Below, piece after piece: positions 1 through 64,000 of a stretch of DNA of 64,000 nucleotides. The stretch is from Exiguobacterium acetylicum. Lineage in GTDB: Bacteria; Bacillota; Bacilli; Exiguobacteriales; Exiguobacteriaceae. Under the pieces are notes generated by a model, which did not search any database, had not been told where the DNA came from, and was given only the letters and a program-made list of their open reading frames with translations. Numbering within the stretch: position 1 is the first letter of the stretch; each line of letters opens with the position of its first letter. The translations under genes were made by a program, and so were the position numbers. Location: the NCBI RefSeq assembly GCF_019890935.1, contig NZ_CP082333.1:1266001-1330000 (forward strand). Reading direction: 5' to 3'.

Positions 1-2
1 CT

Positions 3-1664
3 TTAGCAGCTTGCGTCAAGCATTTTGCGGCTTACGGTGCCGCTGAAGGTGGTCGTGATTACAATACGGTTGATATGTCGGATCGTGAATTACGAGAGTT
101 TTATTTACCGGCTTATCTACGGGCAATCGAAGCGGGTGCCCGACTCATCATGACAAGCTTCAACGTCGTTGATGGTGTTCCCGCAACAGCTAGTACGTAT
201 CTGTTACGTCAAATTCTTCGAAAAGAGTGGGAGTTTGACGGGGTCACGATTTCGGATTGGTCTTCTATTAAGGAATTAATCCAGCATGGTGTCGCGGGTT
301 CGCTTGCTGAAGCTGGAGAAAAAGGAATCAAGGCGGGCGTCGATATCGATATGATGTCAGGTGCTTACTTAAATCATTTGGAACAACAGATTGATGATCA
401 AGTCGTTTCGATGGACTTATTAGACGAAGCAGTACGCAGAATACTTATGTTAAAGCAAGATCTTGGGTTGTTTGAAAATCCTTATCGTGGCATTGATCCT
501 GAACTTGAGAAAAGAGTCCACTTATCTGAAGGTCATCGGAATACAGCACGGCGTTTAGCTGAAAAAAGTTGTGTCTTACTGAAAAATAATCAAGTCCTGC
601 CATTAGCAGACGATCAGCGGATCGCGTTGATTGGACCTTTTGCTGCTTCAACGGATGTACTTGGTCCATGGGCAGGCAACGGAAAACGTGAAGAAGCGGT
701 TTCCATTCGAGAGGCGTTTGATGAAGCGAACATTGATTATGTTTTTGCAGAAGGATCAACGATTGATACGGAAATTGACTGGGATCAGGCGATGGAAGTA
801 GCGGCGCAAGCAGATGTGATTCTTATAGCTTTAGGTGAAGCGTCTTGGATGAGTGGAGAAGCCGGAAGTCGAACGGACATCCGTTTGCCGAAAACACAAC
901 GCGATGGATTGGCAAGACTTGCGACACTTGGAAAGCCGATCGTGACCGTGCTATTCAACGGGCGACCACTCGATCTTCGAGATGTCGTTAATCATTCCGA
1001 TGCAGTGCTTGAAGCATGGTATCCGGGAACAGAGTCAGGACGAGCGATTCACCGTTTATTATATGGTCACGTGATTCCTTCTGGAAAACTAACGATTTCA
1101 TTTCCGTATCATGTCGGTCAGTTGCCATTACGTTACGATACCTTACCGACGGGGCGACCGATGACGATCGAAGGCGCTGATCCACGCTATACAAGCAAAT
1201 ACCTGGACGCTCCAAATGAAGCGCTATTTCCATTTGGTTTTGGATTAAGTTATAGCGATTTTACCTATACGCAGTTAAGACTATATGAGCAGCCGCAGGG
1301 AACTACATGGGAAGCATCCGTTATTGTTACGAACGATGGCGCATTAGATGCGGAAGAAATCGTTCAATGGTATATGCAAGATCCAGTTGCTGACGTGTCA
1401 CGTCCCTTACGTCAATTAAAAGGATATGAACGCGTTCTTGTGAAAGCAGGTTCCAGTCGAGAAGTGACATTCCGTATCGATGCTTCGATGCTAATGTATC
1501 AACATCCGGATGGTTCGGTTAAAGCGGATGCTGGTGAATTCATTCTCTATGTTGGTACGGATAGTACATGTGCATTACATGAAAAATTTTGGTTGAAACA
1601 GACCGTTGAAAAGGGGCAATTTGATGAACACATTAACGACCGTTCCACATCTACGACACGATGA
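3..1664 (+). CDS. GH3 family beta-glucosidase (5' end outside window)
   Basis: The frame is open from the left edge, so the N-terminus is missing. Visible are the GH3 KHF-AYG segment with the following GGRDYN, the SDW motif carrying the nucleophile Asp (codon 255-257), the alpha/beta sandwich domain (CVLLKNN, ALIGPFA) and a C-terminal fibronectin III-like domain (VIVTNDG, RPLRQLKGYERV). No signal peptide can be judged. The enzyme should hydrolyse beta-glucosides from the non-reducing end. In Listeria innocua a GH3 enzyme next to a 1,2-beta-oligoglucan phosphorylase acts on sophorose-type sugars; the same neighbour here suggests that substrate (inference). The end overlaps the next gene by about 40 bases, pointing to co-transcription. 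Confidence 0.9.
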   Translation, partial: LAACVKHFAAYGAAEGGRDYNTVDMSDRELREFYLPAYLRAIEAGARLIMTSFNVVDGVPATASTYLLRQILRKEWEFDGVTISDWSSIKELIQHGVAGSLAEAGEKGIKAGVDIDMMSGAYLNHLEQQIDDQVVSMDLLDEAVRRILMLKQDLGLFENPYRGIDPELEKRVHLSEGHRNTARRLAEKSCVLLKNNQVLPLADDQRIALIGPFAASTDVLGPWAGNGKREEAVSIREAFDEANIDYVFAEGSTIDTEIDWDQAMEVAAQADVILIALGEASWMSGEAGSRTDIRLPKTQRDGLARLATLGKPIVTVLFNGRPLDLRDVVNHSDAVLEAWYPGTESGRAIHRLLYGHVIPSGKLTISFPYHVGQLPLRYDTLPTGRPMTIEGADPRYTSKYLDAPNEALFPFGFGLSYSDFTYTQLRLYEQPQGTTWEASVIVTNDGALDAEEIVQWYMQDPVADVSRPLRQLKGYERVLVKAGSSREVTFRIDASMLMYQHPDGSVKADAGEFILYVGTDSTCALHEKFWLKQTVEKGQFDEHINDRSTSTTR

Positions 1665-4600
1665 ATTTAATGTGACACTAACTGAAGGCGGCGACATTCG
1701 TCAAATCCGTTACCAAAATATCATGATTAATCAATTGATTCATCATCCATTTGATGAATCCTTGATGAATGTATATGTTCGTCATGGTTCCAGTGTGGCC
1801 TTACCGTTACTTGGTATCCATTCGCCTAGTAAACTAGCAATATCTGAGCGTACGATCAGCTGGAAAGGTGACTACGAAACATTCGGATACGAGGTCGTCG
1901 CAAGTCTTCACACGACTGGAATGCATTTTAAAGTCTCACTCACTGGGGAAGGAGAATTTGACGTAACCTATGCACAGGATTTAGGGCTGGCTGACGAAGC
2001 CGGTGTACGTACGAATGAGGCATATATGGCACAGTACATTGACTACGTCGCGACCGAACATGGGATATTGGCTCGACAAAACCAGCGACAGTCGACGGGC
2101 TTTCCGAGCGTTGCGATTCTTTCGCATGACCGAATCGAAGAGTTTGCGACGGATGGTTTCGATGTGTATGGTGCGTCATTTCGGCAAACGAATGTAGCAG
2201 AGGGATTAAATGCACACTTACCCTCTCGAATAAATCAGTATGAGTTCGCATTACCGACGATTCGAACAGCTGTCAAAGAATCAGCTGGAGAGCTATCTTT
2301 CCAATTTGAGCTACGGTTCATTCCTTCGATGGAAGAAGCACTTGATGAACAATCGATTGATCAATTTATACCTTTATATGAGCGTGAGGAGCAACGGAAG
2401 GAACATCACCGTACGGCTTTCTTACAAACACCAAAGACGATTGTCGGGAATACAGCGACGAAACAACAACTCGACGTTTTGTATCCGGAACGGTTGCTTG
2501 AAGAATGGGAAGGAACACAGTTATTGTCCTTCTTTACACCTAATGGTCATCATGTCGTTCTAAAAGAAAAGGAACTTCTTGTTGAACGTAGTCATGCAAC
2601 CATCTTATTAAATGCGGGAAGTTTAGCGCCAACAGAAAAGAAATTGGCGACAACAGTCCATATGAATGGTGTCTTCAATTCGCACATCGTATATGGGAAT
2701 ACGAATTACAACAAGTGGATGTCGAACGTCAGAAATCCTTTGAACATCCCTAAAACGTCTGGGCAACGCATATACATCGAGCAAAAGGAAGCCTATCAAT
2801 TATTAGCGTTACCGTCGATTTTTGAAATGGGATGGAACGAAGTGATCTGGTATTACTTCTTAGATGACGAGACGATTGAAGTCCGAACATCAATTGGTGC
2901 TGAGCGACCTGTGCTTGAGACGACTGTTAAGACGCGACATCCGCGTGCGATGAAAATCAGTCAGCAAGTGACGATGCATACACAAGAATATGATGTGCCG
3001 TTTCAAATGGAACAGATCGGAACACGCCTTCATTTTACGGCAACAAAAGAATCATTGAGTAAACGGATTCTACCTGATTTGACATACACGCTTGAAATGG
3101 ATCAGCCTTTTTCAACGGGCTCCACATCTGAATGGTTAACTCAGCCAATCGTAGACGATTTGGTGTGGTTATCTGTCGGAGCGACCGATCATCTTGTCAT
3201 GAGAATGGGAGCAGGAATGCAGTGTGAATTCAATGCTGACGAAGAACGGAAGTCCTTCAATCAATGGAAGGCTGCTTATCGAAAAAACCTCAAATTTGAA
3301 GACGTCTGGCAGGACGCGAATGCTCTACAGTTTCAAGTAGACTGGTACATCCAAAACATGCGGATCCATTACCAATCACCGCACGGCTTAGAGCAATATG
3401 GAGGTGCTGCGTGGGGAACACGCGACGTATCGCAAGGCCCGATGGAATTTTTACTGGCGTTCGGTCATTTTGAAGAAGCTCGCGCATTACTGCTTCAAAT
3501 TTTTTCACATCAATTCGAGGCAGGACATTGGCCACAATGGTTCATGTTTGATGAATATGCTGGTATCCAGCAGGAGGATAGTCATGGTGATGTGATCGTC
3601 TGGCCACTGAAGGCATGCGCGGATTATCTTCAGAAAACACACGATTGGGCGTGTCTCGATGAACTACTTCCATATCGAACAAAGACCGGTCAGGAAACAC
3701 TAAAACAATCGCTCATGCATCATGTGGAACGAGCGTGTGCACGGATTGAAAAGGATTTCGTACCGAACAGTGTCTTTTCCGCATACGGCGGAGGCGATTG
3801 GGACGATACGTTACAACCAGCAGATGATGCGTTAAAGAAAAAATTAATCAGTACTTGGACGGTAGCATTGACATTCCAAACATTCCGTACGTTAGCAAAC
3901 GAGTTACCACAATCGTCATTAAGCATACGATTAGCGGAACTAACTACTACCATCGAACAGTCCTTCCAGTCAGACATGATTCTGGACGGGGTCATCCCTG
4001 GATTTTTACGAGTCGAAGAAGATGGATATCATCCGATGATTCATCCCTCAGATGATGGACTACCAATGAAATATCGATTGTTACCCTTGACCCGTAGTAT
4101 CATCGGAGAACTCGTTACACCAGAACAAGCTATGCAAAACTTAAAGATCATTGAAGAACATTTAAAGTTCCCGGACGGTGTGCGTTTGATGGATCGCCCA
4201 GCACAATATCGTGGTGGTGTGAGTCGTCATTTCATGCGGGCAGAACAAGCAGCTAATGTCGGACGTGAAATTGGACTGCAATACGTGCATGCCCATATTC
4301 GTTACATTGAAGCACTGGCGAAAATCGGAGCTGATGAAAAGAGCATAACGGAAGCATTTGACGTCATTAATCCTGTGGATCTAAAAGTGCCAAAAGCAGT
4401 CCGCCGTCAGAGAAATGCCTATTTCAGTAGCTCGGATGCTGCGTTTACGACGCGTTACGAAGCGCAAGAACGTTGGAACGAATTAAAAGAAGGTAAGATT
4501 CCGGTTAAAGGGGGATGGCGAATTTACTCGAGTGGACCAGGTATTTGGCTGAATCAATTAATGACGAATGTCTTAGGGATTCGAGAGCGTTCAGACGGGC

Positions 4601-4830
4601 TACTTCTTGATCCAGTCATAACCGGAACTATCCAGATGGACCTATTCGATATCCCTTGTCGTATTCGAATCACACGGGGGGGACAACGACGCATTTTATG
4701 GAATGGAGAACTGCTTAATCTTTCAAATCAATCCAATCGTTATCGTCAAGGTGGTTATCTATTACAACGTGAGGCGTTAAAAACGATCCTTCCAAGTGGA
4801 AACGAACTGCAAATCGAGCTTCCGCTCTAA
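1624..4830 (+). CDS. GH94 glycoside phosphorylase, 1,2-beta-oligoglucan phosphorylase-like
   Basis: About 1068 residues, matching the long GH94 subgroup that includes 1,2-beta-oligoglucan (sophoro-oligosaccharide) phosphorylase and far longer than cellobiose phosphorylase (about 800). An N-terminal beta-sandwich half is followed by an (alpha/alpha)6 barrel. W597-G-T-R-D601 and G723-G-D725-W-D-D728 match the GH94 active-site regions; the Asp of GGDW is expected to be the general acid. The reaction would be reversible phosphorolysis of a beta-glucan to alpha-glucose 1-phosphate in the cytoplasm. ATG 1624 is chosen over TTG 1606 because AAAAGGGG lies 7-8 bases upstream of it. Neighbouring GH3, binding protein and permeases fit import and breakdown of beta-1,2-gluco-oligosaccharides. 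Linkage is inferred from length and context. Confidence 0.8.
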   Translation: MNTLTTVPHLRHDEFNVTLTEGGDIRQIRYQNIMINQLIHHPFDESLMNVYVRHGSSVALPLLGIHSPSKLAISERTISWKGDYETFGYEVVASLHTTGMHFKVSLTGEGEFDVTYAQDLGLADEAGVRTNEAYMAQYIDYVATEHGILARQNQRQSTGFPSVAILSHDRIEEFATDGFDVYGASFRQTNVAEGLNAHLPSRINQYEFALPTIRTAVKESAGELSFQFELRFIPSMEEALDEQSIDQFIPLYEREEQRKEHHRTAFLQTPKTIVGNTATKQQLDVLYPERLLEEWEGTQLLSFFTPNGHHVVLKEKELLVERSHATILLNAGSLAPTEKKLATTVHMNGVFNSHIVYGNTNYNKWMSNVRNPLNIPKTSGQRIYIEQKEAYQLLALPSIFEMGWNEVIWYYFLDDETIEVRTSIGAERPVLETTVKTRHPRAMKISQQVTMHTQEYDVPFQMEQIGTRLHFTATKESLSKRILPDLTYTLEMDQPFSTGSTSEWLTQPIVDDLVWLSVGATDHLVMRMGAGMQCEFNADEERKSFNQWKAAYRKNLKFEDVWQDANALQFQVDWYIQNMRIHYQSPHGLEQYGGAAWGTRDVSQGPMEFLLAFGHFEEARALLLQIFSHQFEAGHWPQWFMFDEYAGIQQEDSHGDVIVWPLKACADYLQKTHDWACLDELLPYRTKTGQETLKQSLMHHVERACARIEKDFVPNSVFSAYGGGDWDDTLQPADDALKKKLISTWTVALTFQTFRTLANELPQSSLSIRLAELTTTIEQSFQSDMILDGVIPGFLRVEEDGYHPMIHPSDDGLPMKYRLLPLTRSIIGELVTPEQAMQNLKIIEEHLKFPDGVRLMDRPAQYRGGVSRHFMRAEQAANVGREIGLQYVHAHIRYIEALAKIGADEKSITEAFDVINPVDLKVPKAVRRQRNAYFSSSDAAFTTRYEAQERWNELKEGKIPVKGGWRIYSSGPGIWLNQLMTNVLGIRERSDGLLLDPVITGTIQMDLFDIPCRIRITRGGQRRILWNGELLNLSNQSNRYRQGGYLLQREALKTILPSGNELQIELPL

Positions 4831-4833
4831 AGT

Positions 4834-4868
4834 AGGACAGGATGACTTCATGGAAGTCGTCCTGTCCT
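4834..4868 (+). terminator. Intercistronic hairpin between GH94 and GH13 genes
   Basis: Arms 4834-4849 and 4853-4868 pair over 16 bases with one U-G wobble and a 3-base loop. There is no proper T-run behind it, so it is more likely an mRNA-stabilising or attenuating hairpin than a full terminator. Confidence 0.55.
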
Positions 4869-4896
4869 TTAGCATATGAGAAATGGAGTGAACGAC

Positions 4897-6423
4897 ATGA
4901 TAAAAAGTCATCGGCATCAAGTAGTCTACCATCTGTATCCGAAAAGTTTTCAAGATACGAATGGAGATGGAGTCGGAGATCTGAATGGTATTCGGAAACG
5001 ATTGGATTATCTGCAGAGGCTAGGGGTGGACATGATTTGGTTATGCCCAGTGTACACGTCACCTGGTTATGATCACGGGTATGACGTAGCGGATTATACT
5101 TCAATTGATCCTCTATACGGGTCTATGGACGAGATGGAAGCCTTGATTGACGAAGCGAGTCGGCATGATATCACGATCATGATGGATATAGTCGCGAATC
5201 ATACCTCATCCTGCCATGAATGGTTCATAGCATCCGAACATGATCCGGCCGGTCCATACGGCGACACATATATCTGGTGTGACGAACCGACAGAAGCGGA
5301 ATCTTTTTTTGGAGGTTCTGCTTGGACGTATTCGAGTATACGTCAGCAGTACTATTTCCACTCTTTCGCGAAGGAACAACCGGATCTTAATTGGGAACAG
5401 CCGGTAGTGGCAAAAGAATTTGCACGCATTCTATCGTTTTGGATTGAAAAAGGAGTTCGTGGATTCCGGTTTGATGTCATCGATTTAATCGGAAAACAAT
5501 TTCATCCGCATCGCTGGCTGAATTTTGAACGTGTACAGGAGGGATTACGAGAGATGTTGGCATCCGTTGATCGTTCAAATCTTCTTTTAGTCGGCGAAGC
5601 AGGTGGTCTATCTCCATCCGAAATTCGTCAACTTCAAGAAGAGGGATTACTTGATGTGGTGTTTAACTTTGAGACGTGCGCTCTTGACGAGGTGGCGGGT
5701 AAAAACAAATGGCACCTCCAATCGTTTGATCCAGCGGAATTAAAAAAGACGATTAAAAAATGGCAAGATGAGATGGAAGAAGACGGCTGGAACAGCTTGT
5801 TTTGGAACAATCATGATCAGCCTCGCGTTCTCTCTAGATGGTATGACGATGATATAAGAGCAGCAAAAATGCTTGTCTTGCTTCAGCTGACATTACGAGG
5901 AACCCCTTTCATTTATCAAGGAGATGAGATCGGAATGACGAACGGAAACATTCAGCAATCTGATTATCAGGATATCGAAACCCTCCGTTATTTACAGCAA
6001 GGTGGGGCGATACAGTCCGTTCAGCTGAAGGGTCGTGATCATGCACGTCTTCCGATGATGTGGACGAAAGAAGGTGGATTCTCGACAGGAACAGCTTGGT
6101 TACGGGGAATGACCGATGTTGATCGTAACGTCCACGATCAACAACTGGATGATGATAGTCTCCTGCAGGTGTATCGACGTTTACTTTCGATACGCAAGGC
6201 AGAACTCGCCTTATTGGATGGAGAAATGAAGTGGCATGAGACACCATCAACGATGATCGCATTTGATCGAATTCATGGCGAACAGTCCCTTCGTATTTTA
6301 GTTAATTTGTCGAATCACTCAATCCAACATCGAATAAAGACAGGCAAGACATTAATAGGTGTAGGGGACTACTGTGAAGAGGAACTCGGTCCTTACGCGG
6401 CGGTCCTATGCTATACTTTTTGA
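4897..6423 (+). CDS. GH13 alpha-glucosidase (oligo-1,6-glucosidase type)
   Basis: 508 residues with all GH13 regions: DIVANHT (region I), G189-F-R-F-D193 with the nucleophile, E234 in GEAGG as general acid, and H306-D307 in NNHDQPR. FFGGSAW and QPDLNWE are typical of subfamily 31, the oligo-1,6-glucosidase/dextran glucosidase group. Val after the nucleophile is the residue associated with alpha-1,6 rather than alpha-1,4 preference. No signal peptide, so it acts in the cytoplasm. ATG 4897 has GGAG 8 bases upstream; the earlier ATG 4876 has none. An alpha-glucosidase in an otherwise beta-glucan locus is unexpected. Trehalose-6-phosphate hydrolase is an alternative, but no matching PTS gene is nearby. 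Confidence 0.85.
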   Translation: MIKSHRHQVVYHLYPKSFQDTNGDGVGDLNGIRKRLDYLQRLGVDMIWLCPVYTSPGYDHGYDVADYTSIDPLYGSMDEMEALIDEASRHDITIMMDIVANHTSSCHEWFIASEHDPAGPYGDTYIWCDEPTEAESFFGGSAWTYSSIRQQYYFHSFAKEQPDLNWEQPVVAKEFARILSFWIEKGVRGFRFDVIDLIGKQFHPHRWLNFERVQEGLREMLASVDRSNLLLVGEAGGLSPSEIRQLQEEGLLDVVFNFETCALDEVAGKNKWHLQSFDPAELKKTIKKWQDEMEEDGWNSLFWNNHDQPRVLSRWYDDDIRAAKMLVLLQLTLRGTPFIYQGDEIGMTNGNIQQSDYQDIETLRYLQQGGAIQSVQLKGRDHARLPMMWTKEGGFSTGTAWLRGMTDVDRNVHDQQLDDDSLLQVYRRLLSIRKAELALLDGEMKWHETPSTMIAFDRIHGEQSLRILVNLSNHSIQHRIKTGKTLIGVGDYCEEELGPYAAVLCYTF

Positions 6424-6441
6424 AGAAGGAAGTGAAGTGAA

Positions 6442-7407
6442 ATGACAGGAATTAAGGATATTGCAAAGGCAGCAGGCGTCTCGATTTCGACCGTTTCCTA
6501 CGCGTTGAATGGGAGTACGAAAGTGACGGAAAAAACACGTCAACGTATCATGAAAATCGCGGAAGAGTTGAATTACATCCCGAATGCTGCTGCTAGAACG
6601 CTGAAGACTCGCAAGACGCATATCATCGGCGCCTTTCTAGGAGATTATTCAGGATCGTTTTACGGCGAATTATTAAAAGGAATTAATCATGAGTTGTCAG
6701 AAACGGGATATGAGCTGATCGTCTGTAATGGTCCGGAATCCCATCGCCTCATGACAGAACGGATCGTCGATGGCGGGATAATTTTAGGTCATCGTTTCAC
6801 CCAAGAACAAATTCTTGGATTTGCTGATCGGGGACATCCGCTGACGATTCTTGATCGAAACATGGATCATCCGAATATCAGTTGTGTACTACTTGATAAT
6901 GAGATGGGTATGAGACAAGCGATGCGAACGATAACCGCTACTAAACCACACTGTATTCATCTCGTCGATGGACCGGAAGAAAACCATGATGCTTTCGAAC
7001 GTCGCGCTGTCGTTCTAGAACAGGCCGACTTAGCGGGTATTGCGGTTCGTAGATGGGAAGGTGGATTTACGAAACGTTCTGGTATCCGTGCTGCAAGTGA
7101 AATCCTTGAAGAGTTAAAAGATGGGGATGCTATCGTTTGTTTGAATGATGATATGGCTCTCGGCGTATACGATGTCTTACAAAATACATCATTTCGAATT
7201 GGTCTCGATATATCACTGACGGGATTCGATAAGCTCGAGGTTACAAACTATACACAACCGAAAATCGCAAGCGTCAGTTATTCTAAGTTGGATTGGGGCA
7301 AGACCGCTGCTCGCGCGTTACTTCAATTGATTGATAAACGAGAGCGAACGAATGCGAAGATTGACTCAAAGTTCATCATCGCAGGATCCGTCCTCCAAAA
7401 GAAATAA
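6442..7407 (+). CDS. LacI/GalR family transcriptional regulator
   Basis: 321 residues. The N-terminal helix-turn-helix reads IKDIAKAAGVSISTVSYALN (about residues 4-23), followed by the hinge with YIPNAAARTL. The rest is the periplasmic-binding-protein-like effector domain, with the late DMALGVYDVL and LTGFDKLE segments of the family. It probably senses a sugar from the flanking catabolic genes and acts on the palindromes at 7454-7461 and 7517-7530 in front of the transporter genes. It starts 18 bases after the GH13 stop, so it belongs to the upstream transcription unit and may control its own expression. The effector is unknown. Confidence 0.9.
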   Translation: MTGIKDIAKAAGVSISTVSYALNGSTKVTEKTRQRIMKIAEELNYIPNAAARTLKTRKTHIIGAFLGDYSGSFYGELLKGINHELSETGYELIVCNGPESHRLMTERIVDGGIILGHRFTQEQILGFADRGHPLTILDRNMDHPNISCVLLDNEMGMRQAMRTITATKPHCIHLVDGPEENHDAFERRAVVLEQADLAGIAVRRWEGGFTKRSGIRAASEILEELKDGDAIVCLNDDMALGVYDVLQNTSFRIGLDISLTGFDKLEVTNYTQPKIASVSYSKLDWGKTAARALLQLIDKRERTNAKIDSKFIIAGSVLQKK

Positions 7408-7416
7408 AAAAATAGG

Positions 7417-7445
7417 TTGTAAGCGCATACATGTATGCTTATAAT
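7417..7445 (+). promoter_or_regulatory. Promoter with overlapping cre site for the sugar ABC transporter
   Basis: A -35 TTGTAA (7417-7422) and a -10 TATAAT (7440-7445) are 17 bases apart. The 15 bases at 7417-7431 match every fixed position of the CcpA cre consensus WTGNAANCGNWNNCA, so CcpA would cover the -35. A 14-bp perfect palindrome (7425-7438, GCATACATGTATGC) also lies in the spacer. Confidence 0.7.
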
Positions 7446-7452
7446 GTTTATA

Positions 7453-7530
7453 GAAACGTTTAACCTGTTGCTTTAAGGAAAAACCTTTGTATAAACATTA
7501 TTTTTTTGGAAAACAATCGAAACGTTTCGA
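7453..7530. promoter_or_regulatory. Two AAACGTTT palindromes, probable LacI-family operators
   Basis: The perfect 14-bp palindrome TCGAAACGTTTCGA occupies 7517-7530. A second copy of its AAACGTTT core with one-sided flank sits at 7454-7461. Central-CG palindromes of this kind are typical operators of LacI-family repressors, and a LacI gene ends just upstream. Centres are about 66 bases apart, compatible with looping. Confidence 0.65.
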
Positions 7531-7556
7531 TTAATACGAGATGGAGGAATGGAACC

Positions 7557-8789
7557 ATGAAAAAACTCGGACTAGCACTTGCGGTCAGCGCATTATCGGT
7601 ATCAACATTAGCAGCTTGTTCATCAGGATCCGGAGAAGATGACAAGACATTAACGGTATGGGCAATGGGTGAAGAAGGAAAGGCATTACCGAAGCTCGTG
7701 AAAGAATATGAAAAAGCAAACAAAGGTGTCAAAGTAAAGGTTCAGGCGATACCATGGGATACGGCACATGATAAATTGTTAACGGCGGTCGCTTCGAAGA
7801 ACGGACCAGATGTAGTTCAAATGGGTACATCTTGGATGCCAGAATTCGTTGAAGCAGGTGCTCTTTCAGACATGAAAAAATATGTAGAGAAATACCCGTC
7901 TCTTGCAAAAGATAATTTTTATGAGGGTTCTTATGAAACAGTTGAATTAAAAGATGGTGTTTATGGTGCGCCTTGGTACACAGATACACGAGTCCTTTAT
8001 TACCGAAAAGATGCATTGGCCGATGTAGGATATAAAAAAGCCCCAGAGACATGGGAAGAACTTGAGGATGCTTCGGCTAAGCTTGCAAAACGTCCAGGTG
8101 AGAATATGTATGGGATTACATTGGATACGAACGACCAGATGTTGAACTTCATGTTCGCACGTCAAAATGGATCTGACCTGTTGACGGAAGATAACAAACC
8201 GTTATTTAATCAGCCGGAATTCATTGAAAGTGCTGAATATTTAACGAGTTATTTCAAACAAAAGTATGCTCCGATTGATTTAGGGATGGATATCGTACAA
8301 GCATTTGGTGCAAAGGATCCGAATGTTCCAATGTTCATTAGTGGACCGTGGATGATCAATCTGATTAATGAACAGATGCCGGGTATTGAATCGAAGTGGG
8401 GGACTGCAGTCCTCCCCAAAAAAGAAAATAATATTTCATTCCTAGGTGGAGCGAACCTGAGTATCTTTGAAAGTAGTTCTAAAAAAGATCAAGCAGCGAA
8501 ATTCATCGCGTATATGAGTGAACCAGAAACACAAACAGCATGGATGGAAATGACAAAGTCGCTCCCTTCAACAAAAGAAGCATGGAAAAACGATACACTT
8601 CAAAATGACGAGAAACTGAAGACGTTTGGTGAACAAATGAAAGCTGCTCAACCGATGCCTCTCATCTCATCGTGGGAGAAAGTGTCACAAACCTACTTAC
8701 AGAGTTTCGAGAAAATGTACCGGGGCGATGCAGCGGTCGACAAAGAAGTGGAAGTTTTCCAAAAGAAAGCAGAAACCATCTTAAAATAA
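7557..8789 (+). CDS. ABC sugar transporter solute-binding lipoprotein
   Basis: 410 residues from ATG 7557, preceded by GGAGG at 7543-7547. The signal peptide ends in the lipobox L18-A-A-C21, so the mature protein is lipid-anchored outside the membrane. The fold is the family 1 extracellular solute-binding type (LTVWAMGEEGKALPKLVKEYE, then the DVVQMG and WYTDTRVLYYRKD segments). It delivers an oligosaccharide to the two permeases that follow. Its Listeria innocua counterpart beside a 1,2-beta-oligoglucan phosphorylase binds beta-1,2-gluco-oligosaccharides; that ligand is the best guess here. No ATPase gene lies in the cluster, so a shared MsmX-type ATPase is expected elsewhere. Confidence 0.92.
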   Translation: MKKLGLALAVSALSVSTLAACSSGSGEDDKTLTVWAMGEEGKALPKLVKEYEKANKGVKVKVQAIPWDTAHDKLLTAVASKNGPDVVQMGTSWMPEFVEAGALSDMKKYVEKYPSLAKDNFYEGSYETVELKDGVYGAPWYTDTRVLYYRKDALADVGYKKAPETWEELEDASAKLAKRPGENMYGITLDTNDQMLNFMFARQNGSDLLTEDNKPLFNQPEFIESAEYLTSYFKQKYAPIDLGMDIVQAFGAKDPNVPMFISGPWMINLINEQMPGIESKWGTAVLPKKENNISFLGGANLSIFESSSKKDQAAKFIAYMSEPETQTAWMEMTKSLPSTKEAWKNDTLQNDEKLKTFGEQMKAAQPMPLISSWEKVSQTYLQSFEKMYRGDAAVDKEVEVFQKKAETILK

Positions 8790-8823
8790 GCGGAGCGGAA
8801 GCTTCAAGGAAGGAGTCCTCTGA

Positions 8824-9711
8824 ATGAGACGGTTGCTCAACCATCAGGCGCCTTATCTGTTCATTGCACCGACCATCATTTTACTGTTTCTATTTTCGAT
8901 TACGCCGCTTTTCGTCGCCGTAGTAATGAGTTTTACGAACATGGATTTAGCGGGAATCGCGAACTATGCAAACATCGAATGGATCGGTATCTCAAATTAT
9001 CTTGAAATTTTTAAAGATGAGGTTTTCTTAAAGGCATTAACGAACACGGTCTTTTATGTCATCTTGGGTGTGCCGCTTGTCATTACACTTTCACTCTCCA
9101 TTGCCATTGCGATTAACTTTGGTCGAGGAAAAGTATTTGAATGGTTTCGTGTCGTCTTTTACATGCCGTCGATTACGAACGTCGTTGCAGTCGCCGTCGT
9201 TTGGGGATTCTTATTCAATCCCCAATATGGGCTCTTTAACTTTATCTTGAATGCAGTTCATTTGCCAGATGTTCCGTGGTTACAAGATCCACTTGTTGCA
9301 AAATTATCATTGATCCTATTAGCCTTATGGCGGGCTGTCGGAATCAACATGATTATCTTCCTTGCGGCATTACAGGGGATTCCAAGAACGTATTATGAAG
9401 CAGCTGCACTGGACGGTGCTAGTACGTTTCAGCAAATGTTTAAAATCACGATTCCGCTCTTGCGATATGCCATCTTCTTCGTCACGGTGACGACATTGAT
9501 TGGATGGATTCAATTTTTCGAGGAACCGTTCATAATGACAGAAGGTGGACCATTGAACTCAACGACATCATTGGCACTGTTCATCTATCAAAATGGTTTC
9601 CAACTGAGCAACTTTGGATATGCTGCTGCAGGATCCGTTGTCTTATTCGTTTTAATCATTACAGTCACATTGATTCAATTCCGCGTTCAAAAAAATGATA
9701 ATCCTTACTAA
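8824..9711 (+). CDS. ABC sugar transporter permease (MalF/UgpA type)
   Basis: 295 residues with six hydrophobic segments. The EAA loop that contacts the ATPase is EAAALDGASTFQQMFKITIP near residue 200. It forms the membrane channel with the next gene product and receives substrate from the upstream lipoprotein. GGAAGGAG lies ahead of ATG 8824, and the gap after the binding-protein gene is 34 bases, so the three genes form one unit. Sugar specificity is inferred from context only. Confidence 0.92.
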   Translation: MRRLLNHQAPYLFIAPTIILLFLFSITPLFVAVVMSFTNMDLAGIANYANIEWIGISNYLEIFKDEVFLKALTNTVFYVILGVPLVITLSLSIAIAINFGRGKVFEWFRVVFYMPSITNVVAVAVVWGFLFNPQYGLFNFILNAVHLPDVPWLQDPLVAKLSLILLALWRAVGINMIIFLAALQGIPRTYYEAAALDGASTFQQMFKITIPLLRYAIFFVTVTTLIGWIQFFEEPFIMTEGGPLNSTTSLALFIYQNGFQLSNFGYAAAGSVVLFVLIITVTLIQFRVQKNDNPY

Positions 9712-9729
9712 AGGAAGGGGGACGAGTCA

Positions 9730-10623
9730 ATGATTCCAAAAGAAAAACCCGTGGTTGTAACAGGCAAGGAAGCTCGATTTTCGCCAATCGCGAGTCCGGA
9801 GAAAAGACGAAAAAAGTTTACTTTTCAATGGGGTCTTGCAACGGTATTGACGTTACTAGGTCTTTGTTTTCTCTTACCGTTTTTTTGGATGATTCTTTCT
9901 TCTGTTAAAACGGATGCGGAAATATTAGCACTTCCGCTAACAATTTGGCCAAAGGAATTGACTTTTGAACATTACGTTAATTTATTCGTAAATTTAAACT
10001 TTTTAACCTATTTGAAAAACACACTTTTGATCGTATTAGCATCATTTTTTGGTCTACTCTTAACAGCGATGGCTGGTTATGGATTTGCCAAATTTCGTTT
10101 TAAAGGGAGTAAGTTGCTATTCATCGGAGTACTCGCCACGATGATGATTCCGGGGCAAGTAACGATGATCCCAGTCTATTTAATGCTTAATCAAATGGGA
10201 TTAACGAATACGATGACAGGAATCGTTTTACCTGGATTAGTTGGTGCGTTCGGCGTATTCCTATTTCGCCAATTCATGACGACGATTCCAGATGAGCTGC
10301 TAGAAGCATCTCGACTAGATGGAGCAAGCGAATGGCGAATTTTCTTCTCAATCGTTCTTCCGATGTCAAAACCTATTCTAGCGGTACAGGGAATTTTAAC
10401 ATTCATTGGAGCATGGAATAGTTTCTTATGGCCACTCATCATCGCGAATGACGAATCACTGTATACTCTATCTGTTGGCTTAGCGTTACTGCAGGGGCAG
10501 CATGGTGGGAATTACGGACTGCAAATGGCTGGAGCTACATTCATGGTCATCCCAATTATCATCATCTTCATGATTTTCCAAAAGTATATCATCGAAGGAT
10601 ACAATATTTCAGGTATGAAATAA
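9730..10623 (+). CDS. ABC sugar transporter permease (MalG/UgpE type)
   Basis: 297 residues. A charged N-terminal tail of about 35 residues precedes six membrane segments; the EAA loop reads EASRLDGASEWRIFFSIVLP. It pairs with the preceding permease, starting 18 bases after it with AAGGAAGGGGG as ribosome binding site. It is the last gene of the transporter unit, directly followed by a rho-independent terminator. Confidence 0.92.
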   Translation: MIPKEKPVVVTGKEARFSPIASPEKRRKKFTFQWGLATVLTLLGLCFLLPFFWMILSSVKTDAEILALPLTIWPKELTFEHYVNLFVNLNFLTYLKNTLLIVLASFFGLLLTAMAGYGFAKFRFKGSKLLFIGVLATMMIPGQVTMIPVYLMLNQMGLTNTMTGIVLPGLVGAFGVFLFRQFMTTIPDELLEASRLDGASEWRIFFSIVLPMSKPILAVQGILTFIGAWNSFLWPLIIANDESLYTLSVGLALLQGQHGGNYGLQMAGATFMVIPIIIIFMIFQKYIIEGYNISGMK

Positions 10624-10637
10624 GTATATGTTTTAAT

Positions 10638-10669
10638 CTCGCGTTCTCTTTTGAGATCGCGTTTTTTTG
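10638..10669 (+). terminator. Terminator of the sugar transporter unit
   Basis: CGCG and TCTC arms pair with GAGA and CGCG around a TTTT loop (10640-10661), followed by seven T. Confidence 0.75.
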
Positions 10670-10803
10670 TAAAAAATCGCTGAATAGTTCGTATGAAAAG
10701 ATTGCGCGTTACGTCCTCTATATAAAAGTTTTATTGATTCGAGAACAGAAAAAACGGGAAAATCTTGGACATGACTTTGAATTCAAGGAAAGAAGGAATA
10801 AAG

Positions 10804-11721
10804 ATGATTCATGTCGAGAACTTGACGAAGACGTACGATGGGAAGGATGTCGTCAAAGGCATCTCGTTCGATGTCGAGGCAGGAGAAATCTTTGCTTTTT
10901 TAGGACCGAACGGGGCAGGAAAGTCAACGACCGTCCAGATGCTGACAACGTTGATTCCGATTTCCGGTGGTCGAGCAACGATTCAAGAATTTGATGTCGT
11001 CAAACAGGAAAAACAAGTCCGTTTGCAAATTGGAGTTGCCTTGCAAGATACCGGCATCGATGAGGATTTGACCGGGCTTGAATTACTTGTCCTACAAGGA
11101 AAATTATTCGGATTAAGTCAGACGGAAGCAAAAATACGGGCAGAGGAATTGTTGCGACTCGTCGGACTCGATCAAGACGGCAAGCGTCGATCTGGCACTT
11201 ACTCCGGTGGGATGAAACGACGACTTGATCTCGCTTTGACGCTCGTCCATCAACCGACCGTTTTGTTTCTCGACGAACCAACAACCGGACTTGACCCGGC
11301 GAGTCGTCTGCAAATCTGGAACGAGGTCCGGCGACTGAACGAAGAGTTCGGAACGACGATCTTTTTGACGACTCAGTACTTGGAAGAAGCCGATCAGCTA
11401 GCCGATCGGATCGCGATCATCAATGAAGGGCAACTGATTGCCGAAGGGACGGCAGCTGAGCTGAAGGCAGCAAACGGAGAAGAGCGGATCGAATTGACAC
11501 TTGCGGAAAAAGAGGACGAACAAATCGTTTTAGAGACGTTTGCCGGTCGTCAGGAAAAAGACCGTCTCGTCATTCCTTCGCGGGGAACGGAGACACTGCG
11601 CGCGGTCGTCCGTTTTCTCGACGAACGGAAGATGGTTGCGACGTCACTGGTCGTCAAACAACCCTCACTTGATGATGTCTTCATTCGTTTGACCGGACAA
11701 GCTTATAAGGAGGAATCGTGA
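10804..11721 (+). CDS. ABC transporter ATP-binding protein (DrrA-like)
   Basis: 305 residues. Walker A is GPNGAGKST, the signature is SGGMKRRLDLA, Walker B is VLFLDEPTTGLDP, and a C-terminal extension of about 90 residues is typical of the DrrA/CcmA drug-exporter group. ATG 10804 has AGAAGGA upstream and begins the usual MIHVENLTKTY; the longer frame from 10765 adds residues the family lacks. The permease follows one base after the stop. Likely role is export of a lipophilic compound or drug; the substrate cannot be read from sequence. Confidence 0.92.
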   Translation: MIHVENLTKTYDGKDVVKGISFDVEAGEIFAFLGPNGAGKSTTVQMLTTLIPISGGRATIQEFDVVKQEKQVRLQIGVALQDTGIDEDLTGLELLVLQGKLFGLSQTEAKIRAEELLRLVGLDQDGKRRSGTYSGGMKRRLDLALTLVHQPTVLFLDEPTTGLDPASRLQIWNEVRRLNEEFGTTIFLTTQYLEEADQLADRIAIINEGQLIAEGTAAELKAANGEERIELTLAEKEDEQIVLETFAGRQEKDRLVIPSRGTETLRAVVRFLDERKMVATSLVVKQPSLDDVFIRLTGQAYKEES

Positions 11722-11722
11722 C

Positions 11723-12490
11723 ATGATTCGAGAAACGTGGTTTTTGATGCGGCGGAGTCTACTCGTCACGTTGCGTAATCCGTTTTCTTTCATTCCGAAC
11801 TTAATCATCAGTGTCTTTTTCCTGCTCGTCTACACGAGTGGTCTCTCCGGAATTTCAAATTTACCGCAGTTCGACGGCGTCGATTATTTGAACTTCATTT
11901 TGCCGGTCTCAATCGTCTCAGGTGCTGTTGGTGGAGCCGGGGGAGCGGGTCAAGCGCTCGTCAAGGATATCGAGAGTGGTTATTTCGCTCGTCTGTTGCT
12001 GACACCCGTCTCGCGAACAGCGATCGTCCTCGGACCAATGCTTGCCGGGATGCTGCAATTATTCGTTCAAACGTTACTGATCTTCGGGATGGCCTTTTTG
12101 CTTGGTCTATCGATTCCAGTCGGTGTCAGCGGCTTTTTCTTGACGATCTTACTCGCGCTTGGCTTTGGTCTCGCCTTTGCCGGTTACTCGGTCGGTGTCG
12201 CTTTGAAGACACGGAATGCGCAAGCGGCTCAAGCTGGAACGCTTCTGTTCTTCCCTTTGATTTTCCTGTCGACGACGTTTGTACCGAAAGACTTGATTGA
12301 AGCCGAATGGCTCAAGATTGCTGCGACGATCAATCCGACGACCTATATCATGGAAGGGATGCGTAGTGTGTTGACCCGTCCAGAAATCGATTGGTCGGTT
12401 TATTGGCAAGGTTTGATCGTCGCTGCTGTTCTTAGCATTGCGATGGTGATCTTTGCTGCGCTGAACGCACGCGGAGCATTGAAAAAATAG
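11723..12490 (+). CDS. ABC-2 type permease (DrrB-like)
   Basis: 255 residues with six hydrophobic segments and the ABC-2 architecture: a short cytosolic N-terminus, LRNPFSFIPN before the first helix, and the NPTTYIMEGMR segment before the last. It is the membrane partner of the ATPase one base upstream and is translated from AAGGAGG. Together the two would form a homodimeric export pump. No regulator or resistance gene is next to them that would name the substrate. Confidence 0.9.
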   Translation: MIRETWFLMRRSLLVTLRNPFSFIPNLIISVFFLLVYTSGLSGISNLPQFDGVDYLNFILPVSIVSGAVGGAGGAGQALVKDIESGYFARLLLTPVSRTAIVLGPMLAGMLQLFVQTLLIFGMAFLLGLSIPVGVSGFFLTILLALGFGLAFAGYSVGVALKTRNAQAAQAGTLLFFPLIFLSTTFVPKDLIEAEWLKIAATINPTTYIMEGMRSVLTRPEIDWSVYWQGLIVAAVLSIAMVIFAALNARGALKK

Positions 12491-12553
12491 GATATTCTTA
12501 TCCAATTTAAGGGTATACAGTTGAGGATTCGACGATTAAAGAGGAGGGGTTCA

Positions 12554-13324
12554 ATGAGGCGATATGCGCTATCACTTTTATTACTAGTAGGTCTCTTGGC
12601 TACTGTTCTTGTCTTGTATCAAATGACGTTTGACATCACAACGTCGATCCTTCATTTCTTATTGGTTCCCGTATTGATCATCATGACGCTCTTGAATGGA
12701 AGAAAAAATTTCTTGATATTGATCAGCTATGTTCTTATGATGGGTTTTCTCTATCTCATTTTATCGTGGTATAACGAAGCATCAAACGAGCAACAGTTGT
12801 CCTACATCGGACAACACCTCTTATCCTCAGTCGGTGTCTTTTTATACTGGTTGTTCTTACGGCAGTTACGGAGTGTGTTCGAAGAGAATGCATCGCTTCA
12901 AAAGCGGGTTGCTTTACTTGAAGGGTTCTCCGCGTCACCTCAATTGCTCTCTTACAGTGAATTTTTAGACCGAACGGATTTCTTGATTGCGGGAGCGAAT
13001 CGTCGTCAAGAACAAAATATGTTGCTTCATCTTCAGATTCCATACGCTAGTTTAAACAAGAAAACAATCATGCAACAGTTAACTGATGCTGGACTAAAGG
13101 TATTTCGTGCTCATTATGACGTCATGTCGCAACGAAACCGTCAGGAATTCATCATCTTTCTACAAAATACCGATCATAGTGGTGCGGAGATCGCATGGCA
13201 ACGTTATGAGAATGAACTCCGTCAACGCTTTACGGTACTTGATTTTCCGTTTCAGGTCGAAATTCTTCCTGTACGTTCATCTGTGGAAGAGACGTTGAAG
13301 CAACGGAAGGTGGTGGATCAATGA
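12554..13324 (+). CDS. Membrane protein with degenerate GGDEF domain (YdaK-like)
   Basis: 256 residues. Four membrane segments (about 4-22, 31-48, 52-71, 88-103) are followed by a short coiled linker and a GGDEF-like domain. The catalytic loop is R194-N-R-Q-E-F199, with only EF left of GGDEF, so cyclase activity is not expected. The inhibitory-site position aligned with RxxD reads A186-H-Y-D189 with an Arg one place earlier. Bacillus subtilis YdaK is a c-di-GMP receptor of this layout that controls the YdaM/YdaN exopolysaccharide synthase; the same role is inferred here from fold and from the GT2 gene overlapping by 4 bases. ATG 12554 is chosen for GAGGAGG just upstream. Confidence 0.7.
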   Translation: MRRYALSLLLLVGLLATVLVLYQMTFDITTSILHFLLVPVLIIMTLLNGRKNFLILISYVLMMGFLYLILSWYNEASNEQQLSYIGQHLLSSVGVFLYWLFLRQLRSVFEENASLQKRVALLEGFSASPQLLSYSEFLDRTDFLIAGANRRQEQNMLLHLQIPYASLNKKTIMQQLTDAGLKVFRAHYDVMSQRNRQEFIIFLQNTDHSGAEIAWQRYENELRQRFTVLDFPFQVEILPVRSSVEETLKQRKVVDQ

Positions 13325-14547
13325 ACCTCGTCTTGAACGTCATCATGGCGATTTTTTGGTTACTATTACTGTATTATTCTTATCTGACGATTGCCGGCAT
13401 TCTCGATCGCTATGGAAAAAAACAGCCGGTCACTTTAACAGAGTATCCATCTATCGCTATTCTGATCCCCGCACATAATGAAGGCATCGTCATGCGTCAA
13501 ACACTCGAGGCGATGATGGGGATCGAATATCCAGGGAAACTCGATGTATTTTTACTCGATGATCAGTCGCAGGATGAGACGCAAGAGATTGCTCTGGAAT
13601 TTACGACGATGTTCAGTCGAGTCCACTATATCCATGTCCCAAAAGGTGAACCAATCGGAAAATCACGTGTCCTAAACTATGGGCTATCGATCACGGATTC
13701 CGAGTACTTCTTAATTTTTGACGCGGACAATCAACCGAAAGCAGACACTGTGACACGACTCGTCGAACAAGCAATGACTCAAAAGAATGCGTGCGGAGCG
13801 GTTGGAATCGTCAAGACGATCAATGCAACGACGAACCTGCTGACGCGGATGATTGCGATCGAATTTCAAGTGTTTCAGCTGATCATGCAAAGTGGTCGCT
13901 GGAAAGCATTCAAGACGGGATCGTTAGCAGGGACGAACATGTTGTTAAAACGGGATGTCATCGAAGAGTTAGGTGGATATGATCCGTATGCACTGGCAGA
14001 GGATGCGGAATTGACGATGCGGATCACGGCACTCGGTTACACACTTCCTGTCGTCTACGAAGCGGAGACATGGGAACAAGAGCCGGAAACGATGAAAGTA
14101 TACATGAAGCAACGAACGCGTTGGATGCTTGGAAACATCTATTTATTAGAAAAATCACTTCGGACACGAGATTTTTGGAAAGGAAGCACGCTCGTCCATT
14201 CCTTGCAGCATATCATGACGTACCTCCTCTTCATCTTCTTGTTGTTAATCTCTGATATCGTTTTAATCCTTGGACTATTTGGTTATGCTTTCGATGAGGC
14301 GACGACGCCATTCATCATGTTTTGGTTCATGACGTATCTTGTCTATACGATCCAAATCTTAGCGGCGCAAGAACTCGAAGGAACTGCCACTCCGAAGAAT
14401 GTCCTCGTCGGGTTGATCATGTACTTTACCTACGCCCAATTATTCGTCATTCTTTTATTCCGCGGAATGTATGCATATCTCAAAAGTAAGGTACGCAAAG
14501 AGGTCATCGTCTGGGATAAGACGAAGCGCGTCAAGATTGAGTCATGA
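13321..14547 (+). CDS. Processive family 2 glycosyltransferase, membrane-bound
   Basis: 408 residues. One N-terminal membrane segment precedes a GT-A domain with DDQSQDE (80-86), the D134-A-D136 metal motif, the E227-D228 catalytic pair and Q264-R-T-R-W268, the QxxRW signature of cellulose/chitin/hyaluronan-type processive synthases. Three or four C-terminal helices form the pore. It probably polymerises and extrudes an exopolysaccharide. The ATGA overlaps with both neighbours make a tight operon with the degenerate GGDEF protein before it and the GH8-like hydrolase after it. No PilZ domain is visible, so control would come from the partner protein. Confidence 0.88.
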   Translation: MNLVLNVIMAIFWLLLLYYSYLTIAGILDRYGKKQPVTLTEYPSIAILIPAHNEGIVMRQTLEAMMGIEYPGKLDVFLLDDQSQDETQEIALEFTTMFSRVHYIHVPKGEPIGKSRVLNYGLSITDSEYFLIFDADNQPKADTVTRLVEQAMTQKNACGAVGIVKTINATTNLLTRMIAIEFQVFQLIMQSGRWKAFKTGSLAGTNMLLKRDVIEELGGYDPYALAEDAELTMRITALGYTLPVVYEAETWEQEPETMKVYMKQRTRWMLGNIYLLEKSLRTRDFWKGSTLVHSLQHIMTYLLFIFLLLISDIVLILGLFGYAFDEATTPFIMFWFMTYLVYTIQILAAQELEGTATPKNVLVGLIMYFTYAQLFVILLFRGMYAYLKSKVRKEVIVWDKTKRVKIES

Positions 14548-15509
14548 AAAAAGGACTAGGGATTGGTCTACTCATCATTTTGTTAGCGGGGGGAGTTTGG
14601 TATTACATGCAAAAACAAGAGGATGATATCGTTCAACAAGTAGAAGCGGACTATATGCAAGACGGTATCATTCGTGCTTATGATCGTTCAGATGCCCAAC
14701 GTCTGTCGGAGAGTCTGGGTCAGTATATGCAATATGTATTATTGATCGATGATGAAGAGCGATTCAAAGAACAAGTACAGATACTGAACAATCATTTTTT
14801 AGTTGAGCGCGGATCAGATGTATACATCAAATGGGAGTTGGGTGAGAAAACGGCAACGAATGCCTGGATTGACGACATTCGTATATCGGAAACGTTAATG
14901 AAAGCTGGCAAACAATTCAATGAACCGACCTATTCAAAGCTTGCGAGTCGAATCGAGACAACCTTACTCAAGCGGCAACGAATAAAAGGTAAAATCGTTG
15001 ACTTTTACGATTGGGATTTACAACAGGCGACGGATGTACTCCATTTGAACTATTTAGAACCACCAGCGCTGAAACGATTGAAATTACTCGATTTCGCAAA
15101 AGAAAGAGTGGCTCAAGCGAAACGAGAAGGTCCATTCACAGCGGAACTCTATTTTGCAAATCAAAATGAATCAAAGTGGGCAGATGACAAAGTCGTGAAT
15201 ATGATTGATCAAGTCTTGATTGAACGATTACGCGTAGGCGTGACCGGTGAATCAGACGCGTCTTTTCGATCGTTCATCTCTAAAGAATTGAAGAACGGGA
15301 AAATATACGCGCGTTACGACCGTTTAACAGCAACACCGACGATGAAAGACGAATCAAGCTCCGTCTATGCTTTACTCGTTCCTCTTTTGAACGGCGAAGA
15401 GCGTTCTTTCGTACTTAAGCGACTGCGTGAGATTGAGACGACGAATGCTAAAGAGACGCACGTGTTTGACGTGCTGAATAAAGCAGTCATTTTAAAAGAA
15501 TTTGAATAA
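14544..15509 (+). CDS. GH8-like glycoside hydrolase, membrane-anchored (YdaJ-like)
   Basis: 321 residues with an uncleaved N-terminal signal anchor (about 4-22). S55-E56-S-L-G-Q-Y-M matches the GH8 general-acid region SEGxGYxM, and A104-T-N-A-W-I-D110-D111 aligns with the ATDxDLDIA base region. It thus faces outside and probably trims the polymer made by the GT2 enzyme, as GH8 proteins do in bacterial cellulose and Listeria Pss systems. The match is distant and the substitution of GQ/GY residues leaves activity open. ATGA overlap with the synthase gene. Confidence 0.7.
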   Translation: MKKGLGIGLLIILLAGGVWYYMQKQEDDIVQQVEADYMQDGIIRAYDRSDAQRLSESLGQYMQYVLLIDDEERFKEQVQILNNHFLVERGSDVYIKWELGEKTATNAWIDDIRISETLMKAGKQFNEPTYSKLASRIETTLLKRQRIKGKIVDFYDWDLQQATDVLHLNYLEPPALKRLKLLDFAKERVAQAKREGPFTAELYFANQNESKWADDKVVNMIDQVLIERLRVGVTGESDASFRSFISKELKNGKIYARYDRLTATPTMKDESSSVYALLVPLLNGEERSFVLKRLREIETTNAKETHVFDVLNKAVILKEFE

Positions 15510-15512
15510 GAA

Positions 15513-15549
15513 AAAAGCTGGAACGGATTTTTTCCGCTTCCAGCTTTTA
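15513..15549. terminator. Bidirectional terminator between convergent units
   Basis: AAAAGCTGGAA-type arms around 15513-15528 and 15533-15548, with A-run and T-run flanks. It lies between the convergent exopolysaccharide operon and the asp23 operon. Confidence 0.75.
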
Positions 15550-15561
15550 GTTTGCTTGTGA

Positions 15562-15999
15562 TTACTTGATGTCACGTTTTTCTTCCTCTTCTTTCGACGA
15601 TTTACTTTTTGCGTCGAACTCAGAACGTGTCATGACATCTTCGACATGCATATTGATTTCGACGACATCGAGTCCTGTCATATCATGGACTGATTTTTTG
15701 ATTTTCGTTACAGCATCTTGGAAGATCGACGGGATGTTTTTGCCGTACTCGACGATGACTTTTAAGTCGAGTGCGACTTGTCGTTCGCCGACTTCCGCGT
15801 CAATGCCTTTTGTGATATCTTCCGTGCTCCGGAAACGATCTGTCAATCCACTCATGAAGCCACCGCTCATTGAGAGGATGCCTTTGACATCATTTGATGC
15901 GATACCGGCGATTTTTTTAATGACTTGATCTTCGAATGTGAGTTTGTTTTCGCGTACTACTTCGTTTTCGTTTTGTTTAGTGTTGATTTCGTTAGCCAT
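15562..15999 (-). CDS. Asp23/Gls24 family envelope stress protein
   Basis: 145 residues. The Asp23 core runs from LTFEDQVIKKIAGIASNDVKGILSM through VALDLKVIVEYG to GLDVVEINMHVEDV, with a charged C-terminal tail. In staphylococci Asp23 is an abundant membrane-associated protein tethered by AmaP. Here it is the third gene of amaP-DUF2273-asp23, in the same order as in staphylococci. AAGGAGAG precedes ATG 15999. Confidence 0.92.
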   Translation of the reverse strand: MANEINTKQNENEVVRENKLTFEDQVIKKIAGIASNDVKGILSMSGGFMSGLTDRFRSTEDITKGIDAEVGERQVALDLKVIVEYGKNIPSIFQDAVTKIKKSVHDMTGLDVVEINMHVEDVMTRSEFDAKSKSSKEEEEKRDIK

Positions 16000-16050
16000 G
16001 AGAAATCTCTCCTTTTAGTGTGAGTTAAGTGATTTTTATTTTCTATATGC

Positions 16051-16257
16051 TCAATCCCGTTGAAAGAACTGAATCCATCCTTCGACATCAAGCGCATTAT
16101 CCCGCCACTGACCGATCAAGTAACCGATTGTTGCGAATACGATGATCAACAACGTCGGTCCAAAACCGATCGTCAAGAACAAGATGGCGAGGATCAGTCC
16201 GACTAGCCCGCCAAGTAGACGGTAGCGATACGGACGAAGTGCTTCGCTCGTTTTCAT
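16051..16257 (-). CDS. DUF2273 small membrane protein
   Basis: 68 residues with two membrane helices (about 14-32 and 34-50) between a basic N-terminus and a tail ending in VEGWIQFFQRD. It matches the small DUF2273 proteins found between amaP and asp23. GAGGAGG precedes the ATG. It probably helps anchor or stabilise the Asp23 complex at the membrane; its exact function is unknown. Confidence 0.85.
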   Translation of the reverse strand: MKTSEALRPYRYRLLGGLVGLILAILFLTIGFGPTLLIIVFATIGYLIGQWRDNALDVEGWIQFFQRD

Positions 16258-16277
16258 GATCTTCCTCCTCTCGTATC

Positions 16278-16820
16278 TTAGACGACGCGTTCAGACGTTT
16301 TGGTCTTCGTGTCACTGATTCGGACGCGTGTTTTTGTGACAGGTAGTTCGAGCAACGATTCGACCGCGTTCTTGGCGCGTTCTTGAATGTCTTTGCCGAT
16401 TGTCGGCAAACCTTCTTGACCGAAGACGGAACAGTCGACTTCAAGCGCGACAGTCTCTTTTTTCGAGTGAATGTCCGCGTTGACGCGTGGCGAACGTACG
16501 CCATTGATACCGCGAATCGATTCGAGTGCCGTTCGTTCGATCGTTTGCTTAGAGATCGTGATATTCCCGTCACCCGTTTGAATCAGGAGACGTTGTCCTT
16601 TTGAACGACTGAGTAGTCCAGTGAATAATAGAATGACAAATACGAATGCTAGGAAGCCACCAAGTGATAAAATCGTGTAGCTATACCATTGTTGATCTTG
16701 CCACTGTTCAATCAAAGGACTGAGTCGTGGAACATCATAGACGCCGAGTACAAGAAGACCGACGCTGACTAAACCGAGAATGCCGATCAGGACGAGTAGG
16801 AAACGATTGAATCCGTTCAT
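16278..16820 (-). CDS. amaP: Alkaline shock response membrane anchor protein AmaP
   Basis: 180 residues with an N-terminal helix (about 5-27), a second around 46-66, and a cytoplasmic Asp23-like domain (GDGNITISKQTIERTALESIRGINGVRSPRV). That is the AmaP arrangement, which tethers Asp23 to the membrane. The start at 16820 has AAAGGAGAGG 7 bases upstream; the longer frame to 16874 has no such site. First gene of the operon with DUF2273 and asp23 downstream. Confidence 0.85.
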   Translation of the reverse strand: MNGFNRFLLVLIGILGLVSVGLLVLGVYDVPRLSPLIEQWQDQQWYSYTILSLGGFLAFVFVILLFTGLLSRSKGQRLLIQTGDGNITISKQTIERTALESIRGINGVRSPRVNADIHSKKETVALEVDCSVFGQEGLPTIGKDIQERAKNAVESLLELPVTKTRVRISDTKTKTSERVV

Positions 16821-16899
16821 GTTACACCTCTCCTTTCTGTCGTTAAATTGTTTTAACGTGATTGTTCTACACATGAAATATTATGTGTATGGTGAGAAT

Positions 16900-16924
16900 A
16901 TTCCCGCTCAAACGAACTCGAAAC
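16900..16924 (-). promoter_or_regulatory. SigB-like promoter of the amaP-asp23 operon
   Basis: On the minus strand GTTTCG (16924-16919) and GGGAAT (16905-16900) are separated by 13 bases, close to the SigB consensus GTTTAA-N12-15-GGGTAT. asp23 is a classic SigB gene in Staphylococcus aureus. Apart from this site and the downstream permease terminator, nothing else stands out between 16821 and 17155. Confidence 0.6.
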
Positions 16925-17113
16925 ATGAAAATACACTTTGGATAAAAAGACTATTTATTCTGAAAATTTATCTATTTATTAGAAAAATAGTAGATGAAAT
17001 ACGGCTTTACGTACTGAAATCAAGAATATTATGATGTCAGACGGGTTCAAGCATTCGCGAAAAATACCTATCACGAATAGTATTCAATGTCAATATAGAA
17101 AATTATCTCCATC

Positions 17114-17145
17114 AAAAAACTCCTCTCATGCGGTCATGAGAGGAG
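17114..17145 (-). terminator. Terminator of the amino-acid permease gene
   Basis: Perfect 11-bp arms 17120-17130 and 17135-17145 with a 4-base loop, followed on the minus strand by six T. Confidence 0.85.
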
Positions 17146-17155
17146 AGACAGACGT

Positions 17156-18526
17156 TTATTTTTCGACTTTCGGTACTTTTACGATGTAATAGACCGTACT
17201 TAAGATCAAGAAAGCAACTCCGATTAAGATCGAGACGCGTGTCTCATCGTTGAACAACATCCCGACGAGCACTGTGATAAGCGCGACGATCGACAGATAG
17301 TTCGTCACCGGCGCACCTGGCATCTTGAACGGATGTGAAGCGGTCCGTTCACTTTCAAGTTTACGATACCGAATATGACTGATTAAAATCGCGAACCACG
17401 GCACCATCCCTGGTAGTACCGAAGCACTGTAGACATACACGAAGATGTTCGTATCCTTCCCGAGAACGAGTGGCAAGGTGATATCGAGAATGACTCCGAA
17501 GAAAATCCCGATTGAAATCGCGAAGACCGTGTAGAATGGAATGCCGCGTTTATTGACTTTCAAGAAGAAGGACGGTACTTGTCCCTTTTCAGCCAATGCA
17601 TAGATCATCCGGCTTGCACTGAAGATCCCGGAGTTACAACCGGATAAAGCGGCCGTGATGACGACGAAGTTGATGATACCGGCAGCAATCGTGACACCGA
17701 CCTTGGCGAATGTCGCAACGAACGGACTGCCGAGATCCGACAACTCATTCCACGGATACACCGTAACGATGATGAAGATGGATCCGACGTAGAAAATCAA
17801 GATTCGCCAGACGACACCATTGATCGCCTTCGTGATGTTCTTTTCTGGATCTTTCGTTTCTCCAGCTGTCACGCCGATCAACTCAACACCGATATAAGAG
17901 GCGAAGACGATCGAGAGCGCAAAGAAGAAGCCGGTGAAACCATTCGTGAAGAATCCACCGTTCGCCCAAAGGTTCGAGAAGCCGACCGGGTTTCCGTCAT
18001 TCCCTAAACCAAAGAAGATGATGCCAAGTCCGGCGACGATCATTAGAAGAATCGTTATGACCTTGATTGAGGCGAACCAAAATTCAAGCTCACCGAACAT
18101 CTTGACGGAAGCAAGGTTCGCGAGCGTCAAGAGAATGATGACGACGACGCCTGGAATCCAGGTCGGAAGTTCCGGCCACCAGAAGCGTAAATATGTCCCG
18201 ACAGCGATGACTTCACTCATCCCGACGACGACCCAGTTGAAGATATTACTGCTTGCTGTCAAAAAACCAGCTGCTGGATGGATATAATCGTTTGCGAACT
18301 TTGCATACGAACCACTGTGAGGGTGGGTATAGACCATCTCACCAAGTGCCCGCATGATGAAAAAGATAAAGACTCCTGCTAGCATGTACGCGAGTAAGAC
18401 AGATGGTCCCGTCCAAGCAATCGTACTCGATGCTCCAAGGAAAAGACCGACCCCGATCGTTCCTCCGAGTGCAATCATTTGTACCTGTCGTGCTGTTAAA
18501 TCTCGTTTCAAATTCGAACTCATCAT
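17156..18526 (-). CDS. APC family amino-acid permease
   Basis: About 456 residues and twelve hydrophobic segments. The N-terminal QVQMIALGGTIGVGLFLG and the ELIGVTAGETKDPEKNI segment identify the amino-acid transporter (AAT) group of the APC superfamily, which imports amino acids with protons. The longest frame begins at a TTG (18535); the ATGs at 18526 and 18523 lie behind GGGGGAA and are more likely. Relatives include proline/D-alanine/aromatic permeases; the substrate cannot be fixed. It is a single-gene unit with its own terminator. Confidence 0.9.
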   Translation of the reverse strand: MMSSNLKRDLTARQVQMIALGGTIGVGLFLGASSTIAWTGPSVLLAYMLAGVFIFFIMRALGEMVYTHPHSGSYAKFANDYIHPAAGFLTASSNIFNWVVVGMSEVIAVGTYLRFWWPELPTWIPGVVVIILLTLANLASVKMFGELEFWFASIKVITILLMIVAGLGIIFFGLGNDGNPVGFSNLWANGGFFTNGFTGFFFALSIVFASYIGVELIGVTAGETKDPEKNITKAINGVVWRILIFYVGSIFIIVTVYPWNELSDLGSPFVATFAKVGVTIAAGIINFVVITAALSGCNSGIFSASRMIYALAEKGQVPSFFLKVNKRGIPFYTVFAISIGIFFGVILDITLPLVLGKDTNIFVYVYSASVLPGMVPWFAILISHIRYRKLESERTASHPFKMPGAPVTNYLSIVALITVLVGMLFNDETRVSILIGVAFLILSTVYYIVKVPKVEK

Positions 18527-18625
18527 TTCCCCCAAAAAAATTCTGTGACGTCATAATGTTCAGACAATTTGTCCGAATAACTATAACGCTGAGTATACTA
18601 TCCTCAGATAGAACTCGGCTAGTCT

Positions 18626-18655
18626 TTTTGAAAATTTGAAATGAGGTTTTCAAAA
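18626..18655 (-). terminator. Weak AT-rich hairpin
   Basis: TTTTGAAAA and TTTTCAAAA arms separated by 12 bases, downstream of the minus-strand propeller-like gene. A weak terminator at best. Confidence 0.3.
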
Positions 18656-18689
18656 ATCAGAAATTCATGAAACGATTGTGTAACAGCTT

Positions 18690-19571
18690 TCATTCGTTGG
18701 CAATCAAAGCCGGGAGGTGTCGTTCCAACTTACCGAAAAACAACTGATTCGAGGTGGATAAAACGATCAGATCTTGACGCATTGTAAGTTCACCTGACAG
18801 GATTTCACCCTGTTCAGACACGAATCGAATCGAGCGAACCGGCTGAAAGATTGTTCCATCCCGCTGTAATAATTGGACATCCTCATGATCGGCAGCGAGA
18901 AGGTATTCACCATGGCGAGCAAACTGGGAGAAAGCAATCGTTGGTGCTTCACAGACTAAATCCTCTTGACTGATACGGACGAAGCGAAAATCGGAATAAT
19001 AGAAAAACCAGACTTCCTTTGACGAACAAACGTTTAGAGCGTAGCAGTCATCGATTGGATATTGACGATTCTTATACTGAACCTCACCACGATCGTTGAA
19101 GGCAACGAGACCAAACGCTCCGTTTGAACTCGTCATTGCGTCCGCATAAATGCCTTCATCGAAATAACTGACCCAGATCTGACCTTGTTCATCGATTTGA
19201 ACGTTCTGAATCCCATCGTCGAGACAATAGCTATCGAGTAAGTGCCCTTGAACATCATAAATGAATGCATTCGGCATCCAGGAGCCGTCGATGTCGTCAT
19301 CGCAGCGTGAGGCGACGAGCAGGAGCCGACCGTCCGGAAAACGATCAACAAACGAAAAATCGGTTTCTGACTGAGCGACGATTGTCGTCTTACGCCACTC
19401 GTCCTTTAATTGATGGATCGATAAAACCGTACGACCACGCGCTTCATCCAATGTCTCTTCGACGAGTAGGATGTGTCCGTCGACACTAATACCGGTCGCG
19501 ACCGGATTACCATTCCGATAGGATGCAGTCAAACGACGGAGTGGAAAATGAGCAAGTGGGGATGTGAGCAT
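18690..19571 (-). CDS. Hypothetical beta-propeller-like protein
   Basis: 293 residues and no recognised family. Repeating beta-rich blades of the type DGHILLVEE, DGRLLLVAS, QGQIWVSYFDEGIYA, KEVWFFYYSDF and GEYLLAADHED suggest a six- or seven-bladed propeller. No signal peptide or membrane helix, so it is cytoplasmic. ATG 19571 is chosen for AGGAGG 7 bases ahead; the longer frame to 19610 runs through the terminator hairpin of the upstream gene. Function is unknown. Confidence 0.75.
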   Translation of the reverse strand: MLTSPLAHFPLRRLTASYRNGNPVATGISVDGHILLVEETLDEARGRTVLSIHQLKDEWRKTTIVAQSETDFSFVDRFPDGRLLLVASRCDDDIDGSWMPNAFIYDVQGHLLDSYCLDDGIQNVQIDEQGQIWVSYFDEGIYADAMTSSNGAFGLVAFNDRGEVQYKNRQYPIDDCYALNVCSSKEVWFFYYSDFRFVRISQEDLVCEAPTIAFSQFARHGEYLLAADHEDVQLLQRDGTIFQPVRSIRFVSEQGEILSGELTMRQDLIVLSTSNQLFFGKLERHLPALIANE

Positions 19572-19592
19572 GGCAGGACCTCCTGTTTGTTT

Positions 19593-19623
19593 AAAAAAGC
19601 AGTCCGTCACAAGACAGACTGCT
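19593..19623 (-). terminator. Terminator of the DedA gene
   Basis: AGCAGTC arms 19598-19609 and 19612-19623 around a short loop, with a run of T on the minus strand. Confidence 0.75.
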
Positions 19624-19629
19624 AGTTGT

Positions 19630-20223
19630 TCAAACCGTTCGTTGACGGCGTTTGTAGATGACGTAGAAGATGATTAAGACAACGGCAGCGATTAGGATAC
19701 CGTTCGTATACGGTGCTGCCACTTCCTTGATCGAGCGCCAGTTCGTTCCGAGCGTTTCACCAAGATACAGGAACAAGATCGACCATGGAATGATCGCAAG
19801 CACCGTATAGAGGGAGAACTTCGTTTGATCCATCTTGGCAAGACCTGCCGGAATCGAGATGGCATGACGGACGACCGGGATGAAACGGGCTCCGAAGATG
19901 ACACCTTGTCCGTACTTTAAGAACCAACGCTCAGCTAAATCCAAGTGGTGCTCTGAGATCAAAACATACTTTCCGTACTTCAAGATCAATGGACGGCCAC
20001 CGTAGCGAGCAAACCAATATAAGAATAATTGCGAGAATAACCCACCGATGACGGCAGCGACGACGGCAAGCGGCCAGCCAATCGTTCCTTGGGAAATCAT
20101 GAATCCACCGTAAGAGAGGACGATTTCACTCGGTATGATTTCAATCATCAACCCGAGGGCGATGCCGAAATATCCGAGATCGGCAAGCGAAAGCAAAATC
20201 TGGTTGACGACTTGAGATAACAC
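19630..20223 (-). CDS. DedA family membrane protein
   Basis: 197 residues. The DedA core is clear: an N-terminal E-IPSE-VLSYGGF segment, FARYGGRPLILKYGKY, and the conserved GARFIPVVRHAISIPAGLAKM block with its essential Arg residues. DedA proteins are multi-spanning membrane proteins of the undecaprenyl-phosphate/phospholipid flippase superfamily. GTG 20223 lies 9 bases after AAAGGAG; the TTG at 20232 abuts that site and is less likely. Transcribed alone between two terminators. Confidence 0.9.
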   Translation of the reverse strand: MLSQVVNQILLSLADLGYFGIALGLMIEIIPSEIVLSYGGFMISQGTIGWPLAVVAAVIGGLFSQLFLYWFARYGGRPLILKYGKYVLISEHHLDLAERWFLKYGQGVIFGARFIPVVRHAISIPAGLAKMDQTKFSLYTVLAIIPWSILFLYLGETLGTNWRSIKEVAAPYTNGILIAAVVLIIFYVIYKRRQRTV

Positions 20224-20306
20224 GTTAGACAACTCCTTTGTATCAGTTCATTCCTTTATTTTAGAGAACCGGCGACGAAATGAAAAGGAAAAAAACGGAG
20301 ACAATT

Positions 20307-20343
20307 CAAAAGACGGATTCGCAATGACAGCGAATCCGTCCTG
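20307..20343. terminator. Bidirectional terminator after the YuiF-like gene
   Basis: Perfect 11-bp arms 20312-20322 and 20330-20340, with A-run before and T-run after. Confidence 0.8.
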
Positions 20344-20346
20344 TTT

Positions 20347-21669
20347 TTATAATACGACCGCAGCGATCGTACCGAAGATGAGTAATGGAATGTTGTAGTG
20401 CAGGAACGTCGGAATGACCGTTTCCCGCATGTGATCGTGCTGACCATCGGCATTTAGACCACTCGTTGGTCCGAGTGTCGAGTCTGACGCAGGACTACCC
20501 GCGTCACCGAGCGCACCGGCTGTACCGATGATCGCAATCGTCGCTTCTAAGCTGAATCCATACTGGATACAAAGTGGAACGAAGATGGCAGCGATGATCG
20601 GAACGGTCGAGAAACTCGAGCCGATCCCCATCGTGACGAGAAGACCAATCAAGAGCATGACGAAGGCGGCAACGAGTTGTGAATCGCCCATCAACGCTTT
20701 TGAATTCTCGACGAGTGGCTCGATATCACCTGTCTTACGCAAGACGTTAGAGAAACCGTTCGCTGAAATCATGACGAAACCGATGAATGACATCATCCGC
20801 ATACCGCGTGTAATGACGTCATCTGCTTCACTGAAGCGAACGAGACGAAGCAGCAAGAAGAGAATCAAACCAGTTGTTGCAGCGAGAATCATTGATTCTG
20901 TTTGCAGTTGGACGATCAATGTCGCGATGACGACGACACCACTTAAAGCAAGTTTCGTTTTCGTGATAACCGGGATTTCATAATCGTCCGGGGCGATATC
21001 ACGAATTTCATATGTCCGCTCTTTCCGGTACGTATAAAGACCGATCAATAGACCAACGACCATTCCGAGTGCTGGAATCGCCATCGCTTCGATGACGGAT
21101 GCCCCCGTTGTATCAAGACCATTTGCCTTCAGGTTCTTCAACAAAATCTGATTGAGATAGATGTCTCCGAATCCGACTGGTAAGAACATGTACGGTGTCA
21201 CGAGACCGAACGTCATGATGATCGCTATCCGACGTCGATCGATCTTCAACTGAGAGAAGAGACCAAGGAGCGGCGGAATGATGATTGGAATGAACGCGAT
21301 GTGGATCGGCAACGCGTTTTGTGAACTGATCGCAAGCAAGAGAATCGCGAACAAGATGAATCCTTTTAACTTTTTGACGGAAGCGGCACTTGCATTACCT
21401 CGTGAACGTTCAATCAAGGCGTGCGCGAGTGCGTCCGGTAAGCCCGTTTTCGAGAGAGCAACGGCAAACGCACCAAGCATCGCGTAGCTCAGGGCGATTT
21501 CTGCCCCGTCGCCAAGACCACCTGAAAAAGCTTTCGTCGTTTCAGTTAAATCTAGACCACCGACGAGACCGCCGGCAAACGCACTGATGACCATCGCGAG
21601 CACGATGTGGACGCGGAAGATCGCTAAAATAAATAGTAAAAAGACGGCAAACAATACGGCGTTTATCAT
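20347..21669 (-). CDS. YuiF-type transporter (NhaC/Na+:H+ antiporter family)
   Basis: 440 residues with about 12 membrane segments. The sequence fits the COG2056/YuiF group: an N-terminal half with GGLGDGAEIALSYAMLGAFAVALSKTGLPD, a SSQNALPIHIAFIPIIIPPLL segment and a C-terminal GTAGALGDAGSPASDSTLGPTSGLN loop. These proteins are annotated as Na+/H+ antiporters or as amino-acid (histidine-like) transporters; sequence alone does not decide. The start at 21669 has only a weak ribosome binding site. A good promoter lies at 21717-21745. Confidence 0.85.
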   Translation of the reverse strand: MINAVLFAVFLLFILAIFRVHIVLAMVISAFAGGLVGGLDLTETTKAFSGGLGDGAEIALSYAMLGAFAVALSKTGLPDALAHALIERSRGNASAASVKKLKGFILFAILLLAISSQNALPIHIAFIPIIIPPLLGLFSQLKIDRRRIAIIMTFGLVTPYMFLPVGFGDIYLNQILLKNLKANGLDTTGASVIEAMAIPALGMVVGLLIGLYTYRKERTYEIRDIAPDDYEIPVITKTKLALSGVVVIATLIVQLQTESMILAATTGLILFLLLRLVRFSEADDVITRGMRMMSFIGFVMISANGFSNVLRKTGDIEPLVENSKALMGDSQLVAAFVMLLIGLLVTMGIGSSFSTVPIIAAIFVPLCIQYGFSLEATIAIIGTAGALGDAGSPASDSTLGPTSGLNADGQHDHMRETVIPTFLHYNIPLLIFGTIAAVVL

Positions 21670-21716
21670 TCAGTAAAACCACACTTTCTTTTGTTATCAC
21701 TGTACTATACTAAAGT

Positions 21717-21745
21717 ATCTTACAGCCATGTTGGAATGCTGTCAA
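21717..21745 (-). promoter_or_regulatory. SigA-type promoter of the YuiF-like gene
   Basis: TTGACA (21745-21740) and TAAGAT (21722-21717) on the minus strand, separated by exactly 17 bases. It lies about 50 bases ahead of the start codon. Confidence 0.6.
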
Positions 21746-21871
21746 GAGTAAAAGTCTGACCTCGTAATCAAAAGATGAATGATACGCTTTTTAGCTTTCC
21801 ACAAGAAGTTACATTCTTTATACCCTGAAGCTTGAAGTGAGAAGCGTTTTGATCACTGAAAATGATTCATA

Positions 21872-21916
21872 CGAAAAAACGTGCCATCTTTCTCCGGTAC
21901 GAGAAAATAGCACGTT
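21872..21916 (-). terminator. Terminator of the carbonic anhydrase gene
   Basis: Outer arms AACGTGC/GCACGTT and inner TTTCTC/GAGAAA form one hairpin at 21878-21916, followed on the minus strand by T residues. The rest of 21670-21978 holds only the promoter of the next gene. Confidence 0.7.
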
Positions 21917-21978
21917 ATCTTTAGATTAAAGCAGAATAAATCATCCAATTCTATTTGCGTTTCTTCTATAGAGAGTGA

Positions 21979-22530
21979 TCAACAATCGACGACGTCAAGT
22001 TTACCAGTTCCTGGATCGATGACGAGTCCGTGGACGTTCGTCCCAGGTGGTAGTAATGGGTGGTTCTTCACGAGGCTGACCGAGTGAGCGACGCTTTCTT
22101 GAACTGACGTGAAACCACGCAACCATTGATTCAAATCAACACCAGATACTTCGAGCGTGTGAAGAATCTGTTGGTCGATGCCCCGATCCTTCATTTCACT
22201 GATCATGTGTTTTGGATCAATCGTGCTCATGCCGCAGTCGTGGTGACCGATGACGACGACTTCTTCAGCACCAAGAGCATACAACGCGACGAGAATCGAG
22301 CGCATGACGGAACCGAATGGGTGCGATAGGATAGCACCGGCATTTTTGATGATCTTCGCATCCCCGTTCTTAAGACCAAGTGCGTGTGGGAGGAGTTCCG
22401 TCAAGCGGGCATCCATACACGTCAGGATGACGACCTTTTTGTCTGGGAACTTATCCGAGACGAACTGCTCATACTGTTTTTCGGCGACGAATCGCTCGTT
22501 GAAGGCTAGCATTTCCTGTACAACTGACAT
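21979..22530 (-). CDS. Beta-class carbonic anhydrase
   Basis: 183 residues. Zinc ligands are C38 in C-x-D40-x-R42 and H96/C99 in GHHDCGM; the DxR dyad that gates the zinc is intact. It interconverts CO2 and bicarbonate in the cytoplasm. The length and the NAGAILSHPFGSVMRSILVALYALG block match the short YvdA-type group of Bacilli. AAAGGAGG precedes ATG 22530. Transcribed alone, divergent from adhE. Confidence 0.93.
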   Translation of the reverse strand: MSVVQEMLAFNERFVAEKQYEQFVSDKFPDKKVVILTCMDARLTELLPHALGLKNGDAKIIKNAGAILSHPFGSVMRSILVALYALGAEEVVVIGHHDCGMSTIDPKHMISEMKDRGIDQQILHTLEVSGVDLNQWLRGFTSVQESVAHSVSLVKNHPLLPPGTNVHGLVIDPGTGKLDVVDC

Positions 22531-22621
22531 TCAAGTGTCCTCCTTTAGTGGTAGCTCTTAATATGTACCCCATATCAGAATACAAGATGATGAAACGGCT
22601 ATCAAGTCACGAAAATGCGAG

Positions 22622-22639
22622 GTGTGACAAATCGCACAC
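22622..22639. promoter_or_regulatory. Rex/FNR-like palindrome 1 upstream of adhE
   Basis: GTGTGA-N6-GCACAC, a near-palindrome of the TGTGA-N6-TCACA class with one mismatch in the right arm. Confidence 0.4.
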
Positions 22640-22687
22640 ATCCATGTACATGAAGCAAAACGATGAAAAAGAAGAATTTACAACAGT

Positions 22688-22702
22688 TGTAAACGCTATC
22701 AA
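22688..22702 (+). promoter_or_regulatory. CcpA cre site upstream of adhE
   Basis: The 15 bases TTGTAAACGCTATCA match all fixed positions of the cre consensus WTGNAANCGNWNNCA. The site is about 165 bases upstream of the adhE start. Confidence 0.65.
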
Positions 22703-22705
22703 AGG

Positions 22706-22723
22706 TGTGAGGGAATTCACAGG
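22706..22723. promoter_or_regulatory. Rex/FNR-like palindrome 2 upstream of adhE
   Basis: GTGTGA-N6-TCACAG contains a perfect TGTGA-N6-TCACA, the core shared by Rex and CRP/FNR-family sites. It begins 4 bases after the cre. Confidence 0.55.
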
Positions 22724-22763
22724 ATGGTCATGCACAAAACAGGAAAAAGGGGTTATGATTGAT

Positions 22764-22781
22764 TTGTGAAGGAAAGCACAA
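22764..22781. promoter_or_regulatory. Rex-like operator close to the adhE promoter
   Basis: TTGTGA-AGGAAA-GCACAA matches the Rex consensus TTGTGA-N6-TCACAA with a single mismatch. Rex is the NADH-sensing repressor that controls adhE in many Firmicutes. The likely -10 is CATAAT about 30 bases downstream. Confidence 0.6.
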
Positions 22782-22866
22782 ACTATTGAAAAACAGCTTG
22801 GCATTCCTGACATAATGGTTGGCAAATCAAACTCAGATTCGTTCCACGACAGGGAGGAAACTACTC

Positions 22867-25461
22867 ATGGCTGTGAAAGAAAAAACAAAATCGACGGCAA
22901 CGCCGGTCGAACAAGCAGTTGGACAAATCGTTGAAAAAGGGCAACGTGCATTACAAGAATTACTGACATTCGATCAAGAAAAAATCGACACGATCGTCCG
23001 GGATATGGCACTTGCTGGACTCGAACGGCACGTCGAACTCGCTCGTCTCGCAGCAGAAGAGACGGGACGTGGTGTCTTTGAAGATAAGATGATTAAAAAT
23101 ATGTTTGCGACAGAATACATCTACAACAGTCTACGTCATGAAAAAACGGTCGGGATTCTCGAAGAAGATGTCCAAAACGGCATCACCTATATCGCTGAAC
23201 CGGTTGGTGTCGTCTGTGGTGTCACACCGGTCACGAACCCGACATCAACGACGATGTTCAAAGCATTGATTGCAATCAAGACACGCAACCCGATCGTCTT
23301 CGCGTTCCACCCATCGGCACAACGGTGTTCCGTCGAAGCAGCGAAAACACTCCGTGACGCAGCCATCAAAGCCGGGGCACCGAAAGACTGTATTCAATGG
23401 GTGGAAGAACCATCACTTGAAGCAACGAAAGTCTTGATGAACCATGAAAAAATCGCCATGGTCCTTGCGACAGGTGGAGCAGGAATGGTCAAATCAGCGT
23501 ATTCAACAGGTAAACCGGCACTCGGTGTTGGACCAGGGAATGTTCCGTGTTACATCGAACAGTCTGCGAAAGTCAAACGGGCAGTCAGCGATCTGGTTCT
23601 CTCAAAAACGTTTGATAACGGGATGATTTGTGCGTCTGAGCAAGCCGTCATCGTCGACCAAGAGATTTATGCGACAGTTCGTGCGGAAATGGAAGCACTC
23701 GGTTGTTACTTCTGTACACCGGAAGAAAAACAACGCCTTGAATCACTCGTCATCAAAACCGATACGTGTGCCGTCAACGCGGACATCGTCGGGAAACCTG
23801 CGACATGGATCGCAGAAAAAGCCGGCATCGATGTTCCGGAAACGACGGTCATGCTCGTCGCAGAACTCGAGCACGTCGGAGCGGCAGAACCATTGTCTCA
23901 TGAGAAACTCAGTCCCGTCCTCGGTGCGTATCGCGTCGCTTCGACCGAAGAAGCGTTCACGATTGCTGAACAAATGCTTGAAATCGGAGGTCTCGGTCAT
24001 ACAGCTGTCATTCATACGACGAACGATGACTTGATGACAGCGTTCGGACTCCGCATGAAAGCCTGCCGGATCCTCGTCAACAGCCCATCTGCTCATGGCG
24101 GAATTGGTGATCTGTACAACGAGTTGACACCATCTCTGACACTCGGTTGCGGATCATACGGGATAAACTCTGTTTCTGAAAACGTGACAGCGAAACACTT
24201 ACTCAACGTCAAAAAGGTGGCGAGACGACGCGTGAACATGCAATGGTTCAAGGTCCCTGAAAAAATCTACTTCGAAAAGAACTCTGTTCAGTACTTGCGG
24301 TCGATGACTGACGTCTCACGCGTCATGATCGTGACGGATCCAACGATGGTACAGTTCGGATATGCTGATAAAGTAATTCAAAACTTGCCACAGTCCGTCA
24401 GTTACCGAATCTTTGACCAAGTCGAACCAGATCCATCGGTGACGACTGTTCAGACGGGTGCTCAAGCGATGCGTGACTTCAAACCTGACTTGATCATCGC
24501 TCTCGGTGGTGGTTCAGCGATGGATGCTGCAAAAGGAATGTGGCTCTTCTATGAACAACCGAACGAAACGTTCTCAAACTTACGTCAAAAATTCCTTGAT
24601 ATCCGCAAACGGGCGTATCAATTCCCGACACTTGGTCGTCAAGCGAAGTTCGTCGCGATTCCGACGACTTCTGGTACGGGTTCAGAAGTGACACCGTTCA
24701 CCGTCATCACGGATAAAGAGAAAAACGTCAAATACCCGATTGCTGACTATGCATTGACACCAGACGTCGCAATCGTTGATCCAGAATTCGTCATGACAGT
24801 CCCAGCTTCGATCACTGCTGATACCGGAATGGATGTCTTGACGCATGCGACAGAAGCATACGTCTCGGTGCTTGCGAACGACTACACGGATGGACTTGCA
24901 CTCAAAGCAATCAAGATGATCTTCGACTACTTGCCACGAGCATATGCTAACGGATCAGACGCCGAAGCACGCGAAAAAGTGCATAATGCGTCAACGATGG
25001 CAGGGATGGCATTCGCGAACGCCTTCCTTGGCATCAACCACTCGATCGCACACAAAATCGGTGGCGAATTCCACACGCCACACGGACGGACGAATGCGAT
25101 CCTGATGCCACACGTCATTCGCTATAACGCGTCACGTCCAACAAAACTAGCAGCATTCCCGAAATACGAATCATTCGTCGCGGATGAACGGTATGCCGAC
25201 ATCGCACGCTACCTCGGTCTTCCGGCAGCAACGACAGAACAAGGGGTCGAATCCCTCATCCAAGCCGTTGCTGATCTTGGACAACGTCTAAACATTAAGA
25301 TGTCATTCAAGGCGCAAGGCATTCAAAAAGCAGATTTCGAGGCAAAACTCGACAAGATGGCGGTCGATGCTTTTGAAGATCAATGTACGACTGCGAATCC
25401 GAAGATGCCGCTTGTCGCTGAGTTACGGACGATCATGGAACAAGCATACGAAGGCATCTAA
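22867..25461 (+). CDS. adhE: Bifunctional aldehyde-alcohol dehydrogenase AdhE
   Basis: 864 residues, the usual AdhE length. The N-terminal acetyl-CoA-reducing aldehyde dehydrogenase has its catalytic Cys255 in DNGMICASEQ; the C-terminal iron alcohol dehydrogenase has the GGGSAMDAAKGMW nucleotide site and the His-rich NHSIAHKIGGEFHTPHG metal site. It turns acetyl-CoA into ethanol and regenerates NAD+ during fermentation, normally as spirosome filaments. ATG 22867 follows GGGAGGAAA; the longer frame from 22819 adds non-family residues. The upstream region holds Rex/FNR-like and cre sites, so redox and carbon control are expected. Confidence 0.96.
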   Translation: MAVKEKTKSTATPVEQAVGQIVEKGQRALQELLTFDQEKIDTIVRDMALAGLERHVELARLAAEETGRGVFEDKMIKNMFATEYIYNSLRHEKTVGILEEDVQNGITYIAEPVGVVCGVTPVTNPTSTTMFKALIAIKTRNPIVFAFHPSAQRCSVEAAKTLRDAAIKAGAPKDCIQWVEEPSLEATKVLMNHEKIAMVLATGGAGMVKSAYSTGKPALGVGPGNVPCYIEQSAKVKRAVSDLVLSKTFDNGMICASEQAVIVDQEIYATVRAEMEALGCYFCTPEEKQRLESLVIKTDTCAVNADIVGKPATWIAEKAGIDVPETTVMLVAELEHVGAAEPLSHEKLSPVLGAYRVASTEEAFTIAEQMLEIGGLGHTAVIHTTNDDLMTAFGLRMKACRILVNSPSAHGGIGDLYNELTPSLTLGCGSYGINSVSENVTAKHLLNVKKVARRRVNMQWFKVPEKIYFEKNSVQYLRSMTDVSRVMIVTDPTMVQFGYADKVIQNLPQSVSYRIFDQVEPDPSVTTVQTGAQAMRDFKPDLIIALGGGSAMDAAKGMWLFYEQPNETFSNLRQKFLDIRKRAYQFPTLGRQAKFVAIPTTSGTGSEVTPFTVITDKEKNVKYPIADYALTPDVAIVDPEFVMTVPASITADTGMDVLTHATEAYVSVLANDYTDGLALKAIKMIFDYLPRAYANGSDAEAREKVHNASTMAGMAFANAFLGINHSIAHKIGGEFHTPHGRTNAILMPHVIRYNASRPTKLAAFPKYESFVADERYADIARYLGLPAATTEQGVESLIQAVADLGQRLNIKMSFKAQGIQKADFEAKLDKMAVDAFEDQCTTANPKMPLVAELRTIMEQAYEGI

Positions 25462-25494
25462 TAGAGAAAAAAATACCATGGCACCTGATCGTTC

Positions 25495-25530
25495 AACCGG
25501 CTTCTCACTGTGAGAAGTCGGTTTTTGTTT
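25495..25530 (+). terminator. adhE terminator
   Basis: AACCGGCTTCTCA and TGAGAAGTCGGTT arms with a 3-base loop and a TTTTTGTTTT tail. Confidence 0.85.
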
Positions 25531-25652
25531 TGGGAATCAGTGGAGACAGTCAGAGAAGAAGTGGGATATAATGGCTGTTGAATGAATTTGATGTTTTTGG
25601 TTTCGCTGTAGCAGGAATATTCAAACATCAGACATAAAAAGGAGGAAATGGG

Positions 25653-27053
25653 ATGGAGTCAAGGCAAGAAAGGAAACAACGACGGTTTTCCGTCTGGGAT
25701 GTCCTGTTTGGCGTCCTTATCGGTCTCATCTTTTTCGGTGTCATCTATGGTGTGATGGCATTTTTGACTTCACAAATCACCTCATCCTCAGACTATCAGG
25801 ATCTCGTGACGCAGATGCAACAGGCGGACGTCTCCTGGAAAGATGCAGATATCACGGTGTCATTGATGCTACTGTTCGTCGGTGGGCTGTCGATCACGAT
25901 GCCGAGTGCGGTCCGGGAAGGAATCATCAATCAGGTGCTCGATGCGAGTTCTGCCGGCGATGTCTTATCGTTGTTTGGGATTGACTTAAAGCAAGTCCTT
26001 GCACCACTTACGTTTGATGTCTCTTACGGCACGTTACTCTATTCCGTTTTTGGCATCGGTTTGATCGTCCTGTTATTTTTGGTGTTACGGATTAAGGCAA
26101 GTCGTCTCGGGTGGACGATTCGATCGATCAGTTTCTTCTTAACGGTCGGAATCATCTGGTTCGTCCTTGCCGGACGCGGAAACGACGTGCCGTTCCTCTC
26201 GTTACAAGACGGCTATGCGATGAGTGGGATTCTACCGCTTCTCGTCGTCAGTTTGCTTGGTTGGATGGCGTTCTTCCCGCAAAAGTTATCCGGTTTGACA
26301 GCTGCCGGTCGTGCCAGCTTGCTGATTTTAATGCTCGCAAGTACACTTCAACTCGTCTTTACGGTACAGGACGAAGCGGAATATGACGGCGATTCCTCAC
26401 TACGGACGGCCCTCACCGTCACGAGTCTGAACGCCGGAAGTGGCGGGATGTACGACTGGATCCATGGCGGTCAGGTCGTGTATCAAGCAGACGTCCTTGG
26501 AGCGAATGCGGAAATCCCGGTCTCGATGTTGAACGGGGAGACCTCAACGGATCAGCTCAATGACTCAATCCAAAAAGTCGTTGATGGAATCGACACGGAC
26601 CCGGTGACAGAACAATTGTTGACGTTACTCGGTGGAGAACGTCCGGATTTGTCAGCAACACAATTGAAGCTCGACCCTGTTGATTACGGTGTCGCGCGGC
26701 AGACGATCCAAGCGATTGATGCGGAATCGGCAGGAGCGACGCCACCGAATGTCTCCAGTGAGAGTGCGTACTGGGTGCTGTTGCTCGTAACGTTCGCGAT
26801 CTACTTCGTCTGTAGTATCCGAAGCTTCAAGTCGATTATCGATCCGTTCGTCTTTGCGATCGCGATCGGTGTCATCAGCTTCATCGTCAGTCAAGCTTCA
26901 TACGTTCAGTTCGCGATGAAATGGCGCAGTGACGTCTTATTCGAGTTCGCTCAACAGACGGCAGGCTGGACGGTACTATACGCCGCAGGACTTGCGTTAC
27001 TTGGGGGAATTCTTGGTTATGTCGTCCGACGGAAACCAGAGAAAACGGTGTAA
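25653..27053 (+). CDS. Multi-spanning membrane protein of unknown function
   Basis: 466 residues; I do not recognise a family. About nine hydrophobic segments are seen: one near 20-40, several between 130 and 245, and three between 365 and 460. Between them lies a soluble loop of about 110 residues (QDEAEYDGDSSLRTALTVTS onward), probably outside the cell and rich in Asp, Gly and Ser. The N-terminus is basic (RQERKQRRFS) without a cleavage site. AAAGGAGG precedes the ATG. It stands alone between the adhE terminator and a repeat-bearing spacer. Confidence 0.75.
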   Translation: MESRQERKQRRFSVWDVLFGVLIGLIFFGVIYGVMAFLTSQITSSSDYQDLVTQMQQADVSWKDADITVSLMLLFVGGLSITMPSAVREGIINQVLDASSAGDVLSLFGIDLKQVLAPLTFDVSYGTLLYSVFGIGLIVLLFLVLRIKASRLGWTIRSISFFLTVGIIWFVLAGRGNDVPFLSLQDGYAMSGILPLLVVSLLGWMAFFPQKLSGLTAAGRASLLILMLASTLQLVFTVQDEAEYDGDSSLRTALTVTSLNAGSGGMYDWIHGGQVVYQADVLGANAEIPVSMLNGETSTDQLNDSIQKVVDGIDTDPVTEQLLTLLGGERPDLSATQLKLDPVDYGVARQTIQAIDAESAGATPPNVSSESAYWVLLLVTFAIYFVCSIRSFKSIIDPFVFAIAIGVISFIVSQASYVQFAMKWRSDVLFEFAQQTAGWTVLYAAGLALLGGILGYVVRRKPEKTV

Positions 27054-27104
27054 GGGACGTGGAGTGGCGAAAATCCTATGCCATGAATCCGGACGACGCA
27101 CGTT

Positions 27105-27218
27105 GCTGCCATGCTCGCTTTCCACAGGCGGGAGGTAAGCCGCGGTATCCTAAACTACGACCGGGTTTTACCTGACACTGACTTAAGCGAAAAACATGCT
27201 TTTTTTCCTGTAGGAGTC
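27105..27218 (-). repeat. Bacillaceae-style intergenic repeat, copy in minus orientation
   Basis: Read on the minus strand it begins with ACTCCTACAGGAAAAA and ends with CGCCTGTGGAAAGCGAGC, about 87 bases apart. The same two flanks, with a different core, occur at 35167-35275. Many Bacillaceae genomes carry intergenic repeats with a similar ACTCC..GGAAA / CGCC..GGAAAGCGAG layout (from memory). It fills most of the 452-base gap before the nucleotidase gene. Confidence 0.5.
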
Positions 27219-27252
27219 GAGAAGGAACAGTTACGTTCTACATCAATCATAG

Positions 27253-27298
27253 ACGATACGTTTTCAGGTTCTTGTCCTGAAACGTATCGTTTTTTTTG
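27253..27298 (+). terminator. Strong terminator-like hairpin
   Basis: Arms 27253-27268 and 27276-27290 (15-16 bp with one bulge) followed by eight T. It would end transcription from the membrane-protein gene upstream. Confidence 0.8.
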
Positions 27299-27505
27299 CG
27301 TGGTTCATCTCATTTGCATCATCTCCTTTTTTTACCAAGTAAACTTGGTTTGTAAAGGGAAAATCAACAATGTTAAGCCAGTATTTGGAATTAGTTAAGT
27401 AGGTTAAATAAGACGGATGTCCGACCTATTTGAAAGGACTATTAGCTATAATCGAACCATGCTAAATTAATGAAGCAGTCAAAACATCCTGGGGGGAAAA
27501 TCTAT

Positions 27506-30220
27506 ATGAAAAAAGCAACGAAACTCGTCATCGCGTCGACATTGATCGCACCGATGCTCGTACCAGTCGTTCAAGTCAAGACACTTGCTGCCGACAACAG
27601 TGTCGTCAAGTTACGCTTCTTAGAAACAACGGATTTACATACGAACTCAATGAACTACGATTACTTCAAGGATGCGCAGGACGAAACGATTGGTCTCGTC
27701 AAAGCGGCTACAGTCATCAAAAAGCAACAAGCTGAAGTGGGCGTTACGAATAGCTTCTTGTTTGATAACGGAGATACACTTCAAGGAACGCCGTTTGGTG
27801 ATTACGTCAAGAATCAGTATGACAAAGGAAACAAAGGCAAACATCCGATGTACGAATTGATGGAATACCTCGGTTATGATGCGGTCACGCTCGGAAACCA
27901 TGAATTCAACTTCGGTCTTGATTTCCTCAAGTCAGCGATGAGTGCTTCGAGCGGTTCAATCAAGTTCGTCAACTCGAACGTATTGGATGCAGTTACGAAA
28001 AAGCCAATCGTTGCGGACTACAACAAAGATGGAAAAGACTATCAAATCATCGAACGTCAAGTTAAGGATCAGAACGGTGACATGAAAACAGTCAAAGTGG
28101 GTGTGTTCGGAGTCGTCACGCCACAAATCATGGCATGGGATGCGGGGAACCTGACGGGGAAAGTCACGGCTGAAGATATCATCCCGACTGCTAAAGCAAC
28201 AGCTAAGAAGTTAAAAGATGCTGGCGCAGACGTCGTCGTGGCACTCGCGCACACAGGGATCGGGGATACGACGGATCAAAAAGATGGCGATGAGAACGTT
28301 GGCTACGCGTTGACGAAAGTCGCAGACATCGATGTCTTGATGACAGGTCATCAGCACGGGAAGTTCCCAGCAGCCGATTCAGCGTTCAACAAACTGCCGA
28401 ACGTTGATGCTACGAACGGTCTAATCAATGGCAAACCGGTCGTCATGGCGAACACACAAGGGAAAAACGTCGGAGTCATCGATCTTCAGTTGAAGCAAGT
28501 CGACGGGAAATGGGTCGTTGATACGTCTGGTGCGAAACTAGCGGACGTAACGAAAGACACGACAGCAGATGCCGGTGCTGTCAAGTTGATCGAAAAAGCA
28601 CATGAAGGAACGCTCGCTTACATTCGTCAAGAAGTCGGGACGATCAATGATGATATCCAAAGCTTCTTCGCTCTCGCGCAAGACGATGATTCCGTTCAGT
28701 TCGTAACGAACGCTCAGAAATGGTATGTCGAGAAACAACTCAAAGAAAATGCCGATCTTGCAAAATATAAAGATCTCCCGTTGTTGTCAGCAGGTGCACC
28801 ATTCAAGACAGGTGGTCGTAACCAGGTCAACGCATCCGATTACACGTTGATCAAAAAAGGACCAATCGCACTCAAGAACGTCGCCGATCTTTATGTTTAT
28901 CCGAATACACTCGAAGTCGTCAAAGTAACAGGTGCTGACGTCAAAGACTGGCTCGAAATGTCTGCGGGTCAATTCAACCAAGTCGGCGGTGAGCAGACAG
29001 AGTTGTTGAATAAAGAATTCCGTAGCTATAACTTTGATATCCTCGATGGATTGACGTATGAAATCGATATCACGAAACCAGCGAAGTTCGACTTTAACGG
29101 TGTCGTCGTCAATAAAGACGCAAATCGCGTCCAAAACATCAAGTATCAAGGCAAAGCGATCGCAGACGATCAAGAATTCCTTGTCGCGACGAACAACTAC
29201 CGCGCAGGCAGTGCGACGTTCCCAGGTCTTGGTGGCGGAAAGAATATCGTTTACAAATCAGCCTACGAAACACGTAACGTCATTTCGGACTTCATCAAAG
29301 CGAAACAACCGGTTGATTATAAAGCCGATGACAACTGGTCACTCGTCGCAAGCAAACCGACGACGGTCAGCTTTGATTCAGCGGCTGCAGCTGCACCGTA
29401 CGTCAAGCGTTATGAAGGCATCACGAGCACAGGTGAAACACGTCCAGGTGAGACAGGTACGTTCCTCAAATTCAATATGAACGTGCCGATGAAAGACTTC
29501 ACGGTCTCAGCAAAAGCAGTTAAACCAGGTGCAAAAATCGTTACTGGTCAAGCCGTTCCGGGAGCAAAAGTCACAGTCAAACTTGGCGAAAAAGTCCTTG
29601 GAACAGCAACAGCAAACGAAGCGGGTCAATACGAAGTCGTGACACGTCCGCTCAAATTGCGTGACAAGTTGACGATCGTCTCGGAACTCAGCTTCATGAA
29701 GACAGAAACGAACGTCACAGTCGGAACAGGCGTCGTTGCGACACCAGCGATCGATAAAAAGTCAGCAGTCTACGGTTCAACGGTCCTCCGCGGTAAAGCA
29801 ACGGAAGGTCTTGACGTGACGCTCTATAAAGGATCAACGAAGATCGCGAAAGCGAAAACGACGGCAAGCGGCTTCAAGATTGCGGTCAAGAACGGTCTAA
29901 CGACAGGTACGTACACGGTCAAGTCGACAGACATCTCGAACAAAATCACGAAAAAGGCGTCGTTCACGATTAAGAACACGTATCCGGTCAAAAAATGGTC
30001 AGGCAAAAAGACGTTGACAGGTAAAGTCGAAAAACGACAAATCGTCCGCCTCTACCAAAAAACAGAAGCTGGTTATCAATTGATCGCTCAAGACGTGGCG
30101 GATCAGCACGGGAACTATGTCTTGAAGATGCGTAAGGCATTGACGAACGGCTCGTACAAACTCAACATCTATACAGCGAAGGATCATCTCGATCAGTCAC
30201 GCTACTTCATCACGAAGTAA
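27506..30220 (+). CDS. Secreted 5'-nucleotidase / 2',3'-cyclic phosphodiesterase with C-terminal Ig-like repeats
   Basis: 904 residues from ATG 27506 behind GGGGGG. The signal peptide ends near T-L-A-A (about 29). The calcineurin-like metallophosphatase domain has DLHTN, FDNGDTLQGT, GNHEFN, ALAHTGIGD and TGHQHGKFP. A 5'-nucleotidase C-terminal domain follows (YPNTLEVVKVTGADVKDWLEMS, ATNNYRAGSATFPG). The last 250 residues or so hold three Big-type repeats (AVPGAKVTVKLGEKVLGTA and similar). It should release phosphate and nucleosides from nucleotides outside the cell. There is no LPXTG or SLH anchor, so attachment, if any, would rest on the repeats. Weakly CpdB/YfkN-like. Confidence 0.92.
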   Translation: MKKATKLVIASTLIAPMLVPVVQVKTLAADNSVVKLRFLETTDLHTNSMNYDYFKDAQDETIGLVKAATVIKKQQAEVGVTNSFLFDNGDTLQGTPFGDYVKNQYDKGNKGKHPMYELMEYLGYDAVTLGNHEFNFGLDFLKSAMSASSGSIKFVNSNVLDAVTKKPIVADYNKDGKDYQIIERQVKDQNGDMKTVKVGVFGVVTPQIMAWDAGNLTGKVTAEDIIPTAKATAKKLKDAGADVVVALAHTGIGDTTDQKDGDENVGYALTKVADIDVLMTGHQHGKFPAADSAFNKLPNVDATNGLINGKPVVMANTQGKNVGVIDLQLKQVDGKWVVDTSGAKLADVTKDTTADAGAVKLIEKAHEGTLAYIRQEVGTINDDIQSFFALAQDDDSVQFVTNAQKWYVEKQLKENADLAKYKDLPLLSAGAPFKTGGRNQVNASDYTLIKKGPIALKNVADLYVYPNTLEVVKVTGADVKDWLEMSAGQFNQVGGEQTELLNKEFRSYNFDILDGLTYEIDITKPAKFDFNGVVVNKDANRVQNIKYQGKAIADDQEFLVATNNYRAGSATFPGLGGGKNIVYKSAYETRNVISDFIKAKQPVDYKADDNWSLVASKPTTVSFDSAAAAAPYVKRYEGITSTGETRPGETGTFLKFNMNVPMKDFTVSAKAVKPGAKIVTGQAVPGAKVTVKLGEKVLGTATANEAGQYEVVTRPLKLRDKLTIVSELSFMKTETNVTVGTGVVATPAIDKKSAVYGSTVLRGKATEGLDVTLYKGSTKIAKAKTTASGFKIAVKNGLTTGTYTVKSTDISNKITKKASFTIKNTYPVKKWSGKKTLTGKVEKRQIVRLYQKTEAGYQLIAQDVADQHGNYVLKMRKALTNGSYKLNIYTAKDHLDQSRYFITK

Positions 30221-30228
30221 TATCTCAC

Positions 30229-30260
30229 ACGGATGTCTGCATATGCAGGCATCCGTTTTT
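30229..30260. terminator. Bidirectional terminator
   Basis: ACGGATG-CTGCA and TGCAG-CATCCGT arms with a T-run. It lies between the convergent nucleotidase and LysR genes. Confidence 0.8.
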
Positions 30261-31140
30261 ATTTGATTAGATACGTGCGTTGCGAAAGCAGAAACCGTTT
30301 AATGCGTTCGTAGATGATTGCTTGCTCGACCGTCAATTGATCCGTCGCGTGCGACATGTAGAGTTGTGAAGTAACGGTAAACACATCGTCTGTGATGAAA
30401 GGGAGTCCCATCTCGCGACAGACGGAGACGGGAACGAAGCTGAAATAGCGTTGTTGGCGTAAAGCGAGTTGCAGTGAGACGTCATCAATATAGTGCGAGG
30501 TATCGGCATAGATGTTTAGTTCCGCCATCTTCAATTGGATGAAGCGGTTGTAGTCCTTATTGTGGGAGGGAAACAAAAAGGCAGTCTCCGTTGCATCCGC
30601 ATAGAGCGCCGTAATCGCTTCTTTCTCTGAATAAGAAGCAGGATAGGTGATGACGATCTCCTCTTCCACGATCGGTTCACTCGTAATGAGCGGATGCTTG
30701 AGTTCCATGAAGCTGATCGAGAAATGGAATTCTTGATGAAGCAGACCGCTTAAAATATCGCGGTTCGAGAGGATATCCGAATTAAACAAGGGCGCCGTCT
30801 GCGGCAGGAGAAATTCTCGTAGAATCAATTGGATGAAGCGACCATGCGAACTGGCAAGACTGAGTGTCGTTTCGGTAGAGGCATCATTTCGTATCATTCT
30901 TTCCTGGACCCGTGTCAGCTCGTGTTCGATTTTTTCGACTGATTGCAGCAGAAGTCGTCCATTGTCGGTCAAGCTGATCGTTCTGCCCTTTCGATGAAAC
31001 AACGTCGTATTTAATTCACGTTCCAGTTTTTTGATCGTCGCACTGAGGGCAGGTTGGCTGATGAATAATCGTTCGGCAGCACGCGTCACGTTCAATTCCT
31101 CCGCGACGTGACGAAAATAATTCAAATGTAAAAGTTCCAT
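30259..31140 (-). CDS. LysR family transcriptional regulator
   Basis: 293 residues. The N-terminal winged helix-turn-helix (NYFRHVAEELNVTRAAERLFISQPALSATIKKLERELN, split here by family convention into helices 2 and 3) is followed by a LysR substrate-binding domain. AGGAGG precedes the ATG. It is divergent from a PanE-like reductase and an acetoacetate decarboxylase, which it probably controls through the AT-rich 31141-31241 spacer. The effector is not known. Confidence 0.93.
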   Translation of the reverse strand: MELLHLNYFRHVAEELNVTRAAERLFISQPALSATIKKLERELNTTLFHRKGRTISLTDNGRLLLQSVEKIEHELTRVQERMIRNDASTETTLSLASSHGRFIQLILREFLLPQTAPLFNSDILSNRDILSGLLHQEFHFSISFMELKHPLITSEPIVEEEIVITYPASYSEKEAITALYADATETAFLFPSHNKDYNRFIQLKMAELNIYADTSHYIDDVSLQLALRQQRYFSFVPVSVCREMGLPFITDDVFTVTSQLYMSHATDQLTVEQAIIYERIKRFLLSQRTYLIK

Positions 31141-31241
31141 GATATCCTCCTGACATAATCTATAGGTTATTAAAATATATAAATATATATATTTCTGTTT
31201 ATGATGAAATCAGTATATCGTAAATACCAGAGGTGATAGAA
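31141..31241. promoter_or_regulatory. Divergent LysR / PanE-like control region
   Basis: A 100-base, very AT-rich spacer with a run of alternating TATA near 31172-31195, between divergent genes. LysR regulators usually bind such shared spacers. I cannot pin down a unique T-N11-A operator. Confidence 0.4.
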
Positions 31242-32261
31242 ATGAAAATCGGAATTTACGGAGCAGGATCACTAGGAACCATCATGGGAGCTTATTTAAG
31301 TCAACAGTATGCGGATGTCGATTTGATCGATACGAATCGCGCACATATCGAAGCGCTGAACACAACAGGCGCGCATGTCATTGGACCAGATTTGACGCAA
31401 GCCGTCCATGCGATGCATCCGGATGACATCACGGAGATGTACGATATCGTATTGTTGCTGACGAAGCAGGTCTACAATGAACCGGTTCTGGCGAAAGTCC
31501 GGACGATCTTGAAGGAAGACGGGATTCTCGTCTCCTTGCAGAACGGTGTACCGGAAGAATTCATTCAACAACAGATTCCACGCGAACGTATCATCGCGGG
31601 ATCCGTCGAGTTCGGAGCGACATACGTCGGACCAGGTGAGTCACGTCTGACATCGGATTACGAGCACTTCAAGACGTATGCGATGCAAATCGGTGAACTG
31701 GACGGTAAGAAGACGGACCGGATCGTCCAACTGAAGGGTATCCTTGATCACATCGGTGGAACGGAGATCTCTGATAATCTGCCGGGAACGAAATGGTCAA
31801 AACTCGTCATCAATAGTACGTTCAGTGGGTTATCCGCTGCGTGTAACGGTACGTATGGCGACGTTCTCGATCATCCGATCTTGTTACGGGCAGCAATCCA
31901 TACGATGCAGGAAGTCGTTGAAGTCGGTCACGCCCACGGCATCACATTCGCGCCGATGAGTACGTTTGAGCCGGCAGCCTACGCAACACTAGACGATATC
32001 GATGAAAAATTGAGCACCGTGCCACAATTGATGCACGGATCGCGTGACTTAGAGGCGAGCATGTTGCAGGACTTACAAAAAGGGCAACTGACCGAAATTC
32101 GTTTCATCAATGGGATCGTCACGATGTACGGCAACACGTACGATATCAAAACACCGTTCAACTCACTCATTCAAGAAATCGTCGAGGAAGCGCAAACAGC
32201 GAAGACAGTTCCTGATTTTGAAACAAGTGTCACACGCTTTGCCGCATTGTTAAACGCATAA
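31242..32261 (+). CDS. Ketopantoate reductase (ApbA/PanE) family oxidoreductase
   Basis: 339 residues. The N-terminal Rossmann motif is GIYGAGSLG, followed by ILVSLQNGVPEE, GSVEFGA and the conserved C-terminal helix segment LPGTKWSKLVINSTFSGLSAACN. The family reduces ketopantoate or related 2-oxo acids with NADPH. Its partner here is an acetoacetate decarboxylase 14 bases downstream rather than pantothenate genes, so a different keto-acid substrate is likely. ATG 31242 lies behind GAGGTGAT; a GTG at 31233 is in frame but worse. Confidence 0.85.
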   Translation: MKIGIYGAGSLGTIMGAYLSQQYADVDLIDTNRAHIEALNTTGAHVIGPDLTQAVHAMHPDDITEMYDIVLLLTKQVYNEPVLAKVRTILKEDGILVSLQNGVPEEFIQQQIPRERIIAGSVEFGATYVGPGESRLTSDYEHFKTYAMQIGELDGKKTDRIVQLKGILDHIGGTEISDNLPGTKWSKLVINSTFSGLSAACNGTYGDVLDHPILLRAAIHTMQEVVEVGHAHGITFAPMSTFEPAAYATLDDIDEKLSTVPQLMHGSRDLEASMLQDLQKGQLTEIRFINGIVTMYGNTYDIKTPFNSLIQEIVEEAQTAKTVPDFETSVTRFAALLNA

Positions 32262-32274
32262 AGGAGAGATTCAG

Positions 32275-33012
32275 ATGAGACAGGAAGATGTAAAAAATAT
32301 CGTCGCGACGCCGATCAATGCACCGGTCTTTCCGGCGGTCGATATCTTTTTTCGGAATCGGGAATACTTGAACATCATCTATGAGACAGACATCGAAGCG
32401 TTACAAGCAGTCGTTCCTGAACCGCTCGAGGTGCTGAGTAATCAGATCAAGTTTGAGATCATCAATATGCCGGATAGCACGGGTCTTGGGAGTTATCTCG
32501 AGTGCGGACAAGTCATTCCGGTTCGGTATCAAGGAGAGGTCGGTGAGTTTTACCTCTCGATGTATGTCAACAATCAGCCGGCGATCGCCTCTGGTCGTGA
32601 AGTAGCTGCGTTTCCGAAGAAGTATGGTTCACCCCGGCTCTATCTCGACAATGATGTACTCGTTGGAACGCTTGACTATCATTCACTTCGTGTCGCCCAA
32701 GCGACGATGGGATACAAATATGTTCCGATGGCGGTCGAAGAAGCACAATCAATCGTCGGTGCACCGCAATTCATGCTCAAACAACATCGTGGCTATCAAG
32801 GTGAGTTGATCATCTCCGAACTGACACGGAGTCAAATCACGGATCTTGAGATTAAAGAAGCATACCGTGGACCGGCGCGACTTCAGTTATTCGAACATGT
32901 CATGGCACCACTCGCTGACTTCCGTGTTTGGAAGATCGTCGATGCCCAGCATATCATCGCTGATCTTCGACTTGGTGGACCTGCGAAACTGTATGATTAT
33001 TTAACGGATTAA
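32275..33012 (+). CDS. Acetoacetate decarboxylase family protein
   Basis: 245 residues, the usual length. The core block GREVAAFPKKYGSP holds the Lys pair whose second member forms the Schiff base in clostridial acetoacetate decarboxylase. The classic product is acetone plus CO2; other members act on different keto-acids. It forms an operon with the PanE-like gene (AAAGGAGA before the ATG) and is divergent from the LysR gene. The real substrate is open. Confidence 0.85.
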   Translation: MRQEDVKNIVATPINAPVFPAVDIFFRNREYLNIIYETDIEALQAVVPEPLEVLSNQIKFEIINMPDSTGLGSYLECGQVIPVRYQGEVGEFYLSMYVNNQPAIASGREVAAFPKKYGSPRLYLDNDVLVGTLDYHSLRVAQATMGYKYVPMAVEEAQSIVGAPQFMLKQHRGYQGELIISELTRSQITDLEIKEAYRGPARLQLFEHVMAPLADFRVWKIVDAQHIIADLRLGGPAKLYDYLTD

Positions 33013-33026
33013 CGACGCGCTAACAT

Positions 33027-33058
33027 TAACGACCTCCAAAATGGATGGTCGTTTTGTT
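33027..33058 (+). terminator. Terminator after the decarboxylase gene
   Basis: AACGACC and GGTCGTT arms with inner CC/GG pairing and a TTTGTTTT tail. Confidence 0.7.
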
Positions 33059-33102
33059 TTACCCCAAAAACTGGCATACTGAATTGAGAGGGGGAAACGA
33101 CT

Positions 33103-33621
33103 ATGCGACAAGTCATTGTGTTACCGTATCAATCAGAATGGGCGAGTGAATATATGCGAGAAGCGGACCGGTTACGAGACGTGTTCGGAGCACGTCTTAA
33201 GCAGATCTATCATATGGGGAGCACATCAGTTCCAGGACTCGCAGCAAAACCGATCATCGATATCTTACCCGTCGTCGATGCGCTTGAGGGGATCGAGCAG
33301 TTCGATGCACAGATGGAAGCAATCGGTTACGAAGCGAAGGGTGAATTCGGGATGCCGGGGCGTCGGTACTACCGAAAAGGTGGAGACGAACGGACGCATC
33401 ACATCCATCTCTATGCGGCGGGAAATTCAGAAATCATGCGTCATCTTGTCTTTCGGGATTACTTACGTACCCATCCAGAAGAAGCCGCTGCTTACGGAGC
33501 ATTAAAGGAACAATTAGCAACGACATATCCGCTTGAGATCGAAGCCTATATCGCCGGCAAGGATGCGTTCGTCAAGGAACTCGAACAACGTGCGATTGCT
33601 TGGAGGAATGCGCATGACTGA
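33103..33621 (+). CDS. GrpB family protein (UPF0157)
   Basis: 172 residues with the GrpB nucleotidyltransferase-like core: YQSEWASEYMREADRLRDVFG, then H-M-G-S-T-S-V-P-G-L-A-A-K-P-I-I-D-I and the HIHLYAAGN strand. Some members catalyse tRNA- or CoA-linked steps, but most are uncharacterised. GAGAGGGGG precedes the ATG. The 3' end overlaps the DinB gene by 8 bases, so the two are co-translated. Confidence 0.88.
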   Translation: MRQVIVLPYQSEWASEYMREADRLRDVFGARLKQIYHMGSTSVPGLAAKPIIDILPVVDALEGIEQFDAQMEAIGYEAKGEFGMPGRRYYRKGGDERTHHIHLYAAGNSEIMRHLVFRDYLRTHPEEAAAYGALKEQLATTYPLEIEAYIAGKDAFVKELEQRAIAWRNAHD

Positions 33622-34060
33622 CTGGGAACATGCCCTCATCCGCCATGTCGGCGTTGGTGTGAAGACGTCGAAAGCATTGTTTGAGAAGATCGAGGCGCAG
33701 GACTGGGACGCGCGACCAATCCCCGGGAAACGGACCGTCGGTGAAGTCGCTGTCCATCTCGCTGTGTTACTTGAAGCCGATTTGATGCTGGCAGAAGGGG
33801 CGACGGCTGAAGCAATGCAGGCGTTTTATGCGGAACCGATCCCGCGCGATCAGTTAAATGAGCGAATCAATCGTGCGTTTTCTATCTATCAGAAGAAAGT
33901 CACGACCGGATTTACGACGCGTCCGACGTACTGGGGCGTTACCGACTCGATGAACGGCTGGGCAATCGAAGCAGCCGTGCATCTCTATCATCATCGATCC
34001 CAGTTATTTGATTACTTGAACATCCTTGGGTACGAGCTAGAGATCTCGTTATTTGAATGA
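33614..34060 (+). CDS. DinB family putative metal-dependent protein
   Basis: 148 residues, a four-helix-bundle DinB/YfiT-like protein. The likely metal ligands are the His in VAVHLAVLLEAD and the HLYHHRSQL pair. ATG 33614 has GGAGG 8 bases ahead, inside the end of grpB. DinB proteins in Firmicutes include thiol transferases (bacillithiol type) but most have no assigned role. Confidence 0.8.
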   Translation: MTDWEHALIRHVGVGVKTSKALFEKIEAQDWDARPIPGKRTVGEVAVHLAVLLEADLMLAEGATAEAMQAFYAEPIPRDQLNERINRAFSIYQKKVTTGFTTRPTYWGVTDSMNGWAIEAAVHLYHHRSQLFDYLNILGYELEISLFE

Positions 34061-34079
34061 ATGGAAGTAGGGGTAGTGT

Positions 34080-34964
34080 ATGGAATATATCGTTGAAACA
34101 TCAGCCGGTCGTTTTGATACCCGGCTGACAGGAAGTGGGGACGTCACCTTCGTCCTCGATCACGGGATGATGTCGAATCGACACCAATGGGGCTGGCTAC
34201 GAACTGAATTATTGAAGCGAGGGCGGGTCTTTGAATATTCACGTCTCGGGTATGGTCGGTCGAGTCGTGGTAAAAACAAACGACTCTTTACGCATCAAGC
34301 GGATGAGCTCGCTGACGTCTTACGGATGCTCCGTGTCAAAGGACCGTATGTCTTCATCGGGCACTCGCTCGGCGCCTATATCTCGCTTGCAAGTGGACGA
34401 CTGTTTGCAGACGAGACACGCGGCATCGTCTTGCTCGATCCGTCGCATCCCGATGTCGATGCAGCATTACCGAACTGGTACGAACGAACACAAGAGGAGT
34501 GGAATCGATTCCTCTATTTCCTTAGTCACGTCCGACCGATCGCCTGGATGATTCCTGATCGTCTCGGCAAAAAGATGTTCAGTGTCTTACCGGAAGCCGA
34601 TCAATTACCGATGTGGCGGCATTTTGCGGCACCTGGACATTGGCGGGGGACGCTCGACGAATGGCAAACGGTCGAGGAGAACAATCAGCTGATTCTTTCG
34701 TTGCTTGAAGACGTGACACAGCCGGTCCTCGTCCTGTCTGCTTCGAACTGGGCAGGTGGTATGCCGGAAAGTTGGTTGAACCCGGCATTGACCGAACAAA
34801 TCAATGCGGCTCACGCAGCGTTCGCCGATAGTTTACCGAATGGGATGTATCACGTGATTGCAGACACGAATCATTACACGATTGCCGGGTTTTCACACGA
34901 GGCAGCGGAGCGGATCACGGATTTGATCGGGACAACATGGGATTTACCGATTCAAAGTCAGTAG
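34080..34964 (+). CDS. Alpha/beta hydrolase
   Basis: 294 residues. The nucleophile elbow is GHSLGAY with Ser as nucleophile, VFEYSRLGYGRSS precedes it, and a C-terminal DTNHYTIAGFS supplies the His. DHGMMSNRHQW looks like the oxyanion-hole region. No signal peptide, so cytoplasmic. The substrate is unknown. It starts 19 bases after the DinB stop, which suggests one operon from the GrpB gene on. Confidence 0.88.
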   Translation: MEYIVETSAGRFDTRLTGSGDVTFVLDHGMMSNRHQWGWLRTELLKRGRVFEYSRLGYGRSSRGKNKRLFTHQADELADVLRMLRVKGPYVFIGHSLGAYISLASGRLFADETRGIVLLDPSHPDVDAALPNWYERTQEEWNRFLYFLSHVRPIAWMIPDRLGKKMFSVLPEADQLPMWRHFAAPGHWRGTLDEWQTVEENNQLILSLLEDVTQPVLVLSASNWAGGMPESWLNPALTEQINAAHAAFADSLPNGMYHVIADTNHYTIAGFSHEAAERITDLIGTTWDLPIQSQ

Positions 34965-34996
34965 TAAGGTTACGCTTTTTCGTTTCGCTCGAATTA

Positions 34997-35064
34997 TTTT
35001 CCTGGGACAAGCATCGCGCCGCTTCACTTCGTTGCAGGGTCGCTCCTGCTTGTATTTCCCCAGG
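34997..35064. repeat. 57-bp interspersed repeat, copy 1, with stem-loop
   Basis: The 57 bases 34997-35053 are identical to 44463-44519. CCTGGGACAAGCA (35001-35013) pairs with TGCTTGT (35047-35053) and CCCAGG (35059-35064), giving a long stem with a small bulge. Confidence 0.85.
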
Positions 35065-35166
35065 AAGCGATACCGAGCAGAAAATTGTTTCTTTTCTCGT
35101 ACTTCGGAATGTCTGACAGAGCTGACTCTAAAGCCAGTATCTACAAAGAATGACGCGTCACACGCC

Positions 35167-35275
35167 ACTCCTACAGGAAAAAGCGCATTATGCGCTGTCA
35201 GAGACAAACAAGTCAGTTTTCCTGCTTAAAGGAAGCAGGAAAACTGACTTGTGTCTCGCCTGAGGAAAGGGCGTG
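35167..35275 (+). repeat. Bacillaceae-style intergenic repeat with perfect 20-bp stem
   Basis: It begins with ACTCCTACAGGAAAAA and ends with CGCCTGAGGAAAGGGCG. The core is a perfect inverted repeat: 35208-35227 pairs with 35233-35252 around AAAGG, extended by GAGAC/GTCTC past a 2-base bulge. The same flanks with another core occur at 27105-27218 on the other strand. No gene is seen in 34965-35436. Confidence 0.7.
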
Positions 35276-35353
35276 AGAAGATGCGTCATTTTTTTGGGGT
35301 CAGCCCGGTCTACTCCTTGAGTCGATGCTTATCGACTTTTTTAGGGAACAAAA

Positions 35354-35424
35354 TAAATCGAAATCATTACGATTGACGTCAGGTAAAAAGTCGGTTACTC
35401 TATAAAACGTAACGATTACGTTTT
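35354..35424 (+). promoter_or_regulatory. Two Zur-box-like palindromes before the COG0523 gene
   Basis: Site 1 (35354-35376, TAAATCG..ATTACGATT) matches the Bacillus Zur box with few mismatches. Site 2 (35404-35424) is a perfect palindrome, AAAACGTAA-CGA-TTACGTTTT. The sites flank the likely promoter (TTGACG at 35373 and TATAAA at 35401, spacing poor), so binding would repress it. Confidence 0.65.
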
Positions 35425-35436
35425 AGGAGATGAATG

Positions 35437-36561
35437 ATGATGCAACCGATATCGATCACCGTTTTATCTGGATATCTTGGATCCGGTAAAACGACACTAT
35501 TGAACCATTTACTACATAATCGCGAAGGGCGCCGCCTCGCGATCATCGTCAACGACATGAGTGAGGTCAACATTGACGCGGCATTGATTGAGCAAGGCGG
35601 ATTCTCGCGGACGGAAGAGTCGTTCGTCACACTTTCGAACGGGTGCATTTGCTGCACGTTACGTGACGATTTATTACTTGAAGTCAAACGCCTCGTCGAC
35701 CAAGGCGATATTGACGGTATCGTCATCGAGTCGAGTGGTATCTCGGAACCGATTCCGGTCGCCCAGACCTTCACGTACGAAGATCCGGACAGTGCCATCG
35801 ACTTATCACAAGTCACGAAAATCAATGCGATGGTCACGGTCATCGATGGTTATCGTTTTCTGAAGGACTTCGAATCCGGTGAATCGTTGATTGAGCGGAA
35901 ACAGGCCGTCGATGAGACAGACGTGCGTGAAGTCGTCGATCTACTCGTCGATCAAGTCGAGTTCGCGGACATCATCGTCTTGAATAAAGTAGATCGTCTG
36001 ACTCCGGAAGAACGCCATACCGTCATCGGCTATCTAAAGGCATTAAATCCAGTTGCCCGCTTGATCGAGACGACATATGGTCAAGTCGATCCGGCAGACA
36101 TCTTAGACGTTGATCTATTTGATTTTGAACAAGCGGCAGCGAGTGCTGGCTGGATCCGCGAGTTGAATGCGGAAGAACATATTCCAGAAACGGAAGAGTA
36201 CTGGATCAGTTCGTTCGTCTACAAGCGCGACGTGCCGTTCCATCCTGAGCGCTTGCTAGCCTTGATTGAAGACTGGCCGCAAGAAGTCGTCCGGGCAAAA
36301 GGCTTCTTGTTCCTTGCGACACGTCCTGAGATGGCATTGCTGTTCCATCAGGCAGGATATGCGTCGAACATGGAATACGCTGGTCGTTTTGCATCAGATG
36401 AGGATCGACGGACCGAACTCGTCTTAATCGGCATCGGACTGGAGCAAGAGAAGCTCGAAGCGCTATTCGATGCGTGTCTCGTCCAGGAACACGAAACGGA
36501 TTGGGCGTCACTGAATGATCCAATCCCTGGTCGCGAGATGTACGAAGAAAACTTTCTATAA
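35437..36561 (+). CDS. COG0523 GTPase, YciC/ZagA-like zinc metallochaperone
   Basis: About 374 residues. G12-Y-L-G-S-G-K-T-T is Walker A, C70-I-C-C73 is the CxCC metal site, ESSGISEP is the switch region, and NKVD the base-recognition motif; a CobW C-terminal domain follows. Bacillus YciC/ZagA supplies zinc to client enzymes under zinc starvation and is repressed by Zur; the palindromes upstream support the same control here. Three ATGs (35434, 35437, 35440) follow AGGAGA, so the start is uncertain by one codon. Transcribed alone. Confidence 0.88.
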
Positions 36562-36575
36562 GAGGTAAATCTTTT

Positions 36576-36608
36576 GAGAAACCGTATCTGCGGTTTCTCT
36601 TTTTTTGT
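36576..36608 (+). terminator. Terminator after the COG0523 gene
   Basis: Perfect arms GAGAAACCG and CGGTTTCTC with a 6-base loop and eight T. Confidence 0.85.
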
Positions 36609-36673
36609 TATATTTTCATAGTGAATGGGGAAAGAATACTAGTGAAGGTATGTTAATTGAAGGAGGAAGGTCT

Positions 36674-38197
36674 GTGCGTAACCGGATTTTACAATTCGCA
36701 CTCGTATTTTTAGTCGCTGGTGGCATCATTTGGGGACTATATCAACTCGGCTATTTATTTTATGTCTTAACGATTTCAGCGACGGTCGTGCCGCTTGCTG
36801 TCATCATGATTATCTTCATCGAGAACCGGACCGCAGAATCAACGATCGCTTGGTTTCTCGTTCTGATTTTCTTACCGATTCTCGGAGTCATCATCTGGTT
36901 GATGTTCGGTCGGAATCCACGGCGCCGGCGCCGGAATCGTCGTTCACATGACGAACGGAAATTGCTCAAGCAAGCGATTCGTCCAGTTCGGTCGCTTGCT
37001 GTCAGTGAGTTACCACCGAATCACTTGAAGCTTGCGAACACGATTCGTAACTTCGGTGGCGGCGGGGTGGACGTTCATACAGCAAGTGACATCCTGACGA
37101 ACGGGGAAGAGACGTTCCCAGCGATTCTTGACGCGATTCGTCAAGCACAGCATCACGTCCACATCCAGTACTACATCTATCGCAACGATGAGACAGGTAA
37201 GGCGATCCGGGAAGCATTGATTGAGCGACTCGAAGCCGGTGTGACGGTCCGGTTCATGTATGACGGACTCGGAAGTTATATGCTCGGTGAGAACTTCTTG
37301 CGCCCGCTACGCGACGCGGGAGCGCATATCGCAGCCTATGACCCAATCTCAAGTCCCTTGTTCATCTTCACGGCGAACTTCCGCAATCACCGGAAAATCG
37401 TCGTCGTTGATGGAAAAGTCGGATTCACCGGTGGATTGAACGTCGGGGATGAGTACGACGGTAAGAGTAAGAAGTTCGGTTTTTGGCGTGATACGCATTT
37501 GCGGCTTGAAGGACGCGCCGTCAAGGAATTACAAGCGACGTTCCTCGACGACTGGATCTATGCCCAAATTGAATCGAGTGACACATGGGAGACGTTTGCA
37601 GGGGATGAGTCGATCCACCAGTACTTCCCGAAACATGATGTGACGTCAGACGGGGCGATTCAAATCGTCACGAGCGGACCGACGTCAAAGGATCCCGCGA
37701 TTCGCAATGCCTTGATTGCCGCAATCATCGCGGCACAACGTTCGATCTGGATTGCGACACCGTACTTGATTCCGGACAATGAGACGATGACGTTGCTCCG
37801 GCTCGCAGCACGTGCCGGACTCGACGTCCGTATCTTGACGCCGGGTAAAGGCGACAGCTTTACGTCTTATTACGGGACCCGGTCTTACTTCGGACCACTC
37901 TTGAAGGACGGCGTCAAGATTTATACGTATAACCGTCACTTCATCCATGCGAAACTGTTTCTCGTCGACGGGAAGATCGGTGCCGTCGGAACGGCAAACA
38001 TGGATATTCGCAGTTTTGTCCTCAACTATGAACTGATGGCGTTCTTGTACGACACAGAAAGTACGGAACAGCTCGAGCGTGACTTCATCGCTGATTTCGA
38101 TGTCTCGATTCAGTTATCATCGAACGATTACGTCAAACGTCCGCTTCGCTTCCGCATTTTTGAGTCGCTCTCGCGCTTGATTTCACCCTTATTATGA
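36674..38197 (+). CDS. cls: Cardiolipin synthase
   Basis: 507 residues. Two N-terminal membrane helices (to about residue 75) are followed by a basic loop RRRRRNRR, then two phospholipase D domains with NHRKIVVVDGKVGFTGG and HAKLFLVDGKIGAVGTANMD, the HxKxxxxD pairs of the active site. It condenses two phosphatidylglycerols to cardiolipin and glycerol at the membrane. GTG 36674 follows AGGAGG by 7 bases; the frame is open upstream to 36605 but without a site. Confidence 0.95.
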   Translation: MRNRILQFALVFLVAGGIIWGLYQLGYLFYVLTISATVVPLAVIMIIFIENRTAESTIAWFLVLIFLPILGVIIWLMFGRNPRRRRRNRRSHDERKLLKQAIRPVRSLAVSELPPNHLKLANTIRNFGGGGVDVHTASDILTNGEETFPAILDAIRQAQHHVHIQYYIYRNDETGKAIREALIERLEAGVTVRFMYDGLGSYMLGENFLRPLRDAGAHIAAYDPISSPLFIFTANFRNHRKIVVVDGKVGFTGGLNVGDEYDGKSKKFGFWRDTHLRLEGRAVKELQATFLDDWIYAQIESSDTWETFAGDESIHQYFPKHDVTSDGAIQIVTSGPTSKDPAIRNALIAAIIAAQRSIWIATPYLIPDNETMTLLRLAARAGLDVRILTPGKGDSFTSYYGTRSYFGPLLKDGVKIYTYNRHFIHAKLFLVDGKIGAVGTANMDIRSFVLNYELMAFLYDTESTEQLERDFIADFDVSIQLSSNDYVKRPLRFRIFESLSRLISPLL

Positions 38198-38201
38198 CGC
38201 A

Positions 38202-38240
38202 ACGTCCCGCATCGTTTTTCAGGTGCGGGACGTTTTTTTG
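38202..38240 (+). terminator. cls terminator
   Basis: Perfect 10-bp arms ACGTCCCGCA and TGCGGGACGT followed by seven T. Confidence 0.85.
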
Positions 38241-38252
38241 ATTGATTCTTCC

Positions 38253-38301
38253 TTGAAGTGGGAACATGAACTCTTATACACTAGATGTGTAATCGGTTGC
38301 A
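38253..38301 (+). promoter_or_regulatory. Promoter and cre site of the GH31 gene
   Basis: TTGAAG (38253-38258) and TATACA (38275-38280) are 16 bases apart. The bases 38287-38301 match the cre consensus at all but the first position, just after the start point, where CcpA would block elongation. Confidence 0.55.
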
Positions 38302-38350
38302 CACTACTTAGCCTGGAAGGAAGTGAAAGGGGCGTTAGTCCCGAACCCGT

Positions 38351-40726
38351 ATGCGAACAATTGATGAATCCCATTTCTACACGCGCGACATGAAACCACA
38401 AGCACGACCAGACGCCATCATCCAAGGAGATGTCTACCGTTTCACGGTCTTGACGAGTCGGATGATCCGACTTGAGTACGCGGCGGATGGACAGTTCGAG
38501 GATCGACCGACCCAAACGGTCTTCAATCGTGATTTTCCGGTACCTGCTTACCGCATCGTCGAAAACGAGGAAGAATTGCAAATCATCACCGAGCACGTCC
38601 ATCTGCATTATACGAAGGGACCGTTCGCTGCGAACACACTTTATATCGATGTCTTAGGGAACTTTAGTACCTACTACAGCCGCTATACGTTCGGCGGACC
38701 GCTCCGGACGTTAAAAGGTACGGCGCGGACGCTTGACCATGCGGACGGCGTCATCCCACTTGAAGAAGGGATTCTCTCCCGGCAAGGTTACGCGGCGATC
38801 GACGACTCGAACGCCTTCGTCCTGACGGAAGACCACTTCGTCGAACCGCGACGCTCCGGGACGCATGACATCTATTACTTCGGATACGGTCACGACTACA
38901 AACAGGCACTGCGTGACTTCTACCACCTGACAGGACCGACGCCGATGTTACCACGTCAGGTACTCGGCAACTGGTGGAGTCGCTACTGGCGTTATAGTGA
39001 GAAGGAATACAAGGATTTGATGACACGCTTCAAGACGGAAGACATTCCGTTCTCGGTCAGTGTCATCGACATGGACTGGCACGTCACTGATATTCCGGAA
39101 CGGTACGGAAGTGGCTGGACGGGCTACACGTGGAACCGTGATCTATTCCCGGATCCACGCGGATTCTTGCAATGGTTGAAGGATGACGACCGGATGGTCA
39201 CGCTCAACTTGCACCCGGCGGACGGTGTGCGTGGGTTTGAAGAAGCCTACGAGGCGATGGCGGTCGCGATGGGCGTCGATCCCGAATCGGATGTCCGGAT
39301 CCCGTTTGATTTCTCAGACCGGACGTTCATCGAGAACTACTTTACGAAGCTGCATCATCCGCACGAGGCAGATGGCGTCGACTTCTGGTGGATCGATTGG
39401 CAGCAGGGCGCGAACTCGAAGATGAAGGGGCTTGATCCGCTCTGGATGCTCAATCATTATCACGCGCTTGATATTGCCCGCGACGGCAATCGACCGTTGA
39501 TCTTCTCGCGTTACGCGGGACCCGGAAGTCATCGTTATCCGGTTGGTTTCTCAGGCGATACGATCATCTCTTGGGCATCGCTCCAATTCCAGCCGTATTT
39601 CACGGCGACGGCGTCGAACATCGGTTATGGATGGTGGAGCCATGACATCGGGGGGCACCAACGCGGGGAGAAGGATGACGAGTTATCGACACGTTGGCTC
39701 CAGTACGGTGTCTTTAGTCCGATCATGCGCCTGCACAGTACGATGAGCATCTTCAACGGGAAAGAACCATGGCGTTATTCGACCGATGCGGCGAACGTCA
39801 TGAAGAACTATTTACGACTTCGGCACCAGCTCGTGCCGTACATCTACACGATGAATGCCCGCAATCACTTTGACGGCTTGCCACTCGTCTCACCGATGTA
39901 TTATGAGCATCCGGAAGACGATCAGGCATACAACGTCCCGAACCAGTTCTACTTCGGAACAGAACTGATCGTCGCGCCGATGGTCACACCAATGCACCGG
40001 AAACTGCATATGACGGCAACGACCGCTTGGTTGCCGGAAGGCGAATGGTTTGATTTCTTCAATGGTCACCGGTACCGTGGCGGCAAACAGATTCGTCTGT
40101 TCCGTTACCTCGAAGATCAAGGCGTACTCGCAAAAGCCGGTGCGATCGTTCCACTCGGTCGTCATCTCGAACAGTCGAATGCCCTGCATAATCCAGAGGA
40201 TCTCGAAGTCGTCGTCTTCCCGGGAGCATCGAACCGCTTTACGTTGTTTGAAGACGATAGCACGGGTGTCGCGCACCGCGACGGTGTCAATGTCGAGACG
40301 ACGTTTGCGCTCGACTGGGGCGCACGTGAGTTGACGATCGCGGCACCAACCGGACACCGTGACTTACTACCAGAAAACCGGTCGATTACGTTGATCTTAC
40401 GTGGAGTCCGTGAAGGATACGTGCAGCGCGACGGAGAGAGTGTCACCGGTGTCTATGATCATGCGACGCAGTCCCTTCGTGTCGAACTCGGTGAAGTGAC
40501 CGATACGATCACGTTGTCACTCCAAGTCGAGATGTCGACGAACGAGAACAAGATGGACCGGTTGTATGCATTCCTCGATCAAGCGGAAATCAGCTATGAC
40601 CTGAAAGATCGTTTGTACCGTCTATTGTCACAAAAACTCGATCCGGTTAACATGATGCACCAGTTGCAAGCACTCGAACTCGAGAAGGATCTCGTCGACT
40701 GTCTGCTTGAGTTGATGTTGTCTTAA
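38351..40726 (+). CDS. GH31 family alpha-glucosidase
   Basis: 791 residues. The N-terminal beta-sandwich (TSRMIRLEYA), the catalytic barrel with the nucleophile in FWWIDWQQG, and SGDTIISW plus HDIGGHQRG around the acid/base are clear GH31 marks; a DUF5110-like domain follows (LEDQGVLAKAGAIVPL). Cytoplasmic, so it acts on imported alpha-glucosides. The last 60 residues form an extra helical segment (MDRLYAFLDQAEISYDLKDR onward) that the family core does not need. GAAAGGGGC is 18 bases from ATG 38351, rather far; a second ATG at 38390 is in frame. cre upstream. Confidence 0.9.
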   Translation: MRTIDESHFYTRDMKPQARPDAIIQGDVYRFTVLTSRMIRLEYAADGQFEDRPTQTVFNRDFPVPAYRIVENEEELQIITEHVHLHYTKGPFAANTLYIDVLGNFSTYYSRYTFGGPLRTLKGTARTLDHADGVIPLEEGILSRQGYAAIDDSNAFVLTEDHFVEPRRSGTHDIYYFGYGHDYKQALRDFYHLTGPTPMLPRQVLGNWWSRYWRYSEKEYKDLMTRFKTEDIPFSVSVIDMDWHVTDIPERYGSGWTGYTWNRDLFPDPRGFLQWLKDDDRMVTLNLHPADGVRGFEEAYEAMAVAMGVDPESDVRIPFDFSDRTFIENYFTKLHHPHEADGVDFWWIDWQQGANSKMKGLDPLWMLNHYHALDIARDGNRPLIFSRYAGPGSHRYPVGFSGDTIISWASLQFQPYFTATASNIGYGWWSHDIGGHQRGEKDDELSTRWLQYGVFSPIMRLHSTMSIFNGKEPWRYSTDAANVMKNYLRLRHQLVPYIYTMNARNHFDGLPLVSPMYYEHPEDDQAYNVPNQFYFGTELIVAPMVTPMHRKLHMTATTAWLPEGEWFDFFNGHRYRGGKQIRLFRYLEDQGVLAKAGAIVPLGRHLEQSNALHNPEDLEVVVFPGASNRFTLFEDDSTGVAHRDGVNVETTFALDWGARELTIAAPTGHRDLLPENRSITLILRGVREGYVQRDGESVTGVYDHATQSLRVELGEVTDTITLSLQVEMSTNENKMDRLYAFLDQAEISYDLKDRLYRLLSQKLDPVNMMHQLQALELEKDLVDCLLELMLS

Positions 40727-40745
40727 ACGATTGGATAGACATGCG

Positions 40746-40793
40746 AAAAAGCCAGTATTCGTCATCCGTATGGACGAGGAATACTGGCTTTTT
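40746..40793. terminator. Bidirectional terminator after the GH31 gene
   Basis: Perfect 15-bp arms 40746-40760 and 40779-40793 with A-run and T-run ends, between convergent genes. Confidence 0.85.
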
Positions 40794-40801
40794 GATTGAG
40801 G

Positions 40802-41602
40802 TCAGAACTCTTCGTCTACCTCTTCATCCATCCAAGATAGTAAGTCTTCTGCATCGAGATCGTCACCTTTACTGAGGATCAAGGCTGTGACGTCATCTCG
40901 TTTCTGTTCTAATAACTCCGGGTTGTTCGTCAAGACTTCCATGAGGTAATACGCATAGGAGCCAAGGAAATCAGGCTGATCGTTTCGTTCGATCAGTGTC
41001 ATGAACGCTTCGATCAGTTCTTCCTGTTCTTCATCGAGAATCATCCAGTGGGAGTAGGCGAGGAGTTTTTCATTCTCGTCATCTCCACGGAGAATGTCCT
41101 TGATTTCAGGTAACGTCAGAAATACGACATCCGGCATGACGACTTCCGGAACATCGCTACTCAGCTTCGTTAACCATTCGTCATAGGTCGCCGCGACGAA
41201 ATAGGTGGTCTCATCTGAAATATCGAGGCACCAGACAGTCGGCTCGGCGGCATCTGTGAAGTGGAAGTACCAAAAATAGCTACCTTCTCCTTCCGCGAAC
41301 ATCATAATGTTTCCCTCGACGTCCCATTCCCGGAGGATCGACAATTCGTCTAGATACCGTTCGAATGTCAATGACGACATGGAGCGGAGTGGGAGGTGCA
41401 ATCCAGTTTCTTCGTCCGACCATGTATTCTCGAATTCGACCATCACGGCCATGGCTTCCGGAGCACCGCCGTTTTGTTCCTGGATTTGTTCGAGGTAACG
41501 GACGGGGAGTCGACCGTTGACGGCTTGCTCGATTCGTCGAATGTCTGTTTCTTTGACTGAAATCATCGTTTCTTCTTGTAATTCTTCATCCCAAAATGGC
41601 AT
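40802..41602 (-). CDS. SMI1/KNR4-like acidic protein
   Basis: 266 residues, strongly acidic. Residues 15-140 look like the SMI1/KNR4 fold (ETDIRRIEQAVNGRLPVRYLEQIQEQNGG, FAEGEGSYFWYFHF). The C-terminal third (EEQEELIEAFMTLIERND onward) is helical and not recognised. ATG 41602 has AAGGAAGG ahead; the frame to 41704 lacks a site. SMI1 proteins are often immunity proteins of polymorphic toxins, but no toxin gene is nearby, so a cellular role is equally possible. Confidence 0.7.
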   Translation of the reverse strand: MPFWDEELQEETMISVKETDIRRIEQAVNGRLPVRYLEQIQEQNGGAPEAMAVMVEFENTWSDEETGLHLPLRSMSSLTFERYLDELSILREWDVEGNIMMFAEGEGSYFWYFHFTDAAEPTVWCLDISDETTYFVAATYDEWLTKLSSDVPEVVMPDVVFLTLPEIKDILRGDDENEKLLAYSHWMILDEEQEELIEAFMTLIERNDQPDFLGSYAYYLMEVLTNNPELLEQKRDDVTALILSKGDDLDAEDLLSWMDEEVDEEF

Positions 41603-41669
41603 CGTATGACCTTCCTTGCTATGTAATATGTAGACTTTGATTATACGCGAAGTTGATGGAAAATGTTTC

Positions 41670-41702
41670 AAAAAAAGGACCCTTGCCGTTATGGAAGGGT
41701 CC
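41670..41702 (-). terminator. Terminator of the DUF1643 gene
   Basis: GGACCCTT and AAGGGTCC arms with a 10-base loop and a minus-strand T-run. Confidence 0.75.
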
Positions 41703-41708
41703 ATTGCG

Positions 41709-42290
41709 TCATTTACGACGCAATTTTTTCGCTTTTTGTTTCATGTCGTTATACGTGATCATCGGGCTATCGTCCATCGTCAAGCGTAGATGATTCGGTT
41801 CGCCTTTGTTCGTGATGCCGGAGCAATAGAGGATGTCGGCATACTGCTCAAACAGTTCCTCATATGCCGGCAGGTGGTGCATCAGGCGACCAGGCGATCC
41901 CCAGCCACAGAGGACGACGCCATTTTTCGCTTTGACCTCAGCAAGTGTCTTCGCGACGAACTCATAGTTCGTCTCATCGAAGCTCGCTTGCGCGAACGGC
42001 AGATCCTCGCTGACGAGCAGGTCCGGCATCAAACTGATGATGTCATATTGTTTGACGGGGTCACTGACATACTTCTTCATCAAATTGTACGCACGTTGTG
42101 TCGTCGTTCCAGAGAGAAAGGCGTCTGTCGTCCGTGGTGTGTAGATTAAAGCGGCGACGTGCGTCCCTTCTGCGATGTCGTCAAAGATGTAGCTGCGTAA
42201 ATAGCGTTTCGTCTTGTCTCGATCAAACGTCGTCTGGACGCGGATCGACGATTCCTCAATCAAGAGTTCGGAAGAATCGGCTGGTGTCAT
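41709..42290 (-). CDS. DUF1643 family protein
   Basis: 193 residues. The DUF1643 pattern is visible: an early strand with R-Y and a long middle (VAALIYTPRTTDAF, YNLMKKYV, YDIISLMPDLLVS), then VVLCGWGSPGRL and the terminal CSGITNKGEPNHLRL. AAAGGAGG precedes the ATG. The family has no known function. The gene lies 15 bases downstream of the lytic transglycosylase gene on the same strand, so it is probably co-transcribed. Confidence 0.7.
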   Translation of the reverse strand: MTPADSSELLIEESSIRVQTTFDRDKTKRYLRSYIFDDIAEGTHVAALIYTPRTTDAFLSGTTTQRAYNLMKKYVSDPVKQYDIISLMPDLLVSEDLPFAQASFDETNYEFVAKTLAEVKAKNGVVLCGWGSPGRLMHHLPAYEELFEQYADILYCSGITNKGEPNHLRLTMDDSPMITYNDMKQKAKKLRRK

Positions 42291-42305
42291 GGGTGGTGCC
42301 TCCTT

Positions 42306-42989
42306 TTAATTGGTCAAACGTGAGCTGATGCGAAGGAAGAATGCGAGTGTCTTCTTCTTGAGGTCGAGGTCGTTCGCATCGATAGCCTCGACGTGTTGCT
42401 GGTAACGATCATATTGGGCGAGCACGTCAGAAACATATTGTTCACTGCGATTGTATTCAAACAGTGCTGTCGCGAGCGTGTCTCGGTCTGATGTCGTTGT
42501 GACATCGTGTTGGTTCAGGTATTTCGCTGCCGTGTGGGCGCTGTCGACGAGACTCGTCGGATCGGCTTTCCCGTCGCCGTCCGCGTCCACTCCGAGACCA
42601 CCATATTTCTCGATGGCTTCCGGATCCGTCACGTCGATGCCGTCATGCTCGATGTCACCGAGCGACGTGCCGCCTTCGTATCCCCAACCGACCCATGTTT
42701 TCGGCATGAATTGGAACGGACCGATGGCGCCAACGGACGATTGCATCGCTGACGAGTTTGAGAAGATCGTCTCGACGCGATGGATGGAGGCGAGTAGCTT
42801 CCAGTCGATGCCGTAACGTGCCGCGGCTTGTTCGTAGATGTCGATGTTCTCGGCAGGTACGCCATGCTGTCCATAATACGTACGATACATTTCATTTTGA
42901 ACACGTTCCCGATTTTGCCAATAGATGAAGCTACTGACGATGAGGGCGAACAGTACGAACAAGATGCTGATTCGAAAAACTTTTCGCAT
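42306..42989 (-). CDS. Lytic transglycosylase-like cell-wall hydrolase
   Basis: 227 residues with an uncleaved or late-cleaved N-terminal helix (5-24). The goose-lysozyme/SLT-like domain has E73 in SIHRVETIF as probable catalytic acid, then SSVGAIGPFQFMPKTWVGWG and DSAHTAAKYLNQHD, followed by ALFEYNRSEQYVSDVL. The Asp-rich loop VDADGDGKADPTSL looks like a calcium-binding turn. It would cleave peptidoglycan glycan strands outside the cell. ATG 42989 follows GAGGAGAG. Confidence 0.85.
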   Translation of the reverse strand: MRKVFRISILFVLFALIVSSFIYWQNRERVQNEMYRTYYGQHGVPAENIDIYEQAAARYGIDWKLLASIHRVETIFSNSSAMQSSVGAIGPFQFMPKTWVGWGYEGGTSLGDIEHDGIDVTDPEAIEKYGGLGVDADGDGKADPTSLVDSAHTAAKYLNQHDVTTTSDRDTLATALFEYNRSEQYVSDVLAQYDRYQQHVEAIDANDLDLKKKTLAFFLRISSRLTN

Positions 42990-43096
42990 ATTGTTCTCTC
43001 CTCTGTATAGGATTCCACTGAATGGTATCATATTTTAGTAGGGTCTAATAGCACTTTCTGTGACGGGAGTGTGGAATCAAAAAAGGAGTCGAAGTC

Positions 43097-43771
43097 ATGT
43101 ATCTCTTCGTAAATGGTTTTTTACTCGGATTGCTCGTCGTCCTCTCAATCATCGCAGCCGTCCGACCGGTCGATTTGACGATCGTCCCACGCAAGGAATT
43201 CTACCCCTCGATGGTCCAGTCGAGCGGCATCTTATGTCTGTTGCTCGTCGGTGGCACGCTGATTAGCGGTACACGGTTGCCGGAAATCGGCTTGACGTTT
43301 TTTGTCCCAAGTGGTCCGGTCTGGTACGCGACGATCGGACTGATCGTCTTGCTTTGTATCGTCTTGCTTTTGACAGCGACCGTTCCAGCGTTTCGCAAAC
43401 GTTTATTGCCGCTCTATCAAAGTGAGGCGGAACGACTGATTCTGCCGCGAACGAAAGAGGAGCGGACCGGGTTCCAAATGGTCGCGTTGATGGCAGGGGT
43501 GACGGAAGAGTTGATCTATCGCGGGTTTCTCTTCCATACGCTCGGATTATTTTTACCGTTCTCTGAAGTCAGCTTCGTCTGGATCGGTGCCATCCTGTTC
43601 GGGATTGCCCATCGTTATCAAGGGTGGTTCGCGATCCTCGTGACGGGGCTGATCGGAGCTGGGTTCGGCTACTTATACCTAGCACTTGAGACACTCTGGC
43701 CGCTGATTATCATCCATGTTTTGATTGATCTCGTTGCCGTCTACATCTACAAGGACGATGTTAATTCCTGA
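43097..43771 (+). CDS. CPBP family intramembrane metalloprotease
   Basis: 224 residues and about seven membrane helices. The CPBP (CAAX/Abi) motifs are EELIYRGFLFHTL, FGIAHRYQG and HVLIDLVAVY, which give the Glu-Glu, Arg and two His needed at the active site. Members process prenylated or peptide substrates in bacteria or protect against bacteriocins. AAGGAG precedes the ATG. A single-gene unit. Confidence 0.85.
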   Translation: MYLFVNGFLLGLLVVLSIIAAVRPVDLTIVPRKEFYPSMVQSSGILCLLLVGGTLISGTRLPEIGLTFFVPSGPVWYATIGLIVLLCIVLLLTATVPAFRKRLLPLYQSEAERLILPRTKEERTGFQMVALMAGVTEELIYRGFLFHTLGLFLPFSEVSFVWIGAILFGIAHRYQGWFAILVTGLIGAGFGYLYLALETLWPLIIIHVLIDLVAVYIYKDDVNS

Positions 43772-43881
43772 CATCGTCAAAAAGCGTTGAATTTGGTAGA
43801 CTGAATGTCAAGCGAAGTCATCGTTTAGATTGGTCAAGTTGACGGTTGCAGAACAGGTCAAATGACAGGTAGAATGAGAAG

Positions 43882-43896
43882 GTAAACGCTTACACA
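43882..43896 (+). promoter_or_regulatory. Possible cre-like site
   Basis: GTAAACGCTTAC resembles a CcpA site with one mismatch in the first position. It lies about 20 bases before the ATG of the 43919 gene, overlapping its ribosome binding site region. Confidence 0.35.
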
Positions 43897-43918
43897 TCAA
43901 AAGGAGATGGATGAAACC

Positions 43919-44341
43919 ATGCGAACGATCACTTCCACTGGCGAGCGAAAGAAGACGAGTTGGACATTGAATATCGGCAATCAGCCACATTTGATGATGG
44001 ATGGTGTGACAGAACAAACGCTTGATGCCGAACAACGTGTCATCTACGACGAATTTTTGATTCCGACGACGGACACTTTGATTCATCGGTTCAAAGCCCG
44101 ATTCCCGAACCATCTCTGCGAGAACGGGTATGATGTGTATGGCGCTGCCGCTTTTGACGAACAGGTCGTCGAACTGATCTCGAATTGGTTCATCGAGCTG
44201 GTCACCGTCTTAACAGCGATGCAGCGGACGAAAGGCATTCAGCATGTCCAGATTGAAGGCGGTGTCGCAAAACGGACCGACTTCTTACCGACCGTGCGTC
44301 GGACATGCCGGGCACTGGAGTCAACGATTGATATTTATTGA
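43919..44341 (+). CDS. Hypothetical protein
   Basis: 140 residues, no recognised family. A beta-rich start (KTSWTLNIGNQPHLMMDG) is followed by helices, one of them hydrophobic (ELISNWFIELVTVLTAM). No signal peptide or motif. AAGGAG lies 12 bases before ATG 43919; the in-frame ATG 43907 directly abuts it, so 43919 is preferred. A terminator-like hairpin (44360-44396) follows. Confidence 0.6.
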   Translation: MRTITSTGERKKTSWTLNIGNQPHLMMDGVTEQTLDAEQRVIYDEFLIPTTDTLIHRFKARFPNHLCENGYDVYGAAAFDEQVVELISNWFIELVTVLTAMQRTKGIQHVQIEGGVAKRTDFLPTVRRTCRALESTIDIY

Positions 44342-44359
44342 AACACCAGTCACGTGTTC

Positions 44360-44396
44360 AGAGGGGGCGTCCATTAGGGCGTCCTCTCTTTTTTTG
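44360..44396 (+). terminator. Terminator-like hairpin
   Basis: AGAGG and CCTCT arms with GCG/CGT inner pairing and a seven-T tail. Confidence 0.55.
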
Positions 44397-44462
44397 ATCA
44401 ACAAATCGAAAGAATCAGACGTCGTGAAGATAACGTGCACTTTTTTTGTTCATCTTGAATCG

Positions 44463-44519
44463 TTTTCCTGGGACAAGCATCGCGCCGCTTCACTTCGTTG
44501 CAGGGTCGCTCCTGCTTGT
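44463..44519. repeat. 57-bp interspersed repeat, copy 2
   Basis: Identical to 34997-35053. The flank after it is partly conserved (TTTCCC..GAAGCGAT..CGAG) but the outer CCCAGG arm is lost. It makes up part of the 413-base gap 44342-44754, which otherwise holds a terminator and the ABC-cluster control region. Confidence 0.85.
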
Positions 44520-44665
44520 TTTTCCCTATGAAGCGATTTCGAGTGAACAAAACGTCTCTCTTCTTTTATAAATTAAAAAGTAAAAACGAAGTCGAAATAC
44601 TCGTGGAGTCGGACATAATTGTCCGGCTCTTTTTCATTTTCTGGATGATAGCAGGAAAAAACAGG

Positions 44666-44699
44666 TTGACGCTAGACTGTATGGCATGTACCATACAGT
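44666..44699 (+). promoter_or_regulatory. Promoter with long palindrome for the ABC cluster
   Basis: ACTGTATGG (44676-44684) and CCATACAGT (44691-44699) form perfect 9-bp arms around 6 bases. A -35 TTGACG (44666-44671) and -10 TACCAT (44689-44694) are 17 bases apart, so the palindrome covers the spacer and -10. This looks like a repressor site; GntR/YtrA-type repressors usually control such ABC operons, but no regulator gene is present here. Confidence 0.55.
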
Positions 44700-44754
44700 T
44701 AACAGATGTACTATTGTCTTAATACAATGGTAGGAATTGAGGAGGGGAATTCTA

Positions 44755-45435
44755 GTGCTTGAAGTGAAGGGGTTACAAAAGCGATACGGACGAAAAAAAC
44801 AGGTCTTACGCGACGTGACGTTCTCTGTCGGTTTAAACGAAGTGACATGTCTGATCGGCTTGAACGGGGAAGGAAAGTCGACGATTTTAAAAGCAATTCT
44901 CGGTCTGATTCCGGTAGATGCCGGGACGGTGACGGTCGACGGTAAAACGTCGCGCGACCAGATCGCGTTCGTGCCTGATCTCCAGACGATGCCGAGCTAC
45001 ATGACGATCGGACAAGCGCTCGCGTATATGGCGGATCATTATGCGGATTGGAATCAAGAGACAGCGGAACGGTTGCTGCAGACGTTCCAGCTGTTTACGA
45101 CGGATAAAATGGCGAACTTATCAAAAGGGAACAAGGCGAAGTTCAATCTTGTCTTAGGATTCGCCCTCGATCGACCGTACATATTACTCGACGAACCGCT
45201 CGCAGGAATCGATCTCTTCATGAAGGAACAGATTGCCTGGATTTTCTCAAGTGAGTTCATGGAAGGACGGAGCATCCTGATGACGACTCACGAAATTGCC
45301 GAGGTCGAACAGGTGATTGACCGAGTGTTGTTCTTACGGGACGGGAAAATCGTCGAAGTCAAAGAGACGGATGAGTTACGTGGCCGTCATCATCAATCGG
45401 TCCAAGACCGGATGCGGGAGGTATATCAAGGATGA
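44755..45435 (+). CDS. ABC transporter ATP-binding protein (YtrB-like)
   Basis: 226 residues from GTG 44755, 7 bases after GGAGGGG. Walker A reads GLNGEGKST, the signature LSKGNKAKF replaces LSGGQ as in YtrB-type ATPases, and Walker B is YILLDEPLAGID. It should drive the permease encoded in the next gene (ATGA overlap). It is first of six genes in the same direction. Confidence 0.9.
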   Translation: MLEVKGLQKRYGRKKQVLRDVTFSVGLNEVTCLIGLNGEGKSTILKAILGLIPVDAGTVTVDGKTSRDQIAFVPDLQTMPSYMTIGQALAYMADHYADWNQETAERLLQTFQLFTTDKMANLSKGNKAKFNLVLGFALDRPYILLDEPLAGIDLFMKEQIAWIFSSEFMEGRSILMTTHEIAEVEQVIDRVLFLRDGKIVEVKETDELRGRHHQSVQDRMREVYQG

Positions 45436-46250
45436 AACGCTGGTTGTTATTAACGAATGAAGAACTGAAACGAAGTACGAAATTACTGGTGTTGTTGATT
45501 TCAGGATTGATTGTCGCGGAAATCGTATCACTGCTTTATCAGATTTACGATTATCAGCACTCAATCGAGGCAACGATGCGGAGTGAGCAAATATCAGAAC
45601 TGGACGCCATCGAGCAAGGAGGTGGTGCGTTGACCTTCGCACAAGCGATTGATTTTTACGATTCAATCATTGTATTAGCGATGGGGATGATCGTCTTGTT
45701 CGCGTTCTGGATTTGGTATCGCGACTGGGTGGGCGAGACGAAGTACATCTACCGGCTACTATTGTTACCGGGATCACGTCGTGCGATTATTGCATCGAAA
45801 ATGACGGCGCTCTTACTTGTCGTTACGAGTTTGATCGGCATTCAGTGGGTGTTGCTGTTACTTAGTCGCAATCTTTACTTATGGCTGTTACCTGAACCGC
45901 AACAAATCGCAGCAAGTATCGACCAATATACGAGATTCCTGAGTGCCTTCTATACGATGTATCCAAGTGATGTTTTGTTCATTTTACTACTTGCTTTCAT
46001 CGTCATCTCATTCGTCTTTTTAACGGTACTACTGGAGCGGTCGCTCGGAAGAGGAAAAGCGATGCTACAGATTGGACTGTATGCTGTCATATTGATTGGC
46101 GGTTGGTTCGTCATCGGATTACTCTCAGCAGTATTTCCATACGATTTTGGGCAACTCCATGTTCAACTATACTTTGGATACGTCGTACTCCTGACGCTTT
46201 ACATATCCTACAAAAATCTACGATTAGTCCAGACGCGACTGTCAGTATAA
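45432..46250 (+). CDS. ABC transporter membrane subunit
   Basis: 272 residues with about six hydrophobic segments, an acidic external loop after the first (YQHSIEATMRSEQISELDAIEQ), and WYRDWVGETKYIYRLLLLPGSR as a typical ABC-2-like cytosolic turn. Partner of the ATPase it overlaps. No sequence family beyond ABC-2 type is recognised. Confidence 0.8.
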   Translation: MKRWLLLTNEELKRSTKLLVLLISGLIVAEIVSLLYQIYDYQHSIEATMRSEQISELDAIEQGGGALTFAQAIDFYDSIIVLAMGMIVLFAFWIWYRDWVGETKYIYRLLLLPGSRRAIIASKMTALLLVVTSLIGIQWVLLLLSRNLYLWLLPEPQQIAASIDQYTRFLSAFYTMYPSDVLFILLLAFIVISFVFLTVLLERSLGRGKAMLQIGLYAVILIGGWFVIGLLSAVFPYDFGQLHVQLYFGYVVLLTLYISYKNLRLVQTRLSV

Positions 46251-46262
46251 GGAGAGAAATTC

Positions 46263-47336
46263 ATGAAACGATATCGACAACTCCTCGTCTTCGGGCTGAT
46301 CAGTCTCGTAACGGTTGGCAGCTACATCGGTTATACGTGGACGATCAAAGACGCAGCCTTTTCCATCCAGACGGTTAGTGGGCAAACAACAAACAAAGAG
46401 TCGTTTACAGTGGGCTTGCATACAGAGGGCAAACGTTCTCAGATTTATGAAATTACGAATAACGGTTCAGTAGATGGGCAGTCGAATAGCTACTTCAATC
46501 AGTTTTTTGGAACGAACAATCTTCCAGAAATACCGGACCGTTACTACAAATTCATTACGCAACAAGAAACGAATACGAGTGAAAATCAAACGCTGAATTA
46601 TGCGATTCAGATCAAAAATAATCATTTGAAGTTCAAGATGTTCAACTATCAAACAAAAGAACTGTTCGAGAAGACGTTCGACTATCCTTCGAAGCTCGAG
46701 ACGGGGGTCGAGTTGCAAGCGAATGTCGTCGATAAGCAAGCGATGAAAGTCTATGTCCAGTTGGATCATATCGATCAACCGAAAGATACGAAGCTCGTCG
46801 TGTTGGATTTAGCGAGTGGTACGGTGCAGGACATCGTTCTTCAAAAACCTGCTCCAGCGGATCAAGTACGTCAGTTTGTAGCTATCCATCAAAATGAAGT
46901 CGTTTATTCGGAGAGTACATTCGAAAGTGATGGAAGTGAAGAACCCGAAGCATTCCATTTTCTTGATGACGGAAAAAGCGTTCGACCGATCAAAGCGTTG
47001 AATCAGCGGAACGTTAGTTATACGACGCATGAAAATGGACGATATCTCGTCGGGTTCCGTTTTCCAGAAGGAGACACGAAACGACTCGAGTGGTCGACAT
47101 TCGACATGAAGACAAAACAACGATCCGAGCACAGCGTGGCGAGTCCACTTGTATTGAGAAATGTCGAGTGGATGAACATGACGAATGACATGAAACTTTA
47201 TCTGACGTCAGAGACCAAAGGTGGGTTTCAAGTATCCATCGTCGATTTGAAACAGGATCGACTTCTCTATCAAGGAAAAATCAAGGACGCGAACCACCAG
47301 AAGAAAACGAGTATTTCTAATTTTGTAGTGCAATGA
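46263..47336 (+). CDS. Exported beta-propeller-like protein in ABC operon
   Basis: 357 residues. An uncleaved-looking N-terminal helix (7-28) anchors a long beta-rich domain with repeating strands (KLVVLDLASGTVQDIVL, YLVGFRFPEGDTKRLEWSTF, VSIVDLKQDRLLYQG) that suggest propeller blades facing the outside. No known family. It starts 12 bases after the permease gene with AAGGAGAG as binding site, so it belongs to the unit and may act as sensor or substrate-binding partner of the transporter (inference). Confidence 0.75.
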   Translation: MKRYRQLLVFGLISLVTVGSYIGYTWTIKDAAFSIQTVSGQTTNKESFTVGLHTEGKRSQIYEITNNGSVDGQSNSYFNQFFGTNNLPEIPDRYYKFITQQETNTSENQTLNYAIQIKNNHLKFKMFNYQTKELFEKTFDYPSKLETGVELQANVVDKQAMKVYVQLDHIDQPKDTKLVVLDLASGTVQDIVLQKPAPADQVRQFVAIHQNEVVYSESTFESDGSEEPEAFHFLDDGKSVRPIKALNQRNVSYTTHENGRYLVGFRFPEGDTKRLEWSTFDMKTKQRSEHSVASPLVLRNVEWMNMTNDMKLYLTSETKGGFQVSIVDLKQDRLLYQGKIKDANHQKKTSISNFVVQ

Positions 47337-47342
47337 AATGGA

Positions 47343-47374
47343 GGCGTCATACCGAAACCGGATGACGTCTTTTT
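47343..47374 (+). terminator. Intercistronic hairpin in the ABC cluster
   Basis: GGCGTCAT (47343-47350) pairs with ATGACGTC (47362-47369) with one G-U, then five T and the ribosome binding site of the next gene. It may attenuate between the two halves of the cluster. Confidence 0.6.
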
Positions 47375-47390
47375 GAAAGGACAGAATGAT

Positions 47391-48272
47391 ATGAAACTAG
47401 AAATCGAACAGTTATCGAAAATCTATCCGAATCGAAAACAAGCGTTGCAGGAGATCACGTTGACACTGGAAGCCGGAGTGTATGCCTTGTTTGGTGAAAA
47501 TGGAGCAGGGAAGACGACGTTGATGAAGATTCTTGCTGGACTGTTACGTCCATCGCAAGGGGTGATTCGAGTCGATGGTCACGTCGTCTCACCGCTAGAA
47601 GAGACGTATCGCGAACGAATCGGGTATTTGCCGCAAGAGACACCGCTTTACGGTGATTTCACGGCAACACAGTTTTTAACGTACTTGGCAACGGTCAAGG
47701 GCGTTCCTCAATCCGTCATCACCTCCCGCGTCGAGCAAGCCTTGATCGATGTGAATTTGCTAGAACAAAAAAATCAGAAACTACGTCGCTTCTCAGGTGG
47801 AATGAAGCGACGGATCGGGATCGCGCAACTACTGTTGAACGACCCGGACTTTTTGATCATCGATGAACCGACGGCAGGGCTTGATCCAAAAGAACGGATT
47901 CATTTTCGGAACGTCATCGCGACGATTGCTCGAAAACGAATCGTCTTACTGTCGACACATATCGTCTCGGACGTTGGGTCGATCGCAAAGGATATCATCC
48001 TGATGCAGCAAGGAAAGATCATCCGCCAAGCTAATCCTTATACCTTACTCGATGAAATCGCGACTTCGATCTGGTCCGTCGATGTATCGGACGAGACATT
48101 ACTCATCTTGCAAGAGACGTACCAAATGGGTGCGATTCACCAAACGCGCTCTGGTAAAAATCGCGTCCGGATCATCTCATCCGATCGACCGCATCCAGAT
48201 GCGATTCAGGAAGAGCCGCAACTAGAAGATTTATACCTTTATCACTTAGATGAACGGATGCGTGGTGCTTGA
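47391..48272 (+). CDS. ABC transporter ATP-binding protein
   Basis: 293 residues. Walker A is GENGAGKTT, signature FSGGMKRRIGIAQ, Walker B FLIIDEPTAGLDP, and the H-loop LLSTHIVSD. A C-terminal domain of about 75 residues (SIWSVDVSDETLLILQETY onward) is present. GAAAGGA precedes ATG 47391. It would energise the two membrane proteins that follow, each overlapping the last. Confidence 0.92.
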   Translation: MKLEIEQLSKIYPNRKQALQEITLTLEAGVYALFGENGAGKTTLMKILAGLLRPSQGVIRVDGHVVSPLEETYRERIGYLPQETPLYGDFTATQFLTYLATVKGVPQSVITSRVEQALIDVNLLEQKNQKLRRFSGGMKRRIGIAQLLLNDPDFLIIDEPTAGLDPKERIHFRNVIATIARKRIVLLSTHIVSDVGSIAKDIILMQQGKIIRQANPYTLLDEIATSIWSVDVSDETLLILQETYQMGAIHQTRSGKNRVRIISSDRPHPDAIQEEPQLEDLYLYHLDERMRGA

Positions 48273-49321
48273 TGTCGATGTTACGATTCGAATCATATAA
48301 ATTATATAAATCGTTAATCGTCTGGTTGCTGTTAATTGGAATGGGAATCTTCTTCTTTCCGACATTAGTGGAACCGATTGATCATGTCATCAAGTCTCGC
48401 TATTCTTCGTTCGAAGGACCAGCTACGAAAGACGTCTTTCAGATGATTGAGGCGGATAGCAACATCATCAATGATCCAGATACACGAATGGGAGAAGACG
48501 ACATCTTATACAAGAATGAAATTTATGCTCAAATCTTACATATGAAAGAAGCGCAAATTCAGCGGCAACAACACCTCGACGCTTTAAAAAGCGATGCGTT
48601 CGAGCAAAAGCTCGTCAATCGTATCAACGTCGCATCGATTCGCTATCACGATCCGGCGGAAATCGTAGCGACGTTCGTCAATCAATCGGGGCTCCTATTC
48701 CCGTTGATCGGACTCCTGCTCGTGACGATCAGTTATATACGGGAACGCATGACCGGAGTCGAACAGTACCAGTTGACGTCGCGGAATGGACGACACGTCT
48801 TATTGCGTGCGAAATGGATGGCTGCCGCTACGTACGTGACAATCATCCACGTGTTGACGTATCTTGCGACGATCTTAGTCGTCCGATTTCAACTTGGACC
48901 GATCGATTGGTCGGCGCCGATGCAAGCGATGGACGGACTTGCTGCAGCACCGTATCCATTATCGATTGGTGGATATGTACTGTGTACGTTCATTTATCAG
49001 GAACTTGCCATTGTGACGCTAGCGACAGCTATTTTATGTGCCTCGTTATTCGCGAAACAGTATAGTCACGCCTTCATTTACGTAATGATTTTGATCGGCT
49101 TACCATTGACGTATGGTTACGTCATTCCGGATGTCTTTTTCCCAGAGTTCGTACAGGTGCTGATCTTCTTTTTCCCAAGTCGCGGCGTGCTGACGCGTGA
49201 ACTGTTCCAGACAGACATACCGTTCGCCTTACCGATTCTTGTGATGCTCGTTTGGATGGTACTGATCGTCACCCTTTACGTATTCATGATGCGATCTGTC
49301 AAAAGGAGGGAGCTGACATGA
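48272..49321 (+). CDS. ABC-2 type membrane subunit with large external loop
   Basis: 349 residues. The first helix (about 12-30) is followed by some 120 soluble residues (HVIKSRYSSFEGPATKDVF onward, probably external), then five or six helices. ATG 48272 overlaps the stop of the ATPase gene; a TTG three bases earlier is in frame. With the next protein it may form a heterodimeric channel. Confidence 0.8.
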   Translation: MSMLRFESYKLYKSLIVWLLLIGMGIFFFPTLVEPIDHVIKSRYSSFEGPATKDVFQMIEADSNIINDPDTRMGEDDILYKNEIYAQILHMKEAQIQRQQHLDALKSDAFEQKLVNRINVASIRYHDPAEIVATFVNQSGLLFPLIGLLLVTISYIRERMTGVEQYQLTSRNGRHVLLRAKWMAAATYVTIIHVLTYLATILVVRFQLGPIDWSAPMQAMDGLAAAPYPLSIGGYVLCTFIYQELAIVTLATAILCASLFAKQYSHAFIYVMILIGLPLTYGYVIPDVFFPEFVQVLIFFFPSRGVLTRELFQTDIPFALPILVMLVWMVLIVTLYVFMMRSVKRRELT

Positions 49322-50415
49322 GACGCGAGTTATTGAAGGTCGAATGGCAAAAGGTAAAGCAACAAAAGATGGTGTGGGTTCTCCTGTGCCTCGTGTTCAG
49401 CGTCGGGCTGATTTTTTCGTTCGGTCGGATGGGGTTGCCTGGAACGGAACGGACGAATGCACCGTTCGAAGGGAAGCTGACAAGGGATTTCGTAAAGCAG
49501 GCAACAGAGGGGAAAAAGCGTTTGATGAAGAACGATATCACGAAAGCAGAACAGGACGAATACGGGATATATTTGCAGGTTCTCGAGGCTGAGCGATCGC
49601 ATCGATTGCAATCGCAATATATCGACGAATTGCGGCAAGAAGCGCGCTCTACTACATCTGACGTTAAAAAACGAAAACTCGAACAAGAAGCGTCATTGCT
49701 TGCGAAGATCGATTATCAACGGGTTGGTAACTTCCAGACACTTGATCAATTCATCGTATTTCTCGGTGTCGGAGGATTTGCGTTGCTGGCGATCGTCTTG
49801 ACGTTAGTGACCGCGACGAGTTATTCGCGCGAAGCGCAGACCGGGATGTTGCAGTTGCTCTATAGCGCAAAGCATGGTCGCAAAGACGTCCTGACGGCAA
49901 AATTAACACTCTCGATCCTGCTCGTCACTGGTGTCATCCTCGTTTACAATATCGTGCAGTGGCTCTTATTTTTCCGTCAGTCGAGCGGCTGGGAGTTACC
50001 GATTCAGTTTAACTATCATGATTCTCCATACCCGTTGACATTCGGGCAACTGTATCTGCTCGCTATCTTGATGCAGTGGCTGGTCGGCATCTCGTTAGTC
50101 ATGACGTTCACGTTTTTCTCGTTACTCGTCCGGCATGTCCTTGCTATTCTGATACTCGCATCGATCTGGTTGATTGGTCCGTTCGTGCTTGAAAAGTTCT
50201 TTGGAGGCATCATGGCGAGCGAAACGATCAGCTCACTTCTCCTCCTGACACAAGGGCAGTCATTGATGGTGTTCGTATTGTTTAGGGATTACCTCGCTGT
50301 ACCGCTATTTGGGCAACCCATTGTCTTACCAGTAGTCGTCATCGCGAGTAGTATCGCGACGATCCTTTTGTTCGGCTGGGGGTGTTACAAGCTGGTCTCG
50401 CGTCAGTCTGCCTAA
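49318..50415 (+). CDS. ABC-2 type membrane subunit with large external loop
   Basis: 365 residues with the same layout as the previous gene product: one helix (17-36), about 120 soluble helical residues rich in charged side chains (EGKLTRDFVKQATEGKKRLM), then about five helices with SREAQTGMLQLLYSAKHGRKDVL between the second and third. The shared pattern suggests the two arose by duplication. ATGA overlap with the upstream gene and AAAGGAGGG before the ATG. Terminator follows. Confidence 0.8.
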   Translation: MRRELLKVEWQKVKQQKMVWVLLCLVFSVGLIFSFGRMGLPGTERTNAPFEGKLTRDFVKQATEGKKRLMKNDITKAEQDEYGIYLQVLEAERSHRLQSQYIDELRQEARSTTSDVKKRKLEQEASLLAKIDYQRVGNFQTLDQFIVFLGVGGFALLAIVLTLVTATSYSREAQTGMLQLLYSAKHGRKDVLTAKLTLSILLVTGVILVYNIVQWLLFFRQSSGWELPIQFNYHDSPYPLTFGQLYLLAILMQWLVGISLVMTFTFFSLLVRHVLAILILASIWLIGPFVLEKFFGGIMASETISSLLLLTQGQSLMVFVLFRDYLAVPLFGQPIVLPVVVIASSIATILLFGWGCYKLVSRQSA

Positions 50416-50418
50416 AAA

Positions 50419-50467
50419 AACGCTTCGATCCGGAAAAAGTTATCCGGTCCGAAGCGTTCTTTTTTTT
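50419..50467. terminator. Terminator after the ABC cluster
   Basis: AACGCTTCGATCCGG and CCGGTCCGAAGCGTT arms (50419-50433 / 50444-50458) with a T-run. It also serves the convergent gene on the minus strand less well. Confidence 0.85.
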
Positions 50468-50506
50468 CGTTTTGACTAGGAATCGATACATCGTGAGGCG
50501 AAAGCA

Positions 50507-51400
50507 TCAAGACGTGAAGTTTTTCTCTGCCGCTTTACAGGCACGCAATAAGGCATCCTTGAAGAAACGATCTTCCTGCGAAGCGAGTTGTTGGGTTGCT
50601 TCCTCGTCTCCGCGCAGGGAGCGGGCGAGCATCTGGATGACCTTGACCCAGCGCCGGACGTGATCGAGTTGCGGGCGACCCATCGCGACGTATACTGTGA
50701 ACCAATCGTTTTGATCGCGGCGGATCATCCGTTGGAACAGTGATTTTGCGAGATCGACTTCTTCGGTCGTCGGGAGCTCGTTCGTCTCGAAATAGCGACG
50801 TAACGCAGCGACGGCAGTCGCATACGCTGCCTTGACGTCTTCTGACGGCTGATGTTTGCCGTAGTCGGATGTCGACAGATGAAGTAAGGCAGGTTTCTTC
50901 TCGACACCCGTGATCCAGGCGGAGATTGTTTTATTGCCCTTATAAGCTTGACGGTTCGCGACCGGGAGCTTCGCCGTGACGTTACCGACTTTTCCGATCA
51001 AGGTCACTTTGTTGTTGCGATCCTGGATTTCGGTCACTTTCATCTCGACCGTATCCCCCATTTCATGAGGAATGGCTTTCGGCTGGAGCTTTTCTCCTGC
51101 CGAGAGCGGCGAACGCTTGCGGATCATCCGCAGTGCCTCTTGTTCAATCCGGTCGTCAAGCGACCACAGATGTTCCGGTGGGACGTTGCGGAACCGGCGA
51201 CGTCGGACCTTGATGTACTGGTCAAGCGCGTCAGCAGCTTGCTCCCGCGTCGATTCACCACGTGCGACGGGGCCGATGATGTCTCGGAGCGTAATGGATT
51301 CGAGACGTTCCATGATGCCTTCGAACGGGATGAGTTCCATTACGTAGAGACTACAGACGACGAGTTCGCATTCGCGAGGAGTGAGTGGGCGTTTGGCCAT
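50507..51400 (-). CDS. Hypothetical protein with possible OB-fold
   Basis: 297 residues, basic, no recognised family. The N-terminal 95 residues are helical; 110-180 is beta-rich (GDTVEMKVTEIQDRNNKVTL, NVTAKLPV, ISAWITGVEKKPALLHL) and has the look of an S1/OB-type nucleic-acid-binding barrel; the rest is helical. Cytoplasmic. GAAAGGAAG precedes the ATG. A possible RNA- or DNA-binding protein (inference from composition only). Confidence 0.7.
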   Translation of the reverse strand: MAKRPLTPRECELVVCSLYVMELIPFEGIMERLESITLRDIIGPVARGESTREQAADALDQYIKVRRRRFRNVPPEHLWSLDDRIEQEALRMIRKRSPLSAGEKLQPKAIPHEMGDTVEMKVTEIQDRNNKVTLIGKVGNVTAKLPVANRQAYKGNKTISAWITGVEKKPALLHLSTSDYGKHQPSEDVKAAYATAVAALRRYFETNELPTTEEVDLAKSLFQRMIRRDQNDWFTVYVAMGRPQLDHVRRWVKVIQMLARSLRGDEEATQQLASQEDRFFKDALLRACKAAEKNFTS

Positions 51401-51441
51401 AAATTGACTTCCTTTCAGCTGGTTGATGTTTCTAGTATACC

Positions 51442-51479
51442 AAAAAAAAAGCCATCGTCACGTAATCCCGTGACGATGG
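51442..51479 (-). terminator. Terminator of the DUF2922/DUF1659 pair
   Basis: Perfect 11-bp arms 51452-51462 and 51469-51479 with a nine-T minus-strand tail. Confidence 0.85.
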
Positions 51480-51490
51480 ACTGAAAAAGC

Positions 51491-51697
51491 TTACAAGACG
51501 AATGCCGATTCCGAACTATTTTGCAATTCGGCGGACGCGAGACGTGTGACGCCGTTCATGAACGGGTCATGAGCGACGAACAAGTCACCGATTGCTTTGA
51601 TCTCAGCCACGGTCGCATTCTCCTTCGCACCAGCGATGCGTAAGCGATACGGCTTTTTCGTCACCGTATCGAACGTCAGGACGATCGTATGTTCCAT
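51491..51697 (-). CDS. DUF2922 family small protein
   Basis: 68 residues. MEHTIVLTFDTVTKKPYRLRI and the later helix-strand pair match DUF2922, a small Firmicutes family of unknown role. It starts at ATG 51697 behind AAAGGAG. It follows the DUF1659 gene by 37 bases; the two families are usually neighbours. Confidence 0.75.
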   Translation of the reverse strand: MEHTIVLTFDTVTKKPYRLRIAGAKENATVAEIKAIGDLFVAHDPFMNGVTRLASAELQNSSESAFVL

Positions 51698-51733
51698 CAA
51701 TGGTCACTCCTTTCATGAAATGTAGAGGATGGG

Positions 51734-51961
51734 TTATGCCTTCAGTAAAGCGTAGTCACGGCTGATTTCCGTCAGCGCGTAGCGTCCGTCGAGTAAGCTG
51801 CCAATCGATTGCCCGATCGAAGCGACGACGTCTGCTGGAAGATTCGAACGTAAGCCGTTGTAGCGGCGGCGTGCGACGACGGCATCACCGTTTGCTGTCA
51901 CCTTGTCCTTACGCTCAAAGACGATGACGAGACTTGTCTTGATCTCTTCTGCTTGTGTCAT
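51734..51961 (-). CDS. DUF1659 family small protein
   Basis: 75 residues (EEIKTSLVIVFERKD, ARRRYNGLRSNLPADVVASIGQSI), matching DUF1659. AAGGAGGTGAT directly before the ATG is a near-perfect ribosome binding site and rules out the longer frame to 52093. The product is unknown. It is divergent from the K+ channel gene. Confidence 0.75.
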   Translation of the reverse strand: MTQAEEIKTSLVIVFERKDKVTANGDAVVARRRYNGLRSNLPADVVASIGQSIGSLLDGRYALTEISRDYALLKA

Positions 51962-52029
51962 GTGTATCACCTCCTTCGCCCTTATTGACAGGGGAAGAGA
52001 CCGGATTGTTCGAAAGGAATGAAAAAAAC

Positions 52030-53025
52030 ATGGTCTGGTTACGTTTTTTACGAAAAGTCTCGTTTCTACGGATGCGGACGCTCGGATATGCATCGTTGAT
52101 CTTCGTCTTCGGTGTCGCGGGTATCATGTATGCGCTTGAGCCGGAGACGTTCGGGTCCTACTTCCGCGCTGTCTACTGGACGATGACGACCGTTGTCACG
52201 GTTGGATACGGTGACTTCTTCCCGAACTCGGATACCGGTCGGATTCTGACGATCTTCGTGTTCATCTTCGGGATTGGGATCGTCGGTGGATTGATCTCAA
52301 AACTGGTCGACGGTGTCCAGTTGATTCGTAATCAAAAGGAAAGAGGGTTGTTACAAGTGAAGGAAACAGGACATACGGTCGTCTTCGGTTACAGTCGACG
52401 TTCGAAGCACGTCATCGAGTCATTGCTCGAACATACGGATGTCGTCCTCGTCGACGATCTAGAGAGAGAGCCATTCAGTCATCCCCGGTTCCATTACGTC
52501 TGTGGTGATCCGGCGCTGACGTCGACGCTCGAGCGAGCGCACATCGAGAAGGCGGTCCGCGCGATCGTCCTCGCGGATCATTCGATTCCGCCGGTCCATG
52601 CTGACGGACGAACACTGTTGATCGCTTCAAGCATCGAACGGGCGAACCCGAACATCTATACGATCGTCGAGATGATGCTTGAAGAACACCTTGACAGCTT
52701 CGAACAGGTCAAGGTCGATGAAGTGTTGCTTGGTGACGAGACGATTGCCCGGATGGCGATCCTCGCATCCCATCATCCCGGCGTGACGAAGGTCGTGACG
52801 AATTTGTTGACGAAGGATGGTGAAGGGATGTTCTCGATTCCGACACGACCGGAATGGGCGACATACCGCGATGCGTTTCATGCCTTGCTAGAAGAAGGCG
52901 TCACGATTCTATCCGACGGGAAGCGGCTTGATTTGAACCAACGTCTCGACGAAACGATTCCGAAAAACGGAACGCTGATCGTCTTATGTTCGGAGGAAAC
53001 CGCCCAACGAATCGGAGCAATTTAA
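52030..53025 (+). CDS. Two-helix potassium channel with RCK domain (YugO-like)
   Basis: 331 residues. The first helix (19-37) and a pore helix with the T-V-G-Y-G-D selectivity filter precede a second helix and a TrkA-N (RCK) domain. The Rossmann turn is FGYSRRSKHV rather than GxGxxG, so NAD binding may be altered. YugO of Bacillus has this layout and handles K+ efflux in biofilm signalling. ATG 52030 has AAAGGA but with a long spacer of about 13 bases; 52072 is an in-frame alternative. Confidence 0.88.
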   Translation: MVWLRFLRKVSFLRMRTLGYASLIFVFGVAGIMYALEPETFGSYFRAVYWTMTTVVTVGYGDFFPNSDTGRILTIFVFIFGIGIVGGLISKLVDGVQLIRNQKERGLLQVKETGHTVVFGYSRRSKHVIESLLEHTDVVLVDDLEREPFSHPRFHYVCGDPALTSTLERAHIEKAVRAIVLADHSIPPVHADGRTLLIASSIERANPNIYTIVEMMLEEHLDSFEQVKVDEVLLGDETIARMAILASHHPGVTKVVTNLLTKDGEGMFSIPTRPEWATYRDAFHALLEEGVTILSDGKRLDLNQRLDETIPKNGTLIVLCSEETAQRIGAI

Positions 53026-53059
53026 GGTGGGCATGATTCAACTAATCTTTTTTCGGGTA

Positions 53060-53077
53060 TAGTAAACAAATTTACTA
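53060..53077. promoter_or_regulatory. Palindrome ahead of a hypothetical gene
   Basis: TAGTAAA-CAAA-TTTACTA with perfect 7-bp arms, 4 bases before GGAGG of the next gene and overlapping a possible -10 TATAGT. An operator is possible; the regulator is not known. Confidence 0.35.
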
Positions 53078-53094
53078 AACGGAGGAAAAGGATT

Positions 53095-53787
53095 ATGACA
53101 CAACCACAACCAGAATGGATCCAAGAATTATTCGAGACGGTCGATCAAGGTGAAATTAAAAATGCACCGAAATTACTCTATATGGCATTGACGCTTGAAC
53201 CAAGTTATTTTACAAAAGCAGTTAGTCGTTTTAATCAACGATTGGAAGTCGAACCATTAACGGACGTTTCGGAACTACTGACGGTTTATCGTCAATTCTT
53301 CCTCTCAGCTAATCCGTCAGAGGAATACTGGTCACTTGCCTGGAACGAACTCATCCAGACCCTACAACATATGATTGATCGACCAGAAACGCAGCAATTA
53401 CTTAAGGAACATGTCGATTTACTCGACTGGTGGTCAAGCGAATCGTTGCTGTCACTCCCGAGTTGGTTAACGATTCTCGACGTTGCAGAACGCATCGACG
53501 CGCTTGATCAATTTAGCAGTTATCTTCCAGATATCTTCGAGAGCTACGCGCTCGAGACAGCAAAGGATGAACCGTTCGCCCGTCTTGCCTGGTACGCACT
53601 CGCAAGCAATCAACAAGAGTTGCTTGCCCCGTACAGAGACCGGATCGAAGCCGGTTCGTCGAAGGAAATCCAGTCTCTTCGTCAAGCGGATCTCATCGAT
53701 CAAATTGAAACGACACGGGTCGTTATGTTAAAGTCGAAAGATAACGAGCCGATTGAATTAACATTTGATCGAAAATGGACATTATAA
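53095..53787 (+). CDS. Hypothetical helical protein
   Basis: 230 residues, almost all helix-forming, acidic, no membrane segment. Helices of about 30 residues (APKLLYMALTLEPSYFTKAV and later) give a TPR-like look without a consensus repeat. GGAGG precedes the ATG. Next to a second hypothetical gene and the subtilase gene on the same strand. Function is unknown. Confidence 0.7.
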   Translation: MTQPQPEWIQELFETVDQGEIKNAPKLLYMALTLEPSYFTKAVSRFNQRLEVEPLTDVSELLTVYRQFFLSANPSEEYWSLAWNELIQTLQHMIDRPETQQLLKEHVDLLDWWSSESLLSLPSWLTILDVAERIDALDQFSSYLPDIFESYALETAKDEPFARLAWYALASNQQELLAPYRDRIEAGSSKEIQSLRQADLIDQIETTRVVMLKSKDNEPIELTFDRKWTL

Positions 53788-53846
53788 ATTATCGAAGAAA
53801 AAATGACACCTAGAAGCCGCACGAATCCAATCCAAGGGGTGTAGGG

Positions 53847-54260
53847 ATGATTCACGTCAATTTACCGAGTGGTGACTATGTCGTGTTAGTAGAAATAAAT
53901 CGTGAAATGCTGCTGTGTCATTCGATTGAAGAAGCGGAACAAGCACAACGCGACCGATATGAACTGGTCGGACGGATGAGCGAACGCTTGCCGGCAGAAG
54001 TGATTGGACCCTCGATTGCGGACTTTGTCCGCTTTTCGACCGGGTTCATCGGCGAAGAAGTAACGTGGCATGAAGAAGAAGAAGCATTCTTTTGCCAACA
54101 GTTCGAGACGTTCGACGGTTCCCCGTTAGGTGAAGACCTGACGGGTATCGATGCAACGCGTTGGCGTGCGGTCCTTGCACGCTATTATGCTTACGTGACG
54201 ATCGGAAAGATCATTCCTTTTGAAGTCAGCGAAGAACCGGACGGTACGGTTCCGCTTTAG
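53847..54260 (+). CDS. Hypothetical acidic protein
   Basis: 137 residues, no family recognised. It contains a very acidic stretch (VTWHEEEEAFFCQQFETFDG) and no signal peptide. The start at 53847 follows AAGGGGTG. It lies 60 bases after the previous gene and 50 bases before the subtilase, so one operon is possible. Confidence 0.65.
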   Translation: MIHVNLPSGDYVVLVEINREMLLCHSIEEAEQAQRDRYELVGRMSERLPAEVIGPSIADFVRFSTGFIGEEVTWHEEEEAFFCQQFETFDGSPLGEDLTGIDATRWRAVLARYYAYVTIGKIIPFEVSEEPDGTVPL

Positions 54261-54309
54261 TCCAAACGATTCTTCGGTCGGCGCGTAAACAGAGAAGGGC
54301 AGGGTTCCC

Positions 54310-55653
54310 ATGAAAAAGCAACTTGCACTACTCACGCTAGCGACAATCGTCGCCATGCCAACGTCTGCTTTCGCGCAGTCTCAATATGTACAATACGACC
54401 CAACTTTTACAGAACAACAAAAACAAGAATGGTTGGCGAATCAGGGGTTGACCGAAATTCGTGCCTTGAAACAAAAAGGATTCTCTCTCGTCGAGCCACT
54501 TGCACATCTCGAGGAAGAGGATATCGACGCTGATTTGATTCCAATCACGGACGTCAAAAAAGCGACGGATTCTGCCCAGTTCCAGCAAACGTACCTCGAT
54601 CAGTCACGGATTCCGGCTTACTGGAAGTACAGCCGTGGGAAATCGGATGTTCGTGTTGCGATCATCGATGACGCGATCGATACGAAACACCGTGAGTTCA
54701 AGGATGTCATCTATAAAACGACGACGATTTCCGGGATTCGCAAACCAGATGATCACGGGACACATGTCGCGGGGATTGTCGGGGCGCGTGAAGACGGTCA
54801 AGGAATCGTCGGTGTCGCTTCGGGTGTCAAACTGATAGGGGCGGACGTCTTTGACGGAGAATATGCCGGGTCGATCGATATCGGCGACGGTATTTTGTAT
54901 GCCATCGAGCAAGGGGCAGATGTCATCAATCTGTCGCTCGGACAATATGAATACGATCCCTATATGGAGTCCGCGATCAAAAAAGCAGAGGCGAAAAATA
55001 TCCTCGTTGTCGGCGCAGCCGGGAACGACGGGAAGGGGAAAGTCCTTTTCCCGGGCTCGATGAGTCAAGTCGTTGCCGTCGGATCAGTCGGGACGCTCGG
55101 TCGTGCCTCGACGTTCTCGAACTACGGCAAAGGACTCAACATCATGGCGCCGGGTGAAGGGGTTTACTCGACGATCGTCGGGAATAAATACGGCTACTTG
55201 GACGGAACGTCGATGGCGACACCAGTCGTCAGCGGTGTACTGGCACTCGCAAAATCGAAGAATCCGTTCGTCTCGAACACGACGATGCGCAGTAAGTTAT
55301 ATGCGGCAGCGACGAAAAAATCAGGCGATACGAAGTCGCATTACGGAACGGGTCGCTTGAACGCCGGAATCTTGGCGACGTTACCAGCACCGATCTCGAA
55401 GATCTCGTTGCCGTCAACGGTCAAGCCGAATCAGCTGTTTTCATTCTATTTCGATGAGTACGCGAGTGCGAAGACGACGACACGTCTCTATAAGGACGGG
55501 AAGGTCGTCAAGACGTTCACGCAATCGAACTTAACGAACGGAACGCATAAGTTTACGTATAAGTTGAAAGAGAAGGGGGCGTATAAGCTCGTCTTTACGA
55601 CGACCGGCGGACGCCATACGCGGACCGTTGAACGACTCCTGACAGTGAAATAA
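54310..55653 (+). CDS. Secreted subtilisin-like serine protease
   Basis: 447 residues. Signal peptide M1 to about A22 (MPTSAFA). A prodomain of about 80 residues precedes the peptidase S8 domain with D120 (VAIIDDAID), H152 (DDHGTHVAG), N239 (GAAGND) and S301 (GTSMATP). A C-terminal beta domain of about 85 residues (NQLFSFYFDEYASAKTTTRL) is non-catalytic. It is secreted and degrades proteins outside the cell. AGAAGGG precedes the ATG. A stretch VVGAAGNDGKGKVLFPGS is standard. No anchor motif. Confidence 0.93.
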   Translation: MKKQLALLTLATIVAMPTSAFAQSQYVQYDPTFTEQQKQEWLANQGLTEIRALKQKGFSLVEPLAHLEEEDIDADLIPITDVKKATDSAQFQQTYLDQSRIPAYWKYSRGKSDVRVAIIDDAIDTKHREFKDVIYKTTTISGIRKPDDHGTHVAGIVGAREDGQGIVGVASGVKLIGADVFDGEYAGSIDIGDGILYAIEQGADVINLSLGQYEYDPYMESAIKKAEAKNILVVGAAGNDGKGKVLFPGSMSQVVAVGSVGTLGRASTFSNYGKGLNIMAPGEGVYSTIVGNKYGYLDGTSMATPVVSGVLALAKSKNPFVSNTTMRSKLYAAATKKSGDTKSHYGTGRLNAGILATLPAPISKISLPSTVKPNQLFSFYFDEYASAKTTTRLYKDGKVVKTFTQSNLTNGTHKFTYKLKEKGAYKLVFTTTGGRHTRTVERLLTVK

Positions 55654-55683
55654 AAAAAGCGCCTCTCACCGAGTGAGAAGCGC
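55652..55683. terminator. Terminator between the convergent subtilase and hypothetical genes
   Basis: GCGCCTCTCAC and GTGAGAAGCGC arms with a 3-base loop (one mismatch) and an A-run that is a T-run on the minus strand. Confidence 0.75.
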
Positions 55684-55700
55684 CGTACGAGACCTGAAGG

Positions 55701-56144
55701 TTACTTCGGGTCTTTTCCTTTTTTATAGACGGGCGTCGGAGGTGTTAATGCCTCTCCAGTCCACGTAATCATCGCTTCCATCTTGTATCCTGTGTCATCC
55801 TCATGGACGAACGACAGGCGACTGGAATCGATCAATTGGTATAAACCATAAGCGACCTGGTCGGCCCAAGAGCGTAACGTCATCGCATTATCATACAACG
55901 GGATTTGCTCAGGGAAACGTTCATTCATAAGCAAGATATCGTGTTGATCGAAATGATAGCTACGTTTTGAGAGTGCATCGGGCGCCTTGACGTTGAACGG
56001 CTCGAACGCGTGGATGAGCTCTCCTTGACGATAGAAGGCGAAGATGCCGTTTCGCAGATGAAGTGCCTTGATCTCATCGATCTCGATCAGGAATGTCAAC
56101 TTGCGAACCGTTCGCCGGTTCGTACCAGAGCGTCGTTTTTTCAT
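55701..56144 (-). CDS. Hypothetical protein
   Basis: 147 residues, basic at the start (KKRRSGTNRRTVRK), then mostly beta-strand (LTFLIEIDEIKALHLRNGIFAFY). No family recognised. ATG 56144 has GGGGG about 8 bases ahead. It lies next to rnpB, in the place where gpsB sits in Bacillus, but does not resemble GpsB. Confidence 0.65.
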   Translation of the reverse strand: MKKRRSGTNRRTVRKLTFLIEIDEIKALHLRNGIFAFYRQGELIHAFEPFNVKAPDALSKRSYHFDQHDILLMNERFPEQIPLYDNAMTLRSWADQVAYGLYQLIDSSRLSFVHEDDTGYKMEAMITWTGEALTPPTPVYKKGKDPK

Positions 56145-56231
56145 GCTACATGCCCCCTTCTGAACTCTTGTACTATACCGTGAAATGAGGCAGGGACGCA
56201 ACTTTTTCGTTTATAAAACGAGAATTGCCTC

Positions 56232-56260
56232 TTGCAGGAAAGCGGCATCTACGCTACACT
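56232..56260 (+). promoter_or_regulatory. rnpB promoter
   Basis: TTGCAG (56232-56237) and TACACT (56255-56260) with a 17-base spacer, predicting a start near 56267, just where the RNase P RNA begins. Confidence 0.65.
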
Positions 56261-56265
56261 CATAA

Positions 56266-56667
56266 GCAGTGACTATGTTGGTTCGGACAATCGCGGGGCA
56301 TTTCGGTGCTTTGAGGAAAGTCCATGCTCGCACAGCCTGCGATGGCTGTAGTGATCGTGCTACACAAAAAGATAAGTGTAGGCAGCGTCAAGCTGACGGC
56401 AGAAGGAACGCCTAAGTCTTCGGATATGGCCGAAACTTCTTGAAGGTGCCACAGTGACGGAGCTTCATGGGAAACCATGAAGGTGGAACGAGGTAAACCC
56501 CACGAGCGAGAAACCCAAATTTGGTAGGGGAATTTCCGGAGCGGAATTGAACGCGAAGGAGAGCGTATGCAAATACGGAGATAGATGATTGTCGCCTGCG
56601 TGTGAGGGTCAAACCGTTTGAAACACTAAGGAACAGAACATGGCTTACAGGACCACATAGGCTGTTA
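56266..56667 (+). ncRNA. rnpB: RNase P RNA, type B (Bacillus-type)
   Basis: Blocks shared with the Bacillus subtilis RNA: GAGGAAAGTCCATGCTCGCA near the 5' end, GACGGCAG, TCTTCGGATATGGC, GTGCCACAGTGACG, AACGAGGTAAACCCC, GAGCGAGAAACCCAAATTT, AGATAGATGATTG and ACATGGCTTACAG at the 3' end. CTATG (56273-56277) pairs with CATAG near 56656 as helix P1. The RNA is the catalytic part of the enzyme that matures tRNA 5' ends. The exact ends are estimates from P1 pairing. The region carries no protein gene. Confidence 0.95.
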
Positions 56668-56685
56668 TTTTTAAGTTGAACGAGA

Positions 56686-56717
56686 GTCCAGGTCCACCCT
56701 GGGCTCTTTTTTTATTG
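56686..56717 (+). terminator. rnpB terminator
   Basis: GAG-TCCAGG and CCTGG-CTC arms with a short loop, then seven T. Confidence 0.7.
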
Positions 56718-56763
56718 CAATGAAACGATTCAGTGGAAGAAACGATAAAGGAGTGAACGCGAT

Positions 56764-57909
56764 ATGGCAAAACGCTTAGTCATCGCGACAGCGGCGATGG
56801 GAATCGAAGCGCTCGTCGCAAAAGAAGTCCGTGCGTTAGGATATGAATGTACGGTCGAGGACGGAAAGGTCTACATCGATTGTGAGATGGAGGACATTCC
56901 CCGTTTGAACATGTGGCTCCGGACAGCGGACCGGATCAAACTCGTCGTCGCTGAGTTCCGCGCGACGACATTCGAAAAACTGTTCGATCAAGTCAAGGCA
57001 CTGCCGTGGCACGAATTGATGCCGTGGGATGCGAATTTCATCGTCAACGGTCGTTCGGTCAAGTCGAAGCTGTTCTCGATCCGTGACTGTCAGAAGATCA
57101 CCGAGAAAGCGATCGTCTCGCACATGCAAGAACAGTACAACAAAGGAACGGAATGGTTGCCGAAGACAGGCGCGAGCTATCCGGTCGAAGTTGCTTTGTT
57201 AAAAGACATCGCGACATTAACGATCGATACGTCAGGCGACGCATTGCACAAACGTGGCTACCGTGAGTTCCATTCAGCAGCCCCACTGAAAGAAACGATG
57301 GCAGCAGCGATGTTGATGCTGACGAACTGGAAGCCGGATATGCCGCTCTACGACGTCTTCACCGGTTCAGGTACACTGGCGATCGAAGCAGCGATGATCG
57401 GGCGTAATATCGCACCAGGGATCAACCGCGAGTTCGTCTCACAGGAATGGAAATGCATTCCGAAGAAGGCATGGTTCGATGCGATCAACGAAGCGAACGA
57501 AAAAGCAGAGTGGGACAAACCATTGAAGATTTACGCAAGCGATGTCGATCCAGAGATGGTCAAGCTCGCGAAAACAAACGCAGAACTCGCAGACGTCCGC
57601 GATGCAATCAACGTCATGCAACGCGACGCAGCAGACTTCAAACCGAAGGAAGACTTCGGTGTCATCATCGGGAACCCGCCGTATGGGGAACGTTTGGAGG
57701 ACGCACGTGAAGTCCATCAGCTGTATCGCAAGATTGGAACGGCGTACAAAGAATTCCCATACTACAGCGTCTACATGATCACGTCGTATGTTGAGTTTGA
57801 AAAAGCGTACGGTCGCCCAGCGACGAAACGCCGGAAGCTCTATAACGGGAATATTGAAGTTCAATTTTATCAGTACTATGGTTTGCGTCGGAAACGTCCG
57901 CAGGCTTAA
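56764..57909 (+). CDS. THUMP-domain RNA methyltransferase (YpsC/RlmL-like)
   Basis: 381 residues. An N-terminal THUMP domain (about 60-165) is followed by a Rossmann methyltransferase with FTGSGTLAIEAAMIG (SAM site) and the NPPYGERL catalytic motif of N2-guanine methylation. Family members methylate 23S rRNA (RlmK/L-like) or tRNA; the exact RNA target is not known. AAGGAG precedes the ATG. Its place after rnpB matches Bacillus, where ypsC follows rnpB. Confidence 0.92.
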   Translation: MAKRLVIATAAMGIEALVAKEVRALGYECTVEDGKVYIDCEMEDIPRLNMWLRTADRIKLVVAEFRATTFEKLFDQVKALPWHELMPWDANFIVNGRSVKSKLFSIRDCQKITEKAIVSHMQEQYNKGTEWLPKTGASYPVEVALLKDIATLTIDTSGDALHKRGYREFHSAAPLKETMAAAMLMLTNWKPDMPLYDVFTGSGTLAIEAAMIGRNIAPGINREFVSQEWKCIPKKAWFDAINEANEKAEWDKPLKIYASDVDPEMVKLAKTNAELADVRDAINVMQRDAADFKPKEDFGVIIGNPPYGERLEDAREVHQLYRKIGTAYKEFPYYSVYMITSYVEFEKAYGRPATKRRKLYNGNIEVQFYQYYGLRRKRPQA

Positions 57910-57980
57910 GCCATTTCTAGTATTCGCGAGACTGTCATTGCACGTTTATTGCACAGTTGGTCTGAAAATACGTTTTTATC

Positions 57981-58013
57981 AAGAACCGCTCGATTGAGCG
58001 GTTCTTTTTCTTT
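57981..58013 (+). terminator. Terminator after the ypsC-like gene
   Basis: Perfect 11-bp arms 57981-57991 and 57996-58006, loop GATT, and five T. Confidence 0.85.
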
Positions 58014-58128
58014 CCAGTAAGTGTTCGAACTGAATTGCTATCCCCGATCATATTTCTTCGATCAATTAAATACAAATATTTAAATTAAGTGAATAATAAA
58101 AGGCAACTAAGTATCTTTAATTATTTTT

Positions 58129-59361
58129 TCAAGATCCTTCTTCGTCTGCATACTTCATCATAAAGGTAGTATAAGCGGAGATATCTTCTTGGGTCAGTTG
58201 CTTCATTAAGTTAAAATTTTCTTTAATCTCTTTAGAAAGTTTTGCGGCATTTGAATAATCTTGTTTATCGATACTGTAAAATTGTGTTTGGAGCTGTTCA
58301 TAAATCCGGTTCATCTCATCTTGATTTCTGGCTAACTGTTGAGTCGTAGTCATCACATCATTAGGTGTAGTCGCCTGTTGAAGTGTGGCAATTTCCTCAC
58401 TAATTGGGTCAATCATTTCTTTAAGCGAGAACAGTAGTGAAGAGATTGGGGCAGTCACTTTATCATCTTTCGTTCCTACCATTTGATTTAAATCATCAAT
58501 TTTGAAACCAAGTTGGTCATACATTTGGGATATATTATATATACTAGGTAGAATTATGTCTTTATCGTATATGACTTCCTTTTGGACTTCTGTGCTTCCT
58601 TCCTCCGTCACGGGCTCTGCGACGATTGGTTCTTCTTTTTCGACCGACTCCGGTTTTTCTACGACATCATTCGTCATGTCCGGGTGCATGTCGTAACGGG
58701 ACTCGTCCATGTTTTCGAAGTTGATTGGTGCATTAATCTTGCCACTTAAGCTTTCTTTTAGGCTTCTGAAGATACCGAGGTGAATCCAGTACCCGTCCGC
58801 CTTCTGGAAATAACGCTCACGATCGACTAGCACCATGTCCGAGAAGTTATCGAGATTCATTTGATCAAGCGTCTTTCGTGTGTAGTACGACTTCAGGACC
58901 GGTTCGAGTTCTTCATTCCCGTTGTCATCCGTCATGACCGTCGACCGTTCGAAAGCAAATAAATCAAAGTTCTTGTTTTTATAGAGGTCCTCTATCAAAC
59001 GAATCGAATCCAGTGCGTAACTTTCGACCATCGTGTTCTCGCTCCAAAAGGCAGAGTCTTTGTACTGGACGATCAACGTTTTGCCTTTCACCTTCGCACC
59101 AGTGATGCCCTCGCTATATTTCTTCAGTTCGCTACTGATCGTCTCCGACGTTGCGTGTTCGAGATCTGCTGTGACTTCCGGTTTCTTCTTCTCTTTCATG
59201 TCTTCTGCCTTTACTTCTTTCTTCACTTCCGTCGGTTTGTCATTCTGCGCGCTGTAGATACTGCCGAACATGCCGACGATGAGTACACCGAATATAGCGA
59301 ACAGCGTACCTTTTCCGCCCATTCCAGATGGTTTCCGGTTCGAACGCCTTCTTTCTTCCAA
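58129..59361 (-). CDS. Hypothetical membrane-anchored protein
   Basis: 410 residues, no known family. A basic N-terminus (LEERRRSNRKPSGMGGKGT) leads into one membrane helix (GTLFAIFGVLIVGMFGSIYS), then a lysine/glutamate-rich linker and a large outside domain with a second acidic linker (VVEKPESVEKEEPIVAEPVT) and a helical C-terminus. TTG 59361 has AAAGGAGGG 6 bases ahead and is preferred over ATG 59424, which has no ribosome binding site. The 3' half is AT-richer than neighbours. Confidence 0.65.
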   Translation of the reverse strand: MEERRRSNRKPSGMGGKGTLFAIFGVLIVGMFGSIYSAQNDKPTEVKKEVKAEDMKEKKKPEVTADLEHATSETISSELKKYSEGITGAKVKGKTLIVQYKDSAFWSENTMVESYALDSIRLIEDLYKNKNFDLFAFERSTVMTDDNGNEELEPVLKSYYTRKTLDQMNLDNFSDMVLVDRERYFQKADGYWIHLGIFRSLKESLSGKINAPINFENMDESRYDMHPDMTNDVVEKPESVEKEEPIVAEPVTEEGSTEVQKEVIYDKDIILPSIYNISQMYDQLGFKIDDLNQMVGTKDDKVTAPISSLLFSLKEMIDPISEEIATLQQATTPNDVMTTTQQLARNQDEMNRIYEQLQTQFYSIDKQDYSNAAKLSKEIKENFNLMKQLTQEDISAYTTFMMKYADEEGS

Positions 59362-59824
59362 TGTAGACCCTCCTTTATCAGTTCTTTTAATACCTATATT
59401 GTCATTTATGTTTTTAATTTCCATATTAATTCTAACTCAAAATGGTTTATTATACGATATGGATTTAGGCGATGGGATAACTATCTTCGCATCGAACAAT
59501 CATATACCTAACGTATATGAATATTGAAATACAGTTAATGCATTGATTTCCAAGTGTTATAGTTTCTGTCGTGAAAGGACGCAGGTAAAAGTTACATTTA
59601 GTATATGCATGATTGATGTTGCACAATCATTACATAGTTTTTAAGAAACTCTCTAGATTAAATTAGGACAATATCAAAAATCCCTTTGAAATGACATACT
59701 TAAAAAAGTACAAACTTTGAAAGAGTTTTTGATTAGCACAAAGTATATTTTTAAGCAGGATGATGAGAATAGTAGTCAAAAGGTAAACATAAATGATGTA
59801 CTTATACATACTGAGGGAGAAAAC
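59362..59824. other. AT-rich intergenic spacer
   Basis: About 460 bases between divergent hypothetical genes. I see no RNA gene, no clear terminator and no strong promoter. A reading frame from TTG 59717 continues into the next gene but has no ribosome binding site. By eye it is clearly more AT-rich than most of the window. Confidence 0.5.
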
Positions 59825-60478
59825 ATGACAAGGATCTGGATAGAAGAGTATGAAGTAATGGGTGATTTAGGGCGTCTATTTGGTCACTTTTTAGATATGG
59901 ATGATTCAATTAAAACGGCATATTTAATTAGCCCGTCAGAAGGAGACGAATCTGTTTCACCATCGAAGAAAATTTTGTTTGAGTTTTTAGAGCATCGAAA
60001 CGATTTTCCGTTGTATCTGTATTTTTCAGATGAATATGTATTAAGAGAACGACATCAGCAGTTCTTTCAGCAACAGGATATTGACTATACCATTCAAACG
60101 GTGTATCCAAGTCGAAAATATCATTTAAATCCGCTTGTCTATTTTACAGTCGAGTTAAAGGACAAGGAAGCGCTCAGACGCGTCGTTCGCAAAACGTACT
60201 GGTTAGCAGAAGAGAATGTCTTCTACGTGATTTCGAATTACGATAATTTAAAATTTACGTTTGAGGAAAGGCAACATTGGGGTTTCCAGCAATATCTACC
60301 GATTGCTTCATTTGATCGAACTCCTCCATCGGTGCTTATCAAGCCTGGTCATGACGGATGTGGTTTTTTCATATGTTCAAGCGATCGATCGGTGAATTCG
60401 TTAGAAAACGTCATTCGGAGTATGCCGGAAGAAATCATCACATATCAAGTCAATGATGAACTATATGAACTTGAGTAA
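59825..60478 (+). CDS. Hypothetical protein
   Basis: 217 residues, no family recognised. Mixed alpha/beta, no signal peptide or membrane helix; it has FPLYLYFSDEYVLRERHQQF and a C-terminal VLIKPGHDGCGFFICSSD. GAGGGAG precedes ATG 59825, which is chosen over a TTG-started longer frame. It lies 39 bases before the SMI1-type gene; the pair could function together. Confidence 0.65.
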   Translation: MTRIWIEEYEVMGDLGRLFGHFLDMDDSIKTAYLISPSEGDESVSPSKKILFEFLEHRNDFPLYLYFSDEYVLRERHQQFFQQQDIDYTIQTVYPSRKYHLNPLVYFTVELKDKEALRRVVRKTYWLAEENVFYVISNYDNLKFTFEERQHWGFQQYLPIASFDRTPPSVLIKPGHDGCGFFICSSDRSVNSLENVIRSMPEEIITYQVNDELYELE

Positions 60479-60517
60479 TGAAGAGTAAATTCACTCTTCA
60501 GCTATCGGAGGTGCTGC

Positions 60518-61366
60518 ATGAAACCAGCCATCAAACAGATCAATCCATCGTCTAAACGCCCGGGTGTATCACTAATCGATCTAAAGCGTGCAGAAAAAAT
60601 CCTCGGTGTAAAATTCCCGAAGGATTATATTTCACTCATGCAGGAATCAAATGGTGCAGCCTTTCATGACTGGCAACTCTATTCGATACCTACTGAATCG
60701 AGTCATTCTGAAGTCGAAGATATCATCCACTGTTACGCAAATCGTCCAGATGGTTTACCGGAGGATATGATTTGCTTTGGTGAACATTTAGATGGGAGAC
60801 GGTTGTGCTACCGAATTCGACGTCGTTTTTTACAAGAGCTCGTTTTCACGTGGCATCCTAAAAAGGGACTTGAAAAATACTGTGCCTCTTCACTCAACGA
60901 ATGGGTAGAATCCGAAATGTTACGTGACCGGGCTAATAAAAAGATTACCCTGGGTACTTTTAGTGTTAGTAGTCATCGACTGCTCGTGACGGATTCGAAT
61001 GAAAAAGATGTAGCATCGATTGTCTTGGAGCAAGTGAAGTCTGGCGCATGGACGGCTTCCGTCACATATGATTCAGATGGAACGGTTCGTTTACTCACAG
61101 TAAACGAAGGTGTCGATCAGCCGACGGGCAGATGGACGCGATCGCATAAGATTGCGATTGATTCGGGATTTGTACTGATTGGTGATGATGTTGCGTTTCG
61201 TGAAGAGGAACTAGCCGAGGAACTCTTTTTCGGTCAACAGGACGTCCATTTGTTTCAAGCGGGTATCATGACCGAGTCTGGACATGGAGACGGCATCTAT
61301 CATCTGAAAGTAAAGAAAAATCGAGATAAACAAATCATCGGAGTACGAATCAATTTCATGGAGTAG
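60518..61366 (+). CDS. SMI1/KNR4 domain protein with extra C-terminal domain
   Basis: 282 residues. Residues 18-125 form an SMI1/KNR4 domain (LKRAEKILGVKFPKDYISLMQESNG, DMICFGEHLDG, SLNEWVESEM). The C-terminal half (GTFSVSSHRLLVTDSNEKD, KIAIDSGFVLIGDD) is a small beta domain with an IDSGF..GDD pattern. CGGAGG precedes the ATG. SMI1 domains are common in immunity proteins against contact-dependent or secreted toxins. No toxin gene is within view. Confidence 0.8.
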   Translation: MKPAIKQINPSSKRPGVSLIDLKRAEKILGVKFPKDYISLMQESNGAAFHDWQLYSIPTESSHSEVEDIIHCYANRPDGLPEDMICFGEHLDGRRLCYRIRRRFLQELVFTWHPKKGLEKYCASSLNEWVESEMLRDRANKKITLGTFSVSSHRLLVTDSNEKDVASIVLEQVKSGAWTASVTYDSDGTVRLLTVNEGVDQPTGRWTRSHKIAIDSGFVLIGDDVAFREEELAEELFFGQQDVHLFQAGIMTESGHGDGIYHLKVKKNRDKQIIGVRINFME

Positions 61367-61372
61367 CAATTG

Positions 61373-61413
61373 AAAGACCGGTAAAAGGAATGCTCCTTCG
61401 ACCGGTCTTTTTG
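61373..61413. terminator. Bidirectional terminator
   Basis: AAAGACCGGT (61373-61382) and ACCGGTCTTT (61401-61410) arms with a T-tail between convergent genes. Confidence 0.8.
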
Positions 61414-61423
61414 CAATATGTAG

Positions 61424-61612
61424 TTATTTGATATTGTCGATGGCGTTGCCGTCCTGATCGACTTGAGTAGAAAGTCCTGTCCAGCCACGACCTTTTGTCT
61501 CTAGCCAGCTGGTGAATTCGACGAGAAATTCCTCGTGCGGTACATGGCCACCATCTTTTTTGACAATGACGTACCCGTCAAGCTTTACATATGATTCCTT
61601 CAGTGATTCCAT
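61424..61612 (-). CDS. Small hypothetical protein
   Basis: 62 residues (ESLKESYVKLDGYVIVKKDG, then FLVEFTSWLETKGRGWTGLS). ATG 61612 has AGGAGGAGA ahead, so translation is likely. No known family and no signal peptide. Confidence 0.6.
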   Translation of the reverse strand: MESLKESYVKLDGYVIVKKDGGHVPHEEFLVEFTSWLETKGRGWTGLSTQVDQDGNAIDNIK

Positions 61613-61697
61613 GCGTAATCTCCTCCTAAGTAGCGGATGCGAAAGTAAGAGTATAGCGCTCGAAACATTCATTTACAAATGATATCCATTTATCTTT

Positions 61698-62609
61698 CTA
61701 GTTCAACAAATGGTCCGCTCGACATAAAACCGTCACCTTCACACCATCAGCGACAGAAAAGCCATTCATTCGCGTGCCATCATTCATGCGAAGTGATGTC
61801 GTTTGGACGATGTCCTGGAAGAAAAATAGGTCACTTCGTAAACGACGCAGTAGCTGGCGAACATGATCGTATGTTATTGATTGACCACTCAATTCCGTCA
61901 ATCGCTCGGCTAGCGCAGGATACGTTGACGTCGTATTCGTCAGGATCACGAAAAGTGCCAAAAACCCGTTCGGATTCAGTAAGATGGTTTGATTTCTCCA
62001 CTCGACAAAGGTTCCCTCTGAACTGCTCTGTAAGACGATTTCTTGATCGTCAGCTTGATATTCTTGAAACGAACGTTCATTGATTAACGTCTCCGTTCCG
62101 TCTTGAATTTTTCGATAATAAAGACGATCAAACAGGTGCTCATCTTCAACGAGTAATTCGTTTCGATATTTGTTGAGTCGTGCCGCTTCGTCCGGGTGCT
62201 CCTCGTGTTCTCGGTATTCGAGTTCAGCAAGTGATTCGCGTGCTAGGTAGATGCTGCAGTTGACGACAAACATATGCGTCAGTGTCGTCTGGATGTCGCT
62301 CAGAGCAGCGTCGACCGTACCGTCGAGCGATCGGCTGAAGTGACGTATCGCTTCCGCGTACTGGCGTTTGACATAAAGAATATAGCCGAGACGATAATTC
62401 GCAAGCGGGTGGTTCGGGCGAAATTTAAGTGCCATAGTCAATGCGCGACGCGCTGCGTCATAATCCGGCGTCTCCGAAAATTTCGAGTACTCCGCTTGGC
62501 GGACATACAGATTCGTCAGTTCGTCTTCTAATTGTCTTCTTTTATCTCGATCTGTCGTTTCCCGAATGGTGCGGAGTAGTTCTTGCGAACGCGTATAACT
62601 CGTTATCAT
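61698..62609 (-). CDS. TPR-like protein with C-terminal winged-helix-like domain
   Basis: 303 residues. Residues about 30-120 hold TPR-like helix pairs (YDAARRALTMALKFRPNHPLANYRLGYILYVKRQY is split here as ALTMALKFRPNHPLANYRLG and ILYVKRQYAEAIRHFSRSLD). The C-terminal third (LNPNGFLALFVILTNT, YDHVRQLLRRLRSDLF) looks like a winged helix of the kind seen in response regulators. A role as a signalling or regulatory protein is inferred. ATG 62609 is preferred for AGGA 7-8 bases ahead; an ATG three codons earlier is in frame. Confidence 0.65.
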   Translation of the reverse strand: MITSYTRSQELLRTIRETTDRDKRRQLEDELTNLYVRQAEYSKFSETPDYDAARRALTMALKFRPNHPLANYRLGYILYVKRQYAEAIRHFSRSLDGTVDAALSDIQTTLTHMFVVNCSIYLARESLAELEYREHEEHPDEAARLNKYRNELLVEDEHLFDRLYYRKIQDGTETLINERSFQEYQADDQEIVLQSSSEGTFVEWRNQTILLNPNGFLALFVILTNTTSTYPALAERLTELSGQSITYDHVRQLLRRLRSDLFFFQDIVQTTSLRMNDGTRMNGFSVADGVKVTVLCRADHLLN

Positions 62610-62726
62610 CCCGTTCATCCTTTCCTGTCTCTTTTCTTTCATCATAGGGCGGACCAACGTGTGTGACAAGCTGTCACAGCGGTGTTGCTACTCTATAGGT
62701 ACCAACATTAAAGGAGTCGATGTGAG

Positions 62727-64000
62727 ATGAGAAACGAAAGCAAATGGATCCGATATGGCATTTTAAGCGGGGAAGTCATCGAGGAACCGACATGGTCAGC
62801 TTGCGTACAAGATGTCATGCAACGAGCGGGTCAACAAGAAGTGACGGATGAAGAGATTCTCGATTGGATCGAAGAAGCAAAACAGCGTCATGCACCACTT
62901 GACGATCATGGGATGGAAGCATTGTTTGATCCAAGAAGACAAGCGTTACCCTATCACCTGTTTGACGGGTATGTCCGAGGTATCGTTCGTATGATGAATG
63001 AACTTGGGATTTTGACAAGTTCCTGTTGTGACGGTCACGGTAAACGAGCTGCTCGGGTTTATACGCAGGATTTGCTGACGAACCAGCAACGGTATTTGCT
63101 TCGTTTAGCGGCAGACGCAGTTCCAGGGTTGACCGTGTCCTTACAAAGTCGGTGGATTCAACTTGAAGTGAGAGAGCAACGTTCGCTGTTGCTGGATTTA
63201 GCGGAAGTCTTATACCGCATCAAACAAGACGCATCAACGATACAAGGGCTGGAGTTGCAACGCTTCAGAAAGCGTCTGCTAAGATGGCTCGCTATTCCTG
63301 GACAAAGCAGAAGGGAACAGATGGTTCGTAGTCGCGTACAACAGGCAGTTCGCCGGTTTGCTGACGATTCTTTTGTCGATGAAAAAGGGAACCTGCTCGT
63401 GACCTACCATCAAGGGGAAGGACCGGTCATTTTATTATCGGCACATCTCGATACCGTCGAACGTATCGATTCGTACCGGACGCTTTTTCAGGAAGGAACA
63501 ATCTTAACGAGCTCAAACGGGATTCTTGGGGCAGATGATCGAGCGGGCATCGCTGCGATTCTTGAACTCATGGAACGCGTCCCAGCGACTGACTTCCGCG
63601 GAACGATCAAGCTCGCTTTTTCAGTCGAAGAAGAAATCGGTTGTCGTGGTGCAGAAGCAATGGATGCGTCGTTTTTAGAGGACGTCCACGCAGCAATCGT
63701 CTTTGATCGCCGCGGTACACGCGACATTATAACAGGTTGTTATGGCGAGTTTGATTTTTGTGAGGAGGCTTTTGGCGCATGTTTTGAGCAAGCCGGTCTG
63801 TTGAGTAGTATGCCGGATTGGCGAACGACACGGTACGGAGGAAGCAGTGATGCGAAACTATTCGCGCTGCGAGCTATTCCAGCTGTCAACTTGTCCGTCG
63901 GCTATCTGCATGAGCATACGGATTTTGAACAGGTTGATTTTGCAGCGACGCTCGAAACCGTCCGTTTGGTCGAAACGTTACTCCATCATCGGCTGCTCGA
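62727..64000 (+). CDS. M20-family metallopeptidase with N-terminal extension (3' end outside window)
   Basis: 424 codons are visible before the edge; no stop is reached. Residues from about 225 form an M20 peptidase: SAHLDTV, LGADDRAGIAA, VEEEIGCRGA, FDRRGT, YGGSSDAKLF and the terminal HEHTDFEQVDF are the zinc- and substrate-binding blocks. The first 220 residues are extra; they contain ILTSSCCDGHGKRAARVY and are not found in ordinary peptidase T-like enzymes. The frame is continuous from ATG 62727, behind AAGGAG at 62711-62716, so the fusion is not a reading artefact. Likely an aminopeptidase or carboxypeptidase; the role of the extension is unknown. Confidence 0.85.
   Translation, partial: MRNESKWIRYGILSGEVIEEPTWSACVQDVMQRAGQQEVTDEEILDWIEEAKQRHAPLDDHGMEALFDPRRQALPYHLFDGYVRGIVRMMNELGILTSSCCDGHGKRAARVYTQDLLTNQQRYLLRLAADAVPGLTVSLQSRWIQLEVREQRSLLLDLAEVLYRIKQDASTIQGLELQRFRKRLLRWLAIPGQSRREQMVRSRVQQAVRRFADDSFVDEKGNLLVTYHQGEGPVILLSAHLDTVERIDSYRTLFQEGTILTSSNGILGADDRAGIAAILELMERVPATDFRGTIKLAFSVEEEIGCRGAEAMDASFLEDVHAAIVFDRRGTRDIITGCYGEFDFCEEAFGACFEQAGLLSSMPDWRTTRYGGSSDAKLFALRAIPAVNLSVGYLHEHTDFEQVDFAATLETVRLVETLLHHRLL

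Follow-up and report, generated by a model that had tools for sequence, protein, structure and literature searches.

Positions 12554–15509 of the window (the whole 64,000-nucleotide stretch of Exiguobacterium acetylicum DNA analysed) carry a three-gene operon that probably encodes a c-di-GMP-controlled exopolysaccharide synthase working without the partners YdaL and YdaN, with a GH126 hydrolase trimming the polymer. The gene order, the predicted folds, the conserved residues, the partners not found in the genome and a separate glycosyltransferase (GT) clade were computed, and from these we infer polymer synthesis, ligand, activation, chain export and trimming. The initial annotation had described a c-di-GMP-type exopolysaccharide operon, and the sequence comparisons and models support that reading, with both polymer and ligand putative. 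As far as the open-access literature shows, the operon is a previously undescribed variant related to the known Pss/Yda systems; a full-text search of that literature returned no paper describing such a variant.

The first gene, K' (12554..13324, 256 aa), starts with the ATG at 12554 and stops at 13322-13324. The longest ORF over it begins upstream at a TTG (12521); AGAGGAGG lies immediately 5' of the ATG, and a ribosome-binding-site-like AGAGGAGGG stands at 12540..12548 (+ strand). The GT2 synthase gene (13321..14547, 408 aa) and the gene of a GH126/PssZ-like hydrolase (14544..15509, 321 aa) follow on the same + strand, and reading of the ORFs agrees with the claim of three overlapping genes, since two 4-base ATGA overlaps join them. 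A strong hairpin with A-/T-rich ends (15513..15548, + strand), by its folding energy a likely terminator, separates the operon from a convergent gene at 15562-15999. The region 15500-15560 folds at -22.4 kcal/mol (z -4.70, 0 of 200 shuffles as low), while the consensus scan listed the hairpin only as a partial form on the - strand. The sigma-70-type promoter scan was uninformative (8 found vs 6.2 expected). The ABC transporter pair at 10765-12490, directly upstream on the same strand, was considered as part of the system and rejected, as it occurs in this place only in the Exiguobacterium loci compared. Some clusters do have other ABC genes nearby, as in locus L067, where the strand is the opposite one.

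When the window K' was searched alone, no GGDEF domain was recognised by Pfam, the Pfam and NCBIfam hits were at chance level, and no PDB sequence was matched. PF00990, however, matched 21 of the 57 members of the K' alignment at E <= 0.1. Structure prediction, proposed earlier as a check, was run from this alignment (A1: the window protein together with L009 and 55 references from a list of 66) and recovered a GGDEF fold with a pLDDT of 92.4. The 50 entries listed when the model was compared with known structures (VIA-align) were all GGDEF proteins (Z 11.8-14.9), headed by 6khu (Z 14.9 with an rmsd of 2.8 across 123 residues); PleD (1w25) gave Z 12.3 and rmsd 2.8 over 124 residues. Likewise, a K' profile searched against PDB sequences placed six GGDEF entries on top (best E 0.002); most of what followed were chance matches to proteins rich in helices. 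The model shows four N-terminal helices, three with strong hydropathy peaks and a fourth (residues 78-125) that continues into the degenerate GGDEF domain at about residues 126-256. The signature positions read R-N-R-Q-E-F, with NRQEF (13136..13150, + strand) at the place of GG(D/E)EF, and K' is, as first described, a predicted degenerate GGDEF membrane protein.

The putative primary I-site of K' reads F-R185-A-H-Y-D189 (R185 to D189, 13106..13120, + strand), with Arg four residues ahead of Asp and not three. The shift reported in the initial annotation is thereby confirmed: K' lacks the RxxD five residues before the motif, Asp being in place and Arg one residue early. After rows at least 90% identical had been dropped, the K' alignment went from 84 to 68 proteins, among which RxxxD was found in 60, whereas the K proteins from canonical operons have RxxD in 16 of 16. 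The 20 stretches fetched for the canonical set yielded 17 GTs and these 16 K (L170 has no K frame; L172, L174 and L179 were unused), and five of the K (L164, L165, L166, L171 and L175) were read as open frames between stops. The shifted Arg was present in 58 of the 60 K' scored as directly adjoining a GT, the exceptions being L074, without the Arg, and L026, with yet another spacing. The R-x-x-x-D spacing recurs in relatives across Firmicutes. Two further arginines are conserved. R150 (13001..13003, + strand) is invariant in 68/68 K' and 16/16 canonical K and aligns, by alignment only, with the second Arg of an RxxR-like stretch in canonical K, the putative secondary I-site of YdaK. R217 (13202..13204, + strand) is Arg in 66/68 K' (R in 7 and K in 9 canonical K) and, again by alignment only, corresponds to the third I-site Arg, the counterpart of R402 in PelD. 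We take R390 of PleD to be the equivalent residue. Because RxxxD is near-invariant across the clade and two other I-site arginines are kept, the putative I-site looks selected. It is therefore more likely that a cyclic-dinucleotide site has been re-spaced and stays under selection than that it has been lost, and simple loss of c-di-GMP binding, which had been raised for this protein, is less supported by the family-wide conservation and was rejected as first choice.

Of 88 confirmed stretches, the best 80 were used to survey the neighbourhood of K', and a GT over the score limit was present in 74 of these loci. K' lies directly upstream of 73 of 75 related GT genes (same strand, end at most 150 bases from the GT start), mostly with a 4-base overlap. 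The two GT genes without an adjoining K' are in L050, cut at the contig end, and in L080, where a transposase-like ORF lies between. Twenty further stretches were viewed for gene order alone and stand outside every count; in some of the gene-order stretches longer overlapping ORFs mask K' or GT genes. Proteins matching an EAL profile are encoded within 2 kb in 12 of the 74 loci, and the four examined were all confirmed by Pfam; seven of the 12 loci are from Sporosarcina, with the EAL gene on the opposite strand, as it is in the low-scoring L076. Among 398 genomes of Bacilli, 31 matched in the K' search and 22 were called K' (E 9.3e-38 or better). Set aside were eight hits in one genus, g5 (E 1.6e-14 to 3.9e-10), of which three that were fetched (L176-L178) are pss-like operons with RxxD, and a hit in an 824-aa frame of G268 (E 1.6e-9). 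A GGDEF match at E <= 1e-25 was found in 22/22 K'-bearing genomes, two of which (G050 and G254) have one such match each, and in 310/376 others; this co-occurrence is weak, as a GGDEF match is present in any case in 83% of the Bacilli sampled and the genomes are related. The K', DUF2334 and GGDEF surveys covered the same 398 genomes, as judged from shared handles. The adjoining K' and GT genes, the GGDEF fold, the EAL neighbours and the GGDEF matches all support the c-di-GMP-controlled synthase, while the departure of RxxxD from the RxxD definition counts against it.

It is also conceivable, though we consider it unlikely, that K' senses no nucleotide and that its GGDEF domain serves as a structural co-polymerase or scaffold for the GT, the arginines holding a dimer or the GT interface. 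The Arg outside the RxxD frame, the shortened active-site half (R150-to-D189 spacing of 39-41 in 61/68 K' vs 46 in 15/16 canonical K) and the invisibility of the window domain to Pfam are in line with such a role. Nevertheless, the charged positions that are conserved coincide with the known ligand site and the remainder drifts (28% identity per column on average), and EAL neighbours occur in several lineages. Less probable still is the binding of another ligand (c-di-AMP, 3'3'-cGAMP or another guanine nucleotide) or of c-di-GMP at another stoichiometry. Here RxxxD with an aromatic before Asp would be an adaptation, which the strict re-spacing and the F or Y right before the Asp in 63/68 K' resemble more than decay; the GGDEF matches in every K'-bearing genome sampled and the EAL neighbours argue against this reading.

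The second gene had been read as a processive GT2 synthase, and this is supported by the GT2 models of Pfam (E 1.1e-28 and 2.8e-24) and by the motifs DD (80-81), DAD (134-136), ED (227-228) and QRTRW (264-268). QxxRW was found in 77/77, ED in 76/77 and DAD in 73/77 GT ORFs scored, Exiguobacterium copies being counted more than once. Identity between the window GT and the GTs of 17 canonical operons of the yda/pss type is 33-39%, and in the GT tree all 17 form one group (100/100) with the window GT outside; operon layout defined the group, and neither YdaM of B. subtilis nor PssC of Listeria is itself in the tree. The only other GT matches in the genome are 29% identical (E 1.6e-8 and 2.7e-8).

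The claim that the YdaL and YdaN/BcsB-like partners are missing held genome-wide. No DUF2334 (YdaL) protein was found at E 1e-5, with a positive B. subtilis control, and no BcsB (PF03170) at E 0.01; a profile of 15 YdaN-like proteins gave nothing beyond one hit over 71 positions (E 0.023). The genome, which carries 30 GGDEF and 15 EAL matches, yielded neither the partner genes elsewhere nor a complete paralogous operon. In the stretches of the 75 related GT genes a YdaN-like gene was likewise found in none. The operon is thus minimal in its reduced layout, as had been stated, but this is the usual state of the clade and not peculiar to this genome. Decay from ydaJKLMN, with YdaL and YdaN lost in this lineage, is very improbable and was rejected: the window GT stands apart by tree and identity, relatives show the same reduced layout, none of the three frames is broken, and the order is K-GT-J rather than J-K-L-M-N. 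In favour of decay, the sister genus of the same family has DUF2334 in six genomes and a complete J-K-L-M-N operon in the three fetched (L160-L162).

The third gene had been named a GH8-like hydrolase, of which the predicted hydrolase stands and GH8 does not. The Pfam GH8 model PF01270 did not match the protein, and it matched weakly in two longer relatives from other operons, one just above the cut-off. In contrast, a profile of the protein matched Listeria PssZ (6r2m) at E 2.7e-92, and the folds superimpose with rmsd 1.5-1.8 A over 299-301 columns (TM 0.86 and 0.89). E56, invariant in 33/33, aligns with PssZ Glu51 (position counted in the 6r2m alignment), the proton-donor Glu named in excerpts of PMC13363691, and D222 lies within a near-invariant MIDQ motif. 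The protein has one N-terminal hydrophobic helix and is better put as GH126 (PssZ-like), a hydrolase by homology.

Of the known systems, ydaJKLMN of Bacillus subtilis resembles the window operon in that a single I-site-controlled operon joins a four-TM degenerate GGDEF protein to a GT2 and to a hydrolase of GH type, but YdaK has RxxD (R202 and D205, both required for EPS) and SDERI where K' has RxxxD and NRQEF (excerpts of PMC5422440). The B. subtilis operon also includes YdaL and YdaN and runs J-K-L-M-N; our comparison rests on the GTs of the 17 operons of the same layout and not on the B. subtilis proteins. The Listeria monocytogenes pss system, to which the closest solved relative of the third protein belongs, also pairs a degenerate GGDEF I-site receptor, PssE, with a GT2, PssC; according to excerpts of PMC4125290, however, PssE has RxxD and DKDDA, is required for EPS and binds c-di-GMP with a Kd of 0.79 uM. 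The stoichiometry reported for PssE is two c-di-GMP per site. The gene order differs too, and PssD, a BcsB orthologue, has no counterpart in the window operon. The best NCBIfam match of the window GT, to the PNAG synthases PgaC/IcaA, reached 112 bits, far under the family cut-off of 422 bits, and in our own reading the ORFs adjoining the operon hold no other ica/pga-like gene. The pel system uses another type of synthase, and its operon is larger. The pel receptor in Pseudomonas aeruginosa, PelD, shares with K' four predicted TM helices, a degenerate GGDEF domain and the third Arg, and differs from it in having RxxD and a GAF domain (excerpts of PMC8461298).

In the c-di-GMP-controlled synthase that we favour, the GT2 protein would polymerise a sugar nucleotide and use its own membrane helices as the path along which the growing chain is pushed out. 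K' would adjoin it in the membrane and turn it on upon binding a cyclic dinucleotide, most likely c-di-GMP, at R150, R185xxxD189 and R217 of the dead GGDEF domain; that YdaK and PssE, described as c-di-GMP receptors in the excerpts, are of the same design supports this ligand by analogy. Outside, the GH126 protein, anchored by its one helix, may trim the polymer, the part that PssZ plays in Listeria. The machine would need no DUF2334 or BcsB-like partner, unlike YdaJKLMN and PssA-E. In B. subtilis, ydaL, ydaM and ydaN are each reported essential for EPS (excerpts of PMC13274460), so a system without YdaL and YdaN need not work alike. A more tentative proposal, which may well prove too bold, is that K' forms a distinct class of cyclic-dinucleotide receptor with an R-x-x-(F/Y)-D I-site of altered geometry, stoichiometry or ligand, which co-evolved with a self-sufficient K'-GT pair without BcsB-like or DUF2334 partners and spread through Firmicutes.

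The RxxD motif is the basis for predicting c-di-GMP receptors among dead GGDEF domains. Under this rule a clade of about 60 dereplicated proteins, which retain the remaining I-site positions but have the Arg moved one place, would be overlooked or taken for non-binders. The K'-GT pair looks like a smaller form of the yda-type synthase and would reveal which of the five YdaJKLMN parts the making and export of a polymer really require.

The three genes lie on the same strand of a 3.39 Mb genome (3 contigs), whose closest named relatives by the glycosyltransferase (GT) are Exiguobacterium (99% and 87% identity), which makes the host probably an Exiguobacterium. Gene 1 encodes a 256-aa protein, K', and is joined by an ATGA overlap at 13321 to gene 2, encoding a GT2 protein of 408 aa; a second ATGA overlap at 14544 leads into gene 3, encoding a 321-aa hydrolase, and the run ends at a strong hairpin (15513-15548). 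The hydrolase had been described as GH8-like in the initial annotation. A profile built from 33 relatives instead matched Listeria PssZ (6r2m, 2.7e-92) and CPF_2247 (3ren, 1.2e-37), both GH126 in CAZy, PssZ having initially been named GH8 (PMC7479077). The gene 3 model (pLDDT 95.4) superposes on PssZ with an rmsd of 1.5-1.8 Å, and E56, invariant in 33/33 relatives, aligns with Glu51, named as the PssZ proton donor (PMC13363691).

The Pfam scan of K' alone missed the GGDEF domain; PF00990 was found at E ≤ 0.1 in 21 of the 57 members of the K' alignment. Searched against PDB sequences, the 57-member profile placed six GGDEF entries on top (best E 0.002), followed mostly by chance matches to helical proteins. 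The AlphaFold2 model from this alignment (pLDDT 92.4, pTM 0.64) has four predicted N-terminal helices, the fourth continuing into the domain. VIA-align returned Z values of 11.8-14.9 across the 50 matches listed, all of them GGDEF proteins; among them were 6khu (Z 14.9, rmsd 2.8, 123 residues) and PleD 1w25 (Z 12.3, rmsd 2.8, 124 residues). The GGDEF fold postulated for gene 1 was recovered in the model, and K' is a GGDEF protein. At the signature position it has NRQEF. The R150-D189 segment is 39-41 residues long in 61/68 K' proteins, compared with 46 in 15/16 canonical K proteins; from this we infer that the active-site half has lost a portion and that the protein is most unlikely to act as a cyclase.

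Relatives were gathered by a GT scan with one genome per species, and the best 80 of 88 loci were kept, 74 of which hold 75 close GT genes; I-site counts refer to the 68 dereplicated K' proteins from these loci. The comparison set consisted of 16 canonical-layout operons of other Bacilli, 13 in J-K-L-M-N order and 3 in pss-like order. The early arginine noticed initially in the window's I-site proved to be a family trait: the Asp is present in 68/68 K', preceded directly by Phe or Tyr in 63, and Arg stands four residues ahead of it in 61 (60 RxxxD and one RRxxD), three residues ahead in four, while three differ in other ways. RxxD is found in K of 16/16 canonical-layout operons. Among K' scored as directly adjoining a GT, 58/60 have the shifted Arg, as do the window K', L007 and L080, three that the adjacency script did not score as GT-adjacent. 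The seven exceptions are L026, L074 and five second K copies of Planococcus, which adjoin DUF2334 and GH126 genes and have no adjacent GT (among them L028 12032-12805, L031 12035-12808, L035 12032-12805 and L041 12070-12780). In these copies the I-site is RxxD or its Arg is gone, and the domain is shorter, with 35 residues from R150 to D189.

Two further arginines were compared. The R150 position is Arg in 68/68 K' and 16/16 canonical K; the R217 position is Arg in 66/68 K' and, in canonical K, Arg in seven and Lys in nine. YdaK depends on R202 and D205 of its RxxD to support EPS in vivo, and its residues 157-160, an RxxR, have been put forward as a putative second site (PMC5422440); in PelD, binding requires R402 along with R367 and D370 (PMC8461298). 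We conclude that the predicted I-site of K', with R185 as a putative ligand contact, has been re-spaced and retained rather than abandoned. Full-text searches of an open-access library showed no description of the two- or three-gene K'-GT form or of an inactive GGDEF protein whose I-site reads RxxxD; 'RxxxD' occurs together with c-di-GMP in one paper on Vibrio PlzD and one on Dickeya VfmE.

The absence of the YdaL and YdaN partners, noted initially for the locus, held genome-wide: there was no DUF2334 match and no PF03170 (BcsB) match, the B. subtilis control being positive, and a 15-protein YdaN-like profile yielded nothing beyond one match over 71 positions (E 0.023). The profile search matters because two scanned YdaN-like proteins of the sister genus, assigned by position and alignment, escape PF03170; a pss-like YdaN-type protein matches it at 7e-41. 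Neither a second GH126 nor a second K' was found in the genome, and the two remaining GT matches were weak (E 1.6e-8 and 2.7e-8, 29% identity).

Canonical-layout operons contribute 17 GTs to the GT tree, which has 96 rows and was rooted at the midpoint only for display. These 17 cluster as a single group with 100/100 support, and 72 'minimal' GTs, including the window's, fall outside it; one of the 72, L076 from a Dictyoglomota MAG, sits on the canonical side. The window GT shares 33-39% identity with canonical GTs and 52-64% with the compared relatives beyond Exiguobacterium, except L076 (42%). In stretches of up to 8 kb either side, some shortened by contig ends, the 75 related GT genes of the best 80 of 88 loci have K' directly upstream in 73 cases, GH126 directly downstream in 33, DUF2334 anywhere in 14 and a YdaN-like gene in none. 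Within the window's genus, K' occurs in 4/19 genomes, the window's own counted, and DUF2334 in 0/19 (E 1e-20); in the sister genus, six genomes have DUF2334 and 3/3 loci examined have the full five-gene layout. Given the tree, the identities and the recurring layout, the operon forms part of a clade, and its reading as a decayed operon was rejected.

Several loci vary in arrangement. In L080 (Bacillus norwichensis), a 467-aa ORF (6517-7920, minus strand), transposase-like by reading, interrupts the K'-GT pair. K'-GT pairs of L055 (labelled Arthrobacter beigongshangensis) and L064 (labelled Roseburia sp.) branch among Sporosarcina and Bacillus, which would reflect wrong labels or contamination in these assemblies, or else a transfer in the recent past. 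L014 (Terribacillus) carries immediately upstream of K'-GT a 752-aa cellulose-synthase-like GT (4810-7068), its C-terminal part seemingly PilZ-like by eye; L015 (Virgibacillus) has a GT of the same length and the same layout. In L040 (Indiicoccus, 1519-11013), K-GT-GH126-DUF2334 occurs in two tandem copies, an apparent duplication of the DUF2334-including variant. Three large genomes of g5, one genus among the sampled Bacilli, carry a DUF2334-GT-BcsB-K operon in Listeria pssB-E order with RxxD (L176-L178).

The window's genome has 30 GGDEF and 15 EAL matches. Among 398 Bacilli, a GGDEF match at E ≤ 1e-25 was present in 22/22 K'-bearing genomes, two of them with only one such match, versus 310/376 others, which is consistent with a c-di-GMP link, if weakly so. 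In 12 of the 74 loci (from the best 80 of 88), a protein matching the EAL profile is encoded no more than 2 kb from the cluster; seven of the twelve are Sporosarcina with the EAL gene on the opposite strand, and the four checked with Pfam (L012, L025, L047, L051) were all confirmed as EAL.

The Pss polymer, which PssZ degrades, is composed of ManNAc and Gal (PMC11439720), and a B. subtilis lectin result suggests alpha-Gal and/or GalNAc (PMC13274460); neither composition is safely transferable to the window GT. PssE binds c-di-GMP with a Kd of 0.79 uM and is required for EPS (PMC4125290). By analogy with YdaK and PssE, ligand bound by K' would switch on the GT; the polymer would exit via the membrane helices of the GT itself, and the GH126 protein may trim it outside the cell.
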